Source of the DNA: Mucilaginibacter sp. MD40
GTDB taxonomy: Bacteria; Bacteroidota; Bacteroidia; Sphingobacteriales; Sphingobacteriaceae
Direction: 5' to 3'
DNA: 64,000 nucleotides
NCBI RefSeq assembly: GCF_002288635.1
Contig: NZ_NRSW01000001.1
Coordinates: 3,739,852 to 3,803,851 of the forward strand
Shown here: piece after piece, positions 1-64,000 of the stretch
Numbering within the stretch: the first letter of the stretch is position 1
Layout: each line of letters begins with the position of its first letter
Position numbers and translations under genes: made by a program
Notes under the pieces: model-generated
Told to the model about the DNA's origin: nothing
What the model saw: only the letters and a program-made list of their open reading frames with translations
The model's database searches: none

Positions 1-270
1 GCCGAATTACTCAATACTAATCATCTAATTTTTTGCGGCTATTCATTTCCTGACGCTGATATCCATATTAAATATTTAATTAAACGCATTCAAAAAAATA
101 GAAACCCTAAAAACGAACTCAAAGTAACGATTATCAATAATCACGATGACAAGGAACAGTCAATTAAAGACGAAGAAAAAAATCGCTACCAGCGCTTTTT
201 AGGTAAAAACATAAATTACACTGACTTATCTTTTAAAGACTTTGCTAATAATCCTCTTCAAATAATTTAA
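1..270 (+). CDS. C-terminal end of a SIR2-like family protein (5' truncated by window edge)
   Basis: The reading frame is open from base 1 and gives 89 residues before TAA. The motif IFCGYSFPDADIHIKYLIKR resembles the end of the Rossmann-type SIR2-like domain of prokaryotic SIR2 family proteins, where a hydrophobic strand is followed by GYS/F-x-x-D. Such proteins are often NAD-consuming effectors of antiphage systems, but the catalytic part lies outside the window, so neither activity nor defence role can be claimed. The tail after the motif is charged and lysine-rich. Confidence 0.5.
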   Translation, partial: AELLNTNHLIFCGYSFPDADIHIKYLIKRIQKNRNPKNELKVTIINNHDDKEQSIKDEEKNRYQRFLGKNINYTDLSFKDFANNPLQII

Positions 271-274
271 TCAC

Positions 275-306
275 CAAAAAGCCCGATCTGATTATCAGAC
301 CGGGCT
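275..306 (-). terminator. Rho-independent terminator downstream of icd
   Basis: Arms at 281-290 and 296-305 form a 10-bp stem with a 5-nt loop. The single non-Watson-Crick position is a G-U pair only on the minus strand. On that strand the stem is followed by a U-run (complement of A276-280), which fits termination of icd. It may also stop the plus-strand gene ending at 270. Confidence 0.8.
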
Positions 307-329
307 TCATATTTTAGAGAAACGGCTAA

Positions 330-1559
330 TTACTTACCCAGTTTCTTTTTCAGGTTCTCGTCAATAGCTTCTAAAAACTCTTCGGTATACAGGTAATCCG
401 TACCGTGCGCTACCTTAGGTTTAATGGTGATGGCTAAGTCTTTGGTCATTTTGCCGCTTTCAACCGTTTCAATACAAACCTGCTCTAAAGTGTGGCAAAA
501 GTCGATCAGCTCCTGGTTGTTATCCAGTTTACCGCGGAACTCTAAACCACGGGTCCAAGCAAAAATAGATGCAATTGGGTTGGTTGAAGTTGGGCGGCCT
601 GCCTGGTGCTCGCGGTAGTGGCGGGTTACCGTACCGTGTGCGGCTTCGGCTTCCATAACGGTACCATCAGGTGTTACCAATGTAGACGTCATTAAACCTA
701 ATGAACCAAAACCCTGCGCTACGGTGTCAGACTGTACGTCGCCATCGTAGTTTTTACAAGCCCAAACAAAGTTACCGTTCCATTTAAGGGCCGATGCCAC
801 CATGTCGTCAATTAAACGGTGCTCGTAAGTAATACCAGCAGCGTCAAATTTGGCTTTATAATCGTTTTGGTATATTTCTTCAAAGATGTCTTTAAAACGG
901 CCATCGTATTTTTTAAGGATGGTGTTTTTAGTTGACAGGTATAAAGGCCAGCCTTTCATTAACGCCTGATTGAAACAAGCATGCGCGAAGCCTTTAATAG
1001 ATTCATCCGTATTATACATGGTTAAGGCAACGCCATCACCTTTAAAGTTAAACACTTCAAATGATTGCGGCTCGCCACCATCTTCAGGAGTAAAAGTAAC
1101 GGTAAGTTTGCCTTTCCCTTTGGTTAAAAAGTCGGTAGCGCGGTACTGGTCGCCAAAAGCGTGGCGGCCAATGCATATAGGCGCTGTCCAGTTAGGTACC
1201 AGGCGCGGCACATTGCTCATTACAATTGGCTCGCGGAATACCGTACCATCTAATATATTACGGATAGTACCATTTGGCGATTTCCACATTTGTTTCAAAC
1301 CAAACTCCTCTACACGCTGCTCATCAGGTGTAATGGTTGCGCATTTAATACCTACGCCATATTGTTTAATAGCGTTAGCAGCATCAACAGTTACCTGGTC
1401 ATCTGTCTGGTCGCGATATTCGATACCAAGGTCATAGTATTTAATATCAAGGTCAAGGTAAGGAATGATCAGTTTATCTTTTATAAACTTCCAGATGATG
1501 CGGGTCATTTCATCACCGTCCAGTTCAACAACCGGATTTGCTACTTTAATTTTCGACAT
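330..1559 (-). CDS. icd: NADP-dependent isocitrate dehydrogenase
   Basis: Cytoplasmic TCA-cycle enzyme that oxidatively decarboxylates isocitrate to 2-oxoglutarate with NADP. The 409-residue protein belongs to the eukaryote-like, homodimeric subgroup common in Bacteroidota, judged by length and by [20 protein letters not shown] at the N-terminus. SPNGTIRN (residues 94-101) is the substrate-binding loop, YDGDVQSD holds metal-binding aspartates, and [12 protein letters not shown] is the cofactor-side motif. An in-frame ATG at 1598 would add 13 residues; I chose 1559 because the family normally starts at this MSK. It is a single gene with its own terminator, transcribed away from the outer-membrane gene at 1817. 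Confidence 0.96.
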
Positions 1560-1816
1560 AGCTTTGTTATGATTTTTAATTTTAACGGTTTCAAACATAC
1601 ATAATTTTATATGTAAATACCCGAAACACTTAACTATTATAGTTTAAACTCCGTATACATAATTGGTGCAGGCCAAATAACAATTTTAACAAGTAGTTGT
1701 TGCCTGTAAAATGGTAAAAGCTTTAATTTGGTGAGTAACCATTGCTTTTTAAAAGTTTGATGCTACTTTTATAGCACTCGATTACCAGCGTATTTGTAGC
1801 AGCATAATTGCCGTTT

Positions 1817-2515
1817 ATGAAAAAACCTTTCTTAAAAATATTTTTAACGTTTTTGTTTACAACAGCAGCGCTATTGGCGAAAGCCCAAATAGGCTATGAT
1901 TACGCGCAGTATGACCTTGGCCTTGGCGGAGCTTACAACCAGGTATATGGCGATGCCGAAAAAGTAATTGGCACCCCTTCTGTAGCGGTAAGTTTAAATT
2001 ATAACCAAACCCCCTATGCCAACTATCTTTTTGAGATACAAGGCGGGGAGCTTAAAGGTGGAGATAAGAATTCTGTATCCGGCAGGTATTTCCGCAACCG
2101 TTTTACGGCGTTGGTTTTTAGGGGGCAGCTACAGGCAGGAGAAATAATTGATTACAGCGGGAGCGGTTTCATGAACGGCTTAAAAAATTTATACATCTCA
2201 TCTGGCGTAGGTTACGTTCTTAACGACATGAAGGAGATCAACCGGAAATCAAATACTACACCGCAAATTACCTGGGGCGGGCTCGATAAAAGCAATGAGC
2301 TTTATATACCGGCGCGCATTGGCTACGAACTTAAATTTTTTAACCAGTATAACCAGCCATCGTTCAAAATCGATATCGGTTACCAGGTTAATTTTGATCT
2401 TACAGATAACCTTGATGGCTTTACTGCAGGGCGTAGTAAAGATGTTTGGTCGCAGATCAGCATTAACCTGAAATTTGCGCTTGGCGGGGTAACATCGTAT
2501 CGCAAAACCATATAA
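1817..2515 (+). CDS. Putative outer-membrane beta-barrel protein
   Basis: This 232-residue protein has a clear signal peptide (MKKPFLKIFLTFLFTTAALL, then AKA before QIG). The mature part is glycine- and aromatic-rich, with alternating hydrophobic strands that suggest a small beta-barrel. It ends in a strand (SINLKFALGG region) followed by SYRKTI, not the classic terminal Phe. The start is ATG 1817; an upstream in-frame TTG at 1808 adds only three residues and is less likely. No specific family is recognised, and the gene stands alone. Confidence 0.7.
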   Translation: MKKPFLKIFLTFLFTTAALLAKAQIGYDYAQYDLGLGGAYNQVYGDAEKVIGTPSVAVSLNYNQTPYANYLFEIQGGELKGGDKNSVSGRYFRNRFTALVFRGQLQAGEIIDYSGSGFMNGLKNLYISSGVGYVLNDMKEINRKSNTTPQITWGGLDKSNELYIPARIGYELKFFNQYNQPSFKIDIGYQVNFDLTDNLDGFTAGRSKDVWSQISINLKFALGGVTSYRKTI

Positions 2516-2566
2516 CACTTGTTTTTTGGCAGGATTTTAGTTAATATTTCATAAATATTTAAACCT

Positions 2567-2995
2567 ATGAATACCATTGAACCAAACGACGATTTTGTAA
2601 CAGACCCTGAAGATAGGAACACACCCATTGAGGGAGAAAATGACGACATTGTAGATGATGAAAACCTGAACTATAATGAGGCGTCTAACAGTTACGAGTA
2701 TGATGTTAAAGGTGATAACGAAGATTACGATCACCCCGACCCATACGATACCACGGCCGATAATGGCGACGACTTCGACTCGACTTACGACGAGGCTAAT
2801 CCATACGACACCAAAGGCGAATACGATGCCGGCCGCTCTTTAGAAACCGACGCGGAATCGTTAGGGATGCATATTGATAGTGGCAAAATTGTACATCTCG
2901 ACCCTCGTGATGAAGCCCTTTCACACACGCCTGAAGACGACAGGGATGATCTGGATGAAGAAGGCTATCCTAAAAACGACAAGCCAAGTATTTAA
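2567..2995 (+). CDS. Highly acidic hypothetical protein
   Basis: This 142-residue protein is dominated by Asp, Glu, Asn and Tyr, with repeated DDxxYDxxNPYDT-like segments (YDTTADN, YDEANPYDTKGEYD). There is no signal peptide or membrane segment. It looks intrinsically disordered. It lies 51 bp after the outer-membrane gene in the same direction and is followed by a strong terminator. The real gene status is supported by that terminator and by consistent codon use. Function unknown. Confidence 0.65.
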   Translation: MNTIEPNDDFVTDPEDRNTPIEGENDDIVDDENLNYNEASNSYEYDVKGDNEDYDHPDPYDTTADNGDDFDSTYDEANPYDTKGEYDAGRSLETDAESLGMHIDSGKIVHLDPRDEALSHTPEDDRDDLDEEGYPKNDKPSI

Positions 2996-3004
2996 TAACC
3001 CTTT

Positions 3005-3046
3005 AAAAAACAAGAGCGATGCTCATAAGCATCGCTCTTGTTTTTT
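3005..3046. terminator. Bidirectional terminator between convergent genes
   Basis: A perfect 12-bp stem (3011-3022 with 3029-3040) has a 6-nt loop and is flanked by A6 on the left and T6 on the right. It can stop the acidic gene on the plus strand and dnaX on the minus strand. Confidence 0.92.
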
Positions 3047-3064
3047 ATGATCTGTTAATACGGA

Positions 3065-4917
3065 TTAATCAAAATCAAGATTAAAGCGAGCGCGTAATTC
3101 TAATAATTGAGGGTTTTTGGCCGCCAGATGCTGAAATTTTTCTATCGCGGTGTAGGGTTTGCGTACAACGGTAGTTTCCTCAACCCGGGCGTTCACTTCT
3201 ATATCAAAATTACGGAGCGTAGTACGCAGATAGTTGAGCAAATAAGGGCGCTCATCACGAAAGGCGGCTTCCTGTACCTTATTTGATACTACAATTTCGT
3301 AGTTAACACCACCAAGCGCTTTCGGCGCGTTAGCCGTAAAAATGGTAAACAAACTCATGGGTTTACCTTCGGCTTTTATTTTAGCGGCGTAATTGCTCCA
3401 TGTTTGCAAAAACTGATCGAGATTAAAGGACTCTTTATCATTGCCCTTTAAATAAGGGTCTTCTTCTTCCTTAGCTTCTTCTTCTACAATTTTACCCAGC
3501 TCATTAAATTTGGGGATCTTAATGGATGATGCAGACGCATGAAGATTTGGAATAAATGATTTGGGCTTTTCGGCAGGCTCCGGCCTGGGTTCAGCAGTCG
3601 GTGGCTTTAGCTGCGGGGTGGCAACAGGTGCTGGTGCTTCGTTAACTACCGGCGCGCTTTTACCTGTTTGATAATTTACGGGCGCATCCCTAACCACGGC
3701 CACCTTATCATTTGCTATTGTAGTGGCAGCAGGAGCGTTTACTGTTGTATCAGGTTTTTTTTTACCTCTCCGTTTGGAGTGGGTGTGATACCGGCCGGCA
3801 TGGATGCCATACTAAACACCGCCTGCAGATTACTCATCTTCAGGAGTGCCAGCTCTACCTGCAAACGCTGGTTCTTGCTCTGTTTATAATTAATATCGCA
3901 CTGGTTAGCAATATTTAAAGCCGACAAAAGGAAAGACACCGAAGCAGCCTGTGATTGCTGCAAATACCTCGACTTAATAGTTTCACTAACTTCTAACAAT
4001 TTAATTGTGGAGGCATCTTTACCTACCAGCAGATTCCGCAGGTGCTCTGAAAGCCCTGTTATAAAATGCGCGCCATCAAACCCTTTACTTAATATCTCAT
4101 CAAAAAGCAGGAGTACATTGGCGCTGTTCCCCTGTAAAAGGTTATCGGTTACATTAAAGTAATAATCGTAGTCGAGGATGTTAAGATTATCAATTACCGA
4201 GCGGTAAGTAACATTACCACCTGAGAAGCTAACAATCTGGTCAAACATCGACAGCGCGTCGCGCAGACCGCCATCCGCCTTTTGGGCAATAATATGTAAC
4301 CCATCGTCCTCATAGGTGATATGTTCTTTTTTGGCAATCCCTGCCAGATGCCCGGCCATATCCTCAACCCTTATACGGTTAAAATCAAATATCTGGCACC
4401 GGGAAAGAATAGTTGGGAGTATTTTATGCTTCTCAGTAGTAGCTAATATAAATATGGCATAGTTAGGCGGTTCTTCAAGCGTTTTCAGGAAAGCGTTGAA
4501 GGCTGCCTGGGAAAGCATGTGTACCTCATCTATAATATACACTTTGTAACGCGCGGCCTGCGGCGGTATACGCACCTGATCAATCAGGCTGCGGATATCA
4601 TCAACCGAGTTATTTGAAGCGGCATCAAGCTCATGTATATTAAAGGAGTTACCATTTTGGAACGCACGGCAGCTATCGCACTCGCCACAGGCTTCGCCGT
4701 TTGGCTGCAGGTTAGTACAGTTTATGGTTTTTGCCAAGATACGCGCACAAGTTGTTTTACCCACCCCACGCGGCCCGCAGAATAAAAATGCCTGCGCCAG
4801 CTGATTATTCCTGATAGCGTTTTTTAACGTATTAGTAATATGTTGCTGTCCTACAACGGTTTCAAACGTTGCCGGGCGATACTTACGTGCCGAAACAATA
4901 AAATTATCCACAGCCAC
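3065..4917 (-). CDS. dnaX: DNA polymerase III subunits tau and gamma, read through a -1 frameshift
   Basis: DnaX is the clamp-loader ATPase of the replicative polymerase. Frame 0 from a GTG at 4917 gives 392 residues: Walker A GPRGVGKT (48-55), a zinc site including CGECDSC (77-83), Walker B IIDEVH (128-133) and an SRC sensor near 172. It stops at TAA 3741-3739. A second open frame to 3065 supplies the tau C-terminal domain. The frames join exactly at a 9-A run (3755-3763) by a -1 shift, giving tau of about 617 residues, with gamma as the unshifted 392-residue product. The arrangement matches the tau/gamma logic known in E. coli and Thermus, so I do not read it as a pseudogene. Confidence 0.93.
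3755..3763 (-). promoter_or_regulatory. dnaX slippery A9 frameshift site
   Basis: On the minus strand nine A residues are read GTA AAA AAA AAC in frame 0, and a -1 slip restores AAA CCT GAT and the long tau frame. A purine-rich SD-like GGAGAGG (3765-3771) lies just upstream. A possible weak stem (GCCAC with GTGGC) lies roughly 35-60 nt downstream. The frame-0 stop follows within seven codons. Transcriptional slippage adding one A would give the same product. Confidence 0.8.
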
Positions 4918-4983
4918 TAAGGTAGCAAGAAAATGGCTTACCTGAAAGGCTTAAAAATCAATTTGGCATGCTTAACCCATCAG

Positions 4984-5280
4984 CTATTGCAGATCATCAT
5001 CCGGCAAATGGTCATCATCTTCAGGATCAGGTTCGTTGAGGTCATCGCCTGCGCGTATCTCATTCATATCATCGCGCCACTCCACCTGGTCCTCAAAATC
5101 CTCATCCTCCTCGTCGCCCCAGCTACCCTCTTCAGGAAGGTCTTCATCGGGCGGATTTAAATTCAGATCGTCTGCAAAGGAATCAGCCTCATTCTGGTCT
5201 TCATCACCGGCGGGTAACTGCATCATTAATATGGCCGATTCAACAACATTGAAATCATAAGGGTGGAAGATGTAATTCAT
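4984..5280 (-). CDS. Acidic hypothetical protein
   Basis: This 98-residue protein starts at MNYIFHPYDFNVVESAILMM and continues into a strongly acidic tail (GDEEDEDFEDQVEW, DPEDDDHLPDDDLQ). The open frame extends to 5325, but the internal ATG at 5280 precedes the natural-looking N-terminus. It lies upstream of dnaX on the same strand with a 66-bp gap and may share its transcript. No family is recognised; the acidic tail recalls that of the protein at 2567. Confidence 0.6.
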   Translation of the reverse strand: MNYIFHPYDFNVVESAILMMQLPAGDEDQNEADSFADDLNLNPPDEDLPEEGSWGDEEDEDFEDQVEWRDDMNEIRAGDDLNEPDPEDDDHLPDDDLQ

Positions 5281-5338
5281 GGCAGTTTTATTTACATTTG
5301 AGAAGGCAAATAACATGCCATGCAACTGCTTTTGAAGC

Positions 5339-5956
5339 TTATTTTAGTATTTCTATACCGGTAATTTCTTTTACGTTATAATAACCTTTGGCCGCAGGCA
5401 GGTAAGCCTCCGTTTCTTGCCAGGTCACCTGTATCTTTTTACCTACTAAACGGGCTGCCTGGCCGCTAAAGGCATCAGAACCTGCAAACTGCCTAAACCA
5501 TAAAAACGACCGCTCCTTACCATCCACATTCAGCACTATGTAATTGAAACCTTTGGTATCAATACGCTTAAACGTACCAGTAACAGTTTTTGACTCGGGA
5601 GCGTCTTTATCATCTTTCGCGGCCATTTTCATAGCAAGAGCCATAAAGCCACCGCATTTCATCTTCATTAAATTTGCACCTATCTCGGTGCCAATTTTGT
5701 TCATGGCCTCATTATCGGTCATCTCCACACCGCGCTCCGCGGCAACATCAGGCAAAAGGTCGGCCTGCTGGGTAAAGCAGTCCATAAACGCTGCATTGGC
5801 TTCTTTAGATGTTTTGATCTTCTCTTTATCAAGTTTGGTTATGCAATCGCAAAGCTGGTTATTAAGCTTAGTTTCGGCCGGGCCAATGGTTTTTGTTTGT
5901 GCTTTAACTACAACAAAGGGCATTAAGGTGATAAGGGTAAGTAAAATTTTTTTCAT
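5339..5956 (-). CDS. Secreted hypothetical protein
   Basis: This 205-residue protein has a signal peptide (MKKILLTLITLMPFVVVKAQ) and is probably periplasmic. The first half contains a CDC pair and further cysteines (CFTQ, KCGG). The second half (from about residue 120, VTGTFKRID onward) looks like a small beta domain. No known family is assigned. It reads away from the ribosomal operon, and its ATG is 120 bp from that of rpsF. Confidence 0.7.
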   Translation of the reverse strand: MKKILLTLITLMPFVVVKAQTKTIGPAETKLNNQLCDCITKLDKEKIKTSKEANAAFMDCFTQQADLLPDVAAERGVEMTDNEAMNKIGTEIGANLMKMKCGGFMALAMKMAAKDDKDAPESKTVTGTFKRIDTKGFNYIVLNVDGKERSFLWFRQFAGSDAFSGQAARLVGKKIQVTWQETEAYLPAAKGYYNVKEITGIEILK

Positions 5957-6003
5957 TCGTGTGATTGATGATGTTTTATGGTTCGAAAATAAGCATAATT
6001 AGC

Positions 6004-6034
6004 TTTGAAAATAATTTTATTCTTCCTACATTTG
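6004..6034 (+). promoter_or_regulatory. Bacteroidetes-type promoter of the rpsF operon
   Basis: A -7 box TACATTTG (6027-6034) fits TAnnTTTG. A -33 TTTG element ends at 6007, a spacing of 19 nt. It lies about 40 nt before the rpsF start. Confidence 0.75.
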
Positions 6035-6076
6035 CAGCCCCGATATACCGGGTAAATAATTAAAAATCAATTTATA

Positions 6077-6442
6077 ATGCAACAGTACGAAACCGTGATC
6101 GTTCTAACCCCGTTGCTGTCAGAAGACGTTGCGAAAGAGGCAATTGCCAAATTCACAAAAGTTTTAACTGACGGCGGAGCCGAAATTGTCCAGGAGGATA
6201 ATTGGGGTTTGAGAAAATTAGCGTACCCAATTCAAAAGAAAACTACAGGGTACTATCACTTAACTGAATACAAGGCTCCGGGTGATTTAATTAACAAATT
6301 GGAGGTTGAGTTCAGACGTGATGAGCGCGTTCTGCGTTTCTTAACTATTGCTTTGGACAAACATGCCATTGCTTACAACGACAAAAAACGCAGCGGTGCT
6401 TTCAACAAGAAACCTGCAGCTAAAGTGGAGGAAAACAACTAA
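6077..6442 (+). CDS. rpsF: 30S ribosomal protein S6
   Basis: Binds S18 and 16S rRNA in the central domain of the small subunit. The 121-residue protein begins [19 protein letters not shown] and contains [14 protein letters not shown], both typical of S6. It is first in the conserved rpsF-rpsR-rplI operon. Its stop overlaps the rpsR start (TAATG), which implies translational coupling. Confidence 0.98.
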
Positions 6443-6705
6443 TGGCAAACGACCAAATTAAATACGTTACCGCCCCTAAAGTAGAGGATAACCGTAAAAA
6501 ATACTGCCGTTTTAAAAAGAACGGTATTAAGTATATTGATTACAAAGACGCTAACTTCCTTTTAAAATTTGTTAACGACCAGGGTAAAGTATTACCTCGC
6601 CGTTTAACAGGTACTTCTTTGAAGTTCCAGCGTAAAGTGGCCCAGGCTGTTAAACGTGCCCGCCACATTGGTTTATTACCTTATGTTACAGACTCATTAA
6701 AATAA
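6442..6705 (+). CDS. rpsR: 30S ribosomal protein S18
   Basis: This 87-residue S18 binds as a heterodimer with S6. KKYCRFKKNGIKYIDYKD and the basic C-terminal half (RAKRARHIGLLPY-like) are characteristic. The single cysteine in YCRF matches the usual S18 form. The start overlaps the last base of rpsF, as expected for partners made in equal amount. Confidence 0.98.
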   Translation: MANDQIKYVTAPKVEDNRKKYCRFKKNGIKYIDYKDANFLLKFVNDQGKVLPRRLTGTSLKFQRKVAQAVKRARHIGLLPYVTDSLK

Positions 6706-6707
6706 TC

Positions 6708-6715
6708 AAGGAGGT
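6708..6715 (+). promoter_or_regulatory. Strong Shine-Dalgarno site of rplI
   Basis: AAGGAGGT lies 6 nt before the rplI ATG. It is an almost full anti-SD match, unusual beside neighbouring genes, most of which lack any such site. Confidence 0.85.
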
Positions 6716-6721
6716 AAACAC

Positions 6722-7165
6722 ATGGAAGTTATTTTAAAACAAGACGTAAAGAACCTCGGCGATAAAGACGATGTAGTGAATGTAAAGCCGGGTTACGGCC
6801 GCAACTTTCTTATCCCTAAAGGATATGCTATATTGGCTACTGAAAGCGCGCGTAAGGTTTTAGCTGAGAACATTAAACAAGCTCAGTTTAAACAAGAGAA
6901 AATTCGAAAAGATGCTGACGCTATTGCTGCTAAATTAGAAGGCGTTAAGCTTACTATTGGCGCTAAAGCCGGCGAAAGCGGTAAAATATTCGGTGCTATC
7001 AATACCATCCAGGTTGCTGATGCATTGAAAAAAGAAGGTTTTGATGTTGACCGTCGTCGCATCACTTTTGATCAGGAGCCTAAATTCCTGGGCGAGTACG
7101 TTGCTAACGTAAACCTGCACAAAGAAGTAAAAGTTCAGGTACCTTTTGAAGTAGTAGCTGAATAA
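6722..7165 (+). CDS. rplI: 50S ribosomal protein L9
   Basis: This 147-residue L9 has the N-terminal rRNA-binding domain (MEVILKQDVKNLGDKDDVVNVKPGYGRNFLIP), a long central helix rich in Lys and Ala, and a C-terminal domain starting near residue 75. It is third gene of the S6-S18-L9 operon, 16 bp after rpsR, and has its own strong ribosome binding site. A terminator follows at 7227. Confidence 0.98.
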   Translation: MEVILKQDVKNLGDKDDVVNVKPGYGRNFLIPKGYAILATESARKVLAENIKQAQFKQEKIRKDADAIAAKLEGVKLTIGAKAGESGKIFGAINTIQVADALKKEGFDVDRRRITFDQEPKFLGEYVANVNLHKEVKVQVPFEVVAE

Positions 7166-7226
7166 TTATAAATTCTTAAATAGCTTTATTTTTTAGAATT
7201 TAGAGCTTATAATTCAGGATTTAAAT

Positions 7227-7262
7227 AAAAAAGGAGTTTGGCATTTGCCCGGCTCCTTTTTT
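7227..7262 (+). terminator. Terminator of the ribosomal operon
   Basis: Arms AAAAAAGGAG (7227-7236) and CTCCTTTTTT (7253-7262) enclose a 16-nt loop and end in a U-run. It separates rplI from mtgA and argues against an mtgA start at 7245, which would fall inside the loop. Confidence 0.88.
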
Positions 7263-7270
7263 ATTTACCT

Positions 7271-7278
7271 TACATTTG
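7271..7278 (+). promoter_or_regulatory. -7 box of mtgA
   Basis: TACATTTG matches TAnnTTTG exactly and lies 8 nt before the mtgA ATG, so the message would have an almost absent leader. TTTG at 7244-7247 is a possible -33 element, with a slightly long spacing. Confidence 0.6.
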
Positions 7279-7286
7279 CACCTCAA

Positions 7287-8027
7287 ATGGCAAAGAAAGC
7301 GCAACCCCGCAAAAAAGGTAACACTAAAGGCATCCACCGTAACGGCGTCATAAAACTGGCGTTGCGTATAGTAAAATTTGCACTCGTTATATTTATCGGT
7401 TCGAGCTTGTTTGGAGTTATCCTGTACCGTTTTATCAACCCACCATTTACCTGGCTAATGGTACAGCGTGGTTTTGAACGCAAACAGCGCGGCCTGGACT
7501 GGAAGATAGACAAAAAATGGGTCGACTTTGACCAGATTGCCGACCCGATGAAGCGCGCCGCCGTAGCTGCCGAAGACCAGACCTTCCTGGAGAACCACGG
7601 CTTCGATTTCAGGGCGATAGAAAAGGCCATTGAAAAAAACGCGAAAAGTAAAAAGCTCATAGGCGGCAGCACCATTACCCAGCAAACAGCTAAAAATGTA
7701 TTTTTATGGCCTGGCCGCTCATTTGTTCGTAAAGGGCTTGAGGCGTGGTTCACCGTGCTGATCGAAGCTTTCTGGAGCAAAAAGCGTATAATGGAGGTAT
7801 ACCTGAATGTGATTGAAATGGGTGATGGTATTTATGGTATCGAAGCGGCATCGCAGGCATATTTTCATAAACCGGCGGCACAACTAACCAGGCAACAGGC
7901 AGCGGCCATAGCCGTGATATTCCCCAGCCCGCTTCGCTGGAGCGCCACCAACCCTACCCGTTATTTAAAACATCGCCAGTATTTGATTTTAAAGAATATG
8001 CGCAGGCTTGGGCCGCTGGAGTTTTAA
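7287..8027 (+). CDS. mtgA: Monofunctional peptidoglycan transglycosylase
   Basis: Polymerises lipid II into glycan strands at the periplasmic face of the inner membrane. The 246-residue GT51 protein has a basic N-terminus, one membrane anchor (about 26-49), and the catalytic motifs EDQTF (96-100, with the catalytic Glu) and GGSTITQQTAKN (126-137). There is no transpeptidase domain, as expected for MtgA. The frame extends to 7245, but ATG 7287 is preferred because the earlier start lies in the preceding terminator and the -7 box is at 7271. Confidence 0.95.
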   Translation: MAKKAQPRKKGNTKGIHRNGVIKLALRIVKFALVIFIGSSLFGVILYRFINPPFTWLMVQRGFERKQRGLDWKIDKKWVDFDQIADPMKRAAVAAEDQTFLENHGFDFRAIEKAIEKNAKSKKLIGGSTITQQTAKNVFLWPGRSFVRKGLEAWFTVLIEAFWSKKRIMEVYLNVIEMGDGIYGIEAASQAYFHKPAAQLTRQQAAAIAVIFPSPLRWSATNPTRYLKHRQYLILKNMRRLGPLEF

Positions 8028-8091
8028 CACATTTCAAATACAGTTTCCTCCCAGGCTGCAATGATATTAATGATTGTTATATTATAAAAAT

Positions 8092-8122
8092 GTCCCCGCG
8101 TATCTTGTGATACCGCGAGGAC
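8092..8122 (-). terminator. Terminator after the secreted protein gene at 8161
   Basis: Arms GTCCxCGCGTATC and GATAxCGCGxGGAC form a slightly imperfect stem with loop TTGT. On the minus strand it is followed by five T residues. It lies between convergent ends at 8027 and 8161 and may act both ways. Confidence 0.75.
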
Positions 8123-8160
8123 TTTATCATTAAATATACCTGGCAATCAGGTAAGCTGTG

Positions 8161-8589
8161 TTAGTTTACAGAGACTACGCCATTGGAGCAAATATTTACA
8201 TTATTGAATGTAGCATTTGGCCCTGTAACATTGCCAAATGTGGCACATACCTGGTAAGCAAACGTATAATTTGAACCCGGTCCTCGCATATATATATTAT
8301 ATACTCCAGCTACCACAGAAATAGTTTGCGATGTGGTAAAGTTGAAAGAAGCGCTTGTACCGCCAGAAAATTGCGGAACAAGTTGAAATTGGAAGGTGCC
8401 GCCGCCAGTGTTGTTTTGCACTGTTAAATTATACGTGATTGGCATAACAACATCTGCATTTGCTTTTGCCGGATTCGTAATGTTAGGCGTTACAGCATCC
8501 TTAACCTGAGAACTAGCTGAGATGTTTTGAGCCTTTACAACAACGCAGAACATTACCAACATACTGCATAGGAATACGAGTTTTTTCAT
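8161..8589 (-). CDS. Small secreted protein, function unknown
   Basis: This 142-residue protein has a signal peptide (MKKLVFLCSMLVMFCVVVKAQ). The mature chain is rich in Asn, Thr, Val, Gly and Phe with a GGGTFQFQL stretch. It looks like a short all-beta extracellular protein. Cysteines near the C-terminus (QVCATF and NICSN) could form a disulfide. It is a single gene between a terminator and a 400-bp AT-rich upstream region. No family is recognised. Confidence 0.7.
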   Translation of the reverse strand: MKKLVFLCSMLVMFCVVVKAQNISASSQVKDAVTPNITNPAKANADVVMPITYNLTVQNNTGGGTFQFQLVPQFSGGTSASFNFTTSQTISVVAGVYNIYMRGPGSNYTFAYQVCATFGNVTGPNATFNNVNICSNGVVSVN

Positions 8590-8989
8590 AAATAATAAAG
8601 ATTAAAGGTTAATAATTATATAAATTTAACTATTTAAAAAACAGGTATTTATATCATATATTACCTATTAATTAATCAATATTTGCAATATTTAAAACAA
8701 AAATATCTCCATTTTTAATAATTAAATTCTGAATTATAACATATTAACCTACATCAGGATGCTTTTTCAGTATTATACTAAACAAAAACCACCTATCCGA
8801 TCTTTACATTATCAATATGAGATAGTTAACGATTTTTGTTTTTAACGTTTAATGAAAATAAATTTTTAAAGTTGTTTTGAAATTTATTCTCATTAAACTA
8901 TTGCGAAATACACTGCAGTTGATTAGCTTGCATGTAAAGGTGCTAATGATCAATTCAACAGCTCCGGTCTAACTTAAATCTACATCGAA
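8590..8989. other. 400-bp AT-rich intergenic region
   Basis: This region separates two divergent genes. On the minus strand CAAAAATA (8698-8705) reads as TATTTTTG, a fair -7 match about 110 nt before the gene ending at 8161. No convincing promoter, repeat or structured RNA was found for the peptide gene at 8990. Confidence 0.5.
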
Positions 8990-9214
8990 ATGAGAATGCT
9001 AAACAAAAAATTTAAGCCCCTTTCGAGGGAAGAAGCAAAGAAGGTTTTAGGTGGTTATCGCAATCCTGACGATGATTGCCCGGTAGGTACACACGAGTAT
9101 ATCTGTGTACAATCAGTTCCGGGGCATTCTGGAATAGGTGGTGGCGACCTTCTTTATTTAAGATATTGTGTACAAGACGGTCAGGCTAACCCTCCGTGCG
9201 AAGGTCCTGCATAG
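8990..9214 (+). CDS. Double-glycine leader peptide with four cysteines
   Basis: This 74-residue precursor begins with a short charged leader that ends LSREEAKKVLGG (11-22). That is the pattern of double-glycine leaders cut and exported by peptidase-containing ABC transporters, and of the GG-type natural product precursors widespread in Bacteroidetes. The predicted 52-residue core is Gly/Pro-rich with Cys30, Cys39, Cys60 and Cys70, enough for two disulfides or modified residues. No transporter or modifying enzyme is adjacent. A strong terminator follows at 9250. It could be a bacteriocin or signalling peptide; activity is inferred only from the leader. Confidence 0.7.
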   Translation: MRMLNKKFKPLSREEAKKVLGGYRNPDDDCPVGTHEYICVQSVPGHSGIGGGDLLYLRYCVQDGQANPPCEGPA

Positions 9215-9249
9215 CAGATAAATTGCCTGTTGCAATAACTACATGCATT

Positions 9250-9285
9250 AAACAAAAAACCCTGTAAAAGCAGGGTTTTTTGTTT
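9250..9285. terminator. Strong bidirectional terminator
   Basis: A perfect 15-bp stem (9250-9264 with 9271-9285) has a 6-nt loop and contains A6/T6 blocks. It lies between the peptide gene and the convergent gene ending at 9289. Confidence 0.92.
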
Positions 9286-9288
9286 GAT

Positions 9289-9771
9289 CTATACTATTAA
9301 ATCGCCGAATAATTGTTGGTGCCAACTTTCTTTTAGAGGCACTTCCCACCTAGTATCAAGATCTGCAGGGGTTTGTGCAAGGTTATTAAATACAATAGTA
9401 TCGCTATTTATCTTGCCCTCTTTTATCAAATCCTCAAACTGCTGCCTTGGAGCTGATTTGATAGTGTCGCCATCGCGGTAAGCCAAATTAAACCGATCGA
9501 ACAAATTGATGCCGAAATGCTGCTCCAACTGCTTCATAAAATGAACAGATTTATCAATTGAACAGCCACTTGCGCCTGCCTGGCTTTCATCTACAAACAA
9601 AATCAGGAAACGGTTGTACCTAATTTCGGCCTTGGCTAACAACTGGTTATTATGTGCAGTCCAGTTGCGGGTAAAGTTATCTAACAGAACCTGCGCTTCC
9701 TGCGCCTCTGACGAGGTTAGTTCCCTGTCCGATTGATAGATCCAAACTCTTGAATGTGAAGAAAATTCCAT
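9289..9771 (-). CDS. Conserved Bacteroidetes protein, often mislabelled ABC transporter ATPase
   Basis: This 160-residue soluble protein has VWIYQSDRELTSSEA near the start and ASGCSIDKSVHFM in the middle, a signature I recognise from a conserved single-copy Bacteroidetes family of about 160 residues. Members are often called ABC transporter ATPase in databases, but there is no Walker motif here, so that label is not supported. Function unknown. Confidence 0.75.
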   Translation of the reverse strand: MEFSSHSRVWIYQSDRELTSSEAQEAQVLLDNFTRNWTAHNNQLLAKAEIRYNRFLILFVDESQAGASGCSIDKSVHFMKQLEQHFGINLFDRFNLAYRDGDTIKSAPRQQFEDLIKEGKINSDTIVFNNLAQTPADLDTRWEVPLKESWHQQLFGDLIV

Positions 9772-9818
9772 GTTACAAATTTACTTGATTTTTTAACTTA
9801 AGGCTATTGTAAGTTGTC

Positions 9819-10304
9819 ATGCGAGCATCAATTGTAAAACCTGTTTTAAAAACACGCCTGGGCATCGCGTTACTGGCCTTATGCCTGTTATTATGCAGCT
9901 TTAAAGGTTTTATGGATGGCCAGGAATGGACCAACTGGGCTAACCGCTTCCTAAACGAGGCTTATGACCCTTCTGTTGACCCCAATATCAAAAAGTTTGA
10001 GATCAACCTTACACCAGATCATTTTATCCGTTTAAGAAAAACTTATCAACAGGGTAAGCAGGAGTATTTTTCTTTCAAGATCAACCGTTTGAACAGCCTT
10101 GATCTAAAGCCCGGCAACGCCAATACAGATACCATAGCCTTTAAAACCCTTGCTGACGATATTATTTATCAAACGTTTGAAGACCCCGCCGGTGATTTGG
10201 ATTCGATGGTTACGGAATGGGACATACCCATCAAAAAAATTTCGCCAAAAAGACTGGACAGTTTAAAAGAAGCGTTGACATTTCTTAAAGGAAATAACCC
10301 ATGA
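9819..10304 (+). CDS. Membrane-anchored hypothetical protein
   Basis: The 161-residue protein has one N-terminal hydrophobic segment (about 14-30, GIALLALCLLLCSF), either a signal anchor or a lipoprotein-like signal, and a soluble charged domain. Its stop overlaps the next gene's start by 4 bp (ATGA), so the two are probably co-translated. No family is recognised. Confidence 0.65.
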   Translation: MRASIVKPVLKTRLGIALLALCLLLCSFKGFMDGQEWTNWANRFLNEAYDPSVDPNIKKFEINLTPDHFIRLRKTYQQGKQEYFSFKINRLNSLDLKPGNANTDTIAFKTLADDIIYQTFEDPAGDLDSMVTEWDIPIKKISPKRLDSLKEALTFLKGNNP

Positions 10305-10870
10305 AATATTTTTTAAGTGCTGCTTTAATTTGCTTAGTTATCATTGTTAAGGCACAAAATATAACCAAACAGCAAATTGATGGCTGGTTAATAAAATGCG
10401 ATACAGCATATAAACCTGGTAAAATCTCGGGTTACGCTTTTAATAAAACGATGTATGAGCCTAAAGACTCTGTCAAATTAAACAGCGATCTGGCATCGAT
10501 CAAAAGCACGGACCTACTAACTGTTGATCCTTTTTGGAATGAAGAACTTATATCTACTACAAATAACGCCGGAAAATTTACGGTACTGATTTTGAAAAAA
10601 GGTGAGCAGAACGCCGCAATCAAGCAATCAACCCTGAAAATAGCATTAAGTAAGTACAAGAAAACGCAATCCGGTAAAATTGGAATTGCATCTACCGAAC
10701 CGGTACTTGTCATTAACGGGCAGCCGGTAACTCAGGCTGATTGCCTTGAAAAGTTATCGGCAGTTAAGGCAGAAACAATAACCGACATTTACTACAGTAA
10801 ACATCCGGTACCGCAAGAATTATATGGGCCAAATGCCAAAAACGGCATAGTAACCGTTTGGACGAAATAG
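10301..10870 (+). CDS. Secreted protein with a plug-like C-terminal motif
   Basis: This 189-residue protein has a signal peptide (MKYFLSAALICLVIIVKAQ). The C-terminus LYGPNAKNGIVTVWTK resembles the YG-x-x-A-x-NGV-I-x-I-x-TK motif that ends the plug or carboxypeptidase-like region of SusC/TonB-type proteins, and PVLVINGQPV also fits a plug start. It is too short to be a receptor. It may be an isolated plug-like domain. It is coupled to the gene before it. Confidence 0.6.
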   Translation: MKYFLSAALICLVIIVKAQNITKQQIDGWLIKCDTAYKPGKISGYAFNKTMYEPKDSVKLNSDLASIKSTDLLTVDPFWNEELISTTNNAGKFTVLILKKGEQNAAIKQSTLKIALSKYKKTQSGKIGIASTEPVLVINGQPVTQADCLEKLSAVKAETITDIYYSKHPVPQELYGPNAKNGIVTVWTK

Positions 10871-10871
10871 C

Positions 10872-11660
10872 TTACAACCCGTTTGCCCTAACCGTAATTT
10901 CGGCAATATCCAGCACTTTTATTTCCTGCTCTTTTTCCATGTGTTTTACGCCATCTGTCAGCATGGTCATACAGAAGGGACAGCCCGATGCAATGACGTT
11001 GGCTTTTGCCTCCAGCACATCAAGCATACGTTCATCATTGATATCCCTTTTACCCGGCTCAGGTTCTTTAAACATTTGAGCGCCTCCGGCTCCGCAGCAC
11101 AGGCCATTGCTTTTGCAGCGTTTCATTTCAACCAGATCGGCATCTAAAATTTCTAACGCGCGGCGTGGGGCTTCGTAAACATCATTACCCCTGCCCAGGT
11201 AACAAGGATCGTGAAAAGTGATCTTACGGCCTTTAAAATTTTCGCCGCCTTCTGCTTTTAGCTTGCCCTCATCAATCAGTTGCTGTATCAGCTGCGAGTG
11301 GTGTATCACCTCGTAATTACCTCCCAATGCAGGGTATTCGTTACGAATGGTATTAAAACAATGCGGGCAACCGGTTACTATCTTTCTAATATTGTAGCCA
11401 TCCAGTACCTGTATATTGCTCATAGCCTGCATCTGAAACAGGAATTCATTACCGGCTCGTTTTGCAGGGTCGCCGGTGCAGCTTTCTTCAGTACCTAAAA
11501 CCGCGAAGCTAATGCCTACATGCTGCAATATCTTGCAAATATCACGGGTAATGCGTTGTGCGCGTTCGTCAAAACTACCGGCACAGCCCACCCAAAAAAG
11601 TATCTCGGGTTGCTTGCCTTCGGCAGCCATCTCGGCCATTGTAGGTATCTTTTGTTCCAT
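10872..11660 (-). CDS. CCG-domain (Fe-S) oxidoreductase subunit
   Basis: This 262-residue cytoplasmic protein has two cysteine-rich CCG-type domains, as in heterodisulfide reductase subunit B, GlpC and LutA. The first carries the CPHC motif (TGCPHCFNT). The second carries HDPCYLGR, CCGAGGAQ and GCPFC. These cysteines bind an unusual Fe-S cluster or metal. The membrane iron-sulfur partner is encoded at 12176 on the same strand, separated by a DUF2750-like gene. The pair probably passes electrons between the quinone pool and an unidentified soluble donor. Confidence 0.85.
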   Translation of the reverse strand: MEQKIPTMAEMAAEGKQPEILFWVGCAGSFDERAQRITRDICKILQHVGISFAVLGTEESCTGDPAKRAGNEFLFQMQAMSNIQVLDGYNIRKIVTGCPHCFNTIRNEYPALGGNYEVIHHSQLIQQLIDEGKLKAEGGENFKGRKITFHDPCYLGRGNDVYEAPRRALEILDADLVEMKRCKSNGLCCGAGGAQMFKEPEPGKRDINDERMLDVLEAKANVIASGCPFCMTMLTDGVKHMEKEQEIKVLDIAEITVRANGL

Positions 11661-11672
11661 CAGTAAGCTATA

Positions 11673-12104
11673 TTATTCTTCGGTAATGGCTTCTATAAAT
11701 TGGCTAATGCTATCATACTGCGAAAATGTGATAGCAGAGTTAATCTCATTCAATCGGTGTAGAATATCCAGCGCCAGATCAAGCGCATCAACCTCTACTC
11801 CCTGCATCTGCGCATTCCAGTTAATGCCTGCCTGAGTGTTATTATCAGCCATTTCCACGCACCAGTTCTCCAGGAAATCTGCTAATAAAATCTCGGTCGG
11901 TAAAAAACCTTTCCAATCATCGCGGGCGCAGATCTTTGCCTGGGCGCGATCATTCCAAAAAGGAATAACAGCATCCGCTTCGCCACTCGCCTCTGCATTA
12001 GCCCAACCGCCTTTGCCTTTCAATCCCCAAACCGACCGGTTAGCCGCGGCTTTCTCTACAAACGTTTTATATCCGGCTTCAAAAGCCTCTGTATCTTGGT
12101 CCAT
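11673..12104 (-). CDS. DUF2750-like protein
   Basis: The 143-residue protein contains WGLKGKGGWANAE, PFWNDRAQAKIC and EILLADFLENWCVEMADN, in an order I associate with the DUF2750 family (a small cytoplasmic family of unknown role). It sits 12 bp from the CCG-domain gene and 71 bp from the membrane Fe-S gene, so the three are likely one operon. No function can be derived from the sequence. Confidence 0.7.
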   Translation of the reverse strand: MDQDTEAFEAGYKTFVEKAAANRSVWGLKGKGGWANAEASGEADAVIPFWNDRAQAKICARDDWKGFLPTEILLADFLENWCVEMADNNTQAGINWNAQMQGVEVDALDLALDILHRLNEINSAITFSQYDSISQFIEAITEE

Positions 12105-12175
12105 TATTTCTTTAATTAGTCGATAGTCCGTGGTAAGCTAATGTAACTATAGACCATAGTCTATTGACTATTGTC

Positions 12176-13474
12176 TTAATCTCTCTCCGCCCAGTTTAAC
12201 CTATCAGCCTGACTATATTTCCATGGTGCACCATTGTTTTCCATGTTACCAAACATGTTATTCAAACTTGCAGGCGCCTGTGACTCTTCCATCACTATGT
12301 ACCGCCTCATCTCCGTAATAATTTCAAGCGGATTAATATTTACGGGGCAAGCCTCTACGCAGGCATTACAGGTTGTACACGCCCATAATTCTTCGCGGGT
12401 GATATAATTATCCAGCAAAGTCTTTTCGTCGGCAAAATCCTTACCGTGCCTATCTATGTTGTTACCAACTTCCGTAACCCTGTCGCGGGTATCCATCATG
12501 ATCTTACGGGGCGATAATTTTTTGCCGGTAATATTTGCCGGGCAAACAGATGTGCAACGCCCGCACTCGGTGCAGGTGTAGGCATCCATTAAGTTCTTCC
12601 AGGTTAGGTCGGTTACATCCCTTGCACCAAAGCGGCTTACCTCTGCCGCTTCGGGAACAAAAGAAGGATCAAGCATGGCTTTTACTTCGTTAGTTACCGA
12701 ATCCATGTTAGTGAATTGACCTTTGGGTTTTAACCTGGAATAATAAGTATTGGGGAATGCCAATAAAATGTGGAAATGCTTTGAATATGGCAGGTAATTT
12801 AAAAAAGCCAATATGCCTATAATGTGAAACCACCAGCAAACCCGGTCTACAATCACCAACGCGCTTGCTTGCGATGGCAGCAAAGGCGCTATAAACTCAC
12901 TTACCGGGAAGCTGCCTGCCTTTAAATAATGGCTGTAGTGCAGCGCCTGTAACTTGTAATCGGCAGCGTTCATTGTCAGGAAAGCAGCCATTAATAATAC
13001 TTCGGTGATCAGGATATAGTTAGCGTCAGACTTTGGCCAGGAGGTCATCTCCTGCCCTGTAAAGCGCTTTAGCTTCAATACATTTCGCCTTATCAGGAAA
13101 ATTACGCATGCTAACAGCACCAATAAAGCTAATATCTCAAAACCGCCTATAAGCAAGCCGTAAAAGCTTCCCAGCGGCTTGGAGAATACCCGGTGAGAGC
13201 CAAACAGACCATCTATTAATATCTCCAGTACTTCTATATTGATGATCACGAAGCCTACGTAAACGAACAGGTGCAGGATGGCCGCTACAGGGCGCCTGGT
13301 CATTTTGCTTTGCCCGAGGGCTACACGGGCCATAGTTGCCCAACGTTCGGCCGGGCGGTCGCTAAAGTCTGCATCCCTGCCTAATAAAATATTACGACGG
13401 ATCTTGGCTGCATTCTTCCAAAACAGGTAGACTGCACCGGCCAATATGATAAAGAAGATAGCTTGTCCGATCAT
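12176..13474 (-). CDS. Membrane Fe-S oxidoreductase (heterodisulfide reductase-like)
   Basis: This 432-residue protein has about five membrane helices in its N-terminal 240 residues, comparable to NarI/HdrE-type haem b subunits. A soluble part follows with two 4Fe-4S motifs, CTECGRCTSVCP and CTTCNACVEACP. It is predicted to take electrons to or from menaquinone and pass them to the CCG-domain protein at 10872. It is first gene of its likely operon. The physiological partner is unknown. Confidence 0.85.
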   Translation of the reverse strand: MIGQAIFFIILAGAVYLFWKNAAKIRRNILLGRDADFSDRPAERWATMARVALGQSKMTRRPVAAILHLFVYVGFVIINIEVLEILIDGLFGSHRVFSKPLGSFYGLLIGGFEILALLVLLACVIFLIRRNVLKLKRFTGQEMTSWPKSDANYILITEVLLMAAFLTMNAADYKLQALHYSHYLKAGSFPVSEFIAPLLPSQASALVIVDRVCWWFHIIGILAFLNYLPYSKHFHILLAFPNTYYSRLKPKGQFTNMDSVTNEVKAMLDPSFVPEAAEVSRFGARDVTDLTWKNLMDAYTCTECGRCTSVCPANITGKKLSPRKIMMDTRDRVTEVGNNIDRHGKDFADEKTLLDNYITREELWACTTCNACVEACPVNINPLEIITEMRRYIVMEESQAPASLNNMFGNMENNGAPWKYSQADRLNWAERD

Positions 13475-13671
13475 AATTTATTATGCATGCATAGTATTTA
13501 AATAACGAAAATAGTTATTTGTTTTAATGTTACAAGGTATAAATTGTTTTGATTTAGATATGAGGATGGTTCACAAAATACTTATTTAAAATTAATGCGC
13601 TGATAATCAATACCGGTTAGCACTTAAACATACTATTTTGAAAAAAAAGTTTTTAAAACTGAAAAAAACGC

Positions 13672-13679
13672 TACATTTG
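13672..13679 (+). promoter_or_regulatory. -7 box of the tRNA-Phe gene
   Basis: TACATTTG matches the TAnnTTTG consensus exactly and lies 20 nt before the mature tRNA 5' end. No good -33 element is visible. Confidence 0.6.
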
Positions 13680-13699
13680 CAGACCCCAAACGGGATGAT

Positions 13700-13772
13700 G
13701 GTATCATAGCTCAGTTGGTAGAGCAAAGGACTGAAAATCCTTGTGTCCCTGGTTCGAATCCAGGTGGTACCA
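13700..13772 (+). tRNA. tRNA-Phe (anticodon GAA)
   Basis: The 73-nt cloverleaf is complete: acceptor GGTATCA/TGGTACC (with one G-U), D arm GCTC/GAGC, anticodon arm AAGGA/TCCTT with loop CTGAAAA, T arm CCTGG/CCAGG with loop TTCGAAT, and discriminator A. CCA is not encoded, as usual in this phylum. The GAA anticodon is at 13733-13735. Its 3' end is next to a tyrosine recombinase and is the likely attachment site of the element. Confidence 0.97.
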
Positions 13773-13774
13773 CA

Positions 13775-13817
13775 AATAAAAAAGGTCATTTTCAAGCGGA
13801 AATGGCCTTTTTTTATT
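13775..13817. terminator. Terminator after tRNA-Phe
   Basis: Inverted repeat AAAAAAGGTCATTTtC...GAAATGGCCTTTTTTT with a short loop and T7 on the plus strand. It can end the tRNA transcript and could also insulate the element from it. Confidence 0.8.
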
Positions 13818-13825
13818 TAAAAGGT

Positions 13826-13863
13826 TATATTTGTGTTAATCTTCTATGGTAACCCGATCGGGT
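13826..13863 (+). promoter_or_regulatory. Possible integrase promoter and palindrome
   Basis: TATATTTG (13826-13833) fits TAnnTTTG about 130 nt before the integrase ATG. Nineteen bases downstream is the perfect 12-bp palindrome ACCCGATCGGGT (13852-13863), a possible regulator or recombinase binding site. There is no clear -33 box. The assignment is tentative. Confidence 0.4.
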
Positions 13864-13967
13864 GTCTTTGCAATTCAGCAAACAAAATTGTCGAATTGAT
13901 CTAAAAACTTTGATAAATATTTGATGATGGAATTTATCGGTTTTGCAGATCAGCAAAAGCAAACACT

Positions 13968-15311
13968 ATGGCAACAATTAACGCCGTTATCATTCCAAGC
14001 CAGAAAAAAAATGATGGGACCTGGAATGTAAAAATCCGGGTAACAAAAGACGCCCGCTGTTCTTACATTGAAACCCCGCATTTCATCAATGCGAAACAGA
14101 TTCGTAAAAAGAATCAGATTAAAGACCCGCTCGTTCAGGAAATGATCGAACCCGTTTTGATCGATTACCGGAAAAAGATCGGGGAGCTCGGCCCGAAGGT
14201 TCGTACTTATACAGCCTTAACACTGGCTGCATTTCTTGCGGGCAAAAAAGAAATCAAAGCCGAAGACATCAATGTTGTTGAGTTCGGCCGAAAGCGTATC
14301 GAGGAACTGAAAAAGGCAGACCGTTTAGGCAGTGCAAAGAATATGCAAACGGTGGTCAATAGTTTGATCGATTTTTTCCGGATGGAGGACATTCGAATCA
14401 CTGACATCCGTTCTAAAATGCTTGTAAAATACGAAGCATTCCTGCGGAAGCCCCGAACCCAAATCAGGCCTGACCAGTTCAACCGGCCGCAAACGCGGGC
14501 CATCGAAGGCCTGACAAATAACGGCCTGCACAACCACATGCGTGACCTGCGGATACTGTTCAACAATATCAAGGAATTTTATAATGATGAGGATGACGAA
14601 TTGATCGTTGTGAAACACTATCCTTTCAAAAAATATAAACTTCCCCAGGTGCAGCCGAAGGAAAAGCCAAAACTGACCGTTGAGCAGGTTATTGCCATTA
14701 GAGATTTTAAGGCGGAGCCCGGCTCCCGCATGGAGCTTGCCCGCGATCTGTTTATGTTAAGCTTTTATCTCTGCGGAATGAATGCCGTGGATATGTATAA
14801 GCTTCAGCCTGCCGACGAATCGAATACCCGGATCGGCTATAACCGGTCAAAAACCGCCAGCCGGAGGCGCGACCAGGCGTATATCAGTATTTTCATTCCG
14901 GAGGAAGCACGGCCGCTGTATGCGAAATATGCCGGTACCTTACAGAAACGCTACGCTACCCATAGCGGTTTAGACCATGCGCTTGCCTTTGGCATTAAGC
15001 AGATCGGTGCTGAGCTTGGCCATAAGGACCCTGAGTTTTACGATGCGCGCCATGCTTTCGGTGATTTCGCACGGAACCGTTGCCGTTTCAGTATGGATGA
15101 TGTCGGCCTGGCTATGAATCACAAAGATCAGTCAAACCGGGTGACTGACATTTATGTATCCAAGAACTGGGACATTATCGATGAAGTTCAGACGGAGGTT
15201 ATCCGCGTACTTGCCAGCCATGATTTGGCCAAACAAGTTGGCCTTACCGGTCACGGCATTGAACTACCTTTGGAATCAACCGTGGAATCAATGGAGTTAG
15301 TAGAGGCTTAA
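13968..15311 (+). CDS. Tyrosine recombinase (ICE integrase)
   Basis: Catalyses site-specific integration and excision of the element, probably at tRNA-Phe. The 447-residue protein has an N-terminal arm-binding region (1-75), a SAM-like core-binding domain (about 100-215) and a catalytic domain. Visible active-site residues are Lys295, Arg361 (ARH), His385 and Tyr396 (DIYVS). The first catalytic Arg position is Cys269 (FYLCGMN), a replacement seen in several Bacteroides integrases (CTnDOT IntDOT also lacks this Arg), and the usual HxxR reads YDAR. It reads away from the tRNA. Confidence 0.92.
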   Translation: MATINAVIIPSQKKNDGTWNVKIRVTKDARCSYIETPHFINAKQIRKKNQIKDPLVQEMIEPVLIDYRKKIGELGPKVRTYTALTLAAFLAGKKEIKAEDINVVEFGRKRIEELKKADRLGSAKNMQTVVNSLIDFFRMEDIRITDIRSKMLVKYEAFLRKPRTQIRPDQFNRPQTRAIEGLTNNGLHNHMRDLRILFNNIKEFYNDEDDELIVVKHYPFKKYKLPQVQPKEKPKLTVEQVIAIRDFKAEPGSRMELARDLFMLSFYLCGMNAVDMYKLQPADESNTRIGYNRSKTASRRRDQAYISIFIPEEARPLYAKYAGTLQKRYATHSGLDHALAFGIKQIGAELGHKDPEFYDARHAFGDFARNRCRFSMDDVGLAMNHKDQSNRVTDIYVSKNWDIIDEVQTEVIRVLASHDLAKQVGLTGHGIELPLESTVESMELVEA

Positions 15312-15326
15312 ATAATTATCTGAATT

Positions 15327-15479
15327 ATGAAAACATTCATTTATCTCATCATAACGGCGTTCATTTCAGTGGGCGCCTTTATGACCGCATTCAACCAAAA
15401 GGCATCAACAATACCTTATATCATTGCCTTTGGCGTATGGGTATTGTTTTTTTGGGCTTGGTACCGGCGAATGAAATAG
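15327..15479 (+). CDS. Small two-helix membrane protein, paralogue of the one at 20474
   Basis: ATG 15327 opens a 50-residue frame: MKTFIYLIITAFISVGAF, a short polar loop, then a second hydrophobic helix ending FFWAWYRRMK. It starts 15 bp after the integrase stop. The same design and N-terminus (MKTFIY-x-I-x-x-x-FIS-x-GA) recur in the 68-residue protein at 20474-20680, which supports it as a real gene. Role unknown. Confidence 0.65.
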   Translation: MKTFIYLIITAFISVGAFMTAFNQKASTIPYIIAFGVWVLFFWAWYRRMK

Positions 15480-15567
15480 GCAACTGGAAACCGTTTCAGG
15501 GAGCATGTGATAAACCGCCTCCCTGCGGCGGTAAATAATTCTATTAAAACTCTTAATTTTAAATTTT

Positions 15568-16551
15568 ATGTCAAACGATCAGATCATTATATATCAAGCG
15601 CCAGACGGACAAACATCAGTCGAGGTCAAGTTACAGGAAGAAACCTTATGGCTGTCCCTTAATCAATTAGCCGACCTTTTTGAGCGGGATAAATCTGTTA
15701 TTTCAAGACACCTGAACAATATTTTTAAAGAAGGGGAATTGGATCGTGTGTCAGTTGTTGCAAAAAATGCAACAACTGCGGCCGATAATAAAATCTACAA
15801 TGTAGAATACTTCAATTTGGATGTCGTGATCTCAGTCGGGTATCGTGTAAATTCCAAAAGAGGCACTCAATTTCGTATCTGGGCGAACCAGGTATTGAAA
15901 GAATATTTAGTAAAAGGCTATGCTGTAAATGAACAAAGGTTAAAAGAACAAACCGAACAATTCAACTCCCTGAAACAAACCGTAAACCTGTTAGGCAATG
16001 TTTTAAAAAATAAGGAGCTCACGTCTGACGAAGCTACGGGCTTGTTAAAAGTAGTTACTGACTATAGCTACGCACTGGATATTCTGGACAAATATGACCA
16101 TCAGCAATTAACGGTTGAAGGGACTACCGATCAGCAACTGTTTGTCGCGACTTACGAGGAAGCTATACAGGCCATCAAAGATTTAAAAGATAAATTCGGG
16201 GGCAGTTCCTTATTTGGAAACGAAAAAGACGATTCGTTCAAAGGATCTGTAGGTACTATTTATCAGTCCTTCGGAGGCGTTGAATTCTACCCGACAATAG
16301 AAGAAAAAGCGGCAAACCTGCTCTACTTTATCGTTAAAAATCATTCCTTTTCAGATGGAAACAAACGCATCGCGGCATACCTGTTCGTTTGGTTCCTGGA
16401 AAAAAATAGTATTTTATATCGTGAGGACGGATCGAAGCGCATAGCTGACAATGCCCTGGTCGCGTTAACCCTAATGATCGCGGAAAGTAAGCCGGATGAA
16501 AAGGAGATGATGGTAAAGGTTGTCGTTAACCTGATTAATCCTAAGAATTGA
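15568..16551 (+). CDS. RhuM-like protein with C-terminal Fic/Doc domain
   Basis: This 327-residue protein begins with the RhuM-type region (QEETLWLSLNQLADLFERDK, then a helix-turn-helix-like SVISRHLNNIF) and ends in a Doc-type domain with HSFSDGNKR (259-267). Fic/Doc enzymes transfer AMP or phosphate to proteins, and the Doc subgroup poisons EF-Tu; the motif keeps the catalytic His, Phe, Gly, Asn and Arg. It stands alone, with no Phd-like antitoxin visible. The N-terminal part may control DNA binding or self-restraint. A toxin or conflict role is inferred from family and location. Confidence 0.88.
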   Translation: MSNDQIIIYQAPDGQTSVEVKLQEETLWLSLNQLADLFERDKSVISRHLNNIFKEGELDRVSVVAKNATTAADNKIYNVEYFNLDVVISVGYRVNSKRGTQFRIWANQVLKEYLVKGYAVNEQRLKEQTEQFNSLKQTVNLLGNVLKNKELTSDEATGLLKVVTDYSYALDILDKYDHQQLTVEGTTDQQLFVATYEEAIQAIKDLKDKFGGSSLFGNEKDDSFKGSVGTIYQSFGGVEFYPTIEEKAANLLYFIVKNHSFSDGNKRIAAYLFVWFLEKNSILYREDGSKRIADNALVALTLMIAESKPDEKEMMVKVVVNLINPKN

Positions 16552-16578
16552 TCGTAAAACGAATTCCCTAATGTCTAA

Positions 16579-16612
16579 TTTAACGCCGGTCCATGATGGT
16601 GCCGGCGTTAAA
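16579..16612. terminator. Inverted repeat between convergent genes
   Basis: A perfect 11-bp stem TTTAACGCCGG (16579-16589) pairs with CCGGCGTTAAA (16602-16612), loop 12 nt. It lies between stops at 16551 (+) and 16622 (-) and probably terminates both. No long U-run is present on either strand. Confidence 0.65.
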
Positions 16613-16621
16613 CTGGATGGA

Positions 16622-17647
16622 TCAGGAGCGATTTGGAGCAAACGAAAAATGCCTGCGCAGGCGTGTCATAAGATAGTCGTTCATCAGGTCAAAATAGAGG
16701 TCCTTAGCCATCGTATAAGTGCTTGGCAGGATATTCGTTCCCTCTGTAATGGCGTCCAGCAGGACATCACATTCCAGACTGTTTTTCAGGTTCTGTAACC
16801 CTTCAAGCATCATATCCGGGGAGCTGCATACACGGGCAGCTTCAAAGCTCTGGTAAGGTGAGAGATCAACCTGCATTTCCTGCATAAATATCTCGGCGAT
16901 CATATCTTCTTTTTTGCCGCCTTCTATCTCACTGCTGACCATAAAGAGCGAAATAAATTCGATGAAACCTGCAAAATGTTCCGGCGAGCCTTCCCACTTG
17001 AATTTCCAAAAGCCGGGGTCCTCTAACTGCGCCCGTATATCCTCGGGCATTTGCAGGCGGCTACAGATCGCTTTTACCGCATCGATGAAGTGCTTTTTGT
17101 CCGACTGCTGCTCAAAATCCTGGCTGACGGCCATTAATACCGGCATCGAAAGGATACTGCCATTGACGGCCAGTGTGTCGCAATAAATTTTTAAGAGCTT
17201 CAGGTCGCCCCGGAATTCTTCACGAAGCAAGGGCAATATCTTTTCTTCTGCGTCCGCGTGGTAGGTCTTTCGGAGTGCAAAGATCGCAGTGGTGGAAAAA
17301 TAGTCGTCACCGATCAAATCCAATACAGGGGTAATATCTACTTCGGCAGGAATTTGGTAATTCGCCAGCATTTTCAGAATGCTTATCCCGCGTTCCCGGT
17401 TTCCCGGCAACTGTTCCATCATTTTCTTAAAGATTGCAGCATCAGGATCGGCCGGCATAATTTGCATCAGGATTATAGCGGGATCAAGGATTTCAAATTT
17501 ATGACGGTCGGCCCTTAGCAAGTCGCAGAGCGCTGGGATATATGACCTGTAGGGTTTCAAATCCTCATTTTCTTCAAACCAAACGGGTTCAATTAGGCTT
17601 TTTCCGGCCAGCATCCATTTGATGGCATCGTGCATGGTGTAGTCCAT
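16622..17647 (-). CDS. Helical-repeat-like hypothetical protein
   Basis: This 341-residue soluble protein is almost entirely alpha-helical, with recurring short helix pairs (DLIGDDYFSTTAIFALRKTY, LPLLREEFRGDLKLLKIY) that recall HEAT-type repeats, a scaffold for protein contacts. No catalytic motif is visible. It is separated from the gene at 17856 by about 200 bp. Function unknown. Confidence 0.6.
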   Translation of the reverse strand: MDYTMHDAIKWMLAGKSLIEPVWFEENEDLKPYRSYIPALCDLLRADRHKFEILDPAIILMQIMPADPDAAIFKKMMEQLPGNRERGISILKMLANYQIPAEVDITPVLDLIGDDYFSTTAIFALRKTYHADAEEKILPLLREEFRGDLKLLKIYCDTLAVNGSILSMPVLMAVSQDFEQQSDKKHFIDAVKAICSRLQMPEDIRAQLEDPGFWKFKWEGSPEHFAGFIEFISLFMVSSEIEGGKKEDMIAEIFMQEMQVDLSPYQSFEAARVCSSPDMMLEGLQNLKNSLECDVLLDAITEGTNILPSTYTMAKDLYFDLMNDYLMTRLRRHFSFAPNRS

Positions 17648-17855
17648 AAAAACAAAATTTAAAGTGAATAATTGGTAGCACTTTTAATCAATAGCACGGA
17701 TGGGGATTGCTGTAGGCAACAAATTTAATAACTAAAAATTAAAACAAAAACTGCCCGGTGAGAAAGTTTCGGCCTATAAGTTCAAAGAAAGTTCAGGTTT
17801 TTTCTTGCTTTGATGGGGCATAACAAGAGCCTAATAACAGAAAGTGCGGCCATCA

Positions 17856-18332
17856 TTAATTACTGTTAAGCCGGTTCAGGTTAATGAGCTTGTGCACCGT
17901 AGCTATCTTTTCTTCAATTATACCGTACATCCGCTCTTTTAACTCCTTATCCTTTACCTCCTTTGAAATGCTGACGCCCGTTGCGGCCTGCTTTAATTCT
18001 TCCAAAAGGGTTTGCTTTTCGCAACCGCTGATAAGTTCAATGGTATCTAAGACCAGGCGGTATAAATACATGAGGGGAATGACCGGGCGGTCATCGTGGC
18101 AAATTGTAAAATCGTAAGAACTGCCGTCTCTGATCGTAAACACGGAGATAACGGTTTCGTACTCCGGATCTTCCTCATCACCCATTTCACGGACTGCAAG
18201 CTCAACGAAAATTTTATCTTCCAGCATCTGGGGCGTAAAGGCATACGCCAGTTTAGAGCCGTCAGTATCTAAATAGGATAAGTATTTAATTCCCTTTTTG
18301 GCAAAGAGTTTTTCCATTGCTGCGTTTTTCAA
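17856..18332 (-). CDS. Hypothetical protein
   Basis: The 158-residue protein has a mixed alpha/beta N-terminal half (KLAYAFTPQML, YETVISVFTI) and a helical lysine/glutamate-rich C-terminus. ATG codons at residues 1 and 6 are both possible starts. It lies within a run of small minus-strand element genes. No family is recognised. Confidence 0.55.
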   Translation of the reverse strand: MKNAAMEKLFAKKGIKYLSYLDTDGSKLAYAFTPQMLEDKIFVELAVREMGDEEDPEYETVISVFTIRDGSSYDFTICHDDRPVIPLMYLYRLVLDTIELISGCEKQTLLEELKQAATGVSISKEVKDKELKERMYGIIEEKIATVHKLINLNRLNSN

Positions 18333-18449
18333 GCAATATTAAGGCTTTTTTAAGGCTTGCGCAAACTAAGCTGCCTGCTATAAACGCTTACCGTCCCTTG
18401 TTAATATGCTTTCCACCATCTTGAATTCTTCCGGATCGGGGCTGATGAT

Positions 18450-18776
18450 TCATCGGTCGGCTACATCCAGATACCAATCCGGTGGCTTAACCACGCCCCG
18501 GCAGGCGATGCAGAAATCTATGAGGTATGGCATTTTCAATATCGTTTCCGTGTGGCCGCAAATAAGCGGATTATGGACATAAAATGCGTAGGGACGGTAA
18601 TAATATTCACCGAGGTCTTCGATGCAAATCAGGGGCATCGGACGGCTTTGCAAACTCATGGCGGTGCGGTGCATGTGGCCGAACAATTCCACGCCCCAAT
18701 AACGGGCGTCATGGTGATCTCTGTTATCCTTAGCCTGCAACGCCGCGTCAACTAATTTTTGCTGATTGACGGTCAT
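18450..18776 (-). CDS. Hypothetical protein, coupled to the gene at 18773
   Basis: This 108-residue protein is rich in His, Tyr and Cys (HDARYWGVELFGHMHRT, CGHTE, FCIACRG). CIAC and the His cluster could bind metal, but no known fold is recognised. Its start overlaps the previous stop (ATGA), which makes co-translation likely. It is last gene of the PRTRC-side minus-strand run. Confidence 0.55.
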   Translation of the reverse strand: MTVNQQKLVDAALQAKDNRDHHDARYWGVELFGHMHRTAMSLQSRPMPLICIEDLGEYYYRPYAFYVHNPLICGHTETILKMPYLIDFCIACRGVVKPPDWYLDVADR

Positions 18777-19012
18777 TGCTCAATGTCTTTAGGTACTTTA
18801 CTTTCAAAATAAGTTTTTAGCATTTGCAGGCGTTTTGTCTGCCTCTTGCTTACACCGTTCTCATTCAGGTTTTCTAAGACCTCGGCAAGGCAGAGAGGTT
18901 CCTGTGCGGTATTTAACAGGCCACCGGAGGCAAAAGCATATAATGCGCTCCATTGGCCGCCATGCCAGTCAGCGGCTATGGCTTTTGCGGTTTTTAGTGT
19001 TATCGTTCTCAT
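18773..19012 (-). CDS. Small hypothetical protein
   Basis: This 79-residue protein has an N-terminal segment TLKTAKAIAADWHGGQWSALYAFASGG and a basic C-terminal helix. It is short and soluble. It overlaps the next gene by 4 bp and follows the gene at 19030 by 17 bp, so it belongs to the same operon. Related small ORFs are common in Bacteroidetes mobile elements, as I recall; no function is known to me. Confidence 0.6.
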   Translation of the reverse strand: MRTITLKTAKAIAADWHGGQWSALYAFASGGLLNTAQEPLCLAEVLENLNENGVSKRQTKRLQMLKTYFESKVPKDIEQ

Positions 19013-19029
19013 GTTGTTATTATATGGGA

Positions 19030-19293
19030 TTAAGGATTGACTACGCGGAAATAGGCGCAGTCGAGTTTAAAAAGCAGCTTTCTGAGTTCAGACAGGATAG
19101 CCGTAAAGTCCTTTGGATAAGGTTCACTTTCGGGTTCTTCTTCAAAGAGCGTATCCGGGCTGAACAAGTGTTCTTCGAGTACCTGGTCGCGATAAGTTGC
19201 CTGCAAATGGTATAAAAAGCTGACAAAGTCTTCGGTTAGTTCGCTGGCGGGGATGTCAGCGACCTTCATGATGTTTTCGTATGTAATATTCAT
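19030..19293 (-). CDS. Small acidic hypothetical protein
   Basis: This 87-residue helical, acidic protein (LFSPDTLFEEEPESEPYPKD) has no signal or membrane segment. It is 25 bp after the 378-residue gene and 17 bp before the next. Function unknown. Confidence 0.55.
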   Translation of the reverse strand: MNITYENIMKVADIPASELTEDFVSFLYHLQATYRDQVLEEHLFSPDTLFEEEPESEPYPKDFTAILSELRKLLFKLDCAYFRVVNP

Positions 19294-19318
19294 GGCTGAT
19301 TGATTTTAATGTTGTTGA

Positions 19319-20455
19319 TTAATAGCTGTAATTAGAGCGCACCATTTCGTTGTGGCGCTCCTGAAGTGCCTGATGGGTCATGCCTGGCTTGTTGGCCAGT
19401 GTCACGAAATTCTTGACCACGCCCTCCCGTATCTTCCACGGAAAGCTGTAAACCAATGCCTCTTTTTGTAAATTCACCAATAACGGTACGGGCAACCGCA
19501 GACTATGCGCCTGTTGCAGGATGGCGATACGGTTACAGGTATCGTGATAGTCTTTTTCATCCAGTTGGGCATATTTCAGGCGGTGCGCCAGCTTTTGCAA
19601 CTGGCATTGCCGCAGGTCGGTTACGGGTTTATGCTTTTTCCGCTTTGCTGTTTTCTTCTTTTGGTGCAGGTCTGCGGCAAGCATGTTCGCGGTATAATCA
19701 GGATATTTAACCCGTATTTCTTCCATTGCGAACAGCTTATTTTTTTGCCATACACGGCGCACGAAGTTGCGGCGGGTACGCTGCTGCTGTAATTCAACCT
19801 TGCGCCTGATGGCTTGCTCCGCAAGCGGGCTTTGCTTGTCATCAGGCTTACCGAAATTCTGATAAAGCTGGCGCAGGGCTATCAAAACCGCAGGCCGCTT
19901 TTGCGTTTTCAGTTCATCATCCAACAGCTTTGCAACTTCGGCACCACTAAGGGCATCACCCGTGTCAATCAGTTCCCGCAAATAAACGGTTTCCTCATCC
20001 GCCGGTAATTCGGGCGGGACGGGCGGGAGTTTCCCCAAATCCGCATTCAGCGGGAATTTTTCACGAAAGGACTTCAACTGATTTAAGAACTCCGTCCCTG
20101 CGCCCTCCATTTCCAAATCCAAATCTTCGGCTTCCTTTTCCTCGGCGTATAGTAACCTGTTCCAATCCTCGTACTGGTGGTAACATAACCGCCAGTCAAA
20201 ATGGTGGTATTCTATCTCTCCTTTGGTCATGGGTCGGCTCAGAAAGGGAAATGCCGTATGCAGCCCCATCGGCCTGCGGTTGCGGTCGCACCATGTTTCG
20301 GCGTGCATAAAAACGTAAATGCGTGGCGGGTACTTGGTTTGTGGCTTGAAATAGTAGTCAACCCGCCCTGAAGCCTTGCGGGGCAGGACGTTTTGCCGTT
20401 CGTATTCTTCACGTTCCCGTTGGGACATCACATATCCCTCTTTTATCTTTACCAT
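19319..20455 (-). CDS. Basic hypothetical protein of the PRTRC region
   Basis: This 378-residue protein has an N-terminal mixed domain (VDYYFKPQTKYPPRIYVFMH, with several Trp and Cys in WCDRNRRP and WRLCYHQYEDW) and a strongly basic helical middle (QQRTRRNFVRRVWQKNK, KKKTAKRKKHKP). This suggests nucleic-acid binding. A start at Met10 (MSQREREEYE) is also possible. It follows the small membrane gene by 18 bp in the PRTRC operon. I recognise no family; a role as PRTRC partner or substrate is speculation from position alone. Confidence 0.6.
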   Translation of the reverse strand: MVKIKEGYVMSQREREEYERQNVLPRKASGRVDYYFKPQTKYPPRIYVFMHAETWCDRNRRPMGLHTAFPFLSRPMTKGEIEYHHFDWRLCYHQYEDWNRLLYAEEKEAEDLDLEMEGAGTEFLNQLKSFREKFPLNADLGKLPPVPPELPADEETVYLRELIDTGDALSGAEVAKLLDDELKTQKRPAVLIALRQLYQNFGKPDDKQSPLAEQAIRRKVELQQQRTRRNFVRRVWQKNKLFAMEEIRVKYPDYTANMLAADLHQKKKTAKRKKHKPVTDLRQCQLQKLAHRLKYAQLDEKDYHDTCNRIAILQQAHSLRLPVPLLVNLQKEALVYSFPWKIREGVVKNFVTLANKPGMTHQALQERHNEMVRSNYSY

Positions 20456-20473
20456 AACGGTTTTGCTTTCGTT

Positions 20474-20680
20474 CTACTTCCAGTTCTTTTCACGGTAATG
20501 GCGGTACATTGCCCGTCTATCAGCCGCTTTTCTGCTTCTGCGGTCGCATCCCCATAAGAACCATGTCCAGAGGATAAATGCGAATGCTATTCCATAGATA
20601 TAATGCTGGCTGTTCAATGAGGCGAAGTATGCACCAGTTGAAATAAAGCAGGTGCAGATGAAATAAATGAATGTTTTCAT
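20474..20680 (-). CDS. Small two-helix membrane protein (paralogue of 15327)
   Basis: This 68-residue protein has two hydrophobic segments (FIYFICTCFISTGAYFA and IYGIAFAFILWTWFLWG) followed by a basic tail (DRRSRKAADRRAMYRHYREK). It shares N-terminus and layout with the 50-residue protein after the integrase. It overlaps the 60-residue gene upstream by 4 bp (ATGA). A role as a membrane anchor within the cassette is possible but unproven. Confidence 0.65.
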   Translation of the reverse strand: MKTFIYFICTCFISTGAYFASLNSQHYIYGIAFAFILWTWFLWGCDRRSRKAADRRAMYRHYREKNWK

Positions 20681-20859
20681 AACTGTTCAGTTTTAAGTTT
20701 GAGTAGTTTTTGGTAAACATCTTCCCAATAGGCGTAGCGATAAATGTCGTTCTCGGTGGGTGTTGTTACACGGTAATGGCGGTAATCGTCCGCCTGTAAT
20801 AGGGCAAGGTCGAGGTTTTCCACCTCGATTACTCTGCCGTCTAAATCGATGAGCTTCAT
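20677..20859 (-). CDS. Small hypothetical protein next to PRTRC ThiF
   Basis: The 60-residue protein begins MKLIDLDGRVIEVENLDLALLQADDYRHY and ends in a helix (EDVYQKLLKLKTEQL). It starts directly after the ThiF stop (1-bp gap) and overlaps the next gene. I know PRTRC-linked Bacteroidetes loci to carry small proteins of this kind but cannot name a family. Confidence 0.6.
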   Translation of the reverse strand: MKLIDLDGRVIEVENLDLALLQADDYRHYRVTTPTENDIYRYAYWEDVYQKLLKLKTEQL

Positions 20860-20860
20860 A

Positions 20861-21754
20861 TCAGGCAGCTTTAGGGATTTCGGTTTTGGAGCGTTTTGGT
20901 TTCAACGCTTTCACTTTGCTGTCGTCATTCGGGGTAACTTTAATCGGTTGCGCCCTGAAGTCTTTGAGGTTCAGGAAAAACCCCCTGTTGAACAACATGC
21001 CCTCGCTGAATATTTGCCATAAAAGGGATGCCCCTAAGTTGGCAAGTGCGGAATTGATGAACAAATCCTGTTGCGTGAGGGCTTCGGCTAAGGAACAGCT
21101 TGGCGTGTGGTCGCCCTTTTCGGAGTTCACTAACAGTTCCCTGAATTCCTCGGTCACTAAAGGCAAACGGCTGACCACCTCAAACTTTCGGGATGCGGGT
21201 TGCGTTATTTCGCCAATGGTGGATAGGATACACTGCCCTATATCCCTGCTGTTGCCAAAGTCCATCCAGTAAAGCGGATGGTGATAGGCGTGTTTCCTGC
21301 TTGCATAGATTTTGGATAGCAGGTCGGCAATCTCAAATCTTGCCTTTACGGTATCCACGCAAGTTATGGTGATTTCCGCCATCGCCAGTTCGGGACTCTC
21401 GTTCAGGGTTTGCAGGTCGTATTTTTCGGGTATGGCTTTCCAGTTCGTGCCGAAAAAGAGATTGATGCGGTTGACAAGCGCAACGGCTTTGTGCAAGCCA
21501 AGTTCAGCGGTTGAAAATAGCTGTCTGCCTAAATTGGCTTCTTCCACTTTATCATCATCGAACACCCGCACGGCAAGGCCGGGATGGTTCAGGGCGATGA
21601 GCGCATGGTTTATTCGTCCCAATGCCGTCAGGAACTGGCTGCCTGTACCGCCCGCACCGATCAGGTTGACCACGATGGGGTTGTAGGGGTTCAGCAGGGT
21701 TTTTTCCACGATATGTACGGCGGTCTTTACCGCTTTCAGTTTTGGCGTTTTCAT
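20861..21754 (-). CDS. PRTRC system ThiF family protein (E1-like)
   Basis: E1-like adenylating enzyme of 297 residues. It keeps the nucleotide-binding loop GAGGTGS (33-39), the acidic strand end VFDDDKVEEANLGRQ (64-78, with the Asp, Asn and Arg used for ATP and magnesium) and a TCVD strand (131-134). PSCS places Cys220 as a candidate thioester cysteine in the crossover region. ThiF/E1 enzymes adenylate the C-terminal Gly of ubiquitin-like proteins; here the obvious substrate is PRTRC protein C (23637), which ends GTKG. The gene overlaps protein B by 4 bp. The basic Pro-rich tail (KALKPKRSKTEIPKAA) is unusual. Confidence 0.9.
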   Translation of the reverse strand: MKTPKLKAVKTAVHIVEKTLLNPYNPIVVNLIGAGGTGSQFLTALGRINHALIALNHPGLAVRVFDDDKVEEANLGRQLFSTAELGLHKAVALVNRINLFFGTNWKAIPEKYDLQTLNESPELAMAEITITCVDTVKARFEIADLLSKIYASRKHAYHHPLYWMDFGNSRDIGQCILSTIGEITQPASRKFEVVSRLPLVTEEFRELLVNSEKGDHTPSCSLAEALTQQDLFINSALANLGASLLWQIFSEGMLFNRGFFLNLKDFRAQPIKVTPNDDSKVKALKPKRSKTEIPKAA

Positions 21755-22479
21755 ATAAAGAGGGTTTTAAGGGTTCGCTGATTGGGTTTGAGGCTTTCGC
21801 AGGGAAATACACGGTCTGTGGCGACCTGCTTTTGCCATAGCTGCACTATGTTCTCGGTTACGGGGTTGAACTCGCCCATCAGGTGACTGAAATAGCTGTT
21901 CCAAAAGTAGTTCTCCCATTGTGCCATAAAATCTTCCAGTCGGATGGTCTTGCCGATATTGATGCGCACGTTACCCATACAAACCTTACCATCTGTAGCC
22001 ACATTGAAAAAGGGGGCATGAAAAAGGGCGGTATTGCCTACGGGCTTGCGGTGTCCCTTCAGGGCGTACACCGCTAAACTGTCCCTGCCCGCTTTCCACA
22101 CCATCGCAGGTACTTTTCCCCTGCCTGATTTGATGCCTAAAGCATTGGAAAAGTAAAGGGGGACTTCCTGCGGTGGGGTGAACCAAATGGCATAGCCCTC
22201 CTGCTCGGTATTCACGTACAGCACCTTATTGGGCATGACGCCTTTACAGCGCAGGAAGCCCGTTTTAAATTCCTGCGCCGACTGGAAAATGCTGCTCAGG
22301 GCAAGCATTTCCTTAACGGTCAGCGGGTGGGCGTTTATTGGGTTGCCCAACCTGCCGATGTCGTAACTCTCTACATACACGCTGCTTGTATCTTCTTCGG
22401 TATGCTTGGTGTATATCAGCAGGGATTTTACAGGCTGATACAGGTTGCTGAAATTATGCGTTAGGTTCTTCATCGTCAA
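21751..22479 (-). CDS. PRTRC system protein B (E2-like)
   Basis: This 242-residue protein matches the PRTRC B family, which I understand to be related to prokaryotic E2-like (UBC-fold) proteins. The key stretch is FHAPFFNV (153-160) followed by GKVCMGNV, with Cys167 in the position of the E2 active site (G-x-V/I-C-L in classical E2s). GYAIWFTPP near residue 95 would be a central strand. It lies between F-like and ThiF with overlapping ends (26 and 4 bp). The start could also be Met3 at 22473. It is predicted to accept protein C from ThiF. Confidence 0.82.
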   Translation of the reverse strand: MTMKNLTHNFSNLYQPVKSLLIYTKHTEEDTSSVYVESYDIGRLGNPINAHPLTVKEMLALSSIFQSAQEFKTGFLRCKGVMPNKVLYVNTEQEGYAIWFTPPQEVPLYFSNALGIKSGRGKVPAMVWKAGRDSLAVYALKGHRKPVGNTALFHAPFFNVATDGKVCMGNVRINIGKTIRLEDFMAQWENYFWNSYFSHLMGEFNPVTENIVQLWQKQVATDRVFPCESLKPNQRTLKTLFI

Positions 22480-23572
22480 AATCGTTTAATATGCCTGTCA
22501 GTTCATCCAACAGGAAAAATAGTCTTGTTTCAAAATCAAAATCGTGGCGGGGTTTTTCCTGTGGCGTGTCAAACCATTGGACGGCAACGGGTTCTTCCTG
22601 ATAGCCCATTTCCTGAAATTCGCTGTTCACCATTTCAAACAGCATGTGCTGCAAGGTGTCCTCACCGCTCCAGTAAAAGGAGATGTAGTTCTCCCAATAG
22701 ATGCTGTAATCATCCTCGCTGGCTTCGTGCAACTCGTAGTGCATGGTGTCTTTGATAGCACGTTCGGGATAGTCCTTAGCCAGTTTCAGCAGTTCGCTTG
22801 CGACTTCCCTTAACTCCCTGCCTTGCTTGTCCGTTACGGGGATTTGCTGTAATTGCTGTTCCCACGTCTCCAAATCATAGGGCATTTTGATTTCGGGTAA
22901 CAGCGTATCACCTGCCAGTCGCATTAAGTCCAGTTCTGCGAACTGGCGTTTGCGGTATTGGCATTCTTCCTTGTCATCATGCTCGTCATATTCGTCATCA
23001 ATCTCTCTTATCCAGTTTTCGAGTGCATCATAGGAATTATCCAAATAGCCCGGCTCACGAAAAAAGGGGATGCCGATTGTGTGGTATAAGTATGCAAACA
23101 GCGTTCGGGTAAGTTCATAATAGGGCTGTTTGTTCCTTTCGTTTTTCATCTGCCACAACGGACGGACAGGCACATAATACAGGCAGAAGTTAGTATCAAA
23201 GGTTTTGACGGTTGCCAGTCGGGCGGGGCAACCCTTATCCTGCAACAGCATCACAGATGCGCCGTCAAACCGCTGTGAGGCCAGCTTTTCCAGTATTGCC
23301 GAAATGTTTTGAGGGAATGGCAAACCCGAGGTATCGGGGGCTTGCCACCCGTACAACTGGCAAAGGTTTCCCAACGACTGAAAAAATTCGCGTTCACCCT
23401 GCCCGAAGCCCGAAAAAGGCAGGCTTTGGAACGGCTTGAATGAATGGGTCAGAAAACCATTACGGTGCGTTCCTTTGGTGCGCTTCTTAGCGGGTTTTGC
23501 TGTACTTCCCTTGCATCGGGCAAGCGGTCTAACTTTTGGACGAATTCCCCGAATAATTGATGTAGTTTCCAT
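22454..23572 (-). CDS. PRTRC-associated protein, F-like by position and length
   Basis: This 372-residue protein has an acidic, aromatic C-terminal half (EASEDDYSIYWENYISFYWSGEDTL) and a basic, low-complexity N-terminus. Length and order fit PRTRC system protein F, but I see no decisive motif, so the label is tentative. The first 40 residues overlap another small frame (23449-23625) and may not be translated as given. The true start could lie near THRNGFLTHSF. It overlaps protein B by 26 bp, so the cassette is translationally coupled. Confidence 0.6.
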   Translation of the reverse strand: METTSIIRGIRPKVRPLARCKGSTAKPAKKRTKGTHRNGFLTHSFKPFQSLPFSGFGQGEREFFQSLGNLCQLYGWQAPDTSGLPFPQNISAILEKLASQRFDGASVMLLQDKGCPARLATVKTFDTNFCLYYVPVRPLWQMKNERNKQPYYELTRTLFAYLYHTIGIPFFREPGYLDNSYDALENWIREIDDEYDEHDDKEECQYRKRQFAELDLMRLAGDTLLPEIKMPYDLETWEQQLQQIPVTDKQGRELREVASELLKLAKDYPERAIKDTMHYELHEASEDDYSIYWENYISFYWSGEDTLQHMLFEMVNSEFQEMGYQEEPVAVQWFDTPQEKPRHDFDFETRLFFLLDELTGILNDFDDEEPNA

Positions 23573-23625
23573 TGTGTACTTTCCTCTATGACGGTTACTT
23601 TCCTGTTAATTCTTTTAGTTTCCAT
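23449..23625 (-). CDS. Possible 58-residue ORF overlapping the F-like gene
   Basis: ATG 23625 opens a frame of 58 codons (begins METKRINRKVTVIEES, ends KERTVMVF) only 11 bp after protein C. Its composition is more protein-like than the overlapping N-terminus of the 22454 frame (TKWKLHQLF-type helix, balanced charges). It fills the only sizeable gap in an otherwise tightly packed operon. Either this small protein is real and the F-like gene starts later, or both overlap. Confidence 0.4.
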   Translation of the reverse strand: METKRINRKVTVIEESTQWKLHQLFGEFVQKLDRLPDAREVQQNPLRSAPKERTVMVF

Positions 23626-23636
23626 GATGTTGCGGT

Positions 23637-23855
23637 TTAACCTTTCGTACCCATTGTGCTTTCAAAACGGTACTGTATCATATCGTCCTTGATCTCAGGC
23701 CCGACAATTCGGGCATTGGTCAGGATGGGATAAGTACCTGTATAAAAGTTCAGGACACTATCGGGGTTCATGGCTTCGTTAGGGTCGGTCAAACGGACTT
23801 CCAACCCGTTCTCCTTATGGATAAAAATCCGTTCTAATTGCGTTGTCTGTAACAT
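23637..23855 (-). CDS. PRTRC system protein C (ubiquitin-like)
   Basis: The 72-residue protein ends ...ESTMGTKG, the typical PRTRC C terminus, and includes LERIFIH, NFYTGTYPILTNA and YRFESTMG. The family is described as a prokaryotic ubiquitin-like protein; size, beta-rich N-terminus and an exposed C-terminal Gly fit that. Because the chain already ends in Gly, no processing protease would be needed before E1 activation. It lies 11 bp after protein E. Confidence 0.88.
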   Translation of the reverse strand: MLQTTQLERIFIHKENGLEVRLTDPNEAMNPDSVLNFYTGTYPILTNARIVGPEIKDDMIQYRFESTMGTKG

Positions 23856-23866
23856 GATGCTTTCCT

Positions 23867-24448
23867 TTAGGCTTCGTTAAATAATGTCAGGGCTTGGGCG
23901 TACTGTGTCTTTTTGCGCTCCAAATCGGCACGCCTTTTTTCCAGTTCTTCTTTCTTTTCGGGGTAGTCCTCTACCGATGGCAGGATGTTGAGCGCATCTT
24001 CGTATTTGCACAGGTCGTTGAGTTCCACTACTTTTCGGATGGTATCGGTATAGGTTTTCCGCTTTTCCTCTGCGGACATTTTGGGTTCACCCACTTCAAT
24101 CTCGTCTGTATCATCGTTGGTTTTAGCTTTGGCGGGTTGGGGCTTGCTTCCCTGTCCTAATTTTTTCTTGGCAACATCCACGCTTGCGGTTACGGCTTTG
24201 ATATTGCTGTACAGCCCTTTAAGGCTATCCACCTGCGTTACGGTGGCTTCAAAAAAGCCCTCGTCCATATCCAATGCCGTACCCCTGTGAATAAGGGGTA
24301 CTATCATTTTTGTGGCGGGTTCGTTAGATTTAAAGGGGGCGTATAAGGCAGATACGGTAAAATTGCCGTTCTCATCATTTTGGATGCCAATCGTCCAAAT
24401 GCCGGGGGCATTCAGGCTGGCTATATTTTCAAAGAAGTTCGTTTTCAT
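23867..24448 (-). CDS. PRTRC system protein E
   Basis: The 193-residue protein begins MKTNFFENIASLNAPGIWTI and has FTVSALYAP, VPLIHRGTALDMDEGFF, all diagnostic for PRTRC E. The second half is Lys/Glu-rich coiled helix (SAEEKRKTYTDTIRKVVELN, KKEELEKRRADLERKK) and follows a low-complexity linker. The role of protein E is unknown. It is the first recognisable PRTRC gene in the operon order E-C-(58 aa)-F-B-ThiF. Confidence 0.88.
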   Translation of the reverse strand: MKTNFFENIASLNAPGIWTIGIQNDENGNFTVSALYAPFKSNEPATKMIVPLIHRGTALDMDEGFFEATVTQVDSLKGLYSNIKAVTASVDVAKKKLGQGSKPQPAKAKTNDDTDEIEVGEPKMSAEEKRKTYTDTIRKVVELNDLCKYEDALNILPSVEDYPEKKEELEKRRADLERKKTQYAQALTLFNEA

Positions 24449-24454
24449 ATTCGT

Positions 24455-25015
24455 TTAATTTTGTTGGGTAAGTTCTTCTGCTAATTTGTCTAATCTGTTG
24501 GCGGTGCTGCCGTCTGCGGTAAACCAGTATTCGTTTGCGGTCAGGCTTTCGGCAATCGCTTCATCACTGGTCAGTTCGTCATACACTTTGTCAAGCAACC
24601 GCAGATAGGCAAGGCTCATGGCTTTCAGGTAATCTTCCTCTATGCTATCGAGGGTGGTGTCCAGTTCTTCAGCGTTTTCAAACTCGCCAATCTCGTCCCT
24701 TCTCCATGTGTTAACCGCATGGTCACGGCGTTCCCAAAATGCGGTGGTCACCTGCATAGTTTCGGTCTTTTCGCCATGATTGAGGCGTACCTGTGTTGCG
24801 GTGTAAATGGCATCATGTATAAATTGGGCGTTGCAATAACAGGCTCTGTCAAGGTCAAAGCCTGTTATCTTCAAACCCGCTTCTTCAGCATCATCGTAAA
24901 TCCAGTCCCACCAATTGTTGTTCACATTGAAGTCCTGATTATCCGCCAAAGCCTTTTTTTGCGCCCTCTCGTTGAGTTCGCTGAAATGGTATAGATTTAA
25001 CTGTATCGTTTTCAT
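24455..25015 (-). CDS. Hypothetical protein upstream of PRTRC E
   Basis: This 186-residue protein starts MKTIQLNLYHFSELNERAQ; the frame extends to 25051, but that would overlap the upstream gene. ELNERAQKKAL, WWDWIYDDAEEAGLKITGFDLDRAC is a pattern I associate with proteins found in phages and mobile elements, of unknown function. It lies 6 bp before the PRTRC E start and is likely co-transcribed. Confidence 0.65.
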   Translation of the reverse strand: MKTIQLNLYHFSELNERAQKKALADNQDFNVNNNWWDWIYDDAEEAGLKITGFDLDRACYCNAQFIHDAIYTATQVRLNHGEKTETMQVTTAFWERRDHAVNTWRRDEIGEFENAEELDTTLDSIEEDYLKAMSLAYLRLLDKVYDELTSDEAIAESLTANEYWFTADGSTANRLDKLAEELTQQN

Positions 25016-25025
25016 GGCGCAGGTT

Positions 25026-25400
25026 TTAAAGTGGGTTTTCATTGATGTCATTGAGCATACTGCCTAATGCGTTATGGCTTGCGATGTATTCCTGATAGCG
25101 GTAGGTCAGGTTATCGCCTAAGTAAAATCGGTCTTTGCCGTAGTTGTAATTTTCCTCAAAGAATTGCACCGTCTTACTTGGCAGGCTGATGATGTACCGA
25201 TAGTCGGCGTTTACCCGCTGTTCATTCATGGCACAGTATTCGGTAAGTAATGCCAGTTCCTTTTCTGCATCGTTCAGCGCAAGCAGGGGCAGTAACAGGG
25301 TTTCCACTATCCACCCGTGTTCGGGCGCGCTGCTGCTGTCTGCCACGCAGTCGATGATTTTTCCGTTGGTCAATTTGATATGGATATTCGAGCGTGTCAT
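25026..25400 (-). CDS. Hypothetical protein
   Basis: A 124-residue soluble protein begins MTRSNIHIKLTNGKIIDCVAD, a likely beta-hairpin start, and continues in helices. It is 1 bp from the gene at 25402 and 10 bp from 25015, so it belongs to the PRTRC-side operon. No family is recognised. Confidence 0.55.
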   Translation of the reverse strand: MTRSNIHIKLTNGKIIDCVADSSSAPEHGWIVETLLLPLLALNDAEKELALLTEYCAMNEQRVNADYRYIISLPSKTVQFFEENYNYGKDRFYLGDNLTYRYQEYIASHNALGSMLNDINENPL

Positions 25401-25401
25401 G

Positions 25402-25836
25402 TTATGCGGTTTTGATATTGATTTGGGATGGGTCGTTAAAAATGGACTGGAAGATGTCCGTTACCTGTTTTTCATTCAGCTTACACACGTAATGCCGTTC
25501 TCTGTACAGGTCGGTAAAATCGATACTGCCGTCTGAGCGGTAAGCCATTGCGATGGCTACCCCGCCTACGCCTGTGTCTACCCACAGGCTTAACCAGATG
25601 TCATTTTTGTACACCGTGCCGATAATCAATGTGTCATGCCCTGTCAACCCGCCGTCCTCACGGCATTGATTGATGCGTTCATCCGCAAACCACAGCCGTG
25701 CCAAGCGGTTGAATTTGAAGCCCACCTGTTGGGCGATTTCTTTAGCAAATTCTAATGGCGACATTGGCCCTGAAATGCTGCCCTGCTTTTCTTCAAGCAG
25801 GGGCTGAATGCTGTACGTGAATTGTTGCTTTTCCAT
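25402..25836 (-). CDS. Hypothetical protein, first gene of the PRTRC-side operon
   Basis: This 144-residue protein has a helical N-terminus (MSPLEFAKEIAQQVGF) and a beta-rich middle (TLIIGTVYKNDIWLSLWVDT). I looked for a JAB metalloprotease motif, as PRTRC loci elsewhere may include one, and found none. It is preceded by the 550-bp non-coding region with palindromes, from which the operon promoter should run. Confidence 0.55.
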   Translation of the reverse strand: MEKQQFTYSIQPLLEEKQGSISGPMSPLEFAKEIAQQVGFKFNRLARLWFADERINQCREDGGLTGHDTLIIGTVYKNDIWLSLWVDTGVGGVAIAMAYRSDGSIDFTDLYRERHYVCKLNEKQVTDIFQSIFNDPSQINIKTA

Positions 25837-25896
25837 TTTGTTGCTTTTAATTTTTCCTTTAATTTTTTTTCAGAGGCGTCTTTGGCAGTCCTTAGC

Positions 25897-26060
25897 TTTT
25901 GGCCTCTGATAGAGGCAAATCACTTGCGCGTGGGGAGAGCGCGTCAAGGGTTGCCGCCACACAAAATTTTTTGCCGCATTCACGGCAAAAAAATTTGACG
26001 GCATTCACTTGGCCCTTGCGCGCTGAAGAGGGGTAAATTTGCCTCAAGCAGAGGTCAAAA
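25897..26060. repeat. 164-bp imperfect nested palindrome
   Basis: Three nested inverted repeats share one centre near 25,979. The outer arms are 24 nt (25897-25920 with 26037-26060, 21 of 24 paired). Middle arms are CAAGGG (25945-25950) with CCCTTG (26013-26018). The inner hairpin has arms AAATTTTTTGCCG (25964-25976) and CGGCAAAAAAATTT (25983-25996), loop CATTCA. It sits in a gene-free stretch between the PRTRC operon and the gene at 26386. Confidence 0.75.
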
Positions 26061-26126
26061 GCGGAAAACCCCCGGAGGATTCTGAGCATCAAATGGAATT
26101 GTAAACAGGAAAAAGAAAGGAACCCG

Positions 26127-26197
26127 GGCAGGAGACGGCGGCGGGGCATGCCCTGCCGGTGGTTGCTCCGGCCGAGGCTGCCCCGCCGCCGCCTGCC
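26127..26197. repeat. GC-rich long hairpin
   Basis: Arms 26127-26148 and 26179-26197 are complementary over 19 bp apart from one 3-nt bulge (AGA) and are built mainly of GGC/GCC steps. The 30-nt loop includes GGGCATGCCC across its start. No U-run follows, so it is not an ordinary terminator. Confidence 0.75.
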
Positions 26198-26333
26198 TAA
26201 AAAATTTTCAGCGAAGTAACCCGTTAGTGATCGGAAGCATTATCCTGCGCTTCCCCGGCAGATAGAGCGGAGAGCACGGCCGCAAACCCCTGCGGAACGG
26301 CCATATTTTTTTGATTGACAACGGGGGGATTTT

Positions 26334-26365
26334 TTTGGGGATAGCGCGGCGTAATCTTAACTTTG
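26334..26365 (+). promoter_or_regulatory. Bacteroidetes-type promoter of the gene at 26386
   Basis: -33 TTTG at 26334-26337 and -7 TAACTTTG at 26358-26365, with 20 nt between. It lies 20 nt before the ATG. G-rich tracts (GGGGGG and GGGG) surround the -33 element. Confidence 0.7.
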
Positions 26366-26385
26366 AGGCGAATTAATTTGTAGCT

Positions 26386-26979
26386 ATGGCAAAAAATAAC
26401 GGCAGCCCGGGTCTGTCAGAGCAATTTACGCTGATCATTAACCTGACTGACGGCTCGGAACTATCTTATGCACTCAATACAAATCAGAAGGAAGATTTTG
26501 AGCAGACTTTGCGTGATGCTTTACTAAGCTGGCGTAATCCGGCTAATGCTAAATTTGTCTTATTTGGTGTTTTCCCTAAACGGGTGGTCTATCTGAATAC
26601 AGGCTACTTGTTGAAAATCACTTTTGTGGATGATTTTCCGGCTTTGTCATCAGAATTTAGCTATAAGGATAATTTTAATGTGCTTCCGGATTCGGAAAAG
26701 ACGGAGAAGGGTTTTGCAAAAAGTACGGAGGAGGATGAAGCCCTTATCCCCCAGCTGATTATTAAGTTGACAGGAAAGGTTGAAGCTTCGGACGTACTGA
26801 CCTATGATGGCCTGGAAAAAGGGGAACTTAGTGTTTTTTCGCTTGATGCAGCGGTGCAGGAATCGGAGATGCAGGAATTTTTGGAATTGATCGATACCGA
26901 CGGGGACAATAATTTTATCCCGGTAAGGCAGATTGTGTGCATGGAAGGTGAGGCAGATATTTTCGAGGAAGTAAGATAA
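26386..26979 (+). CDS. Acidic hypothetical protein
   Basis: This 197-residue soluble acidic protein includes FTLIINLTDGSELSYAL near the start (a beta-hairpin), a helix EDFEQTLRDALLSW, then a low-complexity acidic second half. It has a well-formed promoter. It is the only plus-strand gene between the PRTRC and nuclease operons and lies convergent to the CoiA-like gene (38-bp gap). No family is recognised. Confidence 0.6.
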   Translation: MAKNNGSPGLSEQFTLIINLTDGSELSYALNTNQKEDFEQTLRDALLSWRNPANAKFVLFGVFPKRVVYLNTGYLLKITFVDDFPALSSEFSYKDNFNVLPDSEKTEKGFAKSTEEDEALIPQLIIKLTGKVEASDVLTYDGLEKGELSVFSLDAAVQESEMQEFLELIDTDGDNNFIPVRQIVCMEGEADIFEEVR

Positions 26980-27017
26980 GGACGGGTTAGGTTATTTAAG
27001 AACAGTAAATTATATAG

Positions 27018-27824
27018 TTAGTAGCGCCTGCGCCTTTTATATGTTACAGGCCTGGAGAAATTCGCCATGGTCTGCCTTTGCTGCATTCTTCGCAGCATGG
27101 TTATCTGGTTTTGCAGGTCCCGCATAAATTGGTCTTTATTATTTAAGAAGCTGCGAAGCCGCAATGAGGACCTGCCGTTAAGGGCATCGGCTATAAAAGA
27201 TTTGACAGGTATCTTTTCCAAAAGCGCGGATGTTCCAATTCTAATCGGAAACAAGCAAAATACATGCTCTTTTAATTCAGTTGACCCGTAAAAGGTTTGG
27301 TCGCTTTTAAAGTCGAAGATCACGGGAACAGGACTTCCGAGCCATGCAGCCGGTAAACTGTGTTCAGGGTTGCTCACCAAAAAGCTGCCGGCATTGATTT
27401 GAAAAAAGTGGTCTTTGGAGTCAATAAATCGCTGATGTTCACGTTTCAGGCGTGTTCCATCGGCGACCCAAACCATGTTTCCGTAAAAGTTCTCGCGGGA
27501 AACGCGCTCTAAAGGGTCAATACGGGAGTGCTGAAATTCGATTACCATTCCATGGGCGGTACGCACGTCAGCAATATGTTTTTCTCCTGTTAATTCATCA
27601 TTCAAAATAATTTCCTGCCATTCAACAGGGAAATTACCTTTCCAGGATCGGTGCCATTCGGTTTCCGGCTCCCACCAGGGATCGCACATTTTATTGCGGT
27701 GCGCCCAGTGGTGCATTCTTTGTGTACCACATTTGGCAATAAGAGGCAATCCGCATCCGGGACAAAACCCTGATAAACCGGGTTCCGCCTCAATTCGATT
27801 ATTATCAAACATTGCAAATCGCAT
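27018..27824 (-). CDS. CoiA-like protein with a predicted PD-(D/E)XK nuclease fold
   Basis: This 268-residue protein begins with a zinc ribbon-like CPGCG (21-25) and HHWAH (38-42), as in competence protein CoiA relatives. A nuclease-like core follows: HIADV with Asp86 and VIEFQ with Glu96-x-Gln98, the D...E-x-Q variant of the PD-(D/E)XK site. The C-terminus is basic (RRMQQRQ, YKRRRRY), good for DNA contact. It is third gene of a three-gene minus-strand operon, 18 bp after the SMEK gene, in which all three members show nuclease-type motifs. Nuclease activity is predicted, not shown. Confidence 0.8.
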   Translation of the reverse strand: MRFAMFDNNRIEAEPGLSGFCPGCGLPLIAKCGTQRMHHWAHRNKMCDPWWEPETEWHRSWKGNFPVEWQEIILNDELTGEKHIADVRTAHGMVIEFQHSRIDPLERVSRENFYGNMVWVADGTRLKREHQRFIDSKDHFFQINAGSFLVSNPEHSLPAAWLGSPVPVIFDFKSDQTFYGSTELKEHVFCLFPIRIGTSALLEKIPVKSFIADALNGRSSLRLRSFLNNKDQFMRDLQNQITMLRRMQQRQTMANFSRPVTYKRRRRY

Positions 27825-27842
27825 ATCTCTGTACCAAGGTGG

Positions 27843-29120
27843 TTAATCTTCAATATCTTTCAGGGAAGGTGCGAAAATAGCCTTCAACCCCTCGCTTGAC
27901 CTGTTCTGTTCCGTTTCGTTAAGTTCGAGGTACGGCGTAAAGAAATAGCCGGGCTGTCCTTCGGAAACAAATCCGTGAATTATTTGGGTATAAATATCAT
28001 TTAAAGTAGCGTTGCTAATATCATGGATCATTTTTGAAAATGATAAAGGCGAAGGGTCAAGAAACGTAGTCGTCATCATATTATTGACATGCAACGGGGA
28101 GTTTTGGCTGAAGAAACATAATTTGCCGTTACTTGCCAAATCAAAATCCAGCTCAACCTGCATGGGTTGTTTACCATAAAGTTGTTTCAGCATGATCAAA
28201 AGGCTTGTAATAGCCAGCACCTCAGTAACCAGGCTGGAGATCATTGTTTTTTCTGCCTGGTAACTTGCCTTTTCAAATATGATGGAGTTTGCCTGAATGC
28301 GAAGCGCACCCTCTTTAAAATAATCAGGCGTATTAGGATTCTCCAGCTTATCATAAAAATCTATCTGTTGAGCGGTTTGGCTACGCCGATAATAAGGATT
28401 GAAAAGATATAGGTTGTTCTTTTTAACGCCGTCGTAAAATTTATCCAATGCCTGAAAAAGTACGGGAGCCGAAAAGGATCTTCCTAATAAACGGACCCTG
28501 ATTACCGTATGCTGAAAATACGGCATTGTGGAAATTTGCAGGCTGGCTTCAGTATTGATCAGCGTGGTAGACTTAACAGCCGCAGCAGCTTCCACGCCTT
28601 TGAGCTTGCTGATGGTATAGGGCAGCTCGGCTTCTAAAAGCTCAATGATCTGTTGCAGCCTCGCCAACGGAAGATGCTGCATATCTTTGAGCCAGTCGTC
28701 AAAGTCGACAACATTCTTAGTCGTGTCAAAAGCAAAAAGCCCGTTGATGTTGGTATTAAGCGTATAGCTACCTTGTTTTGGCGACAACATAAATATGTTG
28801 ATGGAAGGGAATTTGACGTAGTGTTTGAACCGGATAACCTTTTCAAGCATTTCATCGACCTTTGAACTCGTTTTTTCGGAACTAACCTGATAGGCTATAC
28901 CATGGCTTTCGTCACCAATATCAATGCCGGGGAAATTGGAGATCGGTTCATTCAGGTTAATCAATTGATAGTCGTAGGTCAGGTTAAGCAGGTTTTTGAC
29001 CAGGTTTTCACAATATTTATGAATATTCAATATCCCCAATATCCCTGCCTGTTTGATCTCATTTTTTAAAATGGCGATCTTTTCATTGACCTGTTCGATT
29101 ATTTTTCCGCTGGTTATCAT
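27843..29120 (-). CDS. SMEK-domain protein
   Basis: This 425-residue protein has an N-terminal SMEK domain, a predicted restriction-endonuclease-like fold: HKYCENLVKNLLNL (34-47), NFPGIDIGD (62-70) with Asp67/Asp70, and AYQVSSEKTSSK (76-87). The C-terminal 250 residues are not recognised and may be a sensor or partner-binding region; there is no STAND NTPase. SMEK domains often sit in bacterial conflict systems. It is flanked within 18 bp on each side by the other two nuclease-type genes. Confidence 0.8.
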   Translation of the reverse strand: MITSGKIIEQVNEKIAILKNEIKQAGILGILNIHKYCENLVKNLLNLTYDYQLINLNEPISNFPGIDIGDESHGIAYQVSSEKTSSKVDEMLEKVIRFKHYVKFPSINIFMLSPKQGSYTLNTNINGLFAFDTTKNVVDFDDWLKDMQHLPLARLQQIIELLEAELPYTISKLKGVEAAAAVKSTTLINTEASLQISTMPYFQHTVIRVRLLGRSFSAPVLFQALDKFYDGVKKNNLYLFNPYYRRSQTAQQIDFYDKLENPNTPDYFKEGALRIQANSIIFEKASYQAEKTMISSLVTEVLAITSLLIMLKQLYGKQPMQVELDFDLASNGKLCFFSQNSPLHVNNMMTTTFLDPSPLSFSKMIHDISNATLNDIYTQIIHGFVSEGQPGYFFTPYLELNETEQNRSSEGLKAIFAPSLKDIED

Positions 29121-29138
29121 TATGTAAAAGTAAGAATA

Positions 29139-30905
29139 TTAAGCCTTTCCGGGTTTCAAAAGGTCTTCGCCGAATTCCATAAAGAGTTTAGGTGTGCGCA
29201 ATTTACTGAAGTCATGAAGGAAGCCATTGTATGGTTGGAAGGAATTAAGCATCAATTTTTCGAGGTAGTCTTCGGTAGGGCGGACACCATGTTTAGGTTT
29301 TATCTTATTACGGTTTATCGCGGCATAATAGGCAAGCAGGCTCTCCTCAAACTGGCCACGATTGGCCTCGAACTCTTCGCTGTACAAAATCAGGGTATCA
29401 AAGTCCAGGATCACCAATGGAAATATCCTGGCTTTATTAACCCGTAATGTTTCACGGCTTTCGATTTCTTCCTGAAACCAGTCATTTAAAACCACATTCA
29501 CGCCGGGTGTGGTCAACGCCAGTTCGGAAACCAGTAAAATGGGGAAGATACGGAGCTTTGCAGGCTGACGCTGGCGGTCGTAACCGTCGGCACTACTAAA
29601 AAGGTATTCAATCCGTTCAGCCAACTGTTTAACGGCTTTATTGTCGTTTTCTTCATCATCATGGACATATTTCTTGCGGAGTTCCTTGGCGACAAAAGGG
29701 TAATTAAAGGATTGTTTGGCCTCTCCGGTGAGTATACTTCCTTTAACTTCAAACAGGAATACCTTATGCCCGTTCCTTACATAATAATCAGGTTCCGTGT
29801 CAAGACCGAAGCGCTGAACGATATCGGCTCCTGAAAGCCGGTAATAGCTTGTCCTGCCGAAAATCTTGTTCAGCAAAGTATAACTGAGGTGTTTTTCAAT
29901 AAAATCAAAAGTGTAGAAAGAGAAAAATTCCCGGTAGGCCGGGTGTAAATTCTTATTGCGTTCTGCAAGGCGGAGCAGTTCAAAAAAGGCGGAGTTATAA
30001 ATACGGTTAACGGCGAGGACCGGATCCAGGATGAGATAGGTATCTTCGCCGGTACGGAAGAGTGGCATCGACCTCGCATTAAGGAAATCTGTCTTTGCTT
30101 TGTAGTCAATGTCATCGACAAGCGCAAGATGATCCAAAAAGGCCTTGCTTCGCTCCCTGTTATCCGAGTCTTTTATATCAAGGTAGTTCAGTCCCGAGCC
30201 GTCGCCTTCGGTGGTGGCATGTATCGCAACCGGCAGGATGCCCTTAAGGTAATCCCGCCAGTTTTCGACCCCGTAACTATTTAGAAAAAGACGCAGTAAT
30301 TCCCCGTGTCCGTGTTCGAGAAACGAGAACAGGTAGTAAGCTTTTATGGTTCCGGCAATTAGCAGCTCTGAAGCATTGAAATGGTTCAGGTCATGATATG
30401 GTAAGAGGTTGGTTAAATATACTCTTGCTAATTTGTCAACCACATCGGGGAATTGATCAGCCGGCACAGAGGCGAAAATACCATCGTTTTTTGCACCGAA
30501 AAGTCCGTTTGCCGCGAGGTAGATATCAAAAAGCTCTTTTTCGGACGCTAAATCGTCGAGGCGGTTTTCAGGGTCGGCCGGGGTGCTTAATATTTTGTCG
30601 AGTAAATAAAGATTGGACCAGAGGTTGATGGTAAGCAATTGACGCGGATGGACATTCGCGTCCCGGTAGCTGTTGATGATCCGGTTTAGTAACAAATTCG
30701 CGTGTTCCTGGTTGGCTTCGCTAAACCAGGTTTTTAAGACATCGATTACGCCGTCGTGTTTGTTGTGGCGTGCCAGATGATTCAGCCGGGCAAGAAGCTT
30801 CGCCCAGGTGCTCCTGTCCAACGCAGATAGACTTACATCGGTTATCTCCTTATCTTCACCGTAAAGGCGCTGATAGTTAATTACAAGTTTTCGATTGAAG
30901 TTCAT
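29139..30905 (-). CDS. Large protein with a predicted PD-(D/E)XK site
   Basis: The 588-residue protein is largely helical for its first 350 residues. It then shows EPDYY (371-375) followed by FLFEVKGS (383-390), so Asp373, Glu386 and Lys388 form a classic PD-(D/E)XK pattern. It is otherwise unrecognised. It is first gene of the nuclease operon. The large N-terminal region could sense or bind a partner. Helicase and methyltransferase motifs were not seen, so this is not a standard restriction subunit. The spread of acidic patches (HDDEENDNK) is notable. Confidence 0.75.
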   Translation of the reverse strand: MNFNRKLVINYQRLYGEDKEITDVSLSALDRSTWAKLLARLNHLARHNKHDGVIDVLKTWFSEANQEHANLLLNRIINSYRDANVHPRQLLTINLWSNLYLLDKILSTPADPENRLDDLASEKELFDIYLAANGLFGAKNDGIFASVPADQFPDVVDKLARVYLTNLLPYHDLNHFNASELLIAGTIKAYYLFSFLEHGHGELLRLFLNSYGVENWRDYLKGILPVAIHATTEGDGSGLNYLDIKDSDNRERSKAFLDHLALVDDIDYKAKTDFLNARSMPLFRTGEDTYLILDPVLAVNRIYNSAFFELLRLAERNKNLHPAYREFFSFYTFDFIEKHLSYTLLNKIFGRTSYYRLSGADIVQRFGLDTEPDYYVRNGHKVFLFEVKGSILTGEAKQSFNYPFVAKELRKKYVHDDEENDNKAVKQLAERIEYLFSSADGYDRQRQPAKLRIFPILLVSELALTTPGVNVVLNDWFQEEIESRETLRVNKARIFPLVILDFDTLILYSEEFEANRGQFEESLLAYYAAINRNKIKPKHGVRPTEDYLEKLMLNSFQPYNGFLHDFSKLRTPKLFMEFGEDLLKPGKA

Positions 30906-31036
30906 GCGATTGGCTTGGCTTAACCGCTAATTTACTGGTTGGGTAAAAGGAAAACGAATTTGTTGATGGAAATAGGCAAATAAATTTTTTGCCGGTTTGA
31001 AATTTAAAATAATCCCGGCAAAAGCCGGGGTAAAAT

Positions 31037-31044
31037 TATATTTG
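31037..31044 (+). promoter_or_regulatory. -7 box close to the RRM gene start
   Basis: TATATTTG matches TAnnTTTG and ends only 4 nt before ATG 31049. A perfect CCCGGC-AAAA-GCCGGG hairpin (31014-31029) lies just upstream. If this box is used, the message would be leaderless. Confidence 0.45.
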
Positions 31045-31048
31045 TGAA

Positions 31049-31384
31049 ATGGAGAGTAAACTGTACATCGGCGGCATACCGGGAGATATGGATGAATTAA
31101 GCCTGGCACAGCTTATAGGTGTACATGGCGATATAGCCACATTAAAAATCGTGAGGGATAAATTGACCCGGAAAAGCAAAGGATATGCTTTCGTGGAGAT
31201 GGTCAGTGAGGAAGGAGCGGCCGCAGCTATAGAGGCGCTGAACAAGGCCGTTTTGGGGGATAAGGTTTTGGACGTGAAGCCTGCCGAAGTTAAGCAGGCC
31301 ATCGAGCGTCCGGTAAAATACGAGCGGGTGCAGCGGGGAGCCGAACCACAGAAAAAGCTGAGGCCAAGAAGGCCGCGCCTATAG
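31049..31384 (+). CDS. RRM-type RNA-binding protein
   Basis: The 111-residue protein has one RNA recognition motif with RNP-2 LYIGGI (5-10) and RNP-1 KGYAFVEM (44-51), followed by a basic Arg/Lys/Pro tail (QKKLRPRRPRL). Such small RRM proteins are common in Bacteroidetes, where they bind RNA in post-transcriptional control. This copy sits on the conjugative element. It overlaps no neighbour and is convergent to the gene at 31389 with a 4-bp gap. Confidence 0.9.
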   Translation: MESKLYIGGIPGDMDELSLAQLIGVHGDIATLKIVRDKLTRKSKGYAFVEMVSEEGAAAAIEALNKAVLGDKVLDVKPAEVKQAIERPVKYERVQRGAEPQKKLRPRRPRL

Positions 31385-31388
31385 TTAT

Positions 31389-32252
31389 TCAAAGGCCCTG
31401 TTTACGGACGGTCGTTTTAGCTAAGATTTCGGATATTGCGGTGATTCCGCAAACCTGGTGTTCGCGGTAAGGATAAACCAATAAAAAATCAGTATCGTAC
31501 AATTCTGATGCGCGGGCGAACGCTACCGGGTCAAGATCGCCTTCATAAGGAAGTTCGATAACGCAGGCCACCGAGGGCAGCGTTTGAATGGCGTTGGAGC
31601 CATTAATGAGCTTCCGGCTGTCGCGATCATAAATAAAGCAAATGCCATTGCCGTTTTTCTTTAATGCCTCGGGGCCGATCTCCAAAAAATTATCTGAGCC
31701 GGTTTCCACCAGTCTTTTATTTTCCAAATCTATAGTGAAGTCGGTACCCGCAATATCGATGTGCGGTAATTTGCCCGCGATCCGTTCTTTAACGGCCTGG
31801 CTGGCAGCCAAAACTTTTTTATCCGACAATAAAACAGGGAAGAGGTCATATACGGTGTCATAAAATTGGCCATTGTAAGCAATATGGTCACAGGCGGGAT
31901 CATAGGTAGTCAGATCAAGGTCATTCGGTATTAATCTGGTAATGCCGTATTCCCCATTGATCCGGGTGGCTTCACCCATAACAGCCATATTGAGTTCCTG
32001 AAAGTTATGGACGTAGTCAAGGCCGAAATGTTCAGCTACCTGTGCTACCGCGTTCAGGTTAGGATCATACCGGGTATGATAGGTAATCGTGTCATCATTC
32101 TGGCTAAGATCAAAAAACACGCCGCATTCTTTACCGACGAAATCGGGTAAGCCATAACCGAGGTCTGCAAGCTTTGAAAAACAGGCCCGCATCTGTAAAA
32201 GGGAACTTTCCGGCCCGTTAAAGGTTACTGTGTTCCAGCAATGATTTGCCAT
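31389..32252 (-). CDS. Two-domain accessory protein, mosaic paralogue 1
   Basis: This 287-residue protein has an N-terminal domain starting MANHCWNTVTFNGPE and including AEHFGLDYVH (about 1-125). Its C-terminal domain holds LPHIDIAGTDFTID and ELPYEGDLDPVAFARASEL (about 160-287). The first resembles api92/DUF1281-type starts (MAN-x-C-x-N-x-V-x-F-x-G); the second is typical of Bacteroidetes ICE accessory genes. No catalytic motif is seen. It is one of four tandem relatives and is the last gene of the long minus-strand operon. Confidence 0.65.
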   Translation of the reverse strand: MANHCWNTVTFNGPESSLLQMRACFSKLADLGYGLPDFVGKECGVFFDLSQNDDTITYHTRYDPNLNAVAQVAEHFGLDYVHNFQELNMAVMGEATRINGEYGITRLIPNDLDLTTYDPACDHIAYNGQFYDTVYDLFPVLLSDKKVLAASQAVKERIAGKLPHIDIAGTDFTIDLENKRLVETGSDNFLEIGPEALKKNGNGICFIYDRDSRKLINGSNAIQTLPSVACVIELPYEGDLDPVAFARASELYDTDFLLVYPYREHQVCGITAISEILAKTTVRKQGL

Positions 32253-32291
32253 AATAATAGATTTTTAATAGCGGTAAAACAGAAACTTAAG

Positions 32292-33161
32292 TTATCGGCT
32301 TCTACCGTTCGCCTTTTGCCTTTCGATGAGCTCGGACAATTCGGTAACTATGGCTGTCCGGTGTGCTTTGTAGGGATAAGCAAGCAGCAGATCGGTGTCG
32401 TCAAGCCCGTTTTCCCGGGCCAGGGCTATGGGATCCAGTTCAAATTCGTTCGGAAGTTCCAGTAAGCAGATCGTTTCCGGCAAGTCAGACAGGTCGCGGG
32501 GTTTCACCACTTTCCCGGTCTGCGGTTCATAGAAGCAGATATAGCCGTCCCCTTCCTTTGTCAGCATCAGCTTATCGGCCGGGATACGGTTCCGTTCATC
32601 ATCTGCCTGCCGGAGTTCTTTTTGCTGCCAGTCGACAAAAAAATCCTTTCCGGCAAGGTCGATGCGGGGCAATTCGCCTTTCAGGCGTCGTTCCACTTCA
32701 TTACCGGTTGCCAGCAATTTCTTTTCCCTCAGTAAAACCGGCCATAGCTCATGTTCACGATCGGCAAATTCATCCCTGAAATAGAATTGCTCGCTAAGCG
32801 GATCGTATAGGATCAGGCCGAAATCATCTTCTACCAGTTTAATGTGTGTTGTGTTCCCGTTCTGACTGCTCATTTCTCCGCAAAGCCCCGCGATCGGCTC
32901 GATATAATAGTGGCGGTGATCGGCGCCGAAATGCGCGGCGTAGGCGCTGATGCGATCGGTATTCGCTTTCCCGACGCTGCGGTAGCGGAAAAGCTGACCG
33001 TCTTCCAGGCTCACATCCCAGGCCACAGGGCGGTCGATGCCCCGAAATCCGGGCAAATCGGTATTCCCGACAACGGCGATATCATAAAAAAACTGATAGG
33101 CTTTCATTGCGGCCGCCGGGTTTCCGCCAAAGCTCACTTCATTGAAGCAGGTGTTTGCCAT
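32292..33161 (-). CDS. Two-domain accessory protein, mosaic paralogue 2
   Basis: This 289-residue protein has the same two-domain layout as the neighbour at 31389: MANTCFNEVSFGGN at the start, AAHFGADHRH mid-domain, then LPRIDLAGKDFFVDW and ELPNEFELDPIALARENGL. Both domains are retained but well diverged, so the duplication is old. No catalytic residues can be named. Confidence 0.65.
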   Translation of the reverse strand: MANTCFNEVSFGGNPAAAMKAYQFFYDIAVVGNTDLPGFRGIDRPVAWDVSLEDGQLFRYRSVGKANTDRISAYAAHFGADHRHYYIEPIAGLCGEMSSQNGNTTHIKLVEDDFGLILYDPLSEQFYFRDEFADREHELWPVLLREKKLLATGNEVERRLKGELPRIDLAGKDFFVDWQQKELRQADDERNRIPADKLMLTKEGDGYICFYEPQTGKVVKPRDLSDLPETICLLELPNEFELDPIALARENGLDDTDLLLAYPYKAHRTAIVTELSELIERQKANGRSR

Positions 33162-33185
33162 AGGTAATGGTTTTGTATTGATTAA

Positions 33186-33896
33186 CTAACGGTTTGGGCC
33201 CGTCTTGTGCTGCTGCCCGGGCTGCCAATTGTTCAGGCAGTCCCTGAGGAAGAGCAAAGCGACCACTTCATCGCGGCTGGTTTTTGGGTTTACCAGCTCC
33301 ATTTCCCCGTCCAGGTAAGTTTCCATCGCCCAGACCGTTTCCGCGTCCCAGTGGTCACACAGGGTTTTCGCGGCCCGGAAGTTCCGGTTTTCGGCGAGTT
33401 TCATAAAGAGATCGCCCGTCAGTAAGGGGCCATAGGTTTCTTCCAGCTCTCCGGCGGTAACGGAACTTGTTGTGCGGAACATGGCGGGGGTTTCCGCCAG
33501 CAGCCGCTTCTTTTCTTCCAGCAGCCTTTCCCAGGAACCATAGTCGTGACCTGCGATATCGGTTATATCTAACCAGACATGATTAAATTCGCCTTCCTTA
33601 TACCAGGCCTCGCCATAGACCATGTTGGCGGGTTCCTCATACCAGTGCACATAGTCGAGCCCGAAGTGTTCCGCCAGCCGGAGCACGCCTTCCAGGTTCG
33701 GCACCCAGCGCGTCTCATAAAAAAGTTTGTTCCCTTCCATGGCGGCATCGAAAAAATAACTGCTGTCCGGCTCTTCCGGCAGGACATCGGGCCGGAAAGC
33801 CTTGCCATATTCCGCCGCTGCAAACAAGGTGCGGAGGCGCAGCAGCCCGGACAGGTCGCCCGAGAATTCTACGGTGTTGGCGCAATAGTTAGCCAT
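33186..33896 (-). CDS. Mosaic paralogue 3 (N-terminal domain only)
   Basis: The 236-residue protein keeps only the N-terminal domain of the family (MANYCANTVEFSGD, AEHFGLDYVHWYEEP) and replaces the C-terminal domain with an unrelated helical region (FMKLAENRNFRAAKTLCDHW). It lies between two-domain and C-domain-only relatives. This may reflect recombination among the tandem copies. Confidence 0.62.
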   Translation of the reverse strand: MANYCANTVEFSGDLSGLLRLRTLFAAAEYGKAFRPDVLPEEPDSSYFFDAAMEGNKLFYETRWVPNLEGVLRLAEHFGLDYVHWYEEPANMVYGEAWYKEGEFNHVWLDITDIAGHDYGSWERLLEEKKRLLAETPAMFRTTSSVTAGELEETYGPLLTGDLFMKLAENRNFRAAKTLCDHWDAETVWAMETYLDGEMELVNPKTSRDEVVALLFLRDCLNNWQPGQQHKTGPNR

Positions 33897-33907
33897 AACA
33901 GCTTTGT

Positions 33908-34624
33908 TTAACGCCCATTTTTACGGCCCGCATGTTGACTTAAACGTTGCTTATTTTCTTCGATAAATCCTTCAAGACCGATACCGGTGATAGGTTTTAA
34001 GCTGGCGGAATGTTTTAACCGTACCGGGTTATGGGCCAGTAGCCCCGCTTCGCCCAGTTCGCATTCACGGGCTAAAGCCACCGGGTCAAGGCCATACTCA
34101 TTAGGGATCTCGGCTATAAGGACATTTTCAGGCATTTCGGTGACCGTTTCATTAAAATCGAAAACGTTATGTTCCGCTGTGTCGTAAAAGAATACGTAAT
34201 TCAGGCCATCGTCCGACATATCCAGGTCGTTAAAGCTGATATGTTTCCAGGGCTCGGCGGTTTCGCGCATTTCACGGAGCCGCCAGTCCACGGTAAAATC
34301 GGTTCCGGCGATATCGATGTGGGGAAGTTCTCCTGATAGCCGGCGCGCCGTTGCTTCATCGCCGAAATAGATACCCCAGTTTTCATCATGGCTACGTAGG
34401 TTGATACTGGTGCGCGAAAGCGCGGAAATGCCTTCGGGATTTAATATGAGTTCAACGGGGATTTTAAAATTATTGCCGTTGATCTCCGCCCAAAAAAAAT
34501 CTTTAGATAAAGAATAGCCTAATGCCTCGTACGAAATGGTATTATCCGGGCGGTTATATTGCTTGAGTTCCTGCTGGTCCGCGTCAATAATGAACGGGCG
34601 GTTATCCATAACTAAAATATGCAT
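33908..34624 (-). CDS. Mosaic paralogue 4 (C-terminal domain only)
   Basis: The 238-residue protein lacks the MAN-type N-terminal domain but keeps the C-terminal one (LPHIDIAGTDFTVDWRLREMR, EIPNEYGLDPVALARECEL). Its own N-terminus (MHILVMDNRPFIIDADQQEL) is unrelated. It lies 11 bp before paralogue 3 and 1 bp after the PH-domain gene, inside one operon. Confidence 0.62.
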   Translation of the reverse strand: MHILVMDNRPFIIDADQQELKQYNRPDNTISYEALGYSLSKDFFWAEINGNNFKIPVELILNPEGISALSRTSINLRSHDENWGIYFGDEATARRLSGELPHIDIAGTDFTVDWRLREMRETAEPWKHISFNDLDMSDDGLNYVFFYDTAEHNVFDFNETVTEMPENVLIAEIPNEYGLDPVALARECELGEAGLLAHNPVRLKHSASLKPITGIGLEGFIEENKQRLSQHAGRKNGR

Positions 34625-34625
34625 A

Positions 34626-35075
34626 TCAGTTTAATTCTACGATCTTGCTGTTCTGGCGGGCACGCTGAACGCGTTCACGAATAATATCCGGCAGGTCGGA
34701 CTTAGGAATGCCCCGTAAAATGGTGACCGGTCCGGTAAGATCGGTAGTCAGCAACGTAAGGCTCATTAATCCAAAAAGTTGCATCAGTAAATTGCGGGTA
34801 ACAATGTAATCCTTGACCCTGTATAACTCAAGGCTGTCCGTCCTGCGCAGAAATATGCCGGTTGAAATGTGCAGTACCTCGGCATCAAAGCTATAAACCG
34901 TCTGCCGGATTTTCCAGTAACGGTATAAACCAATGGCGCTGCAAAATGCACTGATCAAAATAAAAGCAGGTAAAAACCGGCAGGCCATACCGAAAAAGAG
35001 CAGCGCAAGCAGGATTATCGGGATAACCATCAGTAATGCATAGATCGCGGATGGCCTAATGGTGATCGTATTCAT
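34626..35075 (-). CDS. PH-domain membrane protein (bPH2-like)
   Basis: The 149-residue protein has two N-terminal membrane helices (about 12-50) and then a bacterial PH-like domain (QTVYSFDAEVLHISTGIFLRR, LYRVKDYIVTRNLLMQLFG) of the YdbS/YdbT type. It overlaps a related gene upstream by 4 bp; two such proteins may form one complex. The role is unknown, perhaps envelope or membrane organisation during transfer. Confidence 0.72.
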   Translation of the reverse strand: MNTITIRPSAIYALLMVIPIILLALLFFGMACRFLPAFILISAFCSAIGLYRYWKIRQTVYSFDAEVLHISTGIFLRRTDSLELYRVKDYIVTRNLLMQLFGLMSLTLLTTDLTGPVTILRGIPKSDLPDIIRERVQRARQNSKIVELN

Positions 35076-35539
35076 ACGCTTTCAGGCTGGAAATAATTTC
35101 GCCACATTTCCTTATTTGCGGCAATACCTTCCTTTAACTGCTGAAGGACCTGCAGCATGGTATGATTATCTACGCCGATAATACGGATACGATCAGCCGG
35201 GGGCCCTTCAAGGCCGCAGTGGATGTGTGAAACGTGCAGCCAACGTAACGGCCCGTTATAGCGAATGTCGGTACCCTTCAGTTGCCAGATCGCGCGGCTT
35301 TCCACTGTTTTAAAAATTACGCCCTTGCTGACAACCAGCATGTCCTGGGTAAAATAATATTGCACAGCAGTAAGCGTAATCAGCCGCCATATCAAGATGG
35401 CGGAAAGCGCAAGGTAAACCATGTACCATAGTATATTCATTCCCCAGGCCATATAAGCGCTTACGATAGTGAGGATGGTATATGGTGCCAGTTGCAGGAA
35501 AATGTATTTGACCGAATGTTGAAAAGAGATGAGTGTCAT
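35072..35539 (-). CDS. PH-domain-like membrane protein
   Basis: The 155-residue protein has a hydrophobic N-terminal third (two helices around 15-55) and a beta-rich part (YYFTQDMLVVSKGVIFK, SRAIWQLKGTDI) that parallels the bPH2 layout of its neighbour. Both ends overlap other genes by 4 bp. It appears to be a distant duplicate of 34626. Confidence 0.62.
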   Translation of the reverse strand: MTLISFQHSVKYIFLQLAPYTILTIVSAYMAWGMNILWYMVYLALSAILIWRLITLTAVQYYFTQDMLVVSKGVIFKTVESRAIWQLKGTDIRYNGPLRWLHVSHIHCGLEGPPADRIRIIGVDNHTMLQVLQQLKEGIAANKEMWRNYFQPESV

Positions 35540-36111
35540 AAGTTTTGATATTTTATTTGTTCAAAAAAGGTGTTATAGCTCCGTGGCTTAACGGTCCGGA
35601 TTCCGGAGCGGATGCCCAATGTTTTTTCAAATGCGTTCAAGGTCAGCTGCCCTTCGGAAAAGCGGTGCCCGTCAATATGGAATTCTTCGTCACCAGTGTA
35701 CCGGATAGCGATTTTTTTAGTGCGAAGTGCAGCGGATACCTTGACGTCTGTAAGCCGTCCCAGGATGTCCTTACCAAATAATAAGGTGGTTTTACCCGTG
35801 ATCGAGGGTATATTTTCCCAATGGTTGCCAACTGCTATGAATTGCAGGAGGTCGAGATCCGGAAAGGAATGGGCCGAAAAACTTAAAAAAGAGATGGCTT
35901 CCATTGCTGAAAAACTGATAAAAACCAACGGGCCACAGCCGGCAGTCCAGGGATTGACAGCCGTTGGTAAGCGGTGTAAGTTTGGGGCGACATGCTCAAA
36001 TTCGTCACCGAAAGGAAAAGCGATACTTCCATCGGCCAGTACCCGGTAGTAGGGTTCAAAAAAAAGCCGGACGTTCCGGGGAACGCCCAGCTTATTTAAC
36101 AGCATAGCCAT
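35536..36111 (-). CDS. Hypothetical protein
   Basis: This 191-residue soluble protein is not recognised. The middle (PLVFISFSAMEAISFLSFSAH) is hydrophobic and helix-strand like, reminiscent of a Rossmann-type core; TGKTTLLFGKDILG looks like, but does not match, a P-loop. It overlaps 35539 by 4 bp and abuts 36112. Confidence 0.55.
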   Translation of the reverse strand: MAMLLNKLGVPRNVRLFFEPYYRVLADGSIAFPFGDEFEHVAPNLHRLPTAVNPWTAGCGPLVFISFSAMEAISFLSFSAHSFPDLDLLQFIAVGNHWENIPSITGKTTLLFGKDILGRLTDVKVSAALRTKKIAIRYTGDEEFHIDGHRFSEGQLTLNAFEKTLGIRSGIRTVKPRSYNTFFEQIKYQNL

Positions 36112-36903
36112 TTAGCGCGAACGGCGGCTATTTGTCCGTGTTTTATCGTCGCCGCTCAGGTCAAGCACAGGCGCAGGTTCTTTTTCCTGCTGCTGTTTCA
36201 TTTTTTGAAGCGTATCCTTATAATCCTGGCTTAATTCCGATGAAGCTGCATCATGTTTTTGACCGATGAAGGCCTTAATTCCGTGGAATAACAGGTAGGA
36301 AATGCCACCGTCAAAGACAATTGAAGCGATCAAAGCGAGGCGGTTGGCCCGAATTCCGTTGCGGTTCGTTGCGGTATACTGCACTTTAGTACCGTCAGCG
36401 ACTTCGACTTCTTTACCACGCTTAAATTTGGCTTTCTGTTCAGGCGTAAGGGGCTGACCATTGATCTCGTCGGGCGCCTCCAATTTTTCCTCGTCAGTTT
36501 CCAGAAACTGATTGGTTTCCCGGTCAAACTCCACCAGTACACGTTTTTTCTGCCCTTTACTGTCAACGATGTCCTTTTCAAGACTTATTTCATCGCCGGT
36601 TTCCAATGCCCAGGATTCTTCCTCGGAAAGATATTCAGGCGCTGTGCTGCGCAGATAGGTCGGGTGTATCATCAGTTCGGGTTTGCCGGCAACACCGCTG
36701 ACCAGCGAAATTTTGGCATTCAATGAAGCGATCCTGATCTCCGCATACTCCAAATTTTTTAAGGGTAGCATTTGAGTGCGGCGTCCGGAAAGCAGCGCTT
36801 TAAGGTCCGCTTCTTCCAGCATCACCCTTCCGTCAGATACAAGGCCGATTGCCGCCAGGTCATCCAGCGGCAGTTCGGCTTCGTTAAAAATTTCGGTATT
36901 CAC
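36112..36903 (-). CDS. DUF4099/DUF3945-type ICE protein
   Basis: The 263-residue protein has the N-terminal pattern (LPLDDLAAIGL, ALLSGRRTQMLPL) and middle block (LTPEQKAKFKRGKEVEVADG) typical of the DUF4099 and DUF3945 domains found on Bacteroidetes conjugative elements, then a hydrophobic helix (ASIVFDGGISYLLFHGI) and a charged tail. A diverged paralogue lies at 42013. The domains' function is unknown. It overlaps the ArdC-like gene by 4 bp. Confidence 0.72.
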   Translation of the reverse strand: MNTEIFNEAELPLDDLAAIGLVSDGRVMLEEADLKALLSGRRTQMLPLKNLEYAEIRIASLNAKISLVSGVAGKPELMIHPTYLRSTAPEYLSEEESWALETGDEISLEKDIVDSKGQKKRVLVEFDRETNQFLETDEEKLEAPDEINGQPLTPEQKAKFKRGKEVEVADGTKVQYTATNRNGIRANRLALIASIVFDGGISYLLFHGIKAFIGQKHDAASSELSQDYKDTLQKMKQQQEKEPAPVLDLSGDDKTRTNSRRSR

Positions 36904-38225
36904 CGTTTCCTCCCGCTTTTTTGTTTCTCACCGGCTTCCTCATTCAGGTCCAGCTCTGGAATTTCTTCATATTCCTCACTGAAATCGAGGATGTTGCCCT
37001 CTTCTTCATCCAGACCATTGCTGTCCTGCTGCCGGAAGCTGATCACATTGTCAGCTTCATGTTCCAGTTCGTTCTCATGCTCATACTGGATACTGTTATC
37101 CTGCTCCTCATTCAAACCTTCGGACTGTTCAGGCGCTGCTGTTCTGTTTTGTTCCCGTTGCGTTTTCAGCCCCTCAATTTTGGCATTCAGCAAGGAAGCA
37201 TAGATACCGTCACCTGGGCTGGCCTTAAAGCGGTTTCCGGTGGATTTGTCCATCACCTGCAGGTCCTTCCCCCGCAGTTTGCCCATCACCTCATATTGTT
37301 TCTCATTATAGTCGATCACATCGCCTACAATAAGGATCCGGTCCTGCCTGGCCGCCTGGCGTTGTTCAGGTGAGTTGATCAGGCCATGAAGATAATCCGT
37401 AATGTATTGGGCGTTGTTGGCGGCCTTCTCCAACTCGTCCGGCATGTCCACGGCGGCCTGATAAACATCTTCCAGGTTGATCTGGGGTGCCAGTTGGGAA
37501 TAGACGCCAATTTCATTTCCGATAAAGAGTGCTGCAAGGGCTGGTTTGGCTTGTTCCGCTGCGGAAATATCCATTGGGTCAAACAGTTCTTTATCCTGGC
37601 CTGCAAATTTCACGACCTCGTATAATAAGGCAGCCTGGTATTCCTGTGGCGTTCCGAAGCTGTCCGGCTCCGGCATATAAATGATGCGGTCCGCCGCATC
37701 ATAGCCCGGCTCGCCAATGGTTGACTCTACCTTGGCATTGCTTAGCTCTACCAGCTTGCCCAGTTGTTCCATCGGGTCAGGCCTTGATGATGCCCTGCGT
37801 TCTTCATATTCCTTTAATGGAGGAATACCTTCGATCTGCGTGGCATTAAATACATAGGCGTCCGTTTCAACCGGGTTCGCCAGTTTGATCAGTTCCGTTT
37901 TGGGGTTACGGCGGCTGTTGAGCTGCGGTTTGCCCTGCTCATCCAGAAGTTGCACACGGTCGGTCGTTTTCAGGAAGCTTATAAGCGTTCCTTTGGAACC
38001 GGTCTGTACTTTCCAGCCGTTCTTGTTCGATGCCTGTTTAAGTGTCATCCAGCGCGGGTCGCGCGGTCCCTGCATGGCAAGCCATAAGGCATTCATGCCG
38101 CGATAGGCCTTGCCGGTTGTCGGGTTCACCGGCATGGCAAAGCCGGGAAGATCAAATGGGCTCTGCCTGTCGTTCATTTTTTCGACCAGGCGTGCCGCAA
38201 TCTGTTGATTTGATTGTTGACTCAT
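36900..38225 (-). CDS. ArdC-like protein with a degenerate zincin site
   Basis: This 441-residue protein starts at MSQQSNQQIAARLV (ATG 38225); the frame extends to 38282 but would overlap the methyltransferase much further. NPTTGKAYRGMN (34-45), RWMTLKQAS and WKVQTGSKGT are the ssDNA-binding N-domain of ArdC, an anti-restriction protein that protects entering DNA. In the following metallopeptidase-like domain the expected HExxH reads YEVVK (202-206), so zinc hydrolase activity is probably lost. The C-terminal 90 residues are acidic and Glu/Asn-rich. It overlaps both neighbours by 4 bp. Confidence 0.82.
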   Translation of the reverse strand: MSQQSNQQIAARLVEKMNDRQSPFDLPGFAMPVNPTTGKAYRGMNALWLAMQGPRDPRWMTLKQASNKNGWKVQTGSKGTLISFLKTTDRVQLLDEQGKPQLNSRRNPKTELIKLANPVETDAYVFNATQIEGIPPLKEYEERRASSRPDPMEQLGKLVELSNAKVESTIGEPGYDAADRIIYMPEPDSFGTPQEYQAALLYEVVKFAGQDKELFDPMDISAAEQAKPALAALFIGNEIGVYSQLAPQINLEDVYQAAVDMPDELEKAANNAQYITDYLHGLINSPEQRQAARQDRILIVGDVIDYNEKQYEVMGKLRGKDLQVMDKSTGNRFKASPGDGIYASLLNAKIEGLKTQREQNRTAAPEQSEGLNEEQDNSIQYEHENELEHEADNVISFRQQDSNGLDEEEGNILDFSEEYEEIPELDLNEEAGEKQKSGRKR

Positions 38226-39055
38226 AAAATTTGTGTTAATTGTTTGTAAATGGATTGTTCCTGCGCAAATCTTGCGCGGCAATAACTGATCAGGTCTAAA
38301 GGCTGATCTTTCAGGTAATAGATATGCTGATTTTGTTCAATGGCGATAAATTGCCTGCCTTCCCGTATGGCAGCTACCGGGAATGTTCCGCTGCCGCAGG
38401 CATTATCCAATACAATGGCACCGGGTTTTGAGTACGTTCGGATCAGGTATTGGCCGAGCGCAACGGGCTTCTGCGAAGGATGAACTGTTTTGCCTTCACA
38501 TTCCGCTGTTTTGAAATAAACCCAGTCTGTATCGGTATCCTCAAAAAATAAAACATCGGTGGGATGCCGCAGCCCGTCGCTTTTGGAGTGTGTCGGCTTA
38601 TAATGACCATAACAACCTGTCAGATTGGGTTTGCGGAAACCCCGGTCATAAGGTTGGCCTGCTACCATTTGTGGATAGTAGTCCGGTTGCTTTTTATAAA
38701 AAATGCAAATATCCTCATGCTTTTTGAGCGGCTGCCGGTTAGCTTGCAAAAAATTGGGGGTCTTGGATTTAATCCATACCAGTTTGTAGCGGTACCATTC
38801 GGGATTGCTCAGGATCAGCCTGGCTGTAAAAAGGCCGTGTGCCGTCAGGATGACAACCCCGTTTATTTTACTGATACGTTTATACTGTTCCCATAAACGC
38901 GAAAAATCTATGACGGTATCCCAGGGATTTTGCGTGGTGCCATAAGGCAGGTCGCTCAATACTAAATCGATACAGGCATCCGGCATTTGTGCCATAATTT
39001 CCAGGCAGTCCCCTTCGGTTACCTTTCCCAAAAAGTCGTTAAGGCTTTTCATCAT
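38222..39055 (-). CDS. DNA methyltransferase (beta-class N6-A/N4-C type)
   Basis: The 277-residue enzyme has motif IV DLPYG (35-39) before motif I DNACGSGTF (217-225), the order of beta-class amino-methyltransferases. VHPSQKPVAL is another family mark. It transfers a methyl group from SAM to adenine N6 or cytosine N4. No restriction endonuclease is adjacent, so it acts as an orphan, probably protecting the element's DNA in new hosts. The specificity cannot be read from sequence. It overlaps ArdC by 4 bp. Confidence 0.88.
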   Translation of the reverse strand: MMKSLNDFLGKVTEGDCLEIMAQMPDACIDLVLSDLPYGTTQNPWDTVIDFSRLWEQYKRISKINGVVILTAHGLFTARLILSNPEWYRYKLVWIKSKTPNFLQANRQPLKKHEDICIFYKKQPDYYPQMVAGQPYDRGFRKPNLTGCYGHYKPTHSKSDGLRHPTDVLFFEDTDTDWVYFKTAECEGKTVHPSQKPVALGQYLIRTYSKPGAIVLDNACGSGTFPVAAIREGRQFIAIEQNQHIYYLKDQPLDLISYCRARFAQEQSIYKQLTQIL

Positions 39056-39497
39056 CGGTAAGCCGGTAGAGGGTATGGTAAAGAAACTTTAACGGATTAA
39101 GCCATTGGTTTTCATACGTAAGGGCGAAATGCAAATGCTCGCCGGTTACGGCGCCCGTCGAACCGGTAACGGCGATCGGCTCCCCGGCTGCCACCGTGTC
39201 GCCCGGTATAACGAGCCATTGGGATAAATGACCGTAAATACTGCGCAGGGAATTGCCATGATCTATGGTCACGGACAGACCGAGCTTAGGGTTATACCGG
39301 CAGCTTTGTACAACGCCGTCCAGAATGGAAAAGACAGTGTCACGGTGAGCAGCAAGATCGATGCCTGTATGCAGCTTTAACCTGTGGTAAATGGGATGCA
39401 GCCGGTAACCAAAGCCGGAAGTCAGGCGTATTTGTCGTAAAGGAAGGCTGCACATGAGCATAATTCCCCAGAGTCTAACGGCCATAACTTTTTGCAT
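39039..39497 (-). CDS. M23 family peptidase
   Basis: The 152-residue protein has the LytM fold motifs SGFGYRLHP (27-35), HTGIDL (43-48, zinc ligands His43 and Asp47) and HLHF (121-124). It is predicted to cut peptidoglycan cross-bridges during assembly of the transfer apparatus. The short hydrophobic N-terminus may be a signal peptide. It overlaps both neighbours (17 and 23 bp). Confidence 0.85.
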   Translation of the reverse strand: MQKVMAVRLWGIMLMCSLPLRQIRLTSGFGYRLHPIYHRLKLHTGIDLAAHRDTVFSILDGVVQSCRYNPKLGLSVTIDHGNSLRSIYGHLSQWLVIPGDTVAAGEPIAVTGSTGAVTGEHLHFALTYENQWLNPLKFLYHTLYRLTDDEKP

Positions 39498-39918
39498 TCG
39501 TTTGTTCCTGTTCCACAGCGTTTCCGATATCCAGGCCCAATTTGCTTTGTAAGGTTTCCATTGCCTTATTTAGAATACCGGGGTTTTCAACAGCAAGTTG
39601 CATGGCTTCCCTGGCACCTTTGCTGGTCCCGTTTTCGAGGAGGTTGCCTATACGGTACAGGGCCTTTAGGTCAGGAATCGCAATATCTTTCGTATTGGTC
39701 ATCATCTCCTTGTAGATATCGTTAGGCTTTTTAAAAACCAATAAGGCATCACTGCCATAAAGTGCGCGCTCATTCTTGCCAAAGGTGACATAGATATCAT
39801 CCTTTTCGGGTTCCGCAAATATGATCATGGCCATTTGACCCTGTTTGTTAACCGGGTCTTCAGGCAGTTCAGGATGGACCAGTACGAGGGTACCGGTCAG
39901 GTCATCAGTTTGATTCAT
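39475..39918 (-). CDS. Hypothetical protein between coupling protein and M23 peptidase
   Basis: The 147-residue soluble protein has a beta-rich N-terminal half (TGTLVLVHPEL, QMAMIIFAEPEKDDIYVTFG) and a helical C-terminal half. The gene overlaps mobC by 4 bp and the peptidase by 23 bp. It may regulate or support the coupling protein, but no evidence shows this directly. No family is recognised. Confidence 0.6.
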   Translation of the reverse strand: MNQTDDLTGTLVLVHPELPEDPVNKQGQMAMIIFAEPEKDDIYVTFGKNERALYGSDALLVFKKPNDIYKEMMTNTKDIAIPDLKALYRIGNLLENGTSKGAREAMQLAVENPGILNKAMETLQSKLGLDIGNAVEQEQTNAKSYGR

Positions 39919-41933
39919 TTTCTGTTATTTTTTAATTGCTCTTTCATGGTAGCTTTTGGCGTATTAACTTTTGGCGGCTGATGTTTCTGGATGATCTGGG
40001 CGATCTCGCGGTTGATCCGTTTAAAGTTTTCTGTCAGTACGGTTTCTCTGTTTGCCCCGAAATCATAGTAGACGGGGAGCGGCCTGTAGCCCGCTTCTTC
40101 TTTCTTGAGTTCGTCCAGGTCGAGATTCACACGGCAATTAATCGATGAGGTTTCGTAATCCCCGGTGTATTGTTCTTTGACATCAGCCGCGATCACGCCA
40201 ACGAGTTCGCCGGCGTTCAGCGTAGCTATTTTGCCGGCGGGCACCAACGTTTCCAGCTTTTCATTCAGCGATGTCGATGTCTTGTTGCGGTCAATAGAAA
40301 GCCCTTCGCTGATCTGTTTATTTCGGCCCAACAATTTTTCCAGCCAGTCCAGGGTTTCCTTGCTGCGCACAGACCCGGATAATACATTGCCTGTCACAGA
40401 AGTGATGGTCGCAGCGGTTTCTTTACCGTATTGTTGCTGAAACTGAGGAAGTTCCTGCAAACCCATCAGGACGGCGACCTTATTGGAGCGGGCTGTGGCG
40501 ATAAGATTTTCGATTTTATGCACAAACAGCGTTGGTAATTCATCGATGATCAGTGCCGAAGGCTTATTTCCCTTGCTGTTGATCAGCTTGGTCAGCCGGT
40601 TGATGATGACTGAATAGCAGGCGGAATTGATATTTTGCGTTGCCGGGTCGTTGGCCAGAACCAGCATCGCAGGATGTGCCTTATCTGATATTTTCAGATC
40701 AAAGTCGTCCCCGGAAAATACCCAATACGTCTCCTTGGTGGCGAGCCGTGATAAAAAGATCTTCAATGTACCGACCTGACCTTCTAACTGGTCAAATGCC
40801 TTGTTTTTAAAGGCTGAAACGAAAGGCGATAGCAGCGAGGCCAGTTCTGCCTGTTTGAACAGCGTTTGAAATATTTCCTCATAGCTGCGGTTTAGCAGGG
40901 CTAACACGTGCGGAAAGGAAGAATATTTCCCCTCTTCATACCGGCTCATGAAATAGATACAGGCAGACAAAAAGTTAATGGCGGACTGGGTAAAAAACTG
41001 GTCTGAACCGCCCGATTTGTCGCCTTTTTTCATGGCTTCCACCAATGCCTCAGCCGTTTCACCTGCATCAGCCAGCGTTCGGATATAGTCCTTTTTCCAG
41101 GGATTGATGCGCCGGCTTTTTTCCACCTCGTTGAGGTTCACTACATGGAAGTCATAGCCTTTCAGTTTGCCTTGCTGTTTGGCAAGCAGGTAGTGATAAT
41201 AGGCGATCTGCCCGAGATCAGGGAATTTGAAATCGTATAACGCCAGGCAGAAACCCTTGGCGGTCAGTTGCCGGATAAATGGATTGACGATCGAAAAACT
41301 CTTGCCGGAACCTGGCGTACCGATCAGAAGCGTCGCCCTGAAAGGGTTGGTCAGGTTGATCCAGCCGCGCCGGACTTTACGCTTGTAATAGAACAGCATG
41401 GGAATGTTCACCGAATAATCCGTTGCTTCCAGTTTTTCCGGCTGCTGGAAACTTTCGCCTTCTACGTTCCAGACATCTTTGCCTAAGCCGGAGCGTATCA
41501 GCTTGGAAATATTGTCCATGGCGATACTGGTCAGTAAAGCGCCACCGGCCGACAGGATCATATAGATCAAATCCCACCAACTTGTATAGGCAAATACTAA
41601 TGGCCCGTCCCGCCCGTAACAAAAAAGGCTGCCGAAAAATAACAGCAGCCCCAACACGAGCGGGTAAACGATATGTTTTTTGGGTTCGAGATCGACTTCC
41701 TTTTTGGCAACCGTACCGATACTGACCAAACAGATGAGGGCTAAGGTGGCCAGTTTGCTGTAAACCAGGTTTTGGTAAAATGGAAGCAGGCTGATCCGGT
41801 ACAGCGCATGGTGAAAAATTCCCCATATCGGCGCCCGGATGTAAATAAAAATGGCCGCTTCAAGGGCGACCATCACATAGATCAGACATTGCAGGAAGCC
41901 ATGCAGCTTCTGTTGTTCACGTGTTTCTTCCAT
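39915..41933 (-). CDS. mobC: Conjugative coupling protein (VirD4/TraG family, MobC of Bacteroides ICEs)
   Basis: This 672-residue ATPase links the relaxase-DNA complex to the transfer channel. There are several N-terminal membrane helices (about 15-145). The ATPase domain has Walker A GTPGSGKS (205-212), Walker B-like ALIIDELPT, and conserved SVTGNVLSGSV. LVPAGKIATLNAGE matches coupling-protein relatives. It leads the operon to 34626 and overlaps the next gene by 4 bp. A gap of about 80 bp separates it from the DUF4099 gene upstream. Confidence 0.92.
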   Translation of the reverse strand: MEETREQQKLHGFLQCLIYVMVALEAAIFIYIRAPIWGIFHHALYRISLLPFYQNLVYSKLATLALICLVSIGTVAKKEVDLEPKKHIVYPLVLGLLLFFGSLFCYGRDGPLVFAYTSWWDLIYMILSAGGALLTSIAMDNISKLIRSGLGKDVWNVEGESFQQPEKLEATDYSVNIPMLFYYKRKVRRGWINLTNPFRATLLIGTPGSGKSFSIVNPFIRQLTAKGFCLALYDFKFPDLGQIAYYHYLLAKQQGKLKGYDFHVVNLNEVEKSRRINPWKKDYIRTLADAGETAEALVEAMKKGDKSGGSDQFFTQSAINFLSACIYFMSRYEEGKYSSFPHVLALLNRSYEEIFQTLFKQAELASLLSPFVSAFKNKAFDQLEGQVGTLKIFLSRLATKETYWVFSGDDFDLKISDKAHPAMLVLANDPATQNINSACYSVIINRLTKLINSKGNKPSALIIDELPTLFVHKIENLIATARSNKVAVLMGLQELPQFQQQYGKETAATITSVTGNVLSGSVRSKETLDWLEKLLGRNKQISEGLSIDRNKTSTSLNEKLETLVPAGKIATLNAGELVGVIAADVKEQYTGDYETSSINCRVNLDLDELKKEEAGYRPLPVYYDFGANRETVLTENFKRINREIAQIIQKHQPPKVNTPKATMKEQLKNNRK

Positions 41934-42012
41934 AAGTGATTTGTTTATCGGCTGGAGGGATGGCAGCCGTTCTTTCCTAAATCATTGATCTTAAAGCAGA
42001 CAAGACAGCGTG

Positions 42013-42801
42013 CTAACGCTTATATGGTTTCTGAGTCCTTGCTTTTCCTGAAATGTTGAGTGTTTCACGAAATAGGGGTTGCACCTCGGCATTCATCGCA
42101 TCAAATTCCTTTTTAAATGCTTGGCTTTCCTCAGCGATTTGCGCTGTTCCCAATGGCCTGATACCGTCAATCAGTTCATAGTGCTTTCCGTCTTCCGTGT
42201 CTTTCGATAGTATAAGTGAGTACCGGTTCGCCAATAATCCATTGCTATCCGTGGCTTTATAAACCAGGTTTGTTCCATCCGGTAAGGTTAAGGGGATTGC
42301 GCGGCTGAAATCGGCCTTTTGTGCCGGACTTAATTCAAAACCGTTAATACGGTCCGGTATTAACACTTCTTCAGGCGAATAAGAAATAAATTCACGGGTT
42401 TCCTCATCGTATTCATAGATATACTCATATTTCTTAGACACATCGGGTGGAGCTACGGCGGTTGCCATCATAAAGCGGGCATGCAATTGTTGGCCATCGA
42501 TGAGTGCCTGTATAGTGTCATCTCCACGAGCAAACGGGAGCCTGGGTTTGTGATAAACGGGATGAACACGAATAAATGCCTGTCCATCGCGATCCCGGTG
42601 CAATGATAATTTAGCATCCATTTGTGCGATATTCATGCCATTGGATGAGAGATCGTGCAAACGCATCAGGGAAGTTCGGCGGCCTGACAGCAGTACATAC
42701 AAGTCCTCGGGTTCTATCTTTAGATCACCGTATTGATCATACAATCCCAGGGACCTCATTTCAGAGTCGCTTAATTCATAAAGCGCGAAAGAGTTACGCA
42801 T
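42013..42801 (-). CDS. DUF4099/DUF3945-type ICE protein, paralogue of 36112
   Basis: This 262-residue protein shares the pattern of the gene at 36112: LSGRRTSLMRLHDL, ELSPAQKADFSRAIPLTLPDG, and YKATDSNGLLANR. The ATG at 42801 is preferred over a TTG at 42810. It is separated from the helicase by about 75 bp and from mobC by about 80 bp. Function unknown. Two copies on one element suggest related but distinct roles. Confidence 0.7.
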   Translation of the reverse strand: MRNSFALYELSDSEMRSLGLYDQYGDLKIEPEDLYVLLSGRRTSLMRLHDLSSNGMNIAQMDAKLSLHRDRDGQAFIRVHPVYHKPRLPFARGDDTIQALIDGQQLHARFMMATAVAPPDVSKKYEYIYEYDEETREFISYSPEEVLIPDRINGFELSPAQKADFSRAIPLTLPDGTNLVYKATDSNGLLANRYSLILSKDTEDGKHYELIDGIRPLGTAQIAEESQAFKKEFDAMNAEVQPLFRETLNISGKARTQKPYKR

Positions 42802-42876
42802 AAAAAACAATTAGAATTGAAAAACCGCTTGAATGCGGCTAAAGCGAACCAAGGAGAACAAACGGCAAGTACAATC

Positions 42877-45800
42877 TTATCTTCCGCCAAATTTTCGTAG
42901 CTGCGGTTTTTCTTCCTGTTCCTCATCTTTTTCCTCGTCACTGTTAAGCGATAACACATTGTCTTCTTCAATTTCCTCAACCTCATCGGAATTGATTTCC
43001 ACGATCTTCATTTGGTTGTCGCGGATAGTGCCGGCGATTTGTTCCTGGAGGCGGGCAGATTCGGCTTTCAGTTCGGCCAGTTCTTCTTCCTTATCGAAGG
43101 TCCGGCCCATGATCTTGGTCAGTACGGCCTTTTCCTCGTCGGCTGTTTTCAGGTCCTTTTGGTATTTTTCCCTCAGACCGGTTACCCGGTCGATGGCGCT
43201 GATATAATAGCGCGCGGCCAGTTTCGGGTTGTCGATATTGGGATGCCCGCTGTTATACAGGTATTTGATGCCCGAGGCCGGGCTTTCGGCATACAGGCTG
43301 TTGTGGTAGCTGTATTCCATGATACCGTTTCTTTCAAGGCCTTCGCGCTGCTGGCGGAGATAGAGTTCAAAACCATACAGCGTACCGATCTGCTTATCTT
43401 CCGACTCCCCTTTCGCAGGTTTCCAGTTTTGGTAAAGGTCGATGATATGGCGGCCGATGACTTCGGGATCGGCGGAATCCAGTCCATCGATGCGGATGGG
43501 ATTGTGTTTCGTGCCCTCGGCATCATGGGTCAGCAGGCTTTGATAGCTTTGCTCATCGCCGGCCAATTTTTCCAATGTACCCCGCGTTTTTTCCGTATCG
43601 CGGTCAATGGTTTCGATGCGGTAACGTGCCTTTGACACCTCTTTATAATGAGTGGATTTGGCGCCTTCCAGTACTGCGATCTTTTTATCGATACGGGTTT
43701 TGTCCAGCAGCGAGGTGTCGCCTGAAAGAATGGCGATATATTCCGCGAAGTTCATGCCGCCCTGTTCATCGAGTGAGCCTTCATCAATGGAACGCACGCT
43801 GAGCTGGCTGTTTTTGATCTGCGAAATAAAGGTCTGCTTGTTCTTCAGCAGGTTGAACTTATAGGTGTCGAGCGATTGCTCGGTCGCCAGGATACCGCGG
43901 AACACGGTATTATCAAAATGCTGCTTGGCGACCCAGTTGCCGGGACGTGCGCCTCTGCCCCCGCGCTGGTTCAGGTCTGCGGGACGCCAGGGCAGGTCCA
44001 GGTCCCACATGGCGACCACACGGTTCTGGATGTTGTTGCCGGTACCCAGCATATCTGTGCTGCCGAACATGGCGCGGATATAACCCTCGTTCATCAGGCG
44101 GAACATTTCCGGGCGTTTCTTTTCGGGCCAGTCGTGGATAAAGGAGATCTCGTGGGCCGGGATATTAAAATCCTGCACGAGCTTGTCCTTAAGCGCATTA
44201 TAAATATCGAACTGGTCCTTTTTAGGTGTACCGATGTCGCAAAAGACCAGTTGTGTACCCCGCCATTCCCGGCTCTTATGATAGTATTCGTTGATGAGCC
44301 GTGCACAGGTGTTGACCTTGTTATCGGGATGATCGCTGTATTTTTCCGCATCGATGAGGCGCATATCGGCGGACATTTTCTTCGCGTAGTTGGTCGCTAT
44401 GAGCATCCTTGCGTTGTCCTCTTCCTCAGTCAACGGCGCCCGGCCGATCAGGGTGGCATCGCCGGTTTTCGCAAAGGTCATCAGCCGCTGGATAAAATCC
44501 AGTTGATCAGGCGTTGGTTTCAGGTTGATGAGCCGTTCTTCGATCTGCGGACGGTCCTGCTGAATCTGCTCGGCGGTTTTGTAGTCGGTGATCTCGTTAT
44601 AGAAAAGCGCCAGTTCGGGCACTTTGATGAAGTGCCGGAAGCGCTCCTTCTGGATGATCTCGTTGGTGACCGAAAATTCAAAATCGACCGTTTTCCTCGC
44701 ATAGACAGCCGCCCAGGCATCAAAATTGCTGATCTGCTGGCGCTCCAGTTCGCGCGGCCGCAGGTACTTGAAGATCAGGTACATTTCGGTCAGACTGTTG
44801 GAGATCGGTGTGCCGGATAAAAAGGTTACCGCCAGGTCCTGATCGAATTTCTGCTGCAAGGAACGCACCGCGAAGAGCATATTTAATGCGCGCTGGCTGC
44901 CCTGCGGGTTTCCCAGGCCGGCGACCCGGTTATGCCGCGTGGTGAAGGTGAGGTTCTTGAACTTATGCGATTCATCCACGAAAAGATGGTCGATCCCCAT
45001 CGTCTCAAAGGTGATGCCGGTATCCTGGTTGTTTTCGATGGCATAAACTGCGCCGTCCAGCTTAGCCTGAAGGTTTCGTTGCTGGATTTGAAGGCCTTTG
45101 AGCATCTTGCGGGTGATCTCCCCGCCAAGTTCCCGCGCGGTATCTAAATCGAGTTCCACGTTGTTGAGCTCGATCTGGGTGATCTCCCGAACGATCTCCG
45201 GCGCCTGCGGGATTTTGCCGAACTGGTCGTGCGTCATCACAACGCAATCCCATTGGTTGTTGGCGATCTGCCGAAAAAGCTGCTGCCTTTTGCCCGGTGA
45301 AAAATCATTTTCGCCGGGGGCCAGCACACGCGCGGCCGGATACGCTCTGCGGAAGGTATCCGCGACCTGGATGGCATTGGCTTTTAATCCTAAAATTGAC
45401 GGCTTGAACACAATGCCCAGCCGCTTCATTTCCATGGCAGCAATGATCATCGTCAGCGTTTTGCCAAGCCCCACTTCGTGGTCAATCAGCGCGCCCCGGT
45501 TTTGAATGATACGCCACGCGGCGTTCTTCTGCGAATCGTAAAGCGCCGGAATACGCAGTGCCTTCAGATCCAGGCCCGGAAAGGTCAGGTGGCTGCCATC
45601 ATACTCCCGCAACACATAACAGTTGTAGGTATCGTTATACTTTTTTTCCAGTGCGGATTTTTCGTAGTCAGGAAGCGCCTGCAGCCAGACCAGGAAACGT
45701 TCGCGGATGGTTTCGATCTTTTGATGCGCGGCTTGGGTGGCCTCGTTATCGGGCACTTTCACCTCAACACCATCCCTGGTCACTTTGTAGGTAAAAAATG

Positions 45801-48408
45801 GCGAAGTGTTTTCCAACGCATATTCCAGCAGCGTATGGCCCTTCATTTTCTGGCCGGAACGCGGCGTCACGCTGAACTCCCCGTCGGTTACCGCATTGCC
45901 GCCAGAATAGCCGACTTTGAACATATCCATCGATGGGAAATAGGCCACCTGGGTTTTCAGGCCGAACAGCGAAGTAGCGAAACGCTGATAGTAGTCCGCC
46001 GGTATCCAGCGTTCCCCAAGGTTAAAGTCCAGTAGCTCGAAAGGGATCGGTTCGGGCTGTACCCGCGTAATGGCCGCCAGGCTTCGGGCCACCTGCAGGT
46101 CATCGGGAAGCTCTTTCGTAACGGCTTCGGCCTCGGCAAGTTTCTGCACAACGTTGCCCGACAGATAATGGTCGCTGGTTTCCCAGGCCATGCCCTTAGG
46201 ATTCAGGTAAATGTGTTTTTCCAGCGCGGCAACCAGTTCGCCCTCTGGCAGCCCGGTCATTTCGCAGATATAGGGCAGGTCCACTTTTCCCTTGTCATTC
46301 AGACAGCGGGCCAGCGCCTCGGCGGGGTCGTCAGTTTTGAGCGCTTCCTGCCGTGGAAATACCGGCCCGTTGAGAATATCCGAGCGCACGATGCTACCTT
46401 CCTGCTGTTTTTCCAGCGAATACAGAATTGTAAAGCCAAAGGGCGGGTCGTTCAGGATACGCGAGCGATTGAGTGTTTTGTTCAGTTCGCCATAGGTTTC
46501 CGTAAAGGCCTGATAATGTCCATTGAGCGTTGCACGTAATTCGGGTTGCTCCTTGAGCGATTGCATTTCTGTGTCAAAAAGTTCGACATAAGCATCCCGA
46601 ACGGCAACGTAGGCCTTGTAAAAAGCCCGTTGCTGCTGGTCTTCAAAAGGGAAAAATTCAGCTTCGGCCTCACCCGGCGTACCGATCAGTCCGGCTTTAT
46701 CACCATGTACGACGAGCGTATCCTTAACATAAAAGGGTTTAAGGTTGCGAAAACCTCTTGGTTTTTCGGCTACCAGGCCGAAGGCTGGTTCAAGGCTGCG
46801 GTCGCCTTCATAAACATAATTATATCCAAAACCCTTTAGTTTTGCGGATAGCATCCTCAGTTCGTCTGATAAGGCATTCCCGCTTAGCCATTTGGCCGAT
46901 AATTTAACTTCAGCAGCATTGGAATACTGTTTATACAGATATTTTCCGGTTACTTTTGAACGGGCGGTCAGCAAAACCACCGTATCATGTTCGGGTCGGT
47001 CGGTGGTACGGATAGTACTGATAATACGGGCGGACGATGGTACTACGGCTGCTTCATCGGTATCCGATAAGTAAGCCTGTGCCTTTCCGACCGGTTGAGG
47101 TGCAGTATCAAAAAGGCCGAGCTGGGCAACAACATGGGTTTCTTTAGGAACCGGGACATCCAGAAAAGTGAACTTCTTGCTGTCTGTTTTAACCGCTTCA
47201 TTGCGGCTTTCCAAATCCCCGTTTTCAAACCCTAACTGTTGCTGCAATGTCTCGAACCGTACTTTATCAAAGCGGGCATCCAGGTCATTGGCCAGTTGTT
47301 CGACCATGGCCGGAAACAGGGCTTCCATATCACCATTATGCCAAACTACCCGTGCGGGTTTGCCGTATTGATTGGTGCCTTCGGCAACTTCGTCGGCCAT
47401 AATCAGTTCATGGTGACGATGGGCATAGGCATTTAAGGGGTAAATGCCATTTTCGCCGCTCTGTTCAACGGTGGACAATAACAATTCCTCTGCTTCCGTA
47501 AAACTGTCTTTGTGATCATTCTTTTGTACCATTAAGAGGTGCGTTGGTGCTTCCACATTCGCATTATCTTTCATCAGGTTGTCCGGCAGGATCAGCAGGC
47601 TGACAAAATCGGCCTGTGTGAACAGGTATTTGCGTGCCATAGCATTACCGGGGGTATTTAGAAAAGCATCTGTTGTTAGAAATGCCAGCAGGCCACCGTG
47701 ACCGATCTTATCCAGCCCTTTTGCAAAAAAGTAGTTATGGATGCGATCAGTAATATTGTTGTTGTGAAATGCCTTGTCAAAAACAGAAATATTGCCGAAC
47801 GGGATGTTAGAAGTGATCAGATCAAAACGGCCCTTTTCGGTAGCCGCCGTTTCTTCGAAACCTTTCACCTGGACATCTACCGGAACCGGCAAGGCCGAAC
47901 AGATCGCTGCCAGCACTTTGCCCGTCAGTTCGTCTTTTTCAACAGCGGTGACATTTTGCAGGTCGGGTAACAGCCGCACCGCTTCCGTAACGAATATTCC
48001 GGCACCAGCGCTTGGTTCATAAACGCGTTTGGGTAACACGTCCCGGTCACCGAGGGCGGTATAGATCGCCCTCGGTATGAGGTCCGGGGTATAATAAGCG
48101 GTCAAAGAGCTATCCTGCAAGTCATCAAAAGCACGCTTATACCCATAACTGCTCAGTTTTTCCTGCAGCAGGGCATGCAGTTCCATGACCTGCGGGTACA
48201 GGCGCAGATCAGCTTCCGAGGCGTTCATCTTCACCCATTCTTCGCGCTCACCGGCAGGGTAAAGTACTGCCTTCAGACCGCCGAAGCCGGAATAAGCTTT
48301 AAGTGATTCGACTTCGGTGGTGCTCAGGCCCCGTTTTCCGTCCCAGTCCAAAACGATCCGCAGGGCGGCGATATTGGCGGCCAGTTTCTCACGTGCATTA
48401 TAGGCCAT
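42877..48408 (-). CDS. Giant N6-methylase/SNF2-type helicase (DarB-like architecture)
   Basis: This 1843-residue protein has an N-terminal methyltransferase domain: motif I PSAGAGIF (131-138) and motif IV-like SNIPFG (199-204; NPPY replaced by NIPF). A superfamily 2 helicase domain follows with [19 protein letters not shown] and [14 protein letters not shown], and then [11 protein letters not shown]. The C-terminus is a charged coiled-coil. The layout resembles phage P1 DarB and large ICE proteins that protect entering DNA from restriction. The frame extends to 48438, but MAYNAREKL at 48408 is the likelier start. It overlaps the gene before it by 11 bp. Anti-restriction function is inferred. 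Confidence 0.85.
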
Positions 48409-48769
48409 TGCTGCCCCCTTCCTGTAAATAGTCGTCAATGGCGGTGATCACTGCGTATCGCAGCAGGCGGTTGTCGTCCGTTTCCGGCCATCCAAACTCT
48501 TTTAAGGTGATTTCGCAGGCTGCACAGATGTTGAGTAATTCATAACGCATTATCCCTGCCTCATGAAAGCGGAGCCAATGCAAGTGAAAATCCTCTTCCA
48601 AAACATCTTCCAGAAAATCGAGCGGAGATGATGGCAAGGCCGAAAAGCTATCTATACCGTCTAAATCTGCCAGGTATTCCGCTAAAGTATTTTCATCCTG
48701 CAGGCGGATATACAAGGCAGGGTCAAGCCGCACCAGCGCTTCTGCGAGGCGAATTGTAGGTTCTGCCAT
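48398..48769 (-). CDS. Small acidic hypothetical protein
   Basis: This 123-residue acidic helical protein ([26 protein letters not shown]) has no membrane segment. It lies between traN and the giant helicase, whose start it overlaps, and could be an accessory factor for it. Comparable small genes occur at this place on Bacteroidetes ICEs, as I recall. No family is named. Confidence 0.6.
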
Positions 48770-48791
48770 AATTTGTTGTAATTAGGCCCGC

Positions 48792-49613
48792 CTATCTTGG
48801 AAAGACATCGGCGTGAAGCAGGTCCTTATAATCAGCTTTCAGGGTCAGCGTGCGTCCCGACAACTGTTTTTCACTGAGGTCAATAGCAAATACTTTATTG
48901 CCGGGAAAGGTTAGTTTTTTAAATGCGAAGATATTCCGGTAATACTTATCAAAGGAAGGAATGTCCTGCAACACGAAAAGTGGTTTAACCTCGACCGACT
49001 GTATCGTACTGGCCTTGGTTACTTTTTTGTCCTCGATACTGAAGTGCAGCCGGTCAATCGTATAAGGCAGCCTGGTTTTATTACGAAAACCGATATCCAG
49101 AAAAATATAATCGCCAAGCGTATAGATGTGATAAAGAAAACCCTGCAGGCCAAACGCTTTTGCTTTTTCAACCGGATCATCCGGCCGCATGGCCAGCAAC
49201 CGTAGCGCATTAGCTTTTAGTTCCGGCTGTGAAAGGCCAACTTCGGGATTATCCAGAGGGCGGCAATCCGATGGCTCCACGGCTATTTCAGTCTGAACTG
49301 TTCCATCGTGGTCATCGGGACAGGGTACGATGCGATACTGTGCAATAAACTTTTCACCTGTGATCGTAACAACGGCATCGTTAAATCGCGTAATGGAGTC
49401 GCGGGTATGTATGCGCAGGATGTTCGGCACCGGAAGGTCACCGGAAACAGCTTTTACGGAAATGTCCACAAAGCGGATGGGTTCAGGTGAAACAAAGTGA
49501 ACGGATACGTTCTCGGGAAGGTAGACGACCGGCAGGTCGCGTTTTTTTAGCTGGGCAAAACTATGCCCTGCTGCCGAAATGAAAACAGCAAGCAATAACA
49601 AATATTTTTTCAT
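48792..49613 (-). CDS. traN: Conjugative transfer protein TraN
   Basis: This 273-residue protein has a signal peptide (MKKYLLLLAVFISAAGHSFA) and the DUF4138-type body (PVVYLPENVSVHFVSPEPIRFVDIS, LPNILRIH-like). It is predicted to be an outer-membrane-associated part of the channel (VirB9-like). The ATG at 49613 is preferred; the frame reaching 49706 runs into traM. Only 1 bp separates it from the traM stop. Confidence 0.86.
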   Translation of the reverse strand: MKKYLLLLAVFISAAGHSFAQLKKRDLPVVYLPENVSVHFVSPEPIRFVDISVKAVSGDLPVPNILRIHTRDSITRFNDAVVTITGEKFIAQYRIVPCPDDHDGTVQTEIAVEPSDCRPLDNPEVGLSQPELKANALRLLAMRPDDPVEKAKAFGLQGFLYHIYTLGDYIFLDIGFRNKTRLPYTIDRLHFSIEDKKVTKASTIQSVEVKPLFVLQDIPSFDKYYRNIFAFKKLTFPGNKVFAIDLSEKQLSGRTLTLKADYKDLLHADVFPR

Positions 49614-49614
49614 G

Positions 49615-50787
49615 TTAATGGTTATTTTGAAGGGTTTGCGGATCGACCAGGTACACGTAGGTGCCGTATTTGATCTTCGCCTTGTTTTTGCGGATAGCGC
49701 CCGCAATGGCTGAGGAAGTGGACTGGAATATTTTATCCATGGAACTCATCAGCAGTTGGTTGCCGGCGCTGCCGGATTCTATGCTTACACCCTGCATGGT
49801 GTTACCGCTGAGGTCTTTAGTAAAGTCACGGAACGCCGATGCGGGAACGTACAACCCTAAAATCCCGTCCTGGTCATATACTGAAAGCTTCACCGGCAGT
49901 ATCTGACCGGCTGACAGCACGGAATTGATCACAAAGGTTACCCTTTGCTGGGTAAATCCATTGACCAGGCCATAAAGTGTGCTTCCCTTAGGGATCAGGT
50001 TTTTACCGGCCCAGATATCTTCGAGCAACCGCAGCCGGATACGTGAACCGGCATAAGCGGTGACATCCTCGTCGATGATGGCAGAAATAAGCTCACTGTG
50101 CGTTTCCGGCCTGACCGTGTTAAAATCCACGACTCCTTCCGGTGCCTTACGGACCTCCAGGGCCACCGGCTGCTCTGCAAGCGCCTTAGCTTTGGCCTGT
50201 TGTTTTTGCCGTTCGGATCTGAGCGAAGGGTCATTTGCTTTCTGCATGCTGTCTACGTAGGCCATCTGCTGCTTAAAGACAGCCATTGGGTCTTTTTCCC
50301 GTTCGGTAACGCCGCTACCGGGATAATTTGCGGAAGCTGTTTTTGCTTTTCGTTGGGTGGCCAGCGCATTTAAGGCTGCGGTCACCTGCCTGTCCTGAAC
50401 GGAGAACCCCTGTTTAGCGGGCGGCGCGGTCATACCTGAACTGAAACGGGCTTTCATGGCCCGGTCAATGGAATCCAATTGCATCCGTTGTTTATCGGAA
50501 TAGCCCGCCGACAATTTAGTACCGGCGGTTTCGTCATTGGTTACCGGCGTCACAGCCGTCAGGCCATCGCTTTCCTTATAAGTATTCCGGAAAGCATCCA
50601 GCTTATCGGAAAGCGCGCTTTTTTTAACGTGGGCCGAAACGTCGCCCACATTGCTTTGTATTACTGCGGCCTGATTTACCGGCCCTTTTTCTTTCGTCTT
50701 TCCGTGAAATACATAAAAGAACAGGCATAAAAAGGGCAGCAATATCAACGGCACGATATAGCGCGGCTGTTTAAAATTGATTTGCAT
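49615..50787 (-). CDS. traM: Conjugative transfer protein TraM (VirB10-like)
   Basis: This 390-residue protein has one N-terminal membrane helix (RYIVPLILLPFLCLFFYVF), a low-complexity, Ala/Lys-rich linker and a C-terminal beta domain (about 230-390: TAYAGSRIRLRLLEDIW, LIPKGSTLYGLVNGF). It is predicted to span inner and outer membranes as the channel core. It sits between the TraL-like protein and TraN, as in CTnDOT. Confidence 0.9.
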   Translation of the reverse strand: MQINFKQPRYIVPLILLPFLCLFFYVFHGKTKEKGPVNQAAVIQSNVGDVSAHVKKSALSDKLDAFRNTYKESDGLTAVTPVTNDETAGTKLSAGYSDKQRMQLDSIDRAMKARFSSGMTAPPAKQGFSVQDRQVTAALNALATQRKAKTASANYPGSGVTEREKDPMAVFKQQMAYVDSMQKANDPSLRSERQKQQAKAKALAEQPVALEVRKAPEGVVDFNTVRPETHSELISAIIDEDVTAYAGSRIRLRLLEDIWAGKNLIPKGSTLYGLVNGFTQQRVTFVINSVLSAGQILPVKLSVYDQDGILGLYVPASAFRDFTKDLSGNTMQGVSIESGSAGNQLLMSSMDKIFQSTSSAIAGAIRKNKAKIKYGTYVYLVDPQTLQNNH

Positions 50788-50789
50788 AA

Positions 50790-51239
50790 TTAATGAATTT
50801 GATGTTGAATAGCGGCAATGGAGTCCAATGCCTGTTCAAGCCGGAGACTATCCGCAGGTGATATTTTTCCTTTCGCCAGGATGGCTTCCACTTCCTGCTT
50901 GAGGCCAAGCGTCTGTTTTAAAGCGGCGCCTGTTTCCAGTATCCGGGAAAAGCCGTCATCCAGCGGATGCGGGCTTTTGACCGGGGCCGCGTTGTGGTGA
51001 GGCGCAGCCGAACCTGAACCCGGCCCCGGCCCATGGGCGGGATGGTGAAATACCGTGAAGGACAGGGCTGCCGAAAGCACCAGCAATGCGACCATACTGC
51101 CAAAAATGGCCTTCGGATGGTTTGCGCAAAAGTACCCGAAGCTCGTTCCTGCCTGCTCGAAATAGCTGCCGAATTCCTGGCGCAGCGATTTCCAAAGTGT
51201 TTCGCCGGGATCTCTGTTAGAATGAATTCTTTTGAACAT
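50790..51239 (-). CDS. TraL-position membrane protein
   Basis: The 149-residue protein starts at MFKRIHSNR (ATG 51239; the longer frame starts at a TTG). It has one membrane helix (GSMVALLVLSAALSFTVF), a His/Pro/Gly-rich linker (HHPAHGPGPGSGSAAPHHN) and a coiled-coil-like C-terminus. Position between TraK and TraM matches TraL, though the soluble C-terminus is longer than typical; sequence support is weak. Confidence 0.6.
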   Translation of the reverse strand: MFKRIHSNRDPGETLWKSLRQEFGSYFEQAGTSFGYFCANHPKAIFGSMVALLVLSAALSFTVFHHPAHGPGPGSGSAAPHHNAAPVKSPHPLDDGFSRILETGAALKQTLGLKQEVEAILAKGKISPADSLRLEQALDSIAAIQHQIH

Positions 51240-51831
51240 CGGAGAGGTCTTTATTTTCAAGGGTTTTCCAGCCGGTGATCAGCACACCGTGCGGGTTATT
51301 GTCGCTGCGCGGAATATCCTTCAGGTAGCCTTCGGTGATCAGGGAGCGCGTCAGCGTGGAGCTGCGGCGGTCGATCTTCAGTTTACCATAATACCGGAAA
51401 TAATGCCTTGGCATATCCAGCAGAATGGAGTCGGTTTGCAGCGTCAATACCGAACTGGAGGACAGAATAGAGGTAAAAAAACCTTTTTCCTTCAGGTCGT
51501 CATATTCGCGGGCCCCGGACTCGTCGATCAGGTACATCGCTCTTTTTAGCTGGTATTCGATGTACTTGTCATCAGGCGTCAGCGAAAAGAACAGGGAATG
51601 GAAAAGGTCAACATGCGCCCGGTATTCTGCCGGCCTGTTCACTTGCATATCGGTTTGTTTGGCGAGGATCGGCACATTGTTATCCAGGATATATACGCTT
51701 CTGCGCGCATTGGCCACCTGCTCAAAGGCGAATATGGATACGATACCGCTGATGACGACGGAGCAGATGAGGCTGCCCAAAGCAACGACAGTCGCAAGCC
51801 GGATCTTGGCTTCGATATTTTTAATAAGCAT
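51217..51831 (-). CDS. traK: Conjugative transfer protein TraK (VirB8-like)
   Basis: This 204-residue protein begins MLIKNIEAKIRLATVVALGS, with a membrane helix (about 12-38) and ARRSVYILDNNVPILAKQTD and EYRAHVDLFHSLFFSLTPDD, diagnostic for TraK. It is an inner-membrane assembly factor with a periplasmic domain. The stop overlaps the next start by 23 bp. It lies 12 bp after traJ. Confidence 0.92.
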   Translation of the reverse strand: MLIKNIEAKIRLATVVALGSLICSVVISGIVSIFAFEQVANARRSVYILDNNVPILAKQTDMQVNRPAEYRAHVDLFHSLFFSLTPDDKYIEYQLKRAMYLIDESGAREYDDLKEKGFFTSILSSSSVLTLQTDSILLDMPRHYFRYYGKLKIDRRSSTLTRSLITEGYLKDIPRSDNNPHGVLITGWKTLENKDLSDVQKNSF

Positions 51832-51843
51832 GAACTATTGATT

Positions 51844-52992
51844 TTACAGCATGGCGCCGCCGGCTTTGCGGGCGGCCATGACCACCATCGAGGCGTTGCG
51901 GCCAAATGCTGAAGATGCTGAGCTGATCCCTGACGTGGAAATGATCCAGGTTGAGATCGATGGTACCGTGAACATACAAACGGCACCGATAAAGAAGACG
52001 ACGATCACTTCGCCGAAAGACAATACGCCATTACCTGCAAATACGGCGAACTTTTCCATCAGGCCGCTTGCGCCCGGACGGAGCAGCTCCTGGTATTTGC
52101 TGATCTCCGAGGATAGCGCATATTTCTGCATTAAAGCGCAAAGGTACATGATCAGGTAAGCAATACCGGTATAGAGGTTAACAGAAACGAACCTGGCAAC
52201 CCACGTTGAAAAACTATCTCTGAATGCGGGTAGAATACTGACTGCGACCGCGAATGGCCCCAATATGATCAGGATACTTGAATAGATGATCTGGATCATA
52301 AAAATTATGTAGGTCGCGATCCGCAGTATCCAGATCCCTGCCAGTTCCAATATTTGTGTCATCAGCAATTGAATACTGATCTGCAGGCGGGCTTTTAATT
52401 CCATTAAAGGGGCGACAACGGTGGAAATGCCTTCCTTGACGGTGGATGTCACGGCATCCCAGGCCTTGCCGTACCAGGTATCCGATTCTTTGGCGGCAAC
52501 TTCGGTTTGTGCCTGGAAATTATACAGGGAGTCCGCCACCTGTTTCATGAGGTCGGCCCTCTGAAAACGAAGCTGGTTCACGTTATCCTGTTCCGAGGCG
52601 AACATTTGCTGCGTTTCATTGGCAACAAGGTCGGTGGGAAAAGCGACCATTTTAGCAAACCCGCCCCACCAGAGTATTACCATGGCCAGGCCGAAGGGCC
52701 TTAACAGGGGCATGATCTCTAATTTTTTATCCCCCGCCATCATTTCATAACTTTTTATAGCAAAAAAGATGATCATAAAGATAGCAGCCAGTGCCTTGGC
52801 GTCGGTGATAAAGAGGTCAAAGTTGGACCAGATAGATTCTTTTAGGCTGGTTAGAAAGGTCATCATTCCCGACTCGTAAACGCCGTCACCCTGTAAAAAT
52901 TCCAGCGATTTTCCATAAGTCGTATCCTGCGCAAAACAGCAGAAGCATACCGCGCAAAGGAAAACGATCAATATTATTTTCTCTTTCATCAA
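51844..52992 (-). CDS. traJ: Conjugative transfer protein TraJ (VirB6-like)
   Basis: This 382-residue protein has a signal-like N-terminus followed by at least five membrane helices (FIMIIFFAIKSYEMM, FGLAMVILWWGGF, YIIFMIQIIYSSILIILGPFA, YLIMYLCALMQ, VIVVFFIGAVCMFTV). It forms part of the inner-membrane channel. It overlaps the secreted gene before it by 4 bp and is followed by traK. Confidence 0.9.
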   Translation of the reverse strand: MMKEKIILIVFLCAVCFCCFAQDTTYGKSLEFLQGDGVYESGMMTFLTSLKESIWSNFDLFITDAKALAAIFMIIFFAIKSYEMMAGDKKLEIMPLLRPFGLAMVILWWGGFAKMVAFPTDLVANETQQMFASEQDNVNQLRFQRADLMKQVADSLYNFQAQTEVAAKESDTWYGKAWDAVTSTVKEGISTVVAPLMELKARLQISIQLLMTQILELAGIWILRIATYIIFMIQIIYSSILIILGPFAVAVSILPAFRDSFSTWVARFVSVNLYTGIAYLIMYLCALMQKYALSSEISKYQELLRPGASGLMEKFAVFAGNGVLSFGEVIVVFFIGAVCMFTVPSISTWIISTSGISSASSAFGRNASMVVMAARKAGGAML

Positions 52993-53768
52993 TATTTCCT
53001 TTCTGCCAAAACCTGCCTGGCCAGCGCTACGTCGGTGGCCGGTGTCCAGCCCGTCGTTATGACCGGTGTGCTTTTGGCGGTGGCCTGTTGACTGACCATA
53101 TGAATGTTTTTCTGCGCGGTAGCCACGCGTGTTGCCCAGGTTGCTGCCAGTGTTCTGTATTCTTTCAGATAGCGGTAATACGCCATGATACGCGAGCCCC
53201 TGTCCATATCTGTTGTTCTTGCCGCCTCGATACGTTCTTTCAGCATGGCCAGTTCATTTTCATACCAGGGCAGCAAGCCTTCTGAAACCACCGCCGTCCT
53301 CACCTTTGCGGGTAAAGGCCCGAGGATCGTGGCATCCGAGTAATTCAGAACGGGCGCAAGCGCCTGGCTATAATATAGCAGCCAAAGCGGATCGGCGTCA
53401 GATAGCAGGCCGGACTGTTCGGCGATAGCAGTTAAGGCCGTGTTTCTGATCGTATCAGAATTTAGTTTATAGCTATTGTCAACCGAGTTCATCGTGCCAA
53501 CGAGCGCCAGGCGCTGCGTTTGGGGGCCGGCAGCGGAAAGCGGCCGCAGGTCGGTTTTATGGTAATTCGGCTCAAACAGTCCCCAGGTCAGCCAGTAATA
53601 GGGGTTCAGGCTAAGGAAGCCTGCTTTGGGCGTGAACTTGTTCTGGTCCCATTGCAGGTAGACCATACGTTCTTCCTGGTAGCGGACACTTTCATCGCTG
53701 ACCACCCGTTGGGCGCAGGCACGCAGGGCAATAAGCGGTGTAAGGATCATTAATAGGATAAATCTCAT
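52989..53768 (-). CDS. Secreted tra-operon protein
   Basis: This 259-residue protein has a signal peptide (MRFILLMILTPLIALRACA). The rest is soluble and helical (LPWYENELAMLKERIEAARTT, YLKEYRTLAATWATRVATAQKN). It overlaps both the TraI-like gene and traJ by 4 bp, so it is part of the transfer operon. I cannot assign it to a named family; it may be periplasmic. Confidence 0.62.
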   Translation of the reverse strand: MRFILLMILTPLIALRACAQRVVSDESVRYQEERMVYLQWDQNKFTPKAGFLSLNPYYWLTWGLFEPNYHKTDLRPLSAAGPQTQRLALVGTMNSVDNSYKLNSDTIRNTALTAIAEQSGLLSDADPLWLLYYSQALAPVLNYSDATILGPLPAKVRTAVVSEGLLPWYENELAMLKERIEAARTTDMDRGSRIMAYYRYLKEYRTLAATWATRVATAQKNIHMVSQQATAKSTPVITTGWTPATDVALARQVLAERKY

Positions 53769-54427
53769 TTGTTTAAAAATTTTGCGTTTTGAATGATCTG
53801 CGCAGCGAAAGCGCGATCTTTATTGATGTAATTGGCAAATGGATTCAGCGTTTTGAGCACGCCGCGTTCCCTTGCCCAATACATGGCCTTCCAGGTTCCA
53901 TAAGCCATGCCGTCCAATATTTGCAACTGCTGGACCACCTTGCGCAGCAACTGGTCGCGGCCATTGTAATCAGCAAGCACATTTCCGTCCGATTTCAGGA
54001 TAAAACCGGATATATCACTAACCATGGCGGTCGCTTTTGGCCCGAAATCATTCTGAATTTTCATGGTTACCAATAGCAGCAGCGGATCATCTTTGGCCAG
54101 CATCATGCTTTCGTTGAGGTAATAGATGATGTCGGTTGTGGTACGGGAGATCTGCCTGACCATCAGGCCGTCTTTTAACACGGAATTCACATTGGCGAGG
54201 GCATTGTAGATCAGCGTCTGTGCTGCTACCACCGACGATTCATTGGCGTTAACCGTATTAACGTTATCGTTGATCTTTTTAAGATAATCCTGATGCGTAC
54301 CCTCGGCCGCCATCCGAACGGCCTGGTTTTCCTGAACCACTAACAAATGCTGCGGATCAATGACCATCTCCTGTGCAAAGGCAGCGCATGAGCAAAAGCT
54401 GAAAACTAATAAAAGCAACCCTCTCAT
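53765..54427 (-). CDS. TraI-like protein, copy 3
   Basis: The 220-residue protein has a signal peptide (MRGLLLLVFSFCSCAAFA) and a body like TraI: EMVIDPQHLLVVQENQAVRMAAE, then helices with NPFANYINKDRAFAAQIIQNAKFL at the C-terminus. The terminal NPF/W-x-x-(Y/W) and AKYL/AKFL pattern is shared by the copies at 54424 and 55641. It overlaps both neighbours by 4 bp. Confidence 0.7.
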   Translation of the reverse strand: MRGLLLLVFSFCSCAAFAQEMVIDPQHLLVVQENQAVRMAAEGTHQDYLKKINDNVNTVNANESSVVAAQTLIYNALANVNSVLKDGLMVRQISRTTTDIIYYLNESMMLAKDDPLLLLVTMKIQNDFGPKATAMVSDISGFILKSDGNVLADYNGRDQLLRKVVQQLQILDGMAYGTWKAMYWARERGVLKTLNPFANYINKDRAFAAQIIQNAKFLNK

Positions 54428-55095
54428 CGTTTCAGGTATTTGGCATTCGTGAGGATATCAGCGATCATGTGCTGATCCTCATAAACGAAGTCGTCAAAGG
54501 GATTGACGTGATGCAGTAAGGAAGCCAGGGTGCCGAACTGCACATTGCGTACCAGCCGGTTGCTCATATCTTCAATATTGCTGAGCTCTGTTATTACATA
54601 ATCAAAGAGCAGCTTGCGGTCAGACGACTTCATTTGATTGACATCCCCGATAGAAAGAATAAGGCCTGCCAGATATCTGATGAGCATTTGGGAATGCCCG
54701 GCAAAATCGATCTCTGTCTGATAGGCCAGGGGAATTATTGCGGGGTTCTTTTGTGCCAGCTGATACAGTTCTGACTGCGAATTGATGATGCTGCTGACCA
54801 TGGGTTCGGCTTCAATACCAACATTGGCGGCGGTGATTGCAGTTCCAAGCGTTGAATAACGGTTTTGCAGCGTACGGTACATATCCTTGATCTGGCCAAG
54901 CAGGGTCTTATTGGTTGTTTCCGTCGAGGTGACGGTAGCCTGTTTATCCCGCGCATTGGTTTGAAGCGTATGTTCCGACTTCGAATAGGAAACCAATTGT
55001 AAAAGCTCCGGAATATCGAGTACCTTACCCTGTCCGTAAGACAATACCGAAAGTGAAAGGCAGAAAGCTGTAAGCAGCAGATATTTTTTAAGCAT
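54424..55095 (-). CDS. TraI-like protein, copy 2
   Basis: The 223-residue protein starts at MLKKYLLLTAFCLSLSVLSYG (signal peptide; ATG 55095, 4 bp after the methyltransferase stop). The longer frame to 55185 would lie in the methyltransferase. Its C-terminus HVNPFDDFVYEDQHMIADILTNAKYLKR parallels the two other copies. Its helical middle suggests a periplasmic rod-like protein. Confidence 0.7.
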   Translation of the reverse strand: MLKKYLLLTAFCLSLSVLSYGQGKVLDIPELLQLVSYSKSEHTLQTNARDKQATVTSTETTNKTLLGQIKDMYRTLQNRYSTLGTAITAANVGIEAEPMVSSIINSQSELYQLAQKNPAIIPLAYQTEIDFAGHSQMLIRYLAGLILSIGDVNQMKSSDRKLLFDYVITELSNIEDMSNRLVRNVQFGTLASLLHHVNPFDDFVYEDQHMIADILTNAKYLKR

Positions 55096-55099
55096 AAAT

Positions 55100-55693
55100 T
55101 TAAGGATTAAAGAATGCGGGCTGGTTCCCATACTGGTCCCATCCTTGCCGTGCCTGGCGGCTGAAGACATCAAACCGGCGTGCATCCGGGTACAACTGTT
55201 CGATCAGTCTGTAGGCAATTTCAGGCTTGCGGCTATGTTGCCTGGCGGCTTCATGAAAAACCGAAAGGAATTTACCGCGAACATGCGGTGCTACCGGCAT
55301 AAATTTGCCATGGTAACACCAGATCAGGTATTCATGAGCAAAGCGAACGCTGAAGCAGGGCGCCATACCGTTGCCCTTATCCCATATCAGTCGGCAATGA
55401 CGACGATAGCCACGCATTTGCAGCATGTTTTCACAGGCCAACAAAAAGCTTTCAACCGTCCAGATAAACAACGAATGCCGTTCGGCGGCGAGGCTAAAAA
55501 CATCTTCGTCTAACAGCCTGAATATGGACTCGACAGACATCGTGCTATAATCCAGCTCACGGCCCTGATTAGGCCGAACCTTTCGTAAACCACCTTTGCG
55601 CATAGGCCATGGCGGATCGATCATCAAGACGCCGTAAGGTTTATCGATGCAGGTATTTGGCTTCACTGATGACAGAATTGGCGATCCGTACAT
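55100..55693 (-). CDS. MT-A70 family adenine methyltransferase inside the tra operon
   Basis: This 197-residue enzyme has DPPW (26-29, in LMIDPPWPMRKGG), the signature of MT-A70 N6-adenine methyltransferases, and HSRKPEIAY, typical of bacterial members. The start is set at 55693 (MYGSPILSS); the longer frame overlaps the preceding gene further. It lies between copies 1 and 2 of the TraI-like genes and overlaps copy 1 by 53 bp. It probably methylates DNA during or after transfer; site preference is unknown. Confidence 0.82.
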   Translation of the reverse strand: MYGSPILSSVKPNTCIDKPYGVLMIDPPWPMRKGGLRKVRPNQGRELDYSTMSVESIFRLLDEDVFSLAAERHSLFIWTVESFLLACENMLQMRGYRRHCRLIWDKGNGMAPCFSVRFAHEYLIWCYHGKFMPVAPHVRGKFLSVFHEAARQHSRKPEIAYRLIEQLYPDARRFDVFSRQARQGWDQYGNQPAFFNP

Positions 55694-56306
55694 CCTCACT
55701 TTGCCAGGTAGCCCATGGATTGAGCGATGCCCAGATGCCCCGCAGCTGTGCCCAATACATGGCCCGCTGCATCCCATAGGCCAGGCCGCGCAGGGCATGC
55801 ATTTCGGTAACGATGTGGTTAAGTAATTTCCCGCGTTCCGAGCTATCCATCAGGTTGTCGCTTCCACCGCGTAATACATAGGCGGAGACATCTGTTGCCA
55901 ATGCTACTGCCCGTTTTTCAAAATCCTGCGCTCCCTGTTGCGCGAACAGTAACAGCACGGGGTTACTGCGTGCGGTCTGAACTGCTTTATTGACATCGCT
56001 GACAATATCTGAGCCGGTTTCGGCTATATCTTTGATCGAATACAGGTTATTGATCACCGATGCCACTTCAGACAATCCTTTGTAGATCTTATTCTGCAAA
56101 TTATTAACGATGACCAGCTGGCCGCTTACGGCAAGCTGCGCGGTTTGTATGGCTGTTAGTTTATTGTTGGTATTATTCAGCTGGCTGTTAATGATGGCGC
56201 TGTTGGCCAGCATGGCGCCGGACGTTGCGGGGTCAACCACCAGTTCCTGGGCATGTAGTGCCAGGGATAGCATCAGCCCAGTGATTAAACAAAGGAATGT
56301 TTTCAT
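55641..56306 (-). CDS. TraI-like protein, copy 1
   Basis: The 221-residue protein has a signal peptide (MKTFLCLITGLMLSLALHA) and QELVVDPATSGAMLANSAI, close to TraI relatives (QWVVTDP... in other ICEs). The C-terminus SLNPWATWQSEDVRIANSVISEAKYLHR is shared with the two other copies. It overlaps traG by 4 bp. Confidence 0.72.
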   Translation of the reverse strand: MKTFLCLITGLMLSLALHAQELVVDPATSGAMLANSAIINSQLNNTNNKLTAIQTAQLAVSGQLVIVNNLQNKIYKGLSEVASVINNLYSIKDIAETGSDIVSDVNKAVQTARSNPVLLLFAQQGAQDFEKRAVALATDVSAYVLRGGSDNLMDSSERGKLLNHIVTEMHALRGLAYGMQRAMYWAQLRGIWASLNPWATWQSEDVRIANSVISEAKYLHR

Positions 56307-58756
56307 ATTAAAAGCGTTATTGGTTTATTGTGCAGGTTGATCTTTTGCACGAAGTCACCCGGAGCCACGCCGCTGTGTTCCAAATCTGAAAGAAATGCCT
56401 CCAGCGCTGCGGGGTAAGAGCCATAATGATGAACATAGATCTGCACGGCGTTTTTTTCCGGTTTTTCTGTGGTATAAACGTAATACTGATGACGGCTTAC
56501 CTCTACGCCGTAAACCTCGCCGGTGGAACCGCGCCGGATATAGACCTCGTTAAATCTGGCGCGTCCGTCTTTATTATCCAGCTGATTGATGGTGAATATC
56601 TTTCGCTGTTCAGTTGGTGAAATGGAGAGCACTTTGGCGATCTCGCCGTAATTATCCCGGAATTTTCTTTGGTCAAGCAGGATAACGGTATCCGAGTTAT
56701 TGATGATGCTGTCCTTTACCACCGGATTACTGATAATATCGGAGAGTTCCTGCGTTACCTCTATGACCTCGCCCCAGAATTTCCGCACGGTCTTGTTCAG
56801 ATAAAGCAAAAATGAACTCATGATCGGAGACATGAGCGCCCGCCAGGCTTCTTCAAGGATCAGCACTTTGCGCTGGTTCTTACGATTGCGCATCTTCTGG
56901 ATGAAAACATCCATAATGATCAGCGTCACGATGGGCAGCAATACGGCGTTATCCTGAAGGGCATCGATTTCATACACGACGAAGGGCTCATTTAGCAGCG
57001 ACTGGTCGCCCGCCTCGTTAAGGATACTTTCGTATTCCCCTCCCCGGTAAAACTTTTTGAGCACATAGCGAAACTCGTCCAGATCGAACGGAATCCGTTC
57101 CTCGCTTTTGATCTCGGGTATTTTGTTTAGCGCGAACTCGTAAAAACTATTAAATGAAAGATCAATGTCAGCGTCATCCGAAAAGGCGATCGCATAATAC
57201 CCGCTTACGGTAGCCGTCAGTACATCCCGCTCAATAGTGGAAACAGAACCTCCGGCACCTTTCCAGAGCAACGCGATCAGGGTCACCAGGTTATCCTTTT
57301 TTTCCAGGTTATACTCGTCTTCGGTGATCAGGAACGGATTCATCGTTATCGGCCTTTCGTCCGACCAGGTGATATATTTTCCGCCGTAGTAAGCGCAAAG
57401 ACCTGAGTAGGAATGCCCGACATCCACGATCACGACATCCACATTAAAAAGCAGATATTGCTCCACTAACGAGTTCATAAAGAATGACTTACCAGAACCG
57501 CTGGGACCTAACACGAACTTGTTCCTGTTATTGATGCGCCCGGTGCGCATCGGCAGATCGGCGGGGTCTATCGCCACCGGGATACCTTTTCGGTCGGTTA
57601 ACCGGATGCGAAAGGATGAGGGTTCATCTTCCATCGGACGCTCCTTGAAAAAAAGGCAAAGCGCGGCATCACTGGTGGTCAGAAACCAATCGTAATTCTT
57701 CAATTCAACGCCGTTTCCCGGCATCGCTGCCCGGAACAATTCCAGTTGGTTATAAGCATTCTGGTTGGGAATGATGCCTAATTGGAACAAAGCGCTTTCA
57801 ATAAAATTTGCCGAGCGCTGGATATCGGCAGCAGGTGCGGACAGGATAATACTGTAATGGACATTCACGAGCAGCTGACCGTTACGCGCGACATCTTTGA
57901 GCAGCTGATCGATATCTTCTACACAAAGTAAATTTGCAGGGTCAGGAATACCCGAATGCCGCTTGCGCTTGACTTCCAGTTTATTGAGCAATGCCTGTTG
58001 TCCGGGGATTTCGATGACCTGGTTATAAAGGATGGCCTCAAAGGCCGGCACGCTGTTCAAAAAGGAAAGCATATCCACCGGAAAGCCACGCACCGCTTCG
58101 TTCTCATTAAGCTCGGTGAACGTTCCGATCTCAGAAGGCATATCTACGTTTTCACTGTTCACCAATGGAATGCAGCGGATGGAACGGTCGCCCATCAATA
58201 TTTCAGTGTCCGTTGGTTTGAAGTTGTTCAGTGAAAATGGTGCGTTGCCAAAGCGCATGGCGAGCACTCTCCGGATAAGGCCGCTGATCTGAGCTTCGCT
58301 TAAAATAACGGGTTCGCATTTGGCGGCCTTTAATACATCGGTAACTTTGTTAACAGACGTGCGGAAATCCCGCAGTTGTTTGGGGTCGTAAATATAAAAG
58401 CGACCTTTTTTAACTTGCCTGGTCAGCGTCAGGTAAGTATCGATCCGCAGTGCTGCACGGCCCTGAAAATGCGCATTGAACTTTTGTTGCAGGTATTCAG
58501 TTGCGGGCGGCGGATCGAATGGGGCCTTGTGTATGATATCCTGTTTTTGCAGCAGATAACCATCGCCAAGTATTTTGATGATGCCGGTCAGCAGGTTCTG
58601 AAATTCATCGTAGTCGCCCGCCGCCGCCGAATGCTGGATAATGGGATTTTTCATCGCGATCACCACGGAAAATTCACCGCTTGCACCGTACAGGATATCG
58701 AAGTCTTTACCGGCGTCTACGCCGATATAAGGCGTTTCAAACTTCCGGGCGTTCAT
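56303..58756 (-). CDS. traG: Conjugative ATPase TraG (VirB4-like)
   Basis: The 817-residue cytoplasmic ATPase drives channel assembly and substrate transfer. Walker A GPSGSGKS (417-424) and Walker B-like KVLILEEAWRALMSP are visible. The N-terminal half matches the TraG/VirB4 non-catalytic domain. It overlaps traF by 20 bp and the TraI-like gene by 4 bp. It is full length. Confidence 0.95.
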   Translation of the reverse strand: MNARKFETPYIGVDAGKDFDILYGASGEFSVVIAMKNPIIQHSAAAGDYDEFQNLLTGIIKILGDGYLLQKQDIIHKAPFDPPPATEYLQQKFNAHFQGRAALRIDTYLTLTRQVKKGRFYIYDPKQLRDFRTSVNKVTDVLKAAKCEPVILSEAQISGLIRRVLAMRFGNAPFSLNNFKPTDTEILMGDRSIRCIPLVNSENVDMPSEIGTFTELNENEAVRGFPVDMLSFLNSVPAFEAILYNQVIEIPGQQALLNKLEVKRKRHSGIPDPANLLCVEDIDQLLKDVARNGQLLVNVHYSIILSAPAADIQRSANFIESALFQLGIIPNQNAYNQLELFRAAMPGNGVELKNYDWFLTTSDAALCLFFKERPMEDEPSSFRIRLTDRKGIPVAIDPADLPMRTGRINNRNKFVLGPSGSGKSFFMNSLVEQYLLFNVDVVIVDVGHSYSGLCAYYGGKYITWSDERPITMNPFLITEDEYNLEKKDNLVTLIALLWKGAGGSVSTIERDVLTATVSGYYAIAFSDDADIDLSFNSFYEFALNKIPEIKSEERIPFDLDEFRYVLKKFYRGGEYESILNEAGDQSLLNEPFVVYEIDALQDNAVLLPIVTLIIMDVFIQKMRNRKNQRKVLILEEAWRALMSPIMSSFLLYLNKTVRKFWGEVIEVTQELSDIISNPVVKDSIINNSDTVILLDQRKFRDNYGEIAKVLSISPTEQRKIFTINQLDNKDGRARFNEVYIRRGSTGEVYGVEVSRHQYYVYTTEKPEKNAVQIYVHHYGSYPAALEAFLSDLEHSGVAPGDFVQKINLHNKPITLLI

Positions 58757-59030
58757 AGATCAAAGGGGTAACGATAAAGATGCCCTTGTGCCGCGTCTTG
58801 TTGTACAAGCCTTTTTTCTGGCGTGAGGCGATATAGACCAGGCCGCCGACAATGCAGCCGATCAGGACGACCGTGCCGAGCCACATATTGATCACGGCCA
58901 TCGTGACGGAACCCAAAACGAGGCCCGTAAGTACGGCGCCGATGCCCCAATAAATGAATTTGCCACGGAAGCCTTTGTAAATAAGGGGCCGCGAGAGCCC
59001 CTTATAAACTGTAAATTTTCGTGCTGTCAT
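58737..59030 (-). CDS. traF: Conjugative transfer protein TraF (DUF4133)
   Basis: The 97-residue protein starts MTARKFTVYKGLSRPLIYKGF, diagnostic for TraF/DUF4133. Two membrane helices (FIYWGIGAVLTGLVLGSVTMA and WLGTVVLIGCIVGGLVYIA). ATG 59030 is preferred; the longer frame to 59093 would lie inside traE. It overlaps traE by 4 bp. Confidence 0.92.
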   Translation of the reverse strand: MTARKFTVYKGLSRPLIYKGFRGKFIYWGIGAVLTGLVLGSVTMAVINMWLGTVVLIGCIVGGLVYIASRQKKGLYNKTRHKGIFIVTPLIYERPEV

Positions 59031-59335
59031 AAACCGAAAAAGGCTTTGATGATCAGCGATGAGAGAACTAAAAAGAGACAAGAACCACCCCAACCCATTA
59101 ACTCCTTGTTAATGTCTTGGTCACCGCTGTTCCATTTTGAATAGACGCGAATACCGCCGACAATGCCGACGATCCCGCCGATAACAAGCGTGATATCGGT
59201 CACCGGGTCTACATAGGTTTTCAGGTTTGAAGTAGCGGCGTTAAGGCCGTTAACACCGCTTTGGGCAAATACGAAGATTGGGCTGACGATAAACGCCAGT
59301 ACCCAGACCAGCTTGCGCTGAATGTTTTTAAGCAT
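59027..59335 (-). CDS. traE: Conjugative transfer protein TraE (DUF4134)
   Basis: The 102-residue membrane protein has a signal peptide and two helices, and ends GGIVGIVGGIRVYSKWNSGD...GWGGSCLFLVLSSLIIKAFFGL, the DUF4134 pattern. It is related to small channel components like VirB2/B3. A second similar protein lies at 59408. Confidence 0.92.
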   Translation of the reverse strand: MLKNIQRKLVWVLAFIVSPIFVFAQSGVNGLNAATSNLKTYVDPVTDITLVIGGIVGIVGGIRVYSKWNSGDQDINKELMGWGGSCLFLVLSSLIIKAFFGL

Positions 59336-59407
59336 GAAAAAAGCATAAAAAGGATTTTTTGAAGCCGGCTTAAAGATGTCGTGCGGCTAACATGGAAAAT
59401 GATGGTT

Positions 59408-59695
59408 TTAAATACCGAAAACGGCCTGACAGAACGCACCGAGTAAAACCATAAACAAGGCGGAAAAGAACCAGGCAGCCACTTCAGCCGTGAAGCGCTC
59501 GCGGCCCATTTGCAGATTGTGGTAAATACGCACGGCACCGATAATGCCCAGAATGGCGGCTATGACGAGCGACAGATCGCGGGCTGAAAAGAAGGACTGC
59601 GCCAGGTCTGAACGGGCCTCCTGCATTTCGGTAATACCCGGCTGGCAAATCGCGGCGGCAGGTATAAACAGGAGCAATACCAGCAGCTTCTTCAT
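59408..59695 (-). CDS. TraE-like protein (second DUF4134-type gene)
   Basis: The 95-residue protein has a signal peptide (MKKLLVLLLFIPAAAICQ) and two helices (LSLVIAAILGIIGAVRIY; EVAAWFFSALFMVLLGAFCQAVFGI), like TraE but diverged. It starts directly after the stop of the frameshifted gene at 59696 and is followed by traE after 72 bp. Two such genes may encode different subunits of one structure. Confidence 0.85.
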   Translation of the reverse strand: MKKLLVLLLFIPAAAICQPGITEMQEARSDLAQSFFSARDLSLVIAAILGIIGAVRIYHNLQMGRERFTAEVAAWFFSALFMVLLGAFCQAVFGI

Positions 59696-60003
59696 TTAGA
59701 AGGTCACCGACTGGTTGTAAGCGATCAGCTCTAATTTTGCAAGCTGAAAAAGGTCTTTCACCCTCACCCCGCCAAGGGCCGATGTCGCCACTTCGGTATT
59801 CCCTTTTTTGGCTGGTTCCGCTTTTTTTCTTCCTGTACTTCGGGTGCAACCTGTAGCGGCGCTACCGCCTCCTCAAAATGAAGTTCCGGGACGGCCTCTT
59901 TGCCGCCCTGCTGTTTCCTGCGCAGGACATCCCAGGCGATATTGAGTAAATAATAAAACGCATACAGCGCGGTTAACCAGGAAATAAATTTGATCCAGGT
60001 CAT
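59696..60003 (-). CDS. Small tra membrane protein joined by a -1 frameshift
   Basis: Frame 0 from ATG 60003 gives an N-terminal membrane helix (FISWLTALYAFYYLLNIAW) and a charged linker but stops after 79 codons in an improbable tail (WRHRPLAG). In the -1 frame the sequence continues with TEVATSALGGVRVKDLFQL and ends with TAA at 59698-59696, exactly abutting the TraE-like ATG. The full product would be about 102 residues. Two A_AAA_AAG heptamers lie in the overlap, both in the phase needed for -1 slip. It is either a programmed frameshift gene or a small deletion (natural or assembly). It overlaps the gene at 60000 by 4 bp. Confidence 0.65.
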
Positions 60004-60335
60004 AAAGTCATGTTTTGAATGAATTGTTTAATGATCGCTTTGAGTTCGGGGTTTCCCTCGAATAGCTGTTTGACGGCAAAGGCTACCAGGCGCGTAACAT
60101 CGACTCCCGTCGCCATTTTAAAATGATTGAGTGTTTTTACCGTTTTTTCATCGAACCGGACGTGTACCAGGCTCTTATGGTTCGAATTGTCATAGGCCCT
60201 GATCAGCTGAAGAATTTCCGCTTCTTCGTTTTTTGTTTTTTTAACCTTTAAACCCTTTGGCTGCTCCCGGGACTCGGCTGGCGGCTGCGCGATACGGTTA
60301 CGTATCTCATCAGCCAATGAGGTGATCTTTGTCAT
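60000..60335 (-). CDS. DUF3408-like transfer protein
   Basis: The 111-residue soluble protein has a charged N-terminus and a C-terminal ribbon-helix-helix-like region (KSLVHVRFDEKTVKTLNHFKMATGVDVTRLVAFAVKQLF). It matches the DUF3408-type proteins (TraB/TraC position) encoded after traA in Bacteroidetes ICEs. It may be a DNA-binding regulator or partition partner of TraA. It overlaps the next gene by 4 bp. Confidence 0.7.
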   Translation of the reverse strand: MTKITSLADEIRNRIAQPPAESREQPKGLKVKKTKNEEAEILQLIRAYDNSNHKSLVHVRFDEKTVKTLNHFKMATGVDVTRLVAFAVKQLFEGNPELKAIIKQFIQNMTL

Positions 60336-60339
60336 CGCT

Positions 60340-60984
60340 TTAGCTGTTTGCGTTCACCGTAATTTTTTCCTCAATCACGCTGTAGATCTGGTCAAAGACC
60401 GGGATAATGACCGGAATAACAGGCAGCGGTGTCATAAAGGTGGTAACCCGCTGAAAATCGATCCTGTCCGGGATCATCGGCGCCAGGACGCCGAGTTTGG
60501 ATAATTGCTTGTTTACTTCCTGCATCGTCTCGTAGCGTACATTCGCTTTTACCCGGTTGGGAATGAATATGATCGGGATATCCGCGTTGAGCTTACGAAG
60601 TACGATAGCGAACAGCACGGTAGAATCGAAGCTGAATTCATCATAAGAAAAAGGGCAAATGAGCAGGTCTGCTGAACCAAAAACCGGCAAGAGTCCATCA
60701 TCATCCAGCTTTCCCGGCAGGTCGATGATGACCGCTTCGTTCGGGGTTTGCATGATGGCGCTTTGTAATACCGGGTAATGCGCCAGTTGTGCGGCGACCA
60801 CGTCATATGGCGGTTTATTTTCCAGTACTTTTGCTTTTTCAAACTTTTGCGCGATGGACTGCTGATAATCCATATCGATCAGCGTTAATTTCTGATGTTT
60901 GACCATGGTCAGGTAGTTGGCAAGCAAAAGCGCAAGCGTGCTTTTTCCGCACCCGCCTTTCTGATTGCCGATAAGAATGTTCAT
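60340..60984 (-). CDS. traA: ParA-like ATPase TraA
   Basis: This 214-residue ParA/MinD-type ATPase begins MNILIGNQKGGCGKSTLALLL, with the deviant Walker A KGGCGKST (9-16), and continues with LIDMDYQQS and VIIDLPG. The longer frame to 61065 would lie inside mobB. It may position the element or the transfer machinery in the cell. It is first gene of the tra series, 16 bp after mobB. Confidence 0.92.
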   Translation of the reverse strand: MNILIGNQKGGCGKSTLALLLANYLTMVKHQKLTLIDMDYQQSIAQKFEKAKVLENKPPYDVVAAQLAHYPVLQSAIMQTPNEAVIIDLPGKLDDDGLLPVFGSADLLICPFSYDEFSFDSTVLFAIVLRKLNADIPIIFIPNRVKANVRYETMQEVNKQLSKLGVLAPMIPDRIDFQRVTTFMTPLPVIPVIIPVFDQIYSVIEEKITVNANS

Positions 60985-61000
60985 AAAATTAAGTTTTAAG

Positions 61001-62113
61001 TTAACGGGTGTTGGTGCGCGCTTTTTTCTGCCTGCGCCTGCGTGGGCCGTGGATCTGCTGATCATCCACGTCGTTCGTGAGATAAGGCCGGAAATAGGTC
61101 AGGTGACTGTTCTTTGCATGATGGTCAGCCGCTTCGCCGGTAGTTCTATCCGGAGATAACCCTGTAGAAACTTCTGTATCCGGGCTGGCCAGTATTGCCA
61201 GTTTGATGATCTCACTGCCTTTGAAAACCCGCTGCTGGAGGTGATCAATGACAGTGTACCCATAAGGCGGCTTATCGCCGGAAGCGTGGTAGATCAGTTC
61301 AATACCGAATTCATTCCTGAGAAAATCACCCAGGTCAGAACGATAAGTACCCGTTTGGGATGTTCTTCCACCCGGAAGATGGAGTGTTGCACGCTCAGGA
61401 ACAGGGTTGTAAACGGCCTTGTATTTATTAAAGATCGCTTTCCATTGAATTGCCTGGCGTTTATCGGGCATAAAGGCCGCAAGACGTTCTTCAACACGTT
61501 TCCCACTGACCGCAAAAAGCTGGCGTCCATATTTATAGAGTAAAAACTGACCTTCCTTTTCATGGATTTGATAGCCCATGCCTTCCAGCAACAGGAGCAC
61601 CTGCGCTTTAGTGGAACACTGGTATTGCAGTGCTTTGCCTGCATCCAATTGCGCCTGATGCGCCTCGTCCATTTGCAGCAAACGGTTAAGCTGGTTAACT
61701 GCACGTTTATGTTCAAAGGCGCTGTCGATCTTTTTGCCCTGCCGGTCAACCCGCGTGGTGACCATGTGCACATGGGACTGGTCGGTGTCCCGGTGATGTA
61801 CCAATAGGTAAGGCTGATCTTTGTAGCCCATCTGGTCCAGCCATTGGCCGGCAAGCTTTGCCAGCTTATCTTTATCAAAGGAATGATCAGGCGCTGAGAT
61901 CATGGCATGAAACTGCGGAAGCCTTACATTGCGATTGAGGCCGGATAATGCTTCCAGGTAATTCCGGTAATCTTCCGGCCGTACTTCGCGCAGCTGCCGT
62001 AGCGCTCCAAAACCCGATACTTTCATTAAAGTCGCCTGTCCCTTGGCGATCTTATCAAAATTATAGGTGATCGCTTTGAAAGTTGCAGCAGCACGGAAAA
62101 TTTTAACGATCAT
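61001..62113 (-). CDS. mobB: Relaxase (MobB)
   Basis: The 370-residue relaxase nicks oriT and pilots the strand. The HUH motif HHRDTDQSHVHM (106-117) holds the metal-binding histidines. Tyr17 (ITYNFDK) is the likely nicking tyrosine. The N-terminus has the usual VKI. The C-terminus is basic (RRRQKKARTNTR). It lies after a 426-bp repeat-rich gap that follows mobA. Confidence 0.92.
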   Translation of the reverse strand: MIVKIFRAAATFKAITYNFDKIAKGQATLMKVSGFGALRQLREVRPEDYRNYLEALSGLNRNVRLPQFHAMISAPDHSFDKDKLAKLAGQWLDQMGYKDQPYLLVHHRDTDQSHVHMVTTRVDRQGKKIDSAFEHKRAVNQLNRLLQMDEAHQAQLDAGKALQYQCSTKAQVLLLLEGMGYQIHEKEGQFLLYKYGRQLFAVSGKRVEERLAAFMPDKRQAIQWKAIFNKYKAVYNPVPERATLHLPGGRTSQTGTYRSDLGDFLRNEFGIELIYHASGDKPPYGYTVIDHLQQRVFKGSEIIKLAILASPDTEVSTGLSPDRTTGEAADHHAKNSHLTYFRPYLTNDVDDQQIHGPRRRRQKKARTNTR

Positions 62114-62289
62114 AGCAGAGATGAGCTAAATACCAAGCGAACCAAATCGCTACCGATCAGGTGAACAATGTAATCTTGTAATAGACTAACCACTAAACCG
62201 GATATCGCTGGAACAACAAAACAGCAGACCAGTCTAACTATTCAGCTCCAGAGCAATCGAACAACCTAACATGCTAATTTCCGATCATT

Positions 62290-62465
62290 ATCTCTATCAA
62301 GCATTAGATCCCGGTAATCAAATAACCCTGTATCAACTCAACTAAGCAGCAATCCAACTTAAGATCAGGCTAACAAGGTAATCCTGAAACAACTGAACCA
62401 GGCAGCAATCCAGTTTAAGATCGGGCTAACAAAGTAATCCTAAAGCAAATGAACAAAGCAGCTAA
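62290..62465. repeat. 56-bp tandem repeats between mobA and mobB
   Basis: GCAGCAATCCA...GCTAACAA(A/G)GTAATCCT units start at 62346 and 62402, and a third start is at 62458, all spaced 56 bp. A decayed copy precedes them (from about 62300: TTAGATCCCGGTAATCAAAT...). Two full copies agree at most positions. The surrounding 62114-62539 has no open gene and is rich in short AACTAA/AATC motifs. Confidence 0.78.
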
Positions 62466-62539
62466 CGCGCAAATGATCAAAATATCGGGATACGATGATA
62501 TTTCGTAGCTGTGAAGCAACGGCGCCATGTAACAGTCGA

Positions 62540-62944
62540 TCACGGTATCAAAGACCTGATCAGTTTCCGGAATAACAAGGCAAGTTCCATCTGTTCATTT
62601 TCATGACGGCCAAGAAGGCGGAGATATTCATCAATGACCGGAGGAGATAAAAGTCCCCGTTTTTGCAAACGGTTCGCATAACGCGCCAGCTGATTGATAT
62701 TGTTCCCGCTTCTTGATAATTCGAGGCTGACAGCATCCAGCCGTTTCATCAGCGCTGCGGCATTTACCGCAATGCCTTTACCCTCATATAACAATTTCCG
62801 CCTGACCAATTCCGTCTTTTTTAAACCAAGTTCTTTTTCCAAAGCTTCGACCTGCCGGTATTCTGCTTCCGTGAACCGGACATCGATCTTAAAGGATCGC
62901 TTGTCATCGCCTGCCGGCGGCCTGCCGCCCTTGTTCCTGGTCAT
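62540..62944 (-). CDS. mobA: Relaxosome protein MobA (ribbon-helix-helix)
   Basis: This 134-residue protein starts MTRNKGGRPPAGDDKRSFKIDVRFTEAEY; the longer frame starts at a TTG. KKTELVRRKLL is the RHH helix region and RSGNNINQLARYANR is the pattern typical of mobilization accessory proteins. It binds oriT and helps the relaxase. The hairpin cluster immediately upstream is its likely target. Confidence 0.88.
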   Translation of the reverse strand: MTRNKGGRPPAGDDKRSFKIDVRFTEAEYRQVEALEKELGLKKTELVRRKLLYEGKGIAVNAAALMKRLDAVSLELSRSGNNINQLARYANRLQKRGLLSPPVIDEYLRLLGRHENEQMELALLFRKLIRSLIP

Positions 62945-62976
62945 AAGCAAAGAAATTGAGTTGCGAAATTTCTTCC

Positions 62977-63082
62977 CCCGGCATCAGCCGGGCAAGATTC
63001 TTTTTGGCCGACCGGAAATCCCGAAGGGTTTCCGTCGGACAAAAAGACATCTTGCAGGGTAAAAAACAAGAGGGCCCCTGCA
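62977..63082. other. Hairpin cluster, candidate oriT
   Basis: Three consecutive inverted repeats lie in the 172-bp gap upstream of mobA: CCCGGC-ATCA-GCCGGG (62977-62992), a long hairpin with arms of about 20 bp around loop GAA at 63001-63045 (outer TTTTT/AAAAA, inner CGGAAA/TTTCCG), and TGCAGGG (63053-63059) with CCCTGCA (63076-63082). None ends in a proper U-run. Position next to mobA/mobB is what is expected for the transfer origin. Confidence 0.55.
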
Positions 63083-63116
63083 TTAATAAATGGCACATTT
63101 TCAAGAAAAAGAACCC

Positions 63117-64000
63117 TCAACGCACAAAAGGTATTTCGATGTTTTTAAAGATGTCTATGGGCTTTTGTGCTTCGTAGGCAGCGCGCGCTTCAGTGCGGCG
63201 CTTTTCACTGTAATCGTGATGCCCGTTGAATGCCGGTGTACCATCGCTTGCATAGGGCAATTCTATGATAAACTGTCGCAGTGACTGGTGCCCTTCAGGG
63301 GTATGGTCAAAATAAACCGAGATCGCCGGGTACCGCATGGCCATCTTTATAGCGGCAGGCAGCAGGCTATAGCTGTTGATCATTAACGCGCTGTCGGTCA
63401 GTTCCGGATGATCGTGTTTCCAGCTTAAGTAATCAAAGATATCCTTGAACACGCAAAGGCGACGGCTATCGCCCGTCAATAGGGTAAGCCCTTTGTTGCC
63501 GAGGCAACCCTTGAAATATTTATTGCGTACCTGCCAGCTGCCGGAATCATTTCGATGCCCCGCAGCAAAAAACTGTCTGGGCTGCAGCTTGGCATGGACG
63601 CTATGATAATGAACTTCCTGCAAAATGCCCTGCGCTTCTTCCCATATCCCGCGCTTCTCCAGAAATAACTGGATCGATGGTGTTTTGCCGAGTTCGCAAA
63701 CCTTGTCTACATGGTAATAGGGTTGAATTAAAGCTTTATGCCGCTTACGGCGGGATGGTTTCATTAGCGTGACCGCTGCAGGAACAGCCTGCTCCATCAT
63801 TTCACGAAGTTTGCCGCACACATCCCTGATTTCAAGTCCGGGCCAGAAGGCCAAGCCAAAATCGATCACGTTGCCGCCTTTGCCCGTGCCTTTATCATAC
63901 CAAACGCCCAGGGTGTCATTCACGCAGAGGGACGGTTTTTTACCGTCCTGGTGAAGAACGCTGCGATAAACGGTTTCCCGCCCGGAATTATGGGCGGGCT
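63117..64000 (-). CDS. CHC2/Toprim-type primase (5' end outside window)
   Basis: The open frame runs to the window edge, giving at least 294 residues with no certain start. The segment HQDGKKPSL...VWYDKGTGKGGNVIDF is the primase zinc-ribbon region, but the usual zinc-binding cysteines are not in place. The C-terminal part (ALMINSYSLLPAAI, SVYFDHTPEGHQ) is a Toprim-like domain. It probably primes the complementary strand of transferred ssDNA. It is convergent to nothing and lies upstream of the hairpin cluster. Confidence 0.82.
   Translation of the reverse strand, partial: PAHNSGRETVYRSVLHQDGKKPSLCVNDTLGVWYDKGTGKGGNVIDFGLAFWPGLEIRDVCGKLREMMEQAVPAAVTLMKPSRRKRHKALIQPYYHVDKVCELGKTPSIQLFLEKRGIWEEAQGILQEVHYHSVHAKLQPRQFFAAGHRNDSGSWQVRNKYFKGCLGNKGLTLLTGDSRRLCVFKDIFDYLSWKHDHPELTDSALMINSYSLLPAAIKMAMRYPAISVYFDHTPEGHQSLRQFIIELPYASDGTPAFNGHHDYSEKRRTEARAAYEAQKPIDIFKNIEIPFVR

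Follow-up and report, generated by a model that had tools for sequence, protein, structure and literature searches.

The PRTRC cassette and its mobile surroundings

The window that we analyzed, a 64,000-nucleotide stretch of DNA from a Mucilaginibacter-like bacterium, contains a PRTRC cassette with the gene order E-C-F-B-ThiF on its minus strand (20861-24448; Table 1). The genes and residues that an earlier note on this DNA had named for the cassette were all found among the open reading frames and family profile matches, and its family assignments were borne out, with ThiF falling in an E1-like family (TIGR03736), B in an E2-like family (PF14460) and C in a ubiquitin-like family (PF14454). 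The F-position protein encoded between C and B, absent from that note, is also a core member of the cassette; the small ORFs at 20474-20680 and 20677-20859 are far less conserved (7/97 and 36/97 loci, respectively). The description of the genes as joined by overlapping ends holds for B and ThiF (4 nt) and for F and B (11 nt, from the ATG start of B), but not for C, which is separated by an 11-nt gap from E and by a 64-nt gap from the next gene. In comparison to the closest relative, Mucilaginibacter polytrichastri, dN/dS is ~0.10-0.12 in all five cassette genes, indicating strong purifying selection.

Table 1. Cassette genes and mobile-element features, with positions in the window
Feature	Position	Strand	Evidence and conservation
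tRNA-Phe, likely ICE attachment gene	13700..13773	+	ARAGORN; integrase begins 195 bp on
ICE tyrosine integrase	13968..15311	+	PF13102
Small accessory ORF, 60 aa, no family, next gene after ThiF	20677..20859	-	36/97 loci
PRTRC ThiF, predicted E1-like adenylating enzyme, 297 aa	20861..21754	-	TIGR03736 E=3.7e-72
Protein B, E2-like	21751..22479	-	PF14460 Prok-E2_D E=4e-33
F-position protein, 372 aa	22454..23572	-	Present at 95/97 Bacteroidota loci
Protein C, predicted ubiquitin-like modifier, 72 aa, end ...GTKG-COOH	23637..23855	-	PF14454 E=4.3e-27; TIGR03738 over cut-off
PRTRC protein E, 193 aa	23867..24448	-	PF19556 E=4.7e-35; homologs at 90/97 Bacteroidota loci
ICE T4SS coupling protein	39915..41933	-	PF10412/PF02534
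ICE TraG/VirB4 conjugation ATPase	56303..58756	-	PF19044 E=1.7e-135
ICE relaxase	61001..62113	-	PF03432

The window is an ICE beside a tRNA-Phe gene, with an integrase, a coupling protein, TraG/VirB4, TraM, a relaxase, MobC and ArdC, and the same ICE carries conflict-type genes. A second copy of the tRNA-Phe 3' end, which would mark the other att site, was not found in the genome, so the far end of the ICE is undefined. The same genome contains a second cassette at 4.13 Mb, ~34 kb from its other VirB4. Among the 18 cassettes of 14 Bacteroidota genomes, 14 have a VirB4 on the same contig within ~90 kb; of the remaining four, one is a clear exception (G214, VirB4 1.6 Mb off) and three have no VirB4 on their contig. 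Occurrence is patchy, as 14 of 395 Bacteroidota genomes have the cassette, along with about half of the sampled genomes within the window's own genus. Outside chromosomes, the cassette ThiF is found on 370 plasmid records and is encoded by >270 IMG/VR contigs, and the full set is present in an isolated Burkholderia phage, BgVeeders33, whose genes include those for capsid, portal, terminase and tail. The carriers of the cassette are ICEs, megaplasmids and phages, and the hundreds of plasmids involved include large Pseudomonas resistance plasmids.

At Bacteroidota loci, SSB (73/93) and DUF932 (56/93) genes lie upstream, nearly always on the same strand; both are present at the sibling cassette of this genome and neither at the window copy. 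On viral contigs, genes for a CI-like repressor, an integrase or a DnaB helicase recur nearby. On plasmids, 15 of 22 cassettes have a gene of the ParB family immediately before E, with DnaN sometimes near, and BLAST clustering placed no member of this ParB family beside Bacteroidota ICE or phage cassettes. Together, these neighbors point to a part in establishing and maintaining the DNA of mobile elements.

Predicted E1-, E2- and ubiquitin-like proteins

For comparative analysis, we drew on genomes of Bacteroidota, plasmids, IMG/VR contigs and one isolated phage. The 280 loci gathered contain 259 distinct ThiF proteins, and 232 of the loci were scorable for protein A and the end of C. The window ThiF scored 242.6 bits against TIGR03736 (cut-off 144.75) and also matches the ThiF and MoeB families weakly; its nearest solved chains are Cap2, UBA6 and UBA3. 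The glycines of the GxGGxG loop, D66, R77, K89, D134 and C220 are invariant in all 259 distinct homologs, including the candidate cysteine singled out in the earlier note (Cys220, within PSCS). Although the E1 Cys motif formed part of the genome scan pattern and, in the first viral scan, of one pattern out of two, the 107 loci fetched without that motif also retain the ThiF cysteine. A Pseudomonas ThiF used as a viral scan query gave no matches, and a seventeen-row alignment was too divergent to serve as a scan query.

Protein B contains the expected FHAPFFNV...GKVC segment. Its match to TIGR03737 (E=1.5e-33, 116 bits) lies a little below the 131-bit cut-off, whereas its match to PF14460 is far above the Pfam cut-off. 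In its homologs, which never served as a search pattern, the active cysteine is retained in 254 of 254 sequences, an asparagine eight residues before it is invariant, and a downstream histidine (His199 here), described for this E2 family by Iyer et al. (PMC1779556), is kept in 245 of 254. The numbering of the cysteine as Cys167 counts from a TTG start; the ATG five codons on (22464), which is probably the true start, makes it Cys162.

Structure prediction of C, B and ThiF had been suggested in the earlier note, and the AlphaFold2 model of B (pLDDT 90.9) is UBC-like. Foldseek found no match to this model in the PDB at E<=0.001. In a second look with VIA-align, however, the 22 best rows were all ubiquitin-conjugating enzymes (UBE2S, UbcH5c, UbcH7, Ubc9 and others), with Z of 3.9-5.0 and 104-128 residues aligned over model positions 57-237; the bacterial CdnG-E2 ranked lower (Z 3.6). 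As these matches are uniform and cover the full domain despite their low Z, they argue for a divergent UBC fold in B, although the structural match is modest (Z about 5). The alignment used for structure prediction excluded plasmid rows.

Protein C exceeded the cut-offs of both PF14454 (Prok_Ub) and TIGR03738, and this Pfam and NCBIfam membership predicts that it is ubiquitin-like. A PDB sequence profile search with alignments of C, B and the F-position protein returned no relatives. The F-position protein has a mostly helical AlphaFold2 model (pLDDT 84.8) that found no match in the PDB by Foldseek at E<=0.001 and no clear match in the VIA fold search (best Z 4.6). HHalign gave no significant alignment between Bacteroidota F-position proteins and proteobacterial F, so the case for their homology is built from gene position, protein size and a stepwise chain of HMM links. 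The helical model fits the "novel alpha-helical protein" of operon type 6d (PMC1779556).

Protein A and the C-terminus of protein C

The earlier note had read the end of C as GTKG and had found no JAB-type deconjugase, and both readings stood. No JAB motif or homolog of protein A was found near the cassette, there is no JAB in the window, and the only Prok-JAB-like match genome-wide is RadC, a housekeeping protein; the genome has no JAB deconjugase.

The absence of JAB goes with a C protein that already ends in glycine, as the earlier note had supposed. Among 153 JAB-less cassettes, none encodes residues past the conserved end of C, and the last residue is glycine in 151 and alanine in the two others (Pelobacter L287 and the viral locus L098). 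By contrast, 73 of 79 JAB-containing cassettes encode 1-100 extra residues after the conserved glycine, with none in the other six. The JAMM motif (HxH...S..D) is kept in all 79 A proteins, and A sits between B and ThiF in 78 of these cassettes. The tails vary in both length and sequence while the residues preceding them are nearly constant, as expected of an extension that is removed. JAB-less, glycine-ending cassettes also occur outside Bacteroidota, in Pseudomonas (L043, L292, L295, L297), Thiodictyon (L288), Salinimonas (L289), Aeromonas (L296) and Photobacterium (L045). For L045 and L289, an early-stopping alignment had suggested tails, but by eye C ends in ...NG. The tail count omits L187, where C is truncated, and L300, where the alignment of C stopped short. 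One further JAB signal, only a motif in a 372-aa ORF ~1.9 kb downstream of ThiF at L080, does not belong to a homolog of A, and we did not count it.

A naive Fisher test of JAB against the tail of C, which ignores kinship, gives p = 9e-54. On a 177-row ThiF tree, five JAB changes are needed, three of them forced by well supported branches; the tree provides three independent pairs, in which the tail follows JAB in 2.3 on average and never runs opposite, a result that is not significant alone. From these sequence comparisons, we conclude that JAB very probably trims C and that JAB-less cassettes encode C in a pre-trimmed form, a reading that only 3-5 independent JAB changes support on the tree. 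The six JAB-containing cassettes that lack a tail imply that A must do more than trim. With this coupling of JAB and tail, the proposed identities of C as a genuine ubiquitin-like modifier and of A as the protease that processes it can be tested sharply.

Relation to known systems and possible roles

Cassettes of this kind were predicted by Iyer et al. in 2006 as operon type 6d, which they described as always having a fused or adjacent JAB (PMC1779556). The window cassette shares with PRTRC (TIGR03735-TIGR03742) and type 6d a ubiquitin-like protein with a C-terminal glycine, an E1-like protein, an E2-like protein with an invariant cysteine and a downstream histidine, a helical protein and the gene order E-C-F-B-(A)-ThiF; it differs in having no JAB protein A and a C that is encoded pre-trimmed. 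The idea of conjugation is therefore already known for this kind of cassette, and the JAB-less variant is new. We compared the cassette with Bil (BilABCD) and Bub operons by their descriptions in PMC11354881 and PMC13373217. Bil likewise combines a ubiquitin-like protein, an E1 and an E2, and its DUB exposes the glycine of its ubiquitin-like protein (PMC11354881). Here, however, C is a single-domain protein of 72 aa instead of the two-domain, ISG15-like BilA, DUB and JAB are missing, ThiF has 297 aa and lacks the N-terminal inactive domain described for BilD, and E and F proteins are additional. Type II CBASS is similar in that its Cap2 ranks with the solved structures nearest to ThiF, but the window cassette has separate E1 and E2 genes and its own ubiquitin-like protein, and no CD-NTase cyclase was found among the cassette genes and immediate neighbors scanned.

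Together, these data lead us to propose, with a probability of about 0.72, that the locus encodes a ubiquitin-like conjugation cascade borne by mobile elements, namely the JAB-less form of PRTRC/Iyer type 6d. As suggested by the invariant residues, ThiF would use ATP to adenylate the terminal glycine of C and would then hold C as a thioester on Cys220. C would next pass to Cys167 of B, which has a predicted UBC-like fold and in which His199 is expected beside the active site; B, possibly helped by E and the helical F-position protein, would place C on target lysines. In cassettes with protein A, A would first cut the C-terminal extension off C. Since C is made pre-trimmed here and the genome has no JAB deconjugase, the cascade would need no processing step and would probably escape reversal by a JAB enzyme. 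Being smaller and simpler, the JAB-less version lends itself to a search for conjugates, because no host JAB deconjugase would remove them.

A sulfur carrier of the ThiS/ThiF kind, in which C would be adenylated only to yield a thiocarboxylate for biosynthesis, would agree with the placement of ThiF in the ThiF/MoeB superfamily. We consider this very unlikely, as nearly every ThiF comes with an E2-family protein bearing an invariant cysteine, sister cassettes contain JAB, the distribution is mobile and patchy, and sulfur or cofactor enzymes are absent from the recurrent neighbors that we examined. The earlier note had suggested a possible role against phage or host defenses. Anti-phage defense like that of Bil or type II CBASS, in which phage or host proteins would be tagged during infection, is in keeping with the use of E1, E2 and JAB proteins in those systems (PMC11354881, PMC10097602) and with the conflict-type genes on the same ICE. 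A specific role against phage was nonetheless not supported and seems improbable to us: the whole set is carried by an isolated phage and its ThiF by many viral contigs, PADLOC-DB gave weak E1-superfamily matches and no specific model match, the recurrent neighbors are DNA-maintenance rather than defense genes, and Bub operons, which are likewise predicted bacterial ubiquitination-like systems, have no demonstrated anti-phage role (PMC13373217).

The neighboring genes lead us to a tentative guess, at somewhat less than even odds, that the cascade aids element DNA to establish or persist by acting on DNA-maintenance proteins of the element or the host, although the window copy itself has neither SSB nor DUF932 beside it. 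A rival reading, conjugation of C to ParB-like or segregation proteins for plasmid or ICE partition or stability, would account for the ParB-family gene upstream of E on plasmids and for the annotation of PRTRC as active partition (PMC7466150). It is unlikely in our view, given that this ParB family was not found beside Bacteroidota ICE or phage cassettes by BLAST clustering and that an integrated ICE or a phage has less need for partition. We find it possible, if still doubtful, that tagging serves counter-defense or establishment in a newly entered cell by inhibiting host nucleases or the SOS response. The co-directional SSB and DUF932 genes just upstream in most Bacteroidota ICEs, the typical occurrence of SSB genes in plasmid leading regions rich in anti-defense genes (PMC11541004), the ArdC on the same ICE and the carriage of the cassette by phages too are all consistent with such a role; on the other hand, the survey of leading regions names neither PRTRC nor ThiF in its main text. 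More speculatively, and with low odds, establishment of the element might involve a JAB-free and effectively one-way cascade that tags DNA-maintenance proteins of host or element, those around SSB being one example; the F-position protein would then be a novel type of E3 or an adaptor for substrates.

Our search of the literature found no functional paper on PRTRC cassettes; the name occurred only as an annotation label, in one case for a partition system (PMC7466150). The cassette genes of B. thetaiotaomicron (BT2645-2649) appear, with high p values, in an iron-response table (PMC10434189).

PRTRC cassettes elsewhere

The genome that holds the window carries a further PRTRC cassette at 4.13 Mb, lacking the JAB protein A and preceded by SSB and DUF932 genes, and this cassette appears to sit on a second ICE. 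JAB-less cassettes whose C protein ends in Gly were also observed on large Pseudomonas plasmids (L043, L292, L295 and L297), one of which is named as a KPC carbapenemase plasmid. In the isolated Burkholderia phage BgVeeders33, we observed a set comprising C (with residues after the conserved Gly), an F-position gene, B, A (JAB) and ThiF, of which all but ThiF are labelled hypothetical.

C termini and ThiF neighbours

Two C proteins, from Pelobacter (L287) and a viral contig (L098), end in GTKA, with Ala replacing Gly; if these are functional, the E1 would need to activate Ala. Directly downstream of ThiF, 19 of 93 Bacteroidota loci encode a macro domain, a domain of ADP-ribose chemistry.

Other genes of the window's ICE

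A SMEK-domain protein, which matches a PADLOC restriction-nuclease model associated with short Argonautes, adjoins a protein of 588 aa that belongs to none of the known families. Next to the integrase, a RhuM-Fic protein strongly matches the PADLOC candidate defence PDC-S23. Three tandem proteins have similar starts (MAN.C...), and both of the two scanned matched an Api92-like ferredoxin domain.

Coordinates of the features described
Feature	Location
4.13-Mb cassette	L004:12891-16384
BgVeeders33 set	L302 / OK665841 25952-30438
GTKA-ending C, Pelobacter	L287:3858-4061
GTKA-ending C, viral contig	L098
Macro-domain gene (example)	L129:11045-11497
RhuM-Fic protein	window 15568-16551
SMEK-domain protein	window 27843-30905
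Tandem proteins	window 31389-33896

What the first reader, a model, noticed from the sequence alone, without database searches (positions are those of the whole stretch)
27018..30905. Three-gene operon of predicted nucleases: 588-residue PD-(D/E)XK protein, SMEK protein, CoiA-like protein
Three consecutive genes, each 18 bp apart on one strand, all show restriction-like motifs (Asp373/Glu386/Lys388; Asp67-70 with QVSSEK; Asp86/Glu96/Gln98). No methyltransferase or helicase belongs to the operon. I know of no described system with this set. It sits on an ICE beside other conflict genes, so a new defence or inter-element competition system is a good hypothesis.
Basis: partly seen in the sequence, partly recalled or inferred. 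Interest (0 to 1): 0.8.

Follow-up and report, generated by a model that had tools for sequence, protein, structure and literature searches.

The report
Three separate nuclease genes stacked together
Three neighbouring genes on a mobile DNA element each encode a predicted DNA-cutting enzyme, but elsewhere each one occurs without the other two, so this looks like a pile of independent, probably defensive, cargo genes rather than a new three-part immune system, although the largest one is an undescribed family found across Bacteroidota.

Summary
In detail: three intact co-directional genes (588, 425, 268 aa) with 18-bp gaps, each carrying a PD-(D/E)XK-type motif. The motif residues are invariant in relatives (A: E337, D373, E386, K388, Q427 in 63 proteins; B: E38, D67, Q78, K87 in 11; C: D86, E96, Q98 in 36). 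A folds confidently as a helical N-terminal half plus a C-terminal restriction-endonuclease core (pLDDT 91). B's nuclease half is homologous to the solved Mrr/SMEK domain of a short-Argonaute partner. C is a CoiA-family protein. The interpretation as one system is not supported. Among 63 other distinct A loci, none has a SMEK gene nearby and only one has a close CoiA homologue, which is convergent; relatives 64, 49 and 38% identical lack both. The B and C relatives examined also lack the partner genes. The trio occupies a variable cargo slot of a Bacteroidota conjugative element; 13 sister elements carry other cargo there. Most likely these are three single-gene nuclease modules. New pieces: family A (no Pfam, NCBIfam or PADLOC model; best structural match Upx) and B's C-terminal domain, also found fused to TIR/SEFIR.

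The parts
29139..30905 (-). Gene A, 588 aa: all-helical N-terminal region (1-320) plus C-terminal PD-(D/E)XK core (327-503; active-site candidates E337, D373, E386, K388, Q427). Undescribed Bacteroidota family.
27843..29120 (-). Gene B, 425 aa: SMEK (Mrr-like) nuclease domain 10-165 plus C-terminal domain about 171-425 of unknown fold that also occurs fused to a TIR/SEFIR domain
27018..27824 (-). Gene C, 268 aa: CoiA-family protein, Cys/His (putative zinc) N-terminal module plus PD-(D/E)xQ nuclease core (about 56-150)
30906..31048 (.). 143-bp divergent intergenic region between gene A and the RRM-protein gene; presumed to hold the promoter of A-B-C (no TAnnTTTG match found on the A strand)
20861..24448 (-). 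PRTRC-like cassette (ThiF, Prok-E2_D, two further genes) that borders the cargo slot in this and 13 sister elements
33908..62113 (-). Conjugation backbone (ArdC, coupling protein, TraM, TraG ATPase, relaxase) on the other side of the cargo slot

Best explanation
Genes A, B and C are three separately acquired single-gene nuclease modules stacked head-to-tail in a variable cargo slot of a Bacteroidota integrative conjugative element and probably co-transcribed. Each most likely works alone, cutting foreign DNA or, once triggered, DNA generally. A: a helical N-terminal region would sense or gate a C-terminal restriction-endonuclease-fold nuclease. B: a SMEK/Mrr nuclease effector would be switched on by its C-terminal domain, which is exchangeable with a TIR/SEFIR effector. 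C: a CoiA-type Cys/His-module nuclease, a common passenger of plasmids and phage contigs. Shown: gene structure, nuclease homology and conserved residues, lack of conserved linkage, slot variability. Inferred: catalysis, sensing, co-transcription and a defensive role.
For: Linkage: none of 63 other distinct A loci has a SMEK homologue nearby; one close CoiA homologue (L061, convergent) and one marginal hit (L097, E 1.4e-4) were found. In 30 of 57 scorable distinct A loci A has no close same-strand neighbour on either side. The nearest A relatives (64% L037 and L038, 49% L039, 38% L040) lack B and C and sit beside DUF4238, DUF5677 or HsdM/HsdS genes. The B relative L141 and CoiA loci L132-L136 and L143-L152 have none of the other genes. 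Slot: 13 sister elements with the PRTRC-like cassette have no A, B or C there; two were checked and hold LigD-like or DnaE-like cargo. L039 carries A next to the same coupling/ArdC flank but with DUF4238 following. Nuclease identity: A; B; C. Effector swap of B's C-terminal domain. Defence links: SMEK-APAZ/short Ago DNA cleavage (PMC10810196, PMC12205087); a CoiA-domain anti-phage system (PMC9519451); A's Foldseek match to Upx, E 2.9e-4.
Against: No activity data. B and C are rarely sampled in Bacteroidota (7 and 11 of 395 genomes), so a recent three-gene combination confined to close strains cannot be excluded; metagenome contigs could not be scanned. The even 18-bp gaps are compatible with joint function. 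Cargo in the slot of sister elements includes DNA-repair genes, so the slot is not specifically defensive. Only 13 of 63 other A loci show conjugation-backbone homologues within about 7 kb, with no background rate measured.
Confidence: 0.65

Rival explanations
1. The three genes form one cooperating multi-nuclease defence system, assembled recently in this lineage.
For: Same strand, equal 18-bp gaps, all three nucleases, located on a conjugative element.
Against: No other locus examined has even two of them as adjacent co-directional genes; the closest A relatives do without B and C.
Confidence: 0.08
2. Only B and C, or A and B, form a real two-gene unit.
For: Adjacency in the window.
Against: The only full-length B relative (L141, 27%) has neither A nor C beside it; other SMEK loci have no CoiA gene, and CoiA loci have no SMEK gene.
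Confidence: 0.08
3. The nucleases serve the element's own DNA metabolism (transfer, exclusion of competing elements, repair or recombination) rather than phage defence; CoiA is named for a role in competence/recombination, and the same slot holds LigD- and DnaE-like genes in sister elements.
For: Cargo in sister elements; CoiA genes on many conjugative plasmids.
Against: A also lies beside Type I R-M genes and a MmeI-type R-M gene; SMEK and Upx are defence-linked names in the literature.
Confidence: 0.19

Closest known systems
Upx (PDB 9wuf, named in the literature as an anti-phage system)
   Same: Best Foldseek match of the A model over 567 alignment columns (E 2.9e-4, probability 1.00); VIA aligns A 11-523 to Upx 738-1272 (Z 6.2, rmsd 9.5, 363 residues).
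   Different: The Upx chain is 1,212 residues, A is 588; no sequence match to any PDB chain; TM-scores are low (0.27/0.16), so relation is a lead only.
GapS1 (NCBIfam NF047931, anti-phage)
   Same: One partial A relative (G347) matches the model at E 3.5e-6, model positions 263-337; another (G130) only at E 0.05.
   Different: Nothing reaches the 320-bit cut-off; the window's A gives no match; most of the model is unmatched.
Shedu SduA (8ps4) and Can2/Card1/FokI/BspD6I nuclease domains
   Same: Same PD-(D/E)XK core fold as A's C-terminal part (VIA Z 5.2 to 9.5).
   Different: N-terminal parts differ; no Pfam hit of any kind in any of 63 members.
SMEK-APAZ proteins of nuclease-type short Argonaute systems (e.g. 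Kordia, PDB 26bh)
   Same: B residues 19-164 are homologous to the solved Mrr/SMEK domain (E 5.8e-13); PADLOC Ago-associated REase profile matches residues 6-169.
   Different: B's C-terminal half is not covered by that profile and shows no similarity to SMEK-APAZ C-termini (hhalign probability 0.4%); no Argonaute gene was identified beside it.
CoiA family (CoiA_N PF25164 / CoiA_nuc PF06054); the CoiA-domain anti-phage system in PMC9519451
   Same: CoiA_N above cut-off; invariant Cys/His residues and D-x9-E-x-Q motif; 52% identity to a stand-alone CoiA gene in another Bacteroidota genome.
   Different: CoiA_nuc scores just under its cut-off (17.7 vs 20.3); I could not compare with the published anti-phage CoiA protein itself.

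Membership tests
PD-(D/E)XK nuclease superfamily (gene A) | alpha-beta-beta-beta-alpha-beta core with D and ExK on adjacent strands | tested here: met
   model pLDDT 91.4, pTM 0.92: E337 in helix 327-349, D373 at strand 374-378, E386/K388 in strand 381-388, Q427 in helix 424-437; VIA Z up to 9.5 with BspD6I; residues invariant in 63
SMEK domain (PF21941) (gene B) | score above curated cut-off; E/D/Q active-site residues kept | tested here: met
   129.2 bits vs cut-off 27; E38, D67, Q78, K87 invariant in 11
Short pAgo / SMEK-APAZ system (gene B) | APAZ domain after the nuclease domain | tested here: not met
   PADLOC profiles stop at residue 169; hhalign with SMEK-APAZ C-termini probability 0.4%. 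B's C-terminal fold itself was not modelled.
Short pAgo / SMEK-APAZ system (gene B) | adjacent Piwi-containing short Argonaute | tested here: not met
   ten genes from 24.5 to 33.9 kb scanned with Pfam, none with Piwi
CoiA family (gene C) | CoiA_N module above cut-off | tested here: met
   30.0 bits vs 26.3; C21, C24, C32, H39, H42, C47 invariant in 36
CoiA family (gene C) | CoiA_nuc domain above cut-off | tested here: inconclusive
   17.7 bits vs cut-off 20.3; core modelled with D86 and E96/Q98 on neighbouring strands; weak VIA matches (Z up to 5.0), the top ones mostly PD-(D/E)XK nucleases
GapS1 (NF047931) (gene A) | curated score of 320 bits | tested here: not met
   no match in G000; best relative 27.1 bits
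Upx (gene A) | recognisable as Upx by sequence | tested here: not met
   no match of the 63-member profile to any PDB chain sequence at E up to 10; chain lengths 588 vs 1,212
Upx (gene A) | same fold over the C-terminal half | tested here: inconclusive
   Foldseek E 2.9e-4 but TM 0.27/0.16; VIA Z 6.2, rmsd 9.5
Restriction-modification system | cognate methyltransferase in the operon | tested here: not met
   none in 27018-30905; nearest MTase gene found 38222-39055 belongs to another gene run
Conserved three-gene system | gene order recurs in independent genomes | tested here: not met
   0 of 63 other distinct A loci; not at the B or C loci examined either

The most novel reading that the evidence does not exclude
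The trio is a young composite immune unit in which three nucleases with different triggers act in sequence or as one complex on the same invading DNA, found so far only in this element.
Probability: 0.07. Interest if true: 0.75.

Novelty: new member of a known kind. Interest (0 to 1): 0.4.

Why it matters
It removes a false candidate (a three-nuclease system) and leaves two concrete leads. First, an unnamed nuclease family (at least 64 distinct proteins, nearly all in Bacteroidota, several on plasmids and conjugative elements or beside restriction genes) with a confident model and an invariant active site; if its match to Upx is real it would tie a widespread orphan family to a named defence protein. 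Second, a C-terminal domain used both with a SMEK nuclease and with a TIR/SEFIR domain, the effector-swapping pattern known from APAZ proteins but here without an Argonaute, which suggests a new sensor or switch domain.

Tried and rejected
Single-sequence scans for A (genome contigs) and B (viral contigs) found nothing; the profile scan for A worked. Profile search of A against PDB sequences: no hit. A in phage records (one relative as query): none. APAZ as B's C-terminal domain: no support. DUF4263/Shedu membership for A: no Pfam hit in 63 members; Shedu appears only as one of many fold matches. An obligate partner of A: the same-strand neighbours fall into different families (DUF4238, a DUF613-like protein with a PD/ELK motif, HsdM, KAP NTPase and others), none recurring in more than a few distinct loci. 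A search of gammaproteobacterial genomes for a reference GapS1 protein was not possible because the centre must be a genome handle. I could not model B: only its own sequence was eligible, and the two jobs went to A and C. Papers on Upx mechanism were not found in the library.

Full report
OBSERVATION. The three ORFs exist exactly as described: A 29139-30905, B 27843-29120, C 27018-27824, all on the minus strand, separated by 18 and 18 bp. A is the first gene; a 143-bp divergent region separates it from an RRM-protein gene on the other strand. A Bacteroidota-like TAnnTTTG element was seen there only for the opposite gene (31037-31044; such matches are no more frequent in the window than chance), so the promoter of A-B-C is not identified and co-transcription is inferred from layout.

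GENE A. No Pfam, NCBIfam, PADLOC or PHROG model matches A, and its 63-member family gives no consistent model either. Relatives occur in 12 of 394 other Bacteroidota genomes sampled, on eight Hymenobacter plasmids and in 80 loci of a species-level genome collection (nearly all titled as Bacteroidota, one a MAG labelled Limnohabitans); one IMG/VR contig carries one. In 63 aligned proteins E337, P372, D373, Y374, Y375, R377, E386, K388, Q427 and P455 are invariant. The AlphaFold2 model is confident (pLDDT 91.4, pTM 0.92): residues 1-320 are almost all helical, and 327-503 form the helix-strand-strand-strand-helix-strand order of the PD-(D/E)XK fold with the invariant residues at the expected places. 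The best Foldseek match in the PDB is the entry titled 'Upx' (9wuf, E 2.9e-4), the only match at E <= 0.001 and the one whose VIA alignment spans both the helical part and the nuclease (A 11-523 to Upx 738-1272), though at low TM-score and high rmsd. Other matches concern the nuclease core and its surroundings: BspD6I, FokI, Can2/Card1, McrC, SduA, LmuA. An NCBIfam model of the anti-phage protein GapS1 touches one partial relative at E 3.5e-6 but is far below its cut-off. So A is a PD-(D/E)XK protein of an undescribed family; a defence role is inferred.

GENE B. Residues 10-147 match the SMEK domain (129 bits), and 19-164 match the solved Mrr domain of a Kordia Mrr-APAZ protein (E 5.8e-13). 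E38, D67, Q78 and K87 are invariant in 11 SMEK proteins. SMEK domains are nuclease effectors of short-Argonaute systems (PMC10810196, PMC12205087). B, however, lacks APAZ similarity after residue 169 and no Piwi gene was found among the genes around the trio. Its C-terminal domain is rare: the only full-length relative found is in the same genus (L141, 27% identity), on another conjugative element and without A or C. The same C-terminal domain follows a TIR/SEFIR domain in L142: a two-sequence profile finds it at E 4.4e-8 among 1,774 proteins, next best 0.27. L142 first surfaced at E 8e-4, so this is good but not overwhelming evidence.

GENE C. C carries the CoiA_N module above cut-off and CoiA_nuc just below it. 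D86, E96 and Q98 and the Cys/His residues are invariant in 36 relatives, and the model (pLDDT 88.8) puts D86 and E96/Q98 on adjacent strands of a small alpha/beta core; structural matches are weak (Z at most 5.0), the top ones mostly PD-(D/E)XK proteins. Relatives are common on plasmids (45 records) and IMG/VR contigs (68 loci). A CoiA domain has been reported in a validated E. coli anti-phage system (PMC9519451); I did not compare the two sequences.

IS IT A SYSTEM? I clustered the A loci at 85% identity into 64 distinct ones, the window included. HMMs for SMEK, CoiA and B's C-terminal domain were run on all ORFs within about 7-9 kb (less where contigs end). SMEK and the B C-terminal domain occur only in the window; CoiA occurs additionally in L061, convergent to A, and marginally in L097. 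The 64%-identical relatives L037 and L038, the 49% one L039 and the 38% one L040 have other neighbours: RES-like and DUF5677, DUF4238, DUF4238 plus AAA, HsdM/HsdS. In 30 of 57 scorable distinct loci A has no same-strand neighbour within 60 bp on either side. Nor do the SMEK and CoiA loci examined have the partner genes.

CONTEXT. The window shows an integrase at 13968-15311, a PRTRC-like cassette at 20861-24448 (name from established knowledge of ThiF/Prok-E2 cassettes), and ArdC, coupling protein, TraM, TraG and relaxase at 33908-62113. Between cassette and conjugation block lies the trio. I fetched 13 elements of relatives sharing the cassette: none has A, B or C within the stretch fetched, and they have unrelated genes next to it; two were identified as LigD-like and DnaE-like. 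L039 has A beside the same coupling/ArdC block with DUF4238 instead of B and C. Thirteen of 63 other A loci contain conjugation-backbone homologues within about 7 kb (no background rate measured).

MECHANISM. The best-supported reading is three independent modules. A: helical sensor/gate plus nuclease in one chain (inferred from architecture). B: nuclease effector controlled by an exchangeable C-terminal domain (inferred from the TIR/SEFIR fusion and by analogy with APAZ proteins). C: CoiA-type nuclease. Whether they restrict phage, plasmids or competing elements, or serve element maintenance, cannot be told from sequence; I put a defensive or competition role somewhat above a maintenance role.

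VERDICT. Observation confirmed; 'new three-gene system' not supported; two modest leads remain, family A and B's C-terminal domain.

Noticed in passing
20861-24448: PRTRC-like cassette: ThiF (E1-like), Prok-E2_D and two further genes; its 372-aa member has relatives in 25 of 80 genomes searched, and the cassette marks one edge of a variable cargo slot.
   Followed up: partly
31389-33896: Three tandem paralogues with the Api92-like C-terminal domain (DUF1281_C), next to an RRM-protein gene.
   Followed up: no
38222-39055: N6/N4 DNA methyltransferase gene inserted between ArdC and a conjugation gene; not present at the same place in the sister element L268.
   Followed up: no
15568-16551: Predicted protein combining a RhuM-type domain and a Fic domain, just inside the integrase end.
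   Followed up: no
L038:9760-11433: A second, divergent A-like ORF (23% identity over 178 residues, profile E 5e-16) close to the 64%-identical A gene; possibly a further branch of the family.
   Followed up: no
L023:9927-10946, L024:10277-11320: In some loci A overlaps a downstream gene with its own PD-x(8)-ELK motif (weak DUF613 similarity), i.e. A beside a different putative nuclease.
   Followed up: partly
31006-31037: A GC-rich inverted repeat (CCCGGCTTTTGCCGGG) in the divergent region upstream of A.
   Followed up: no
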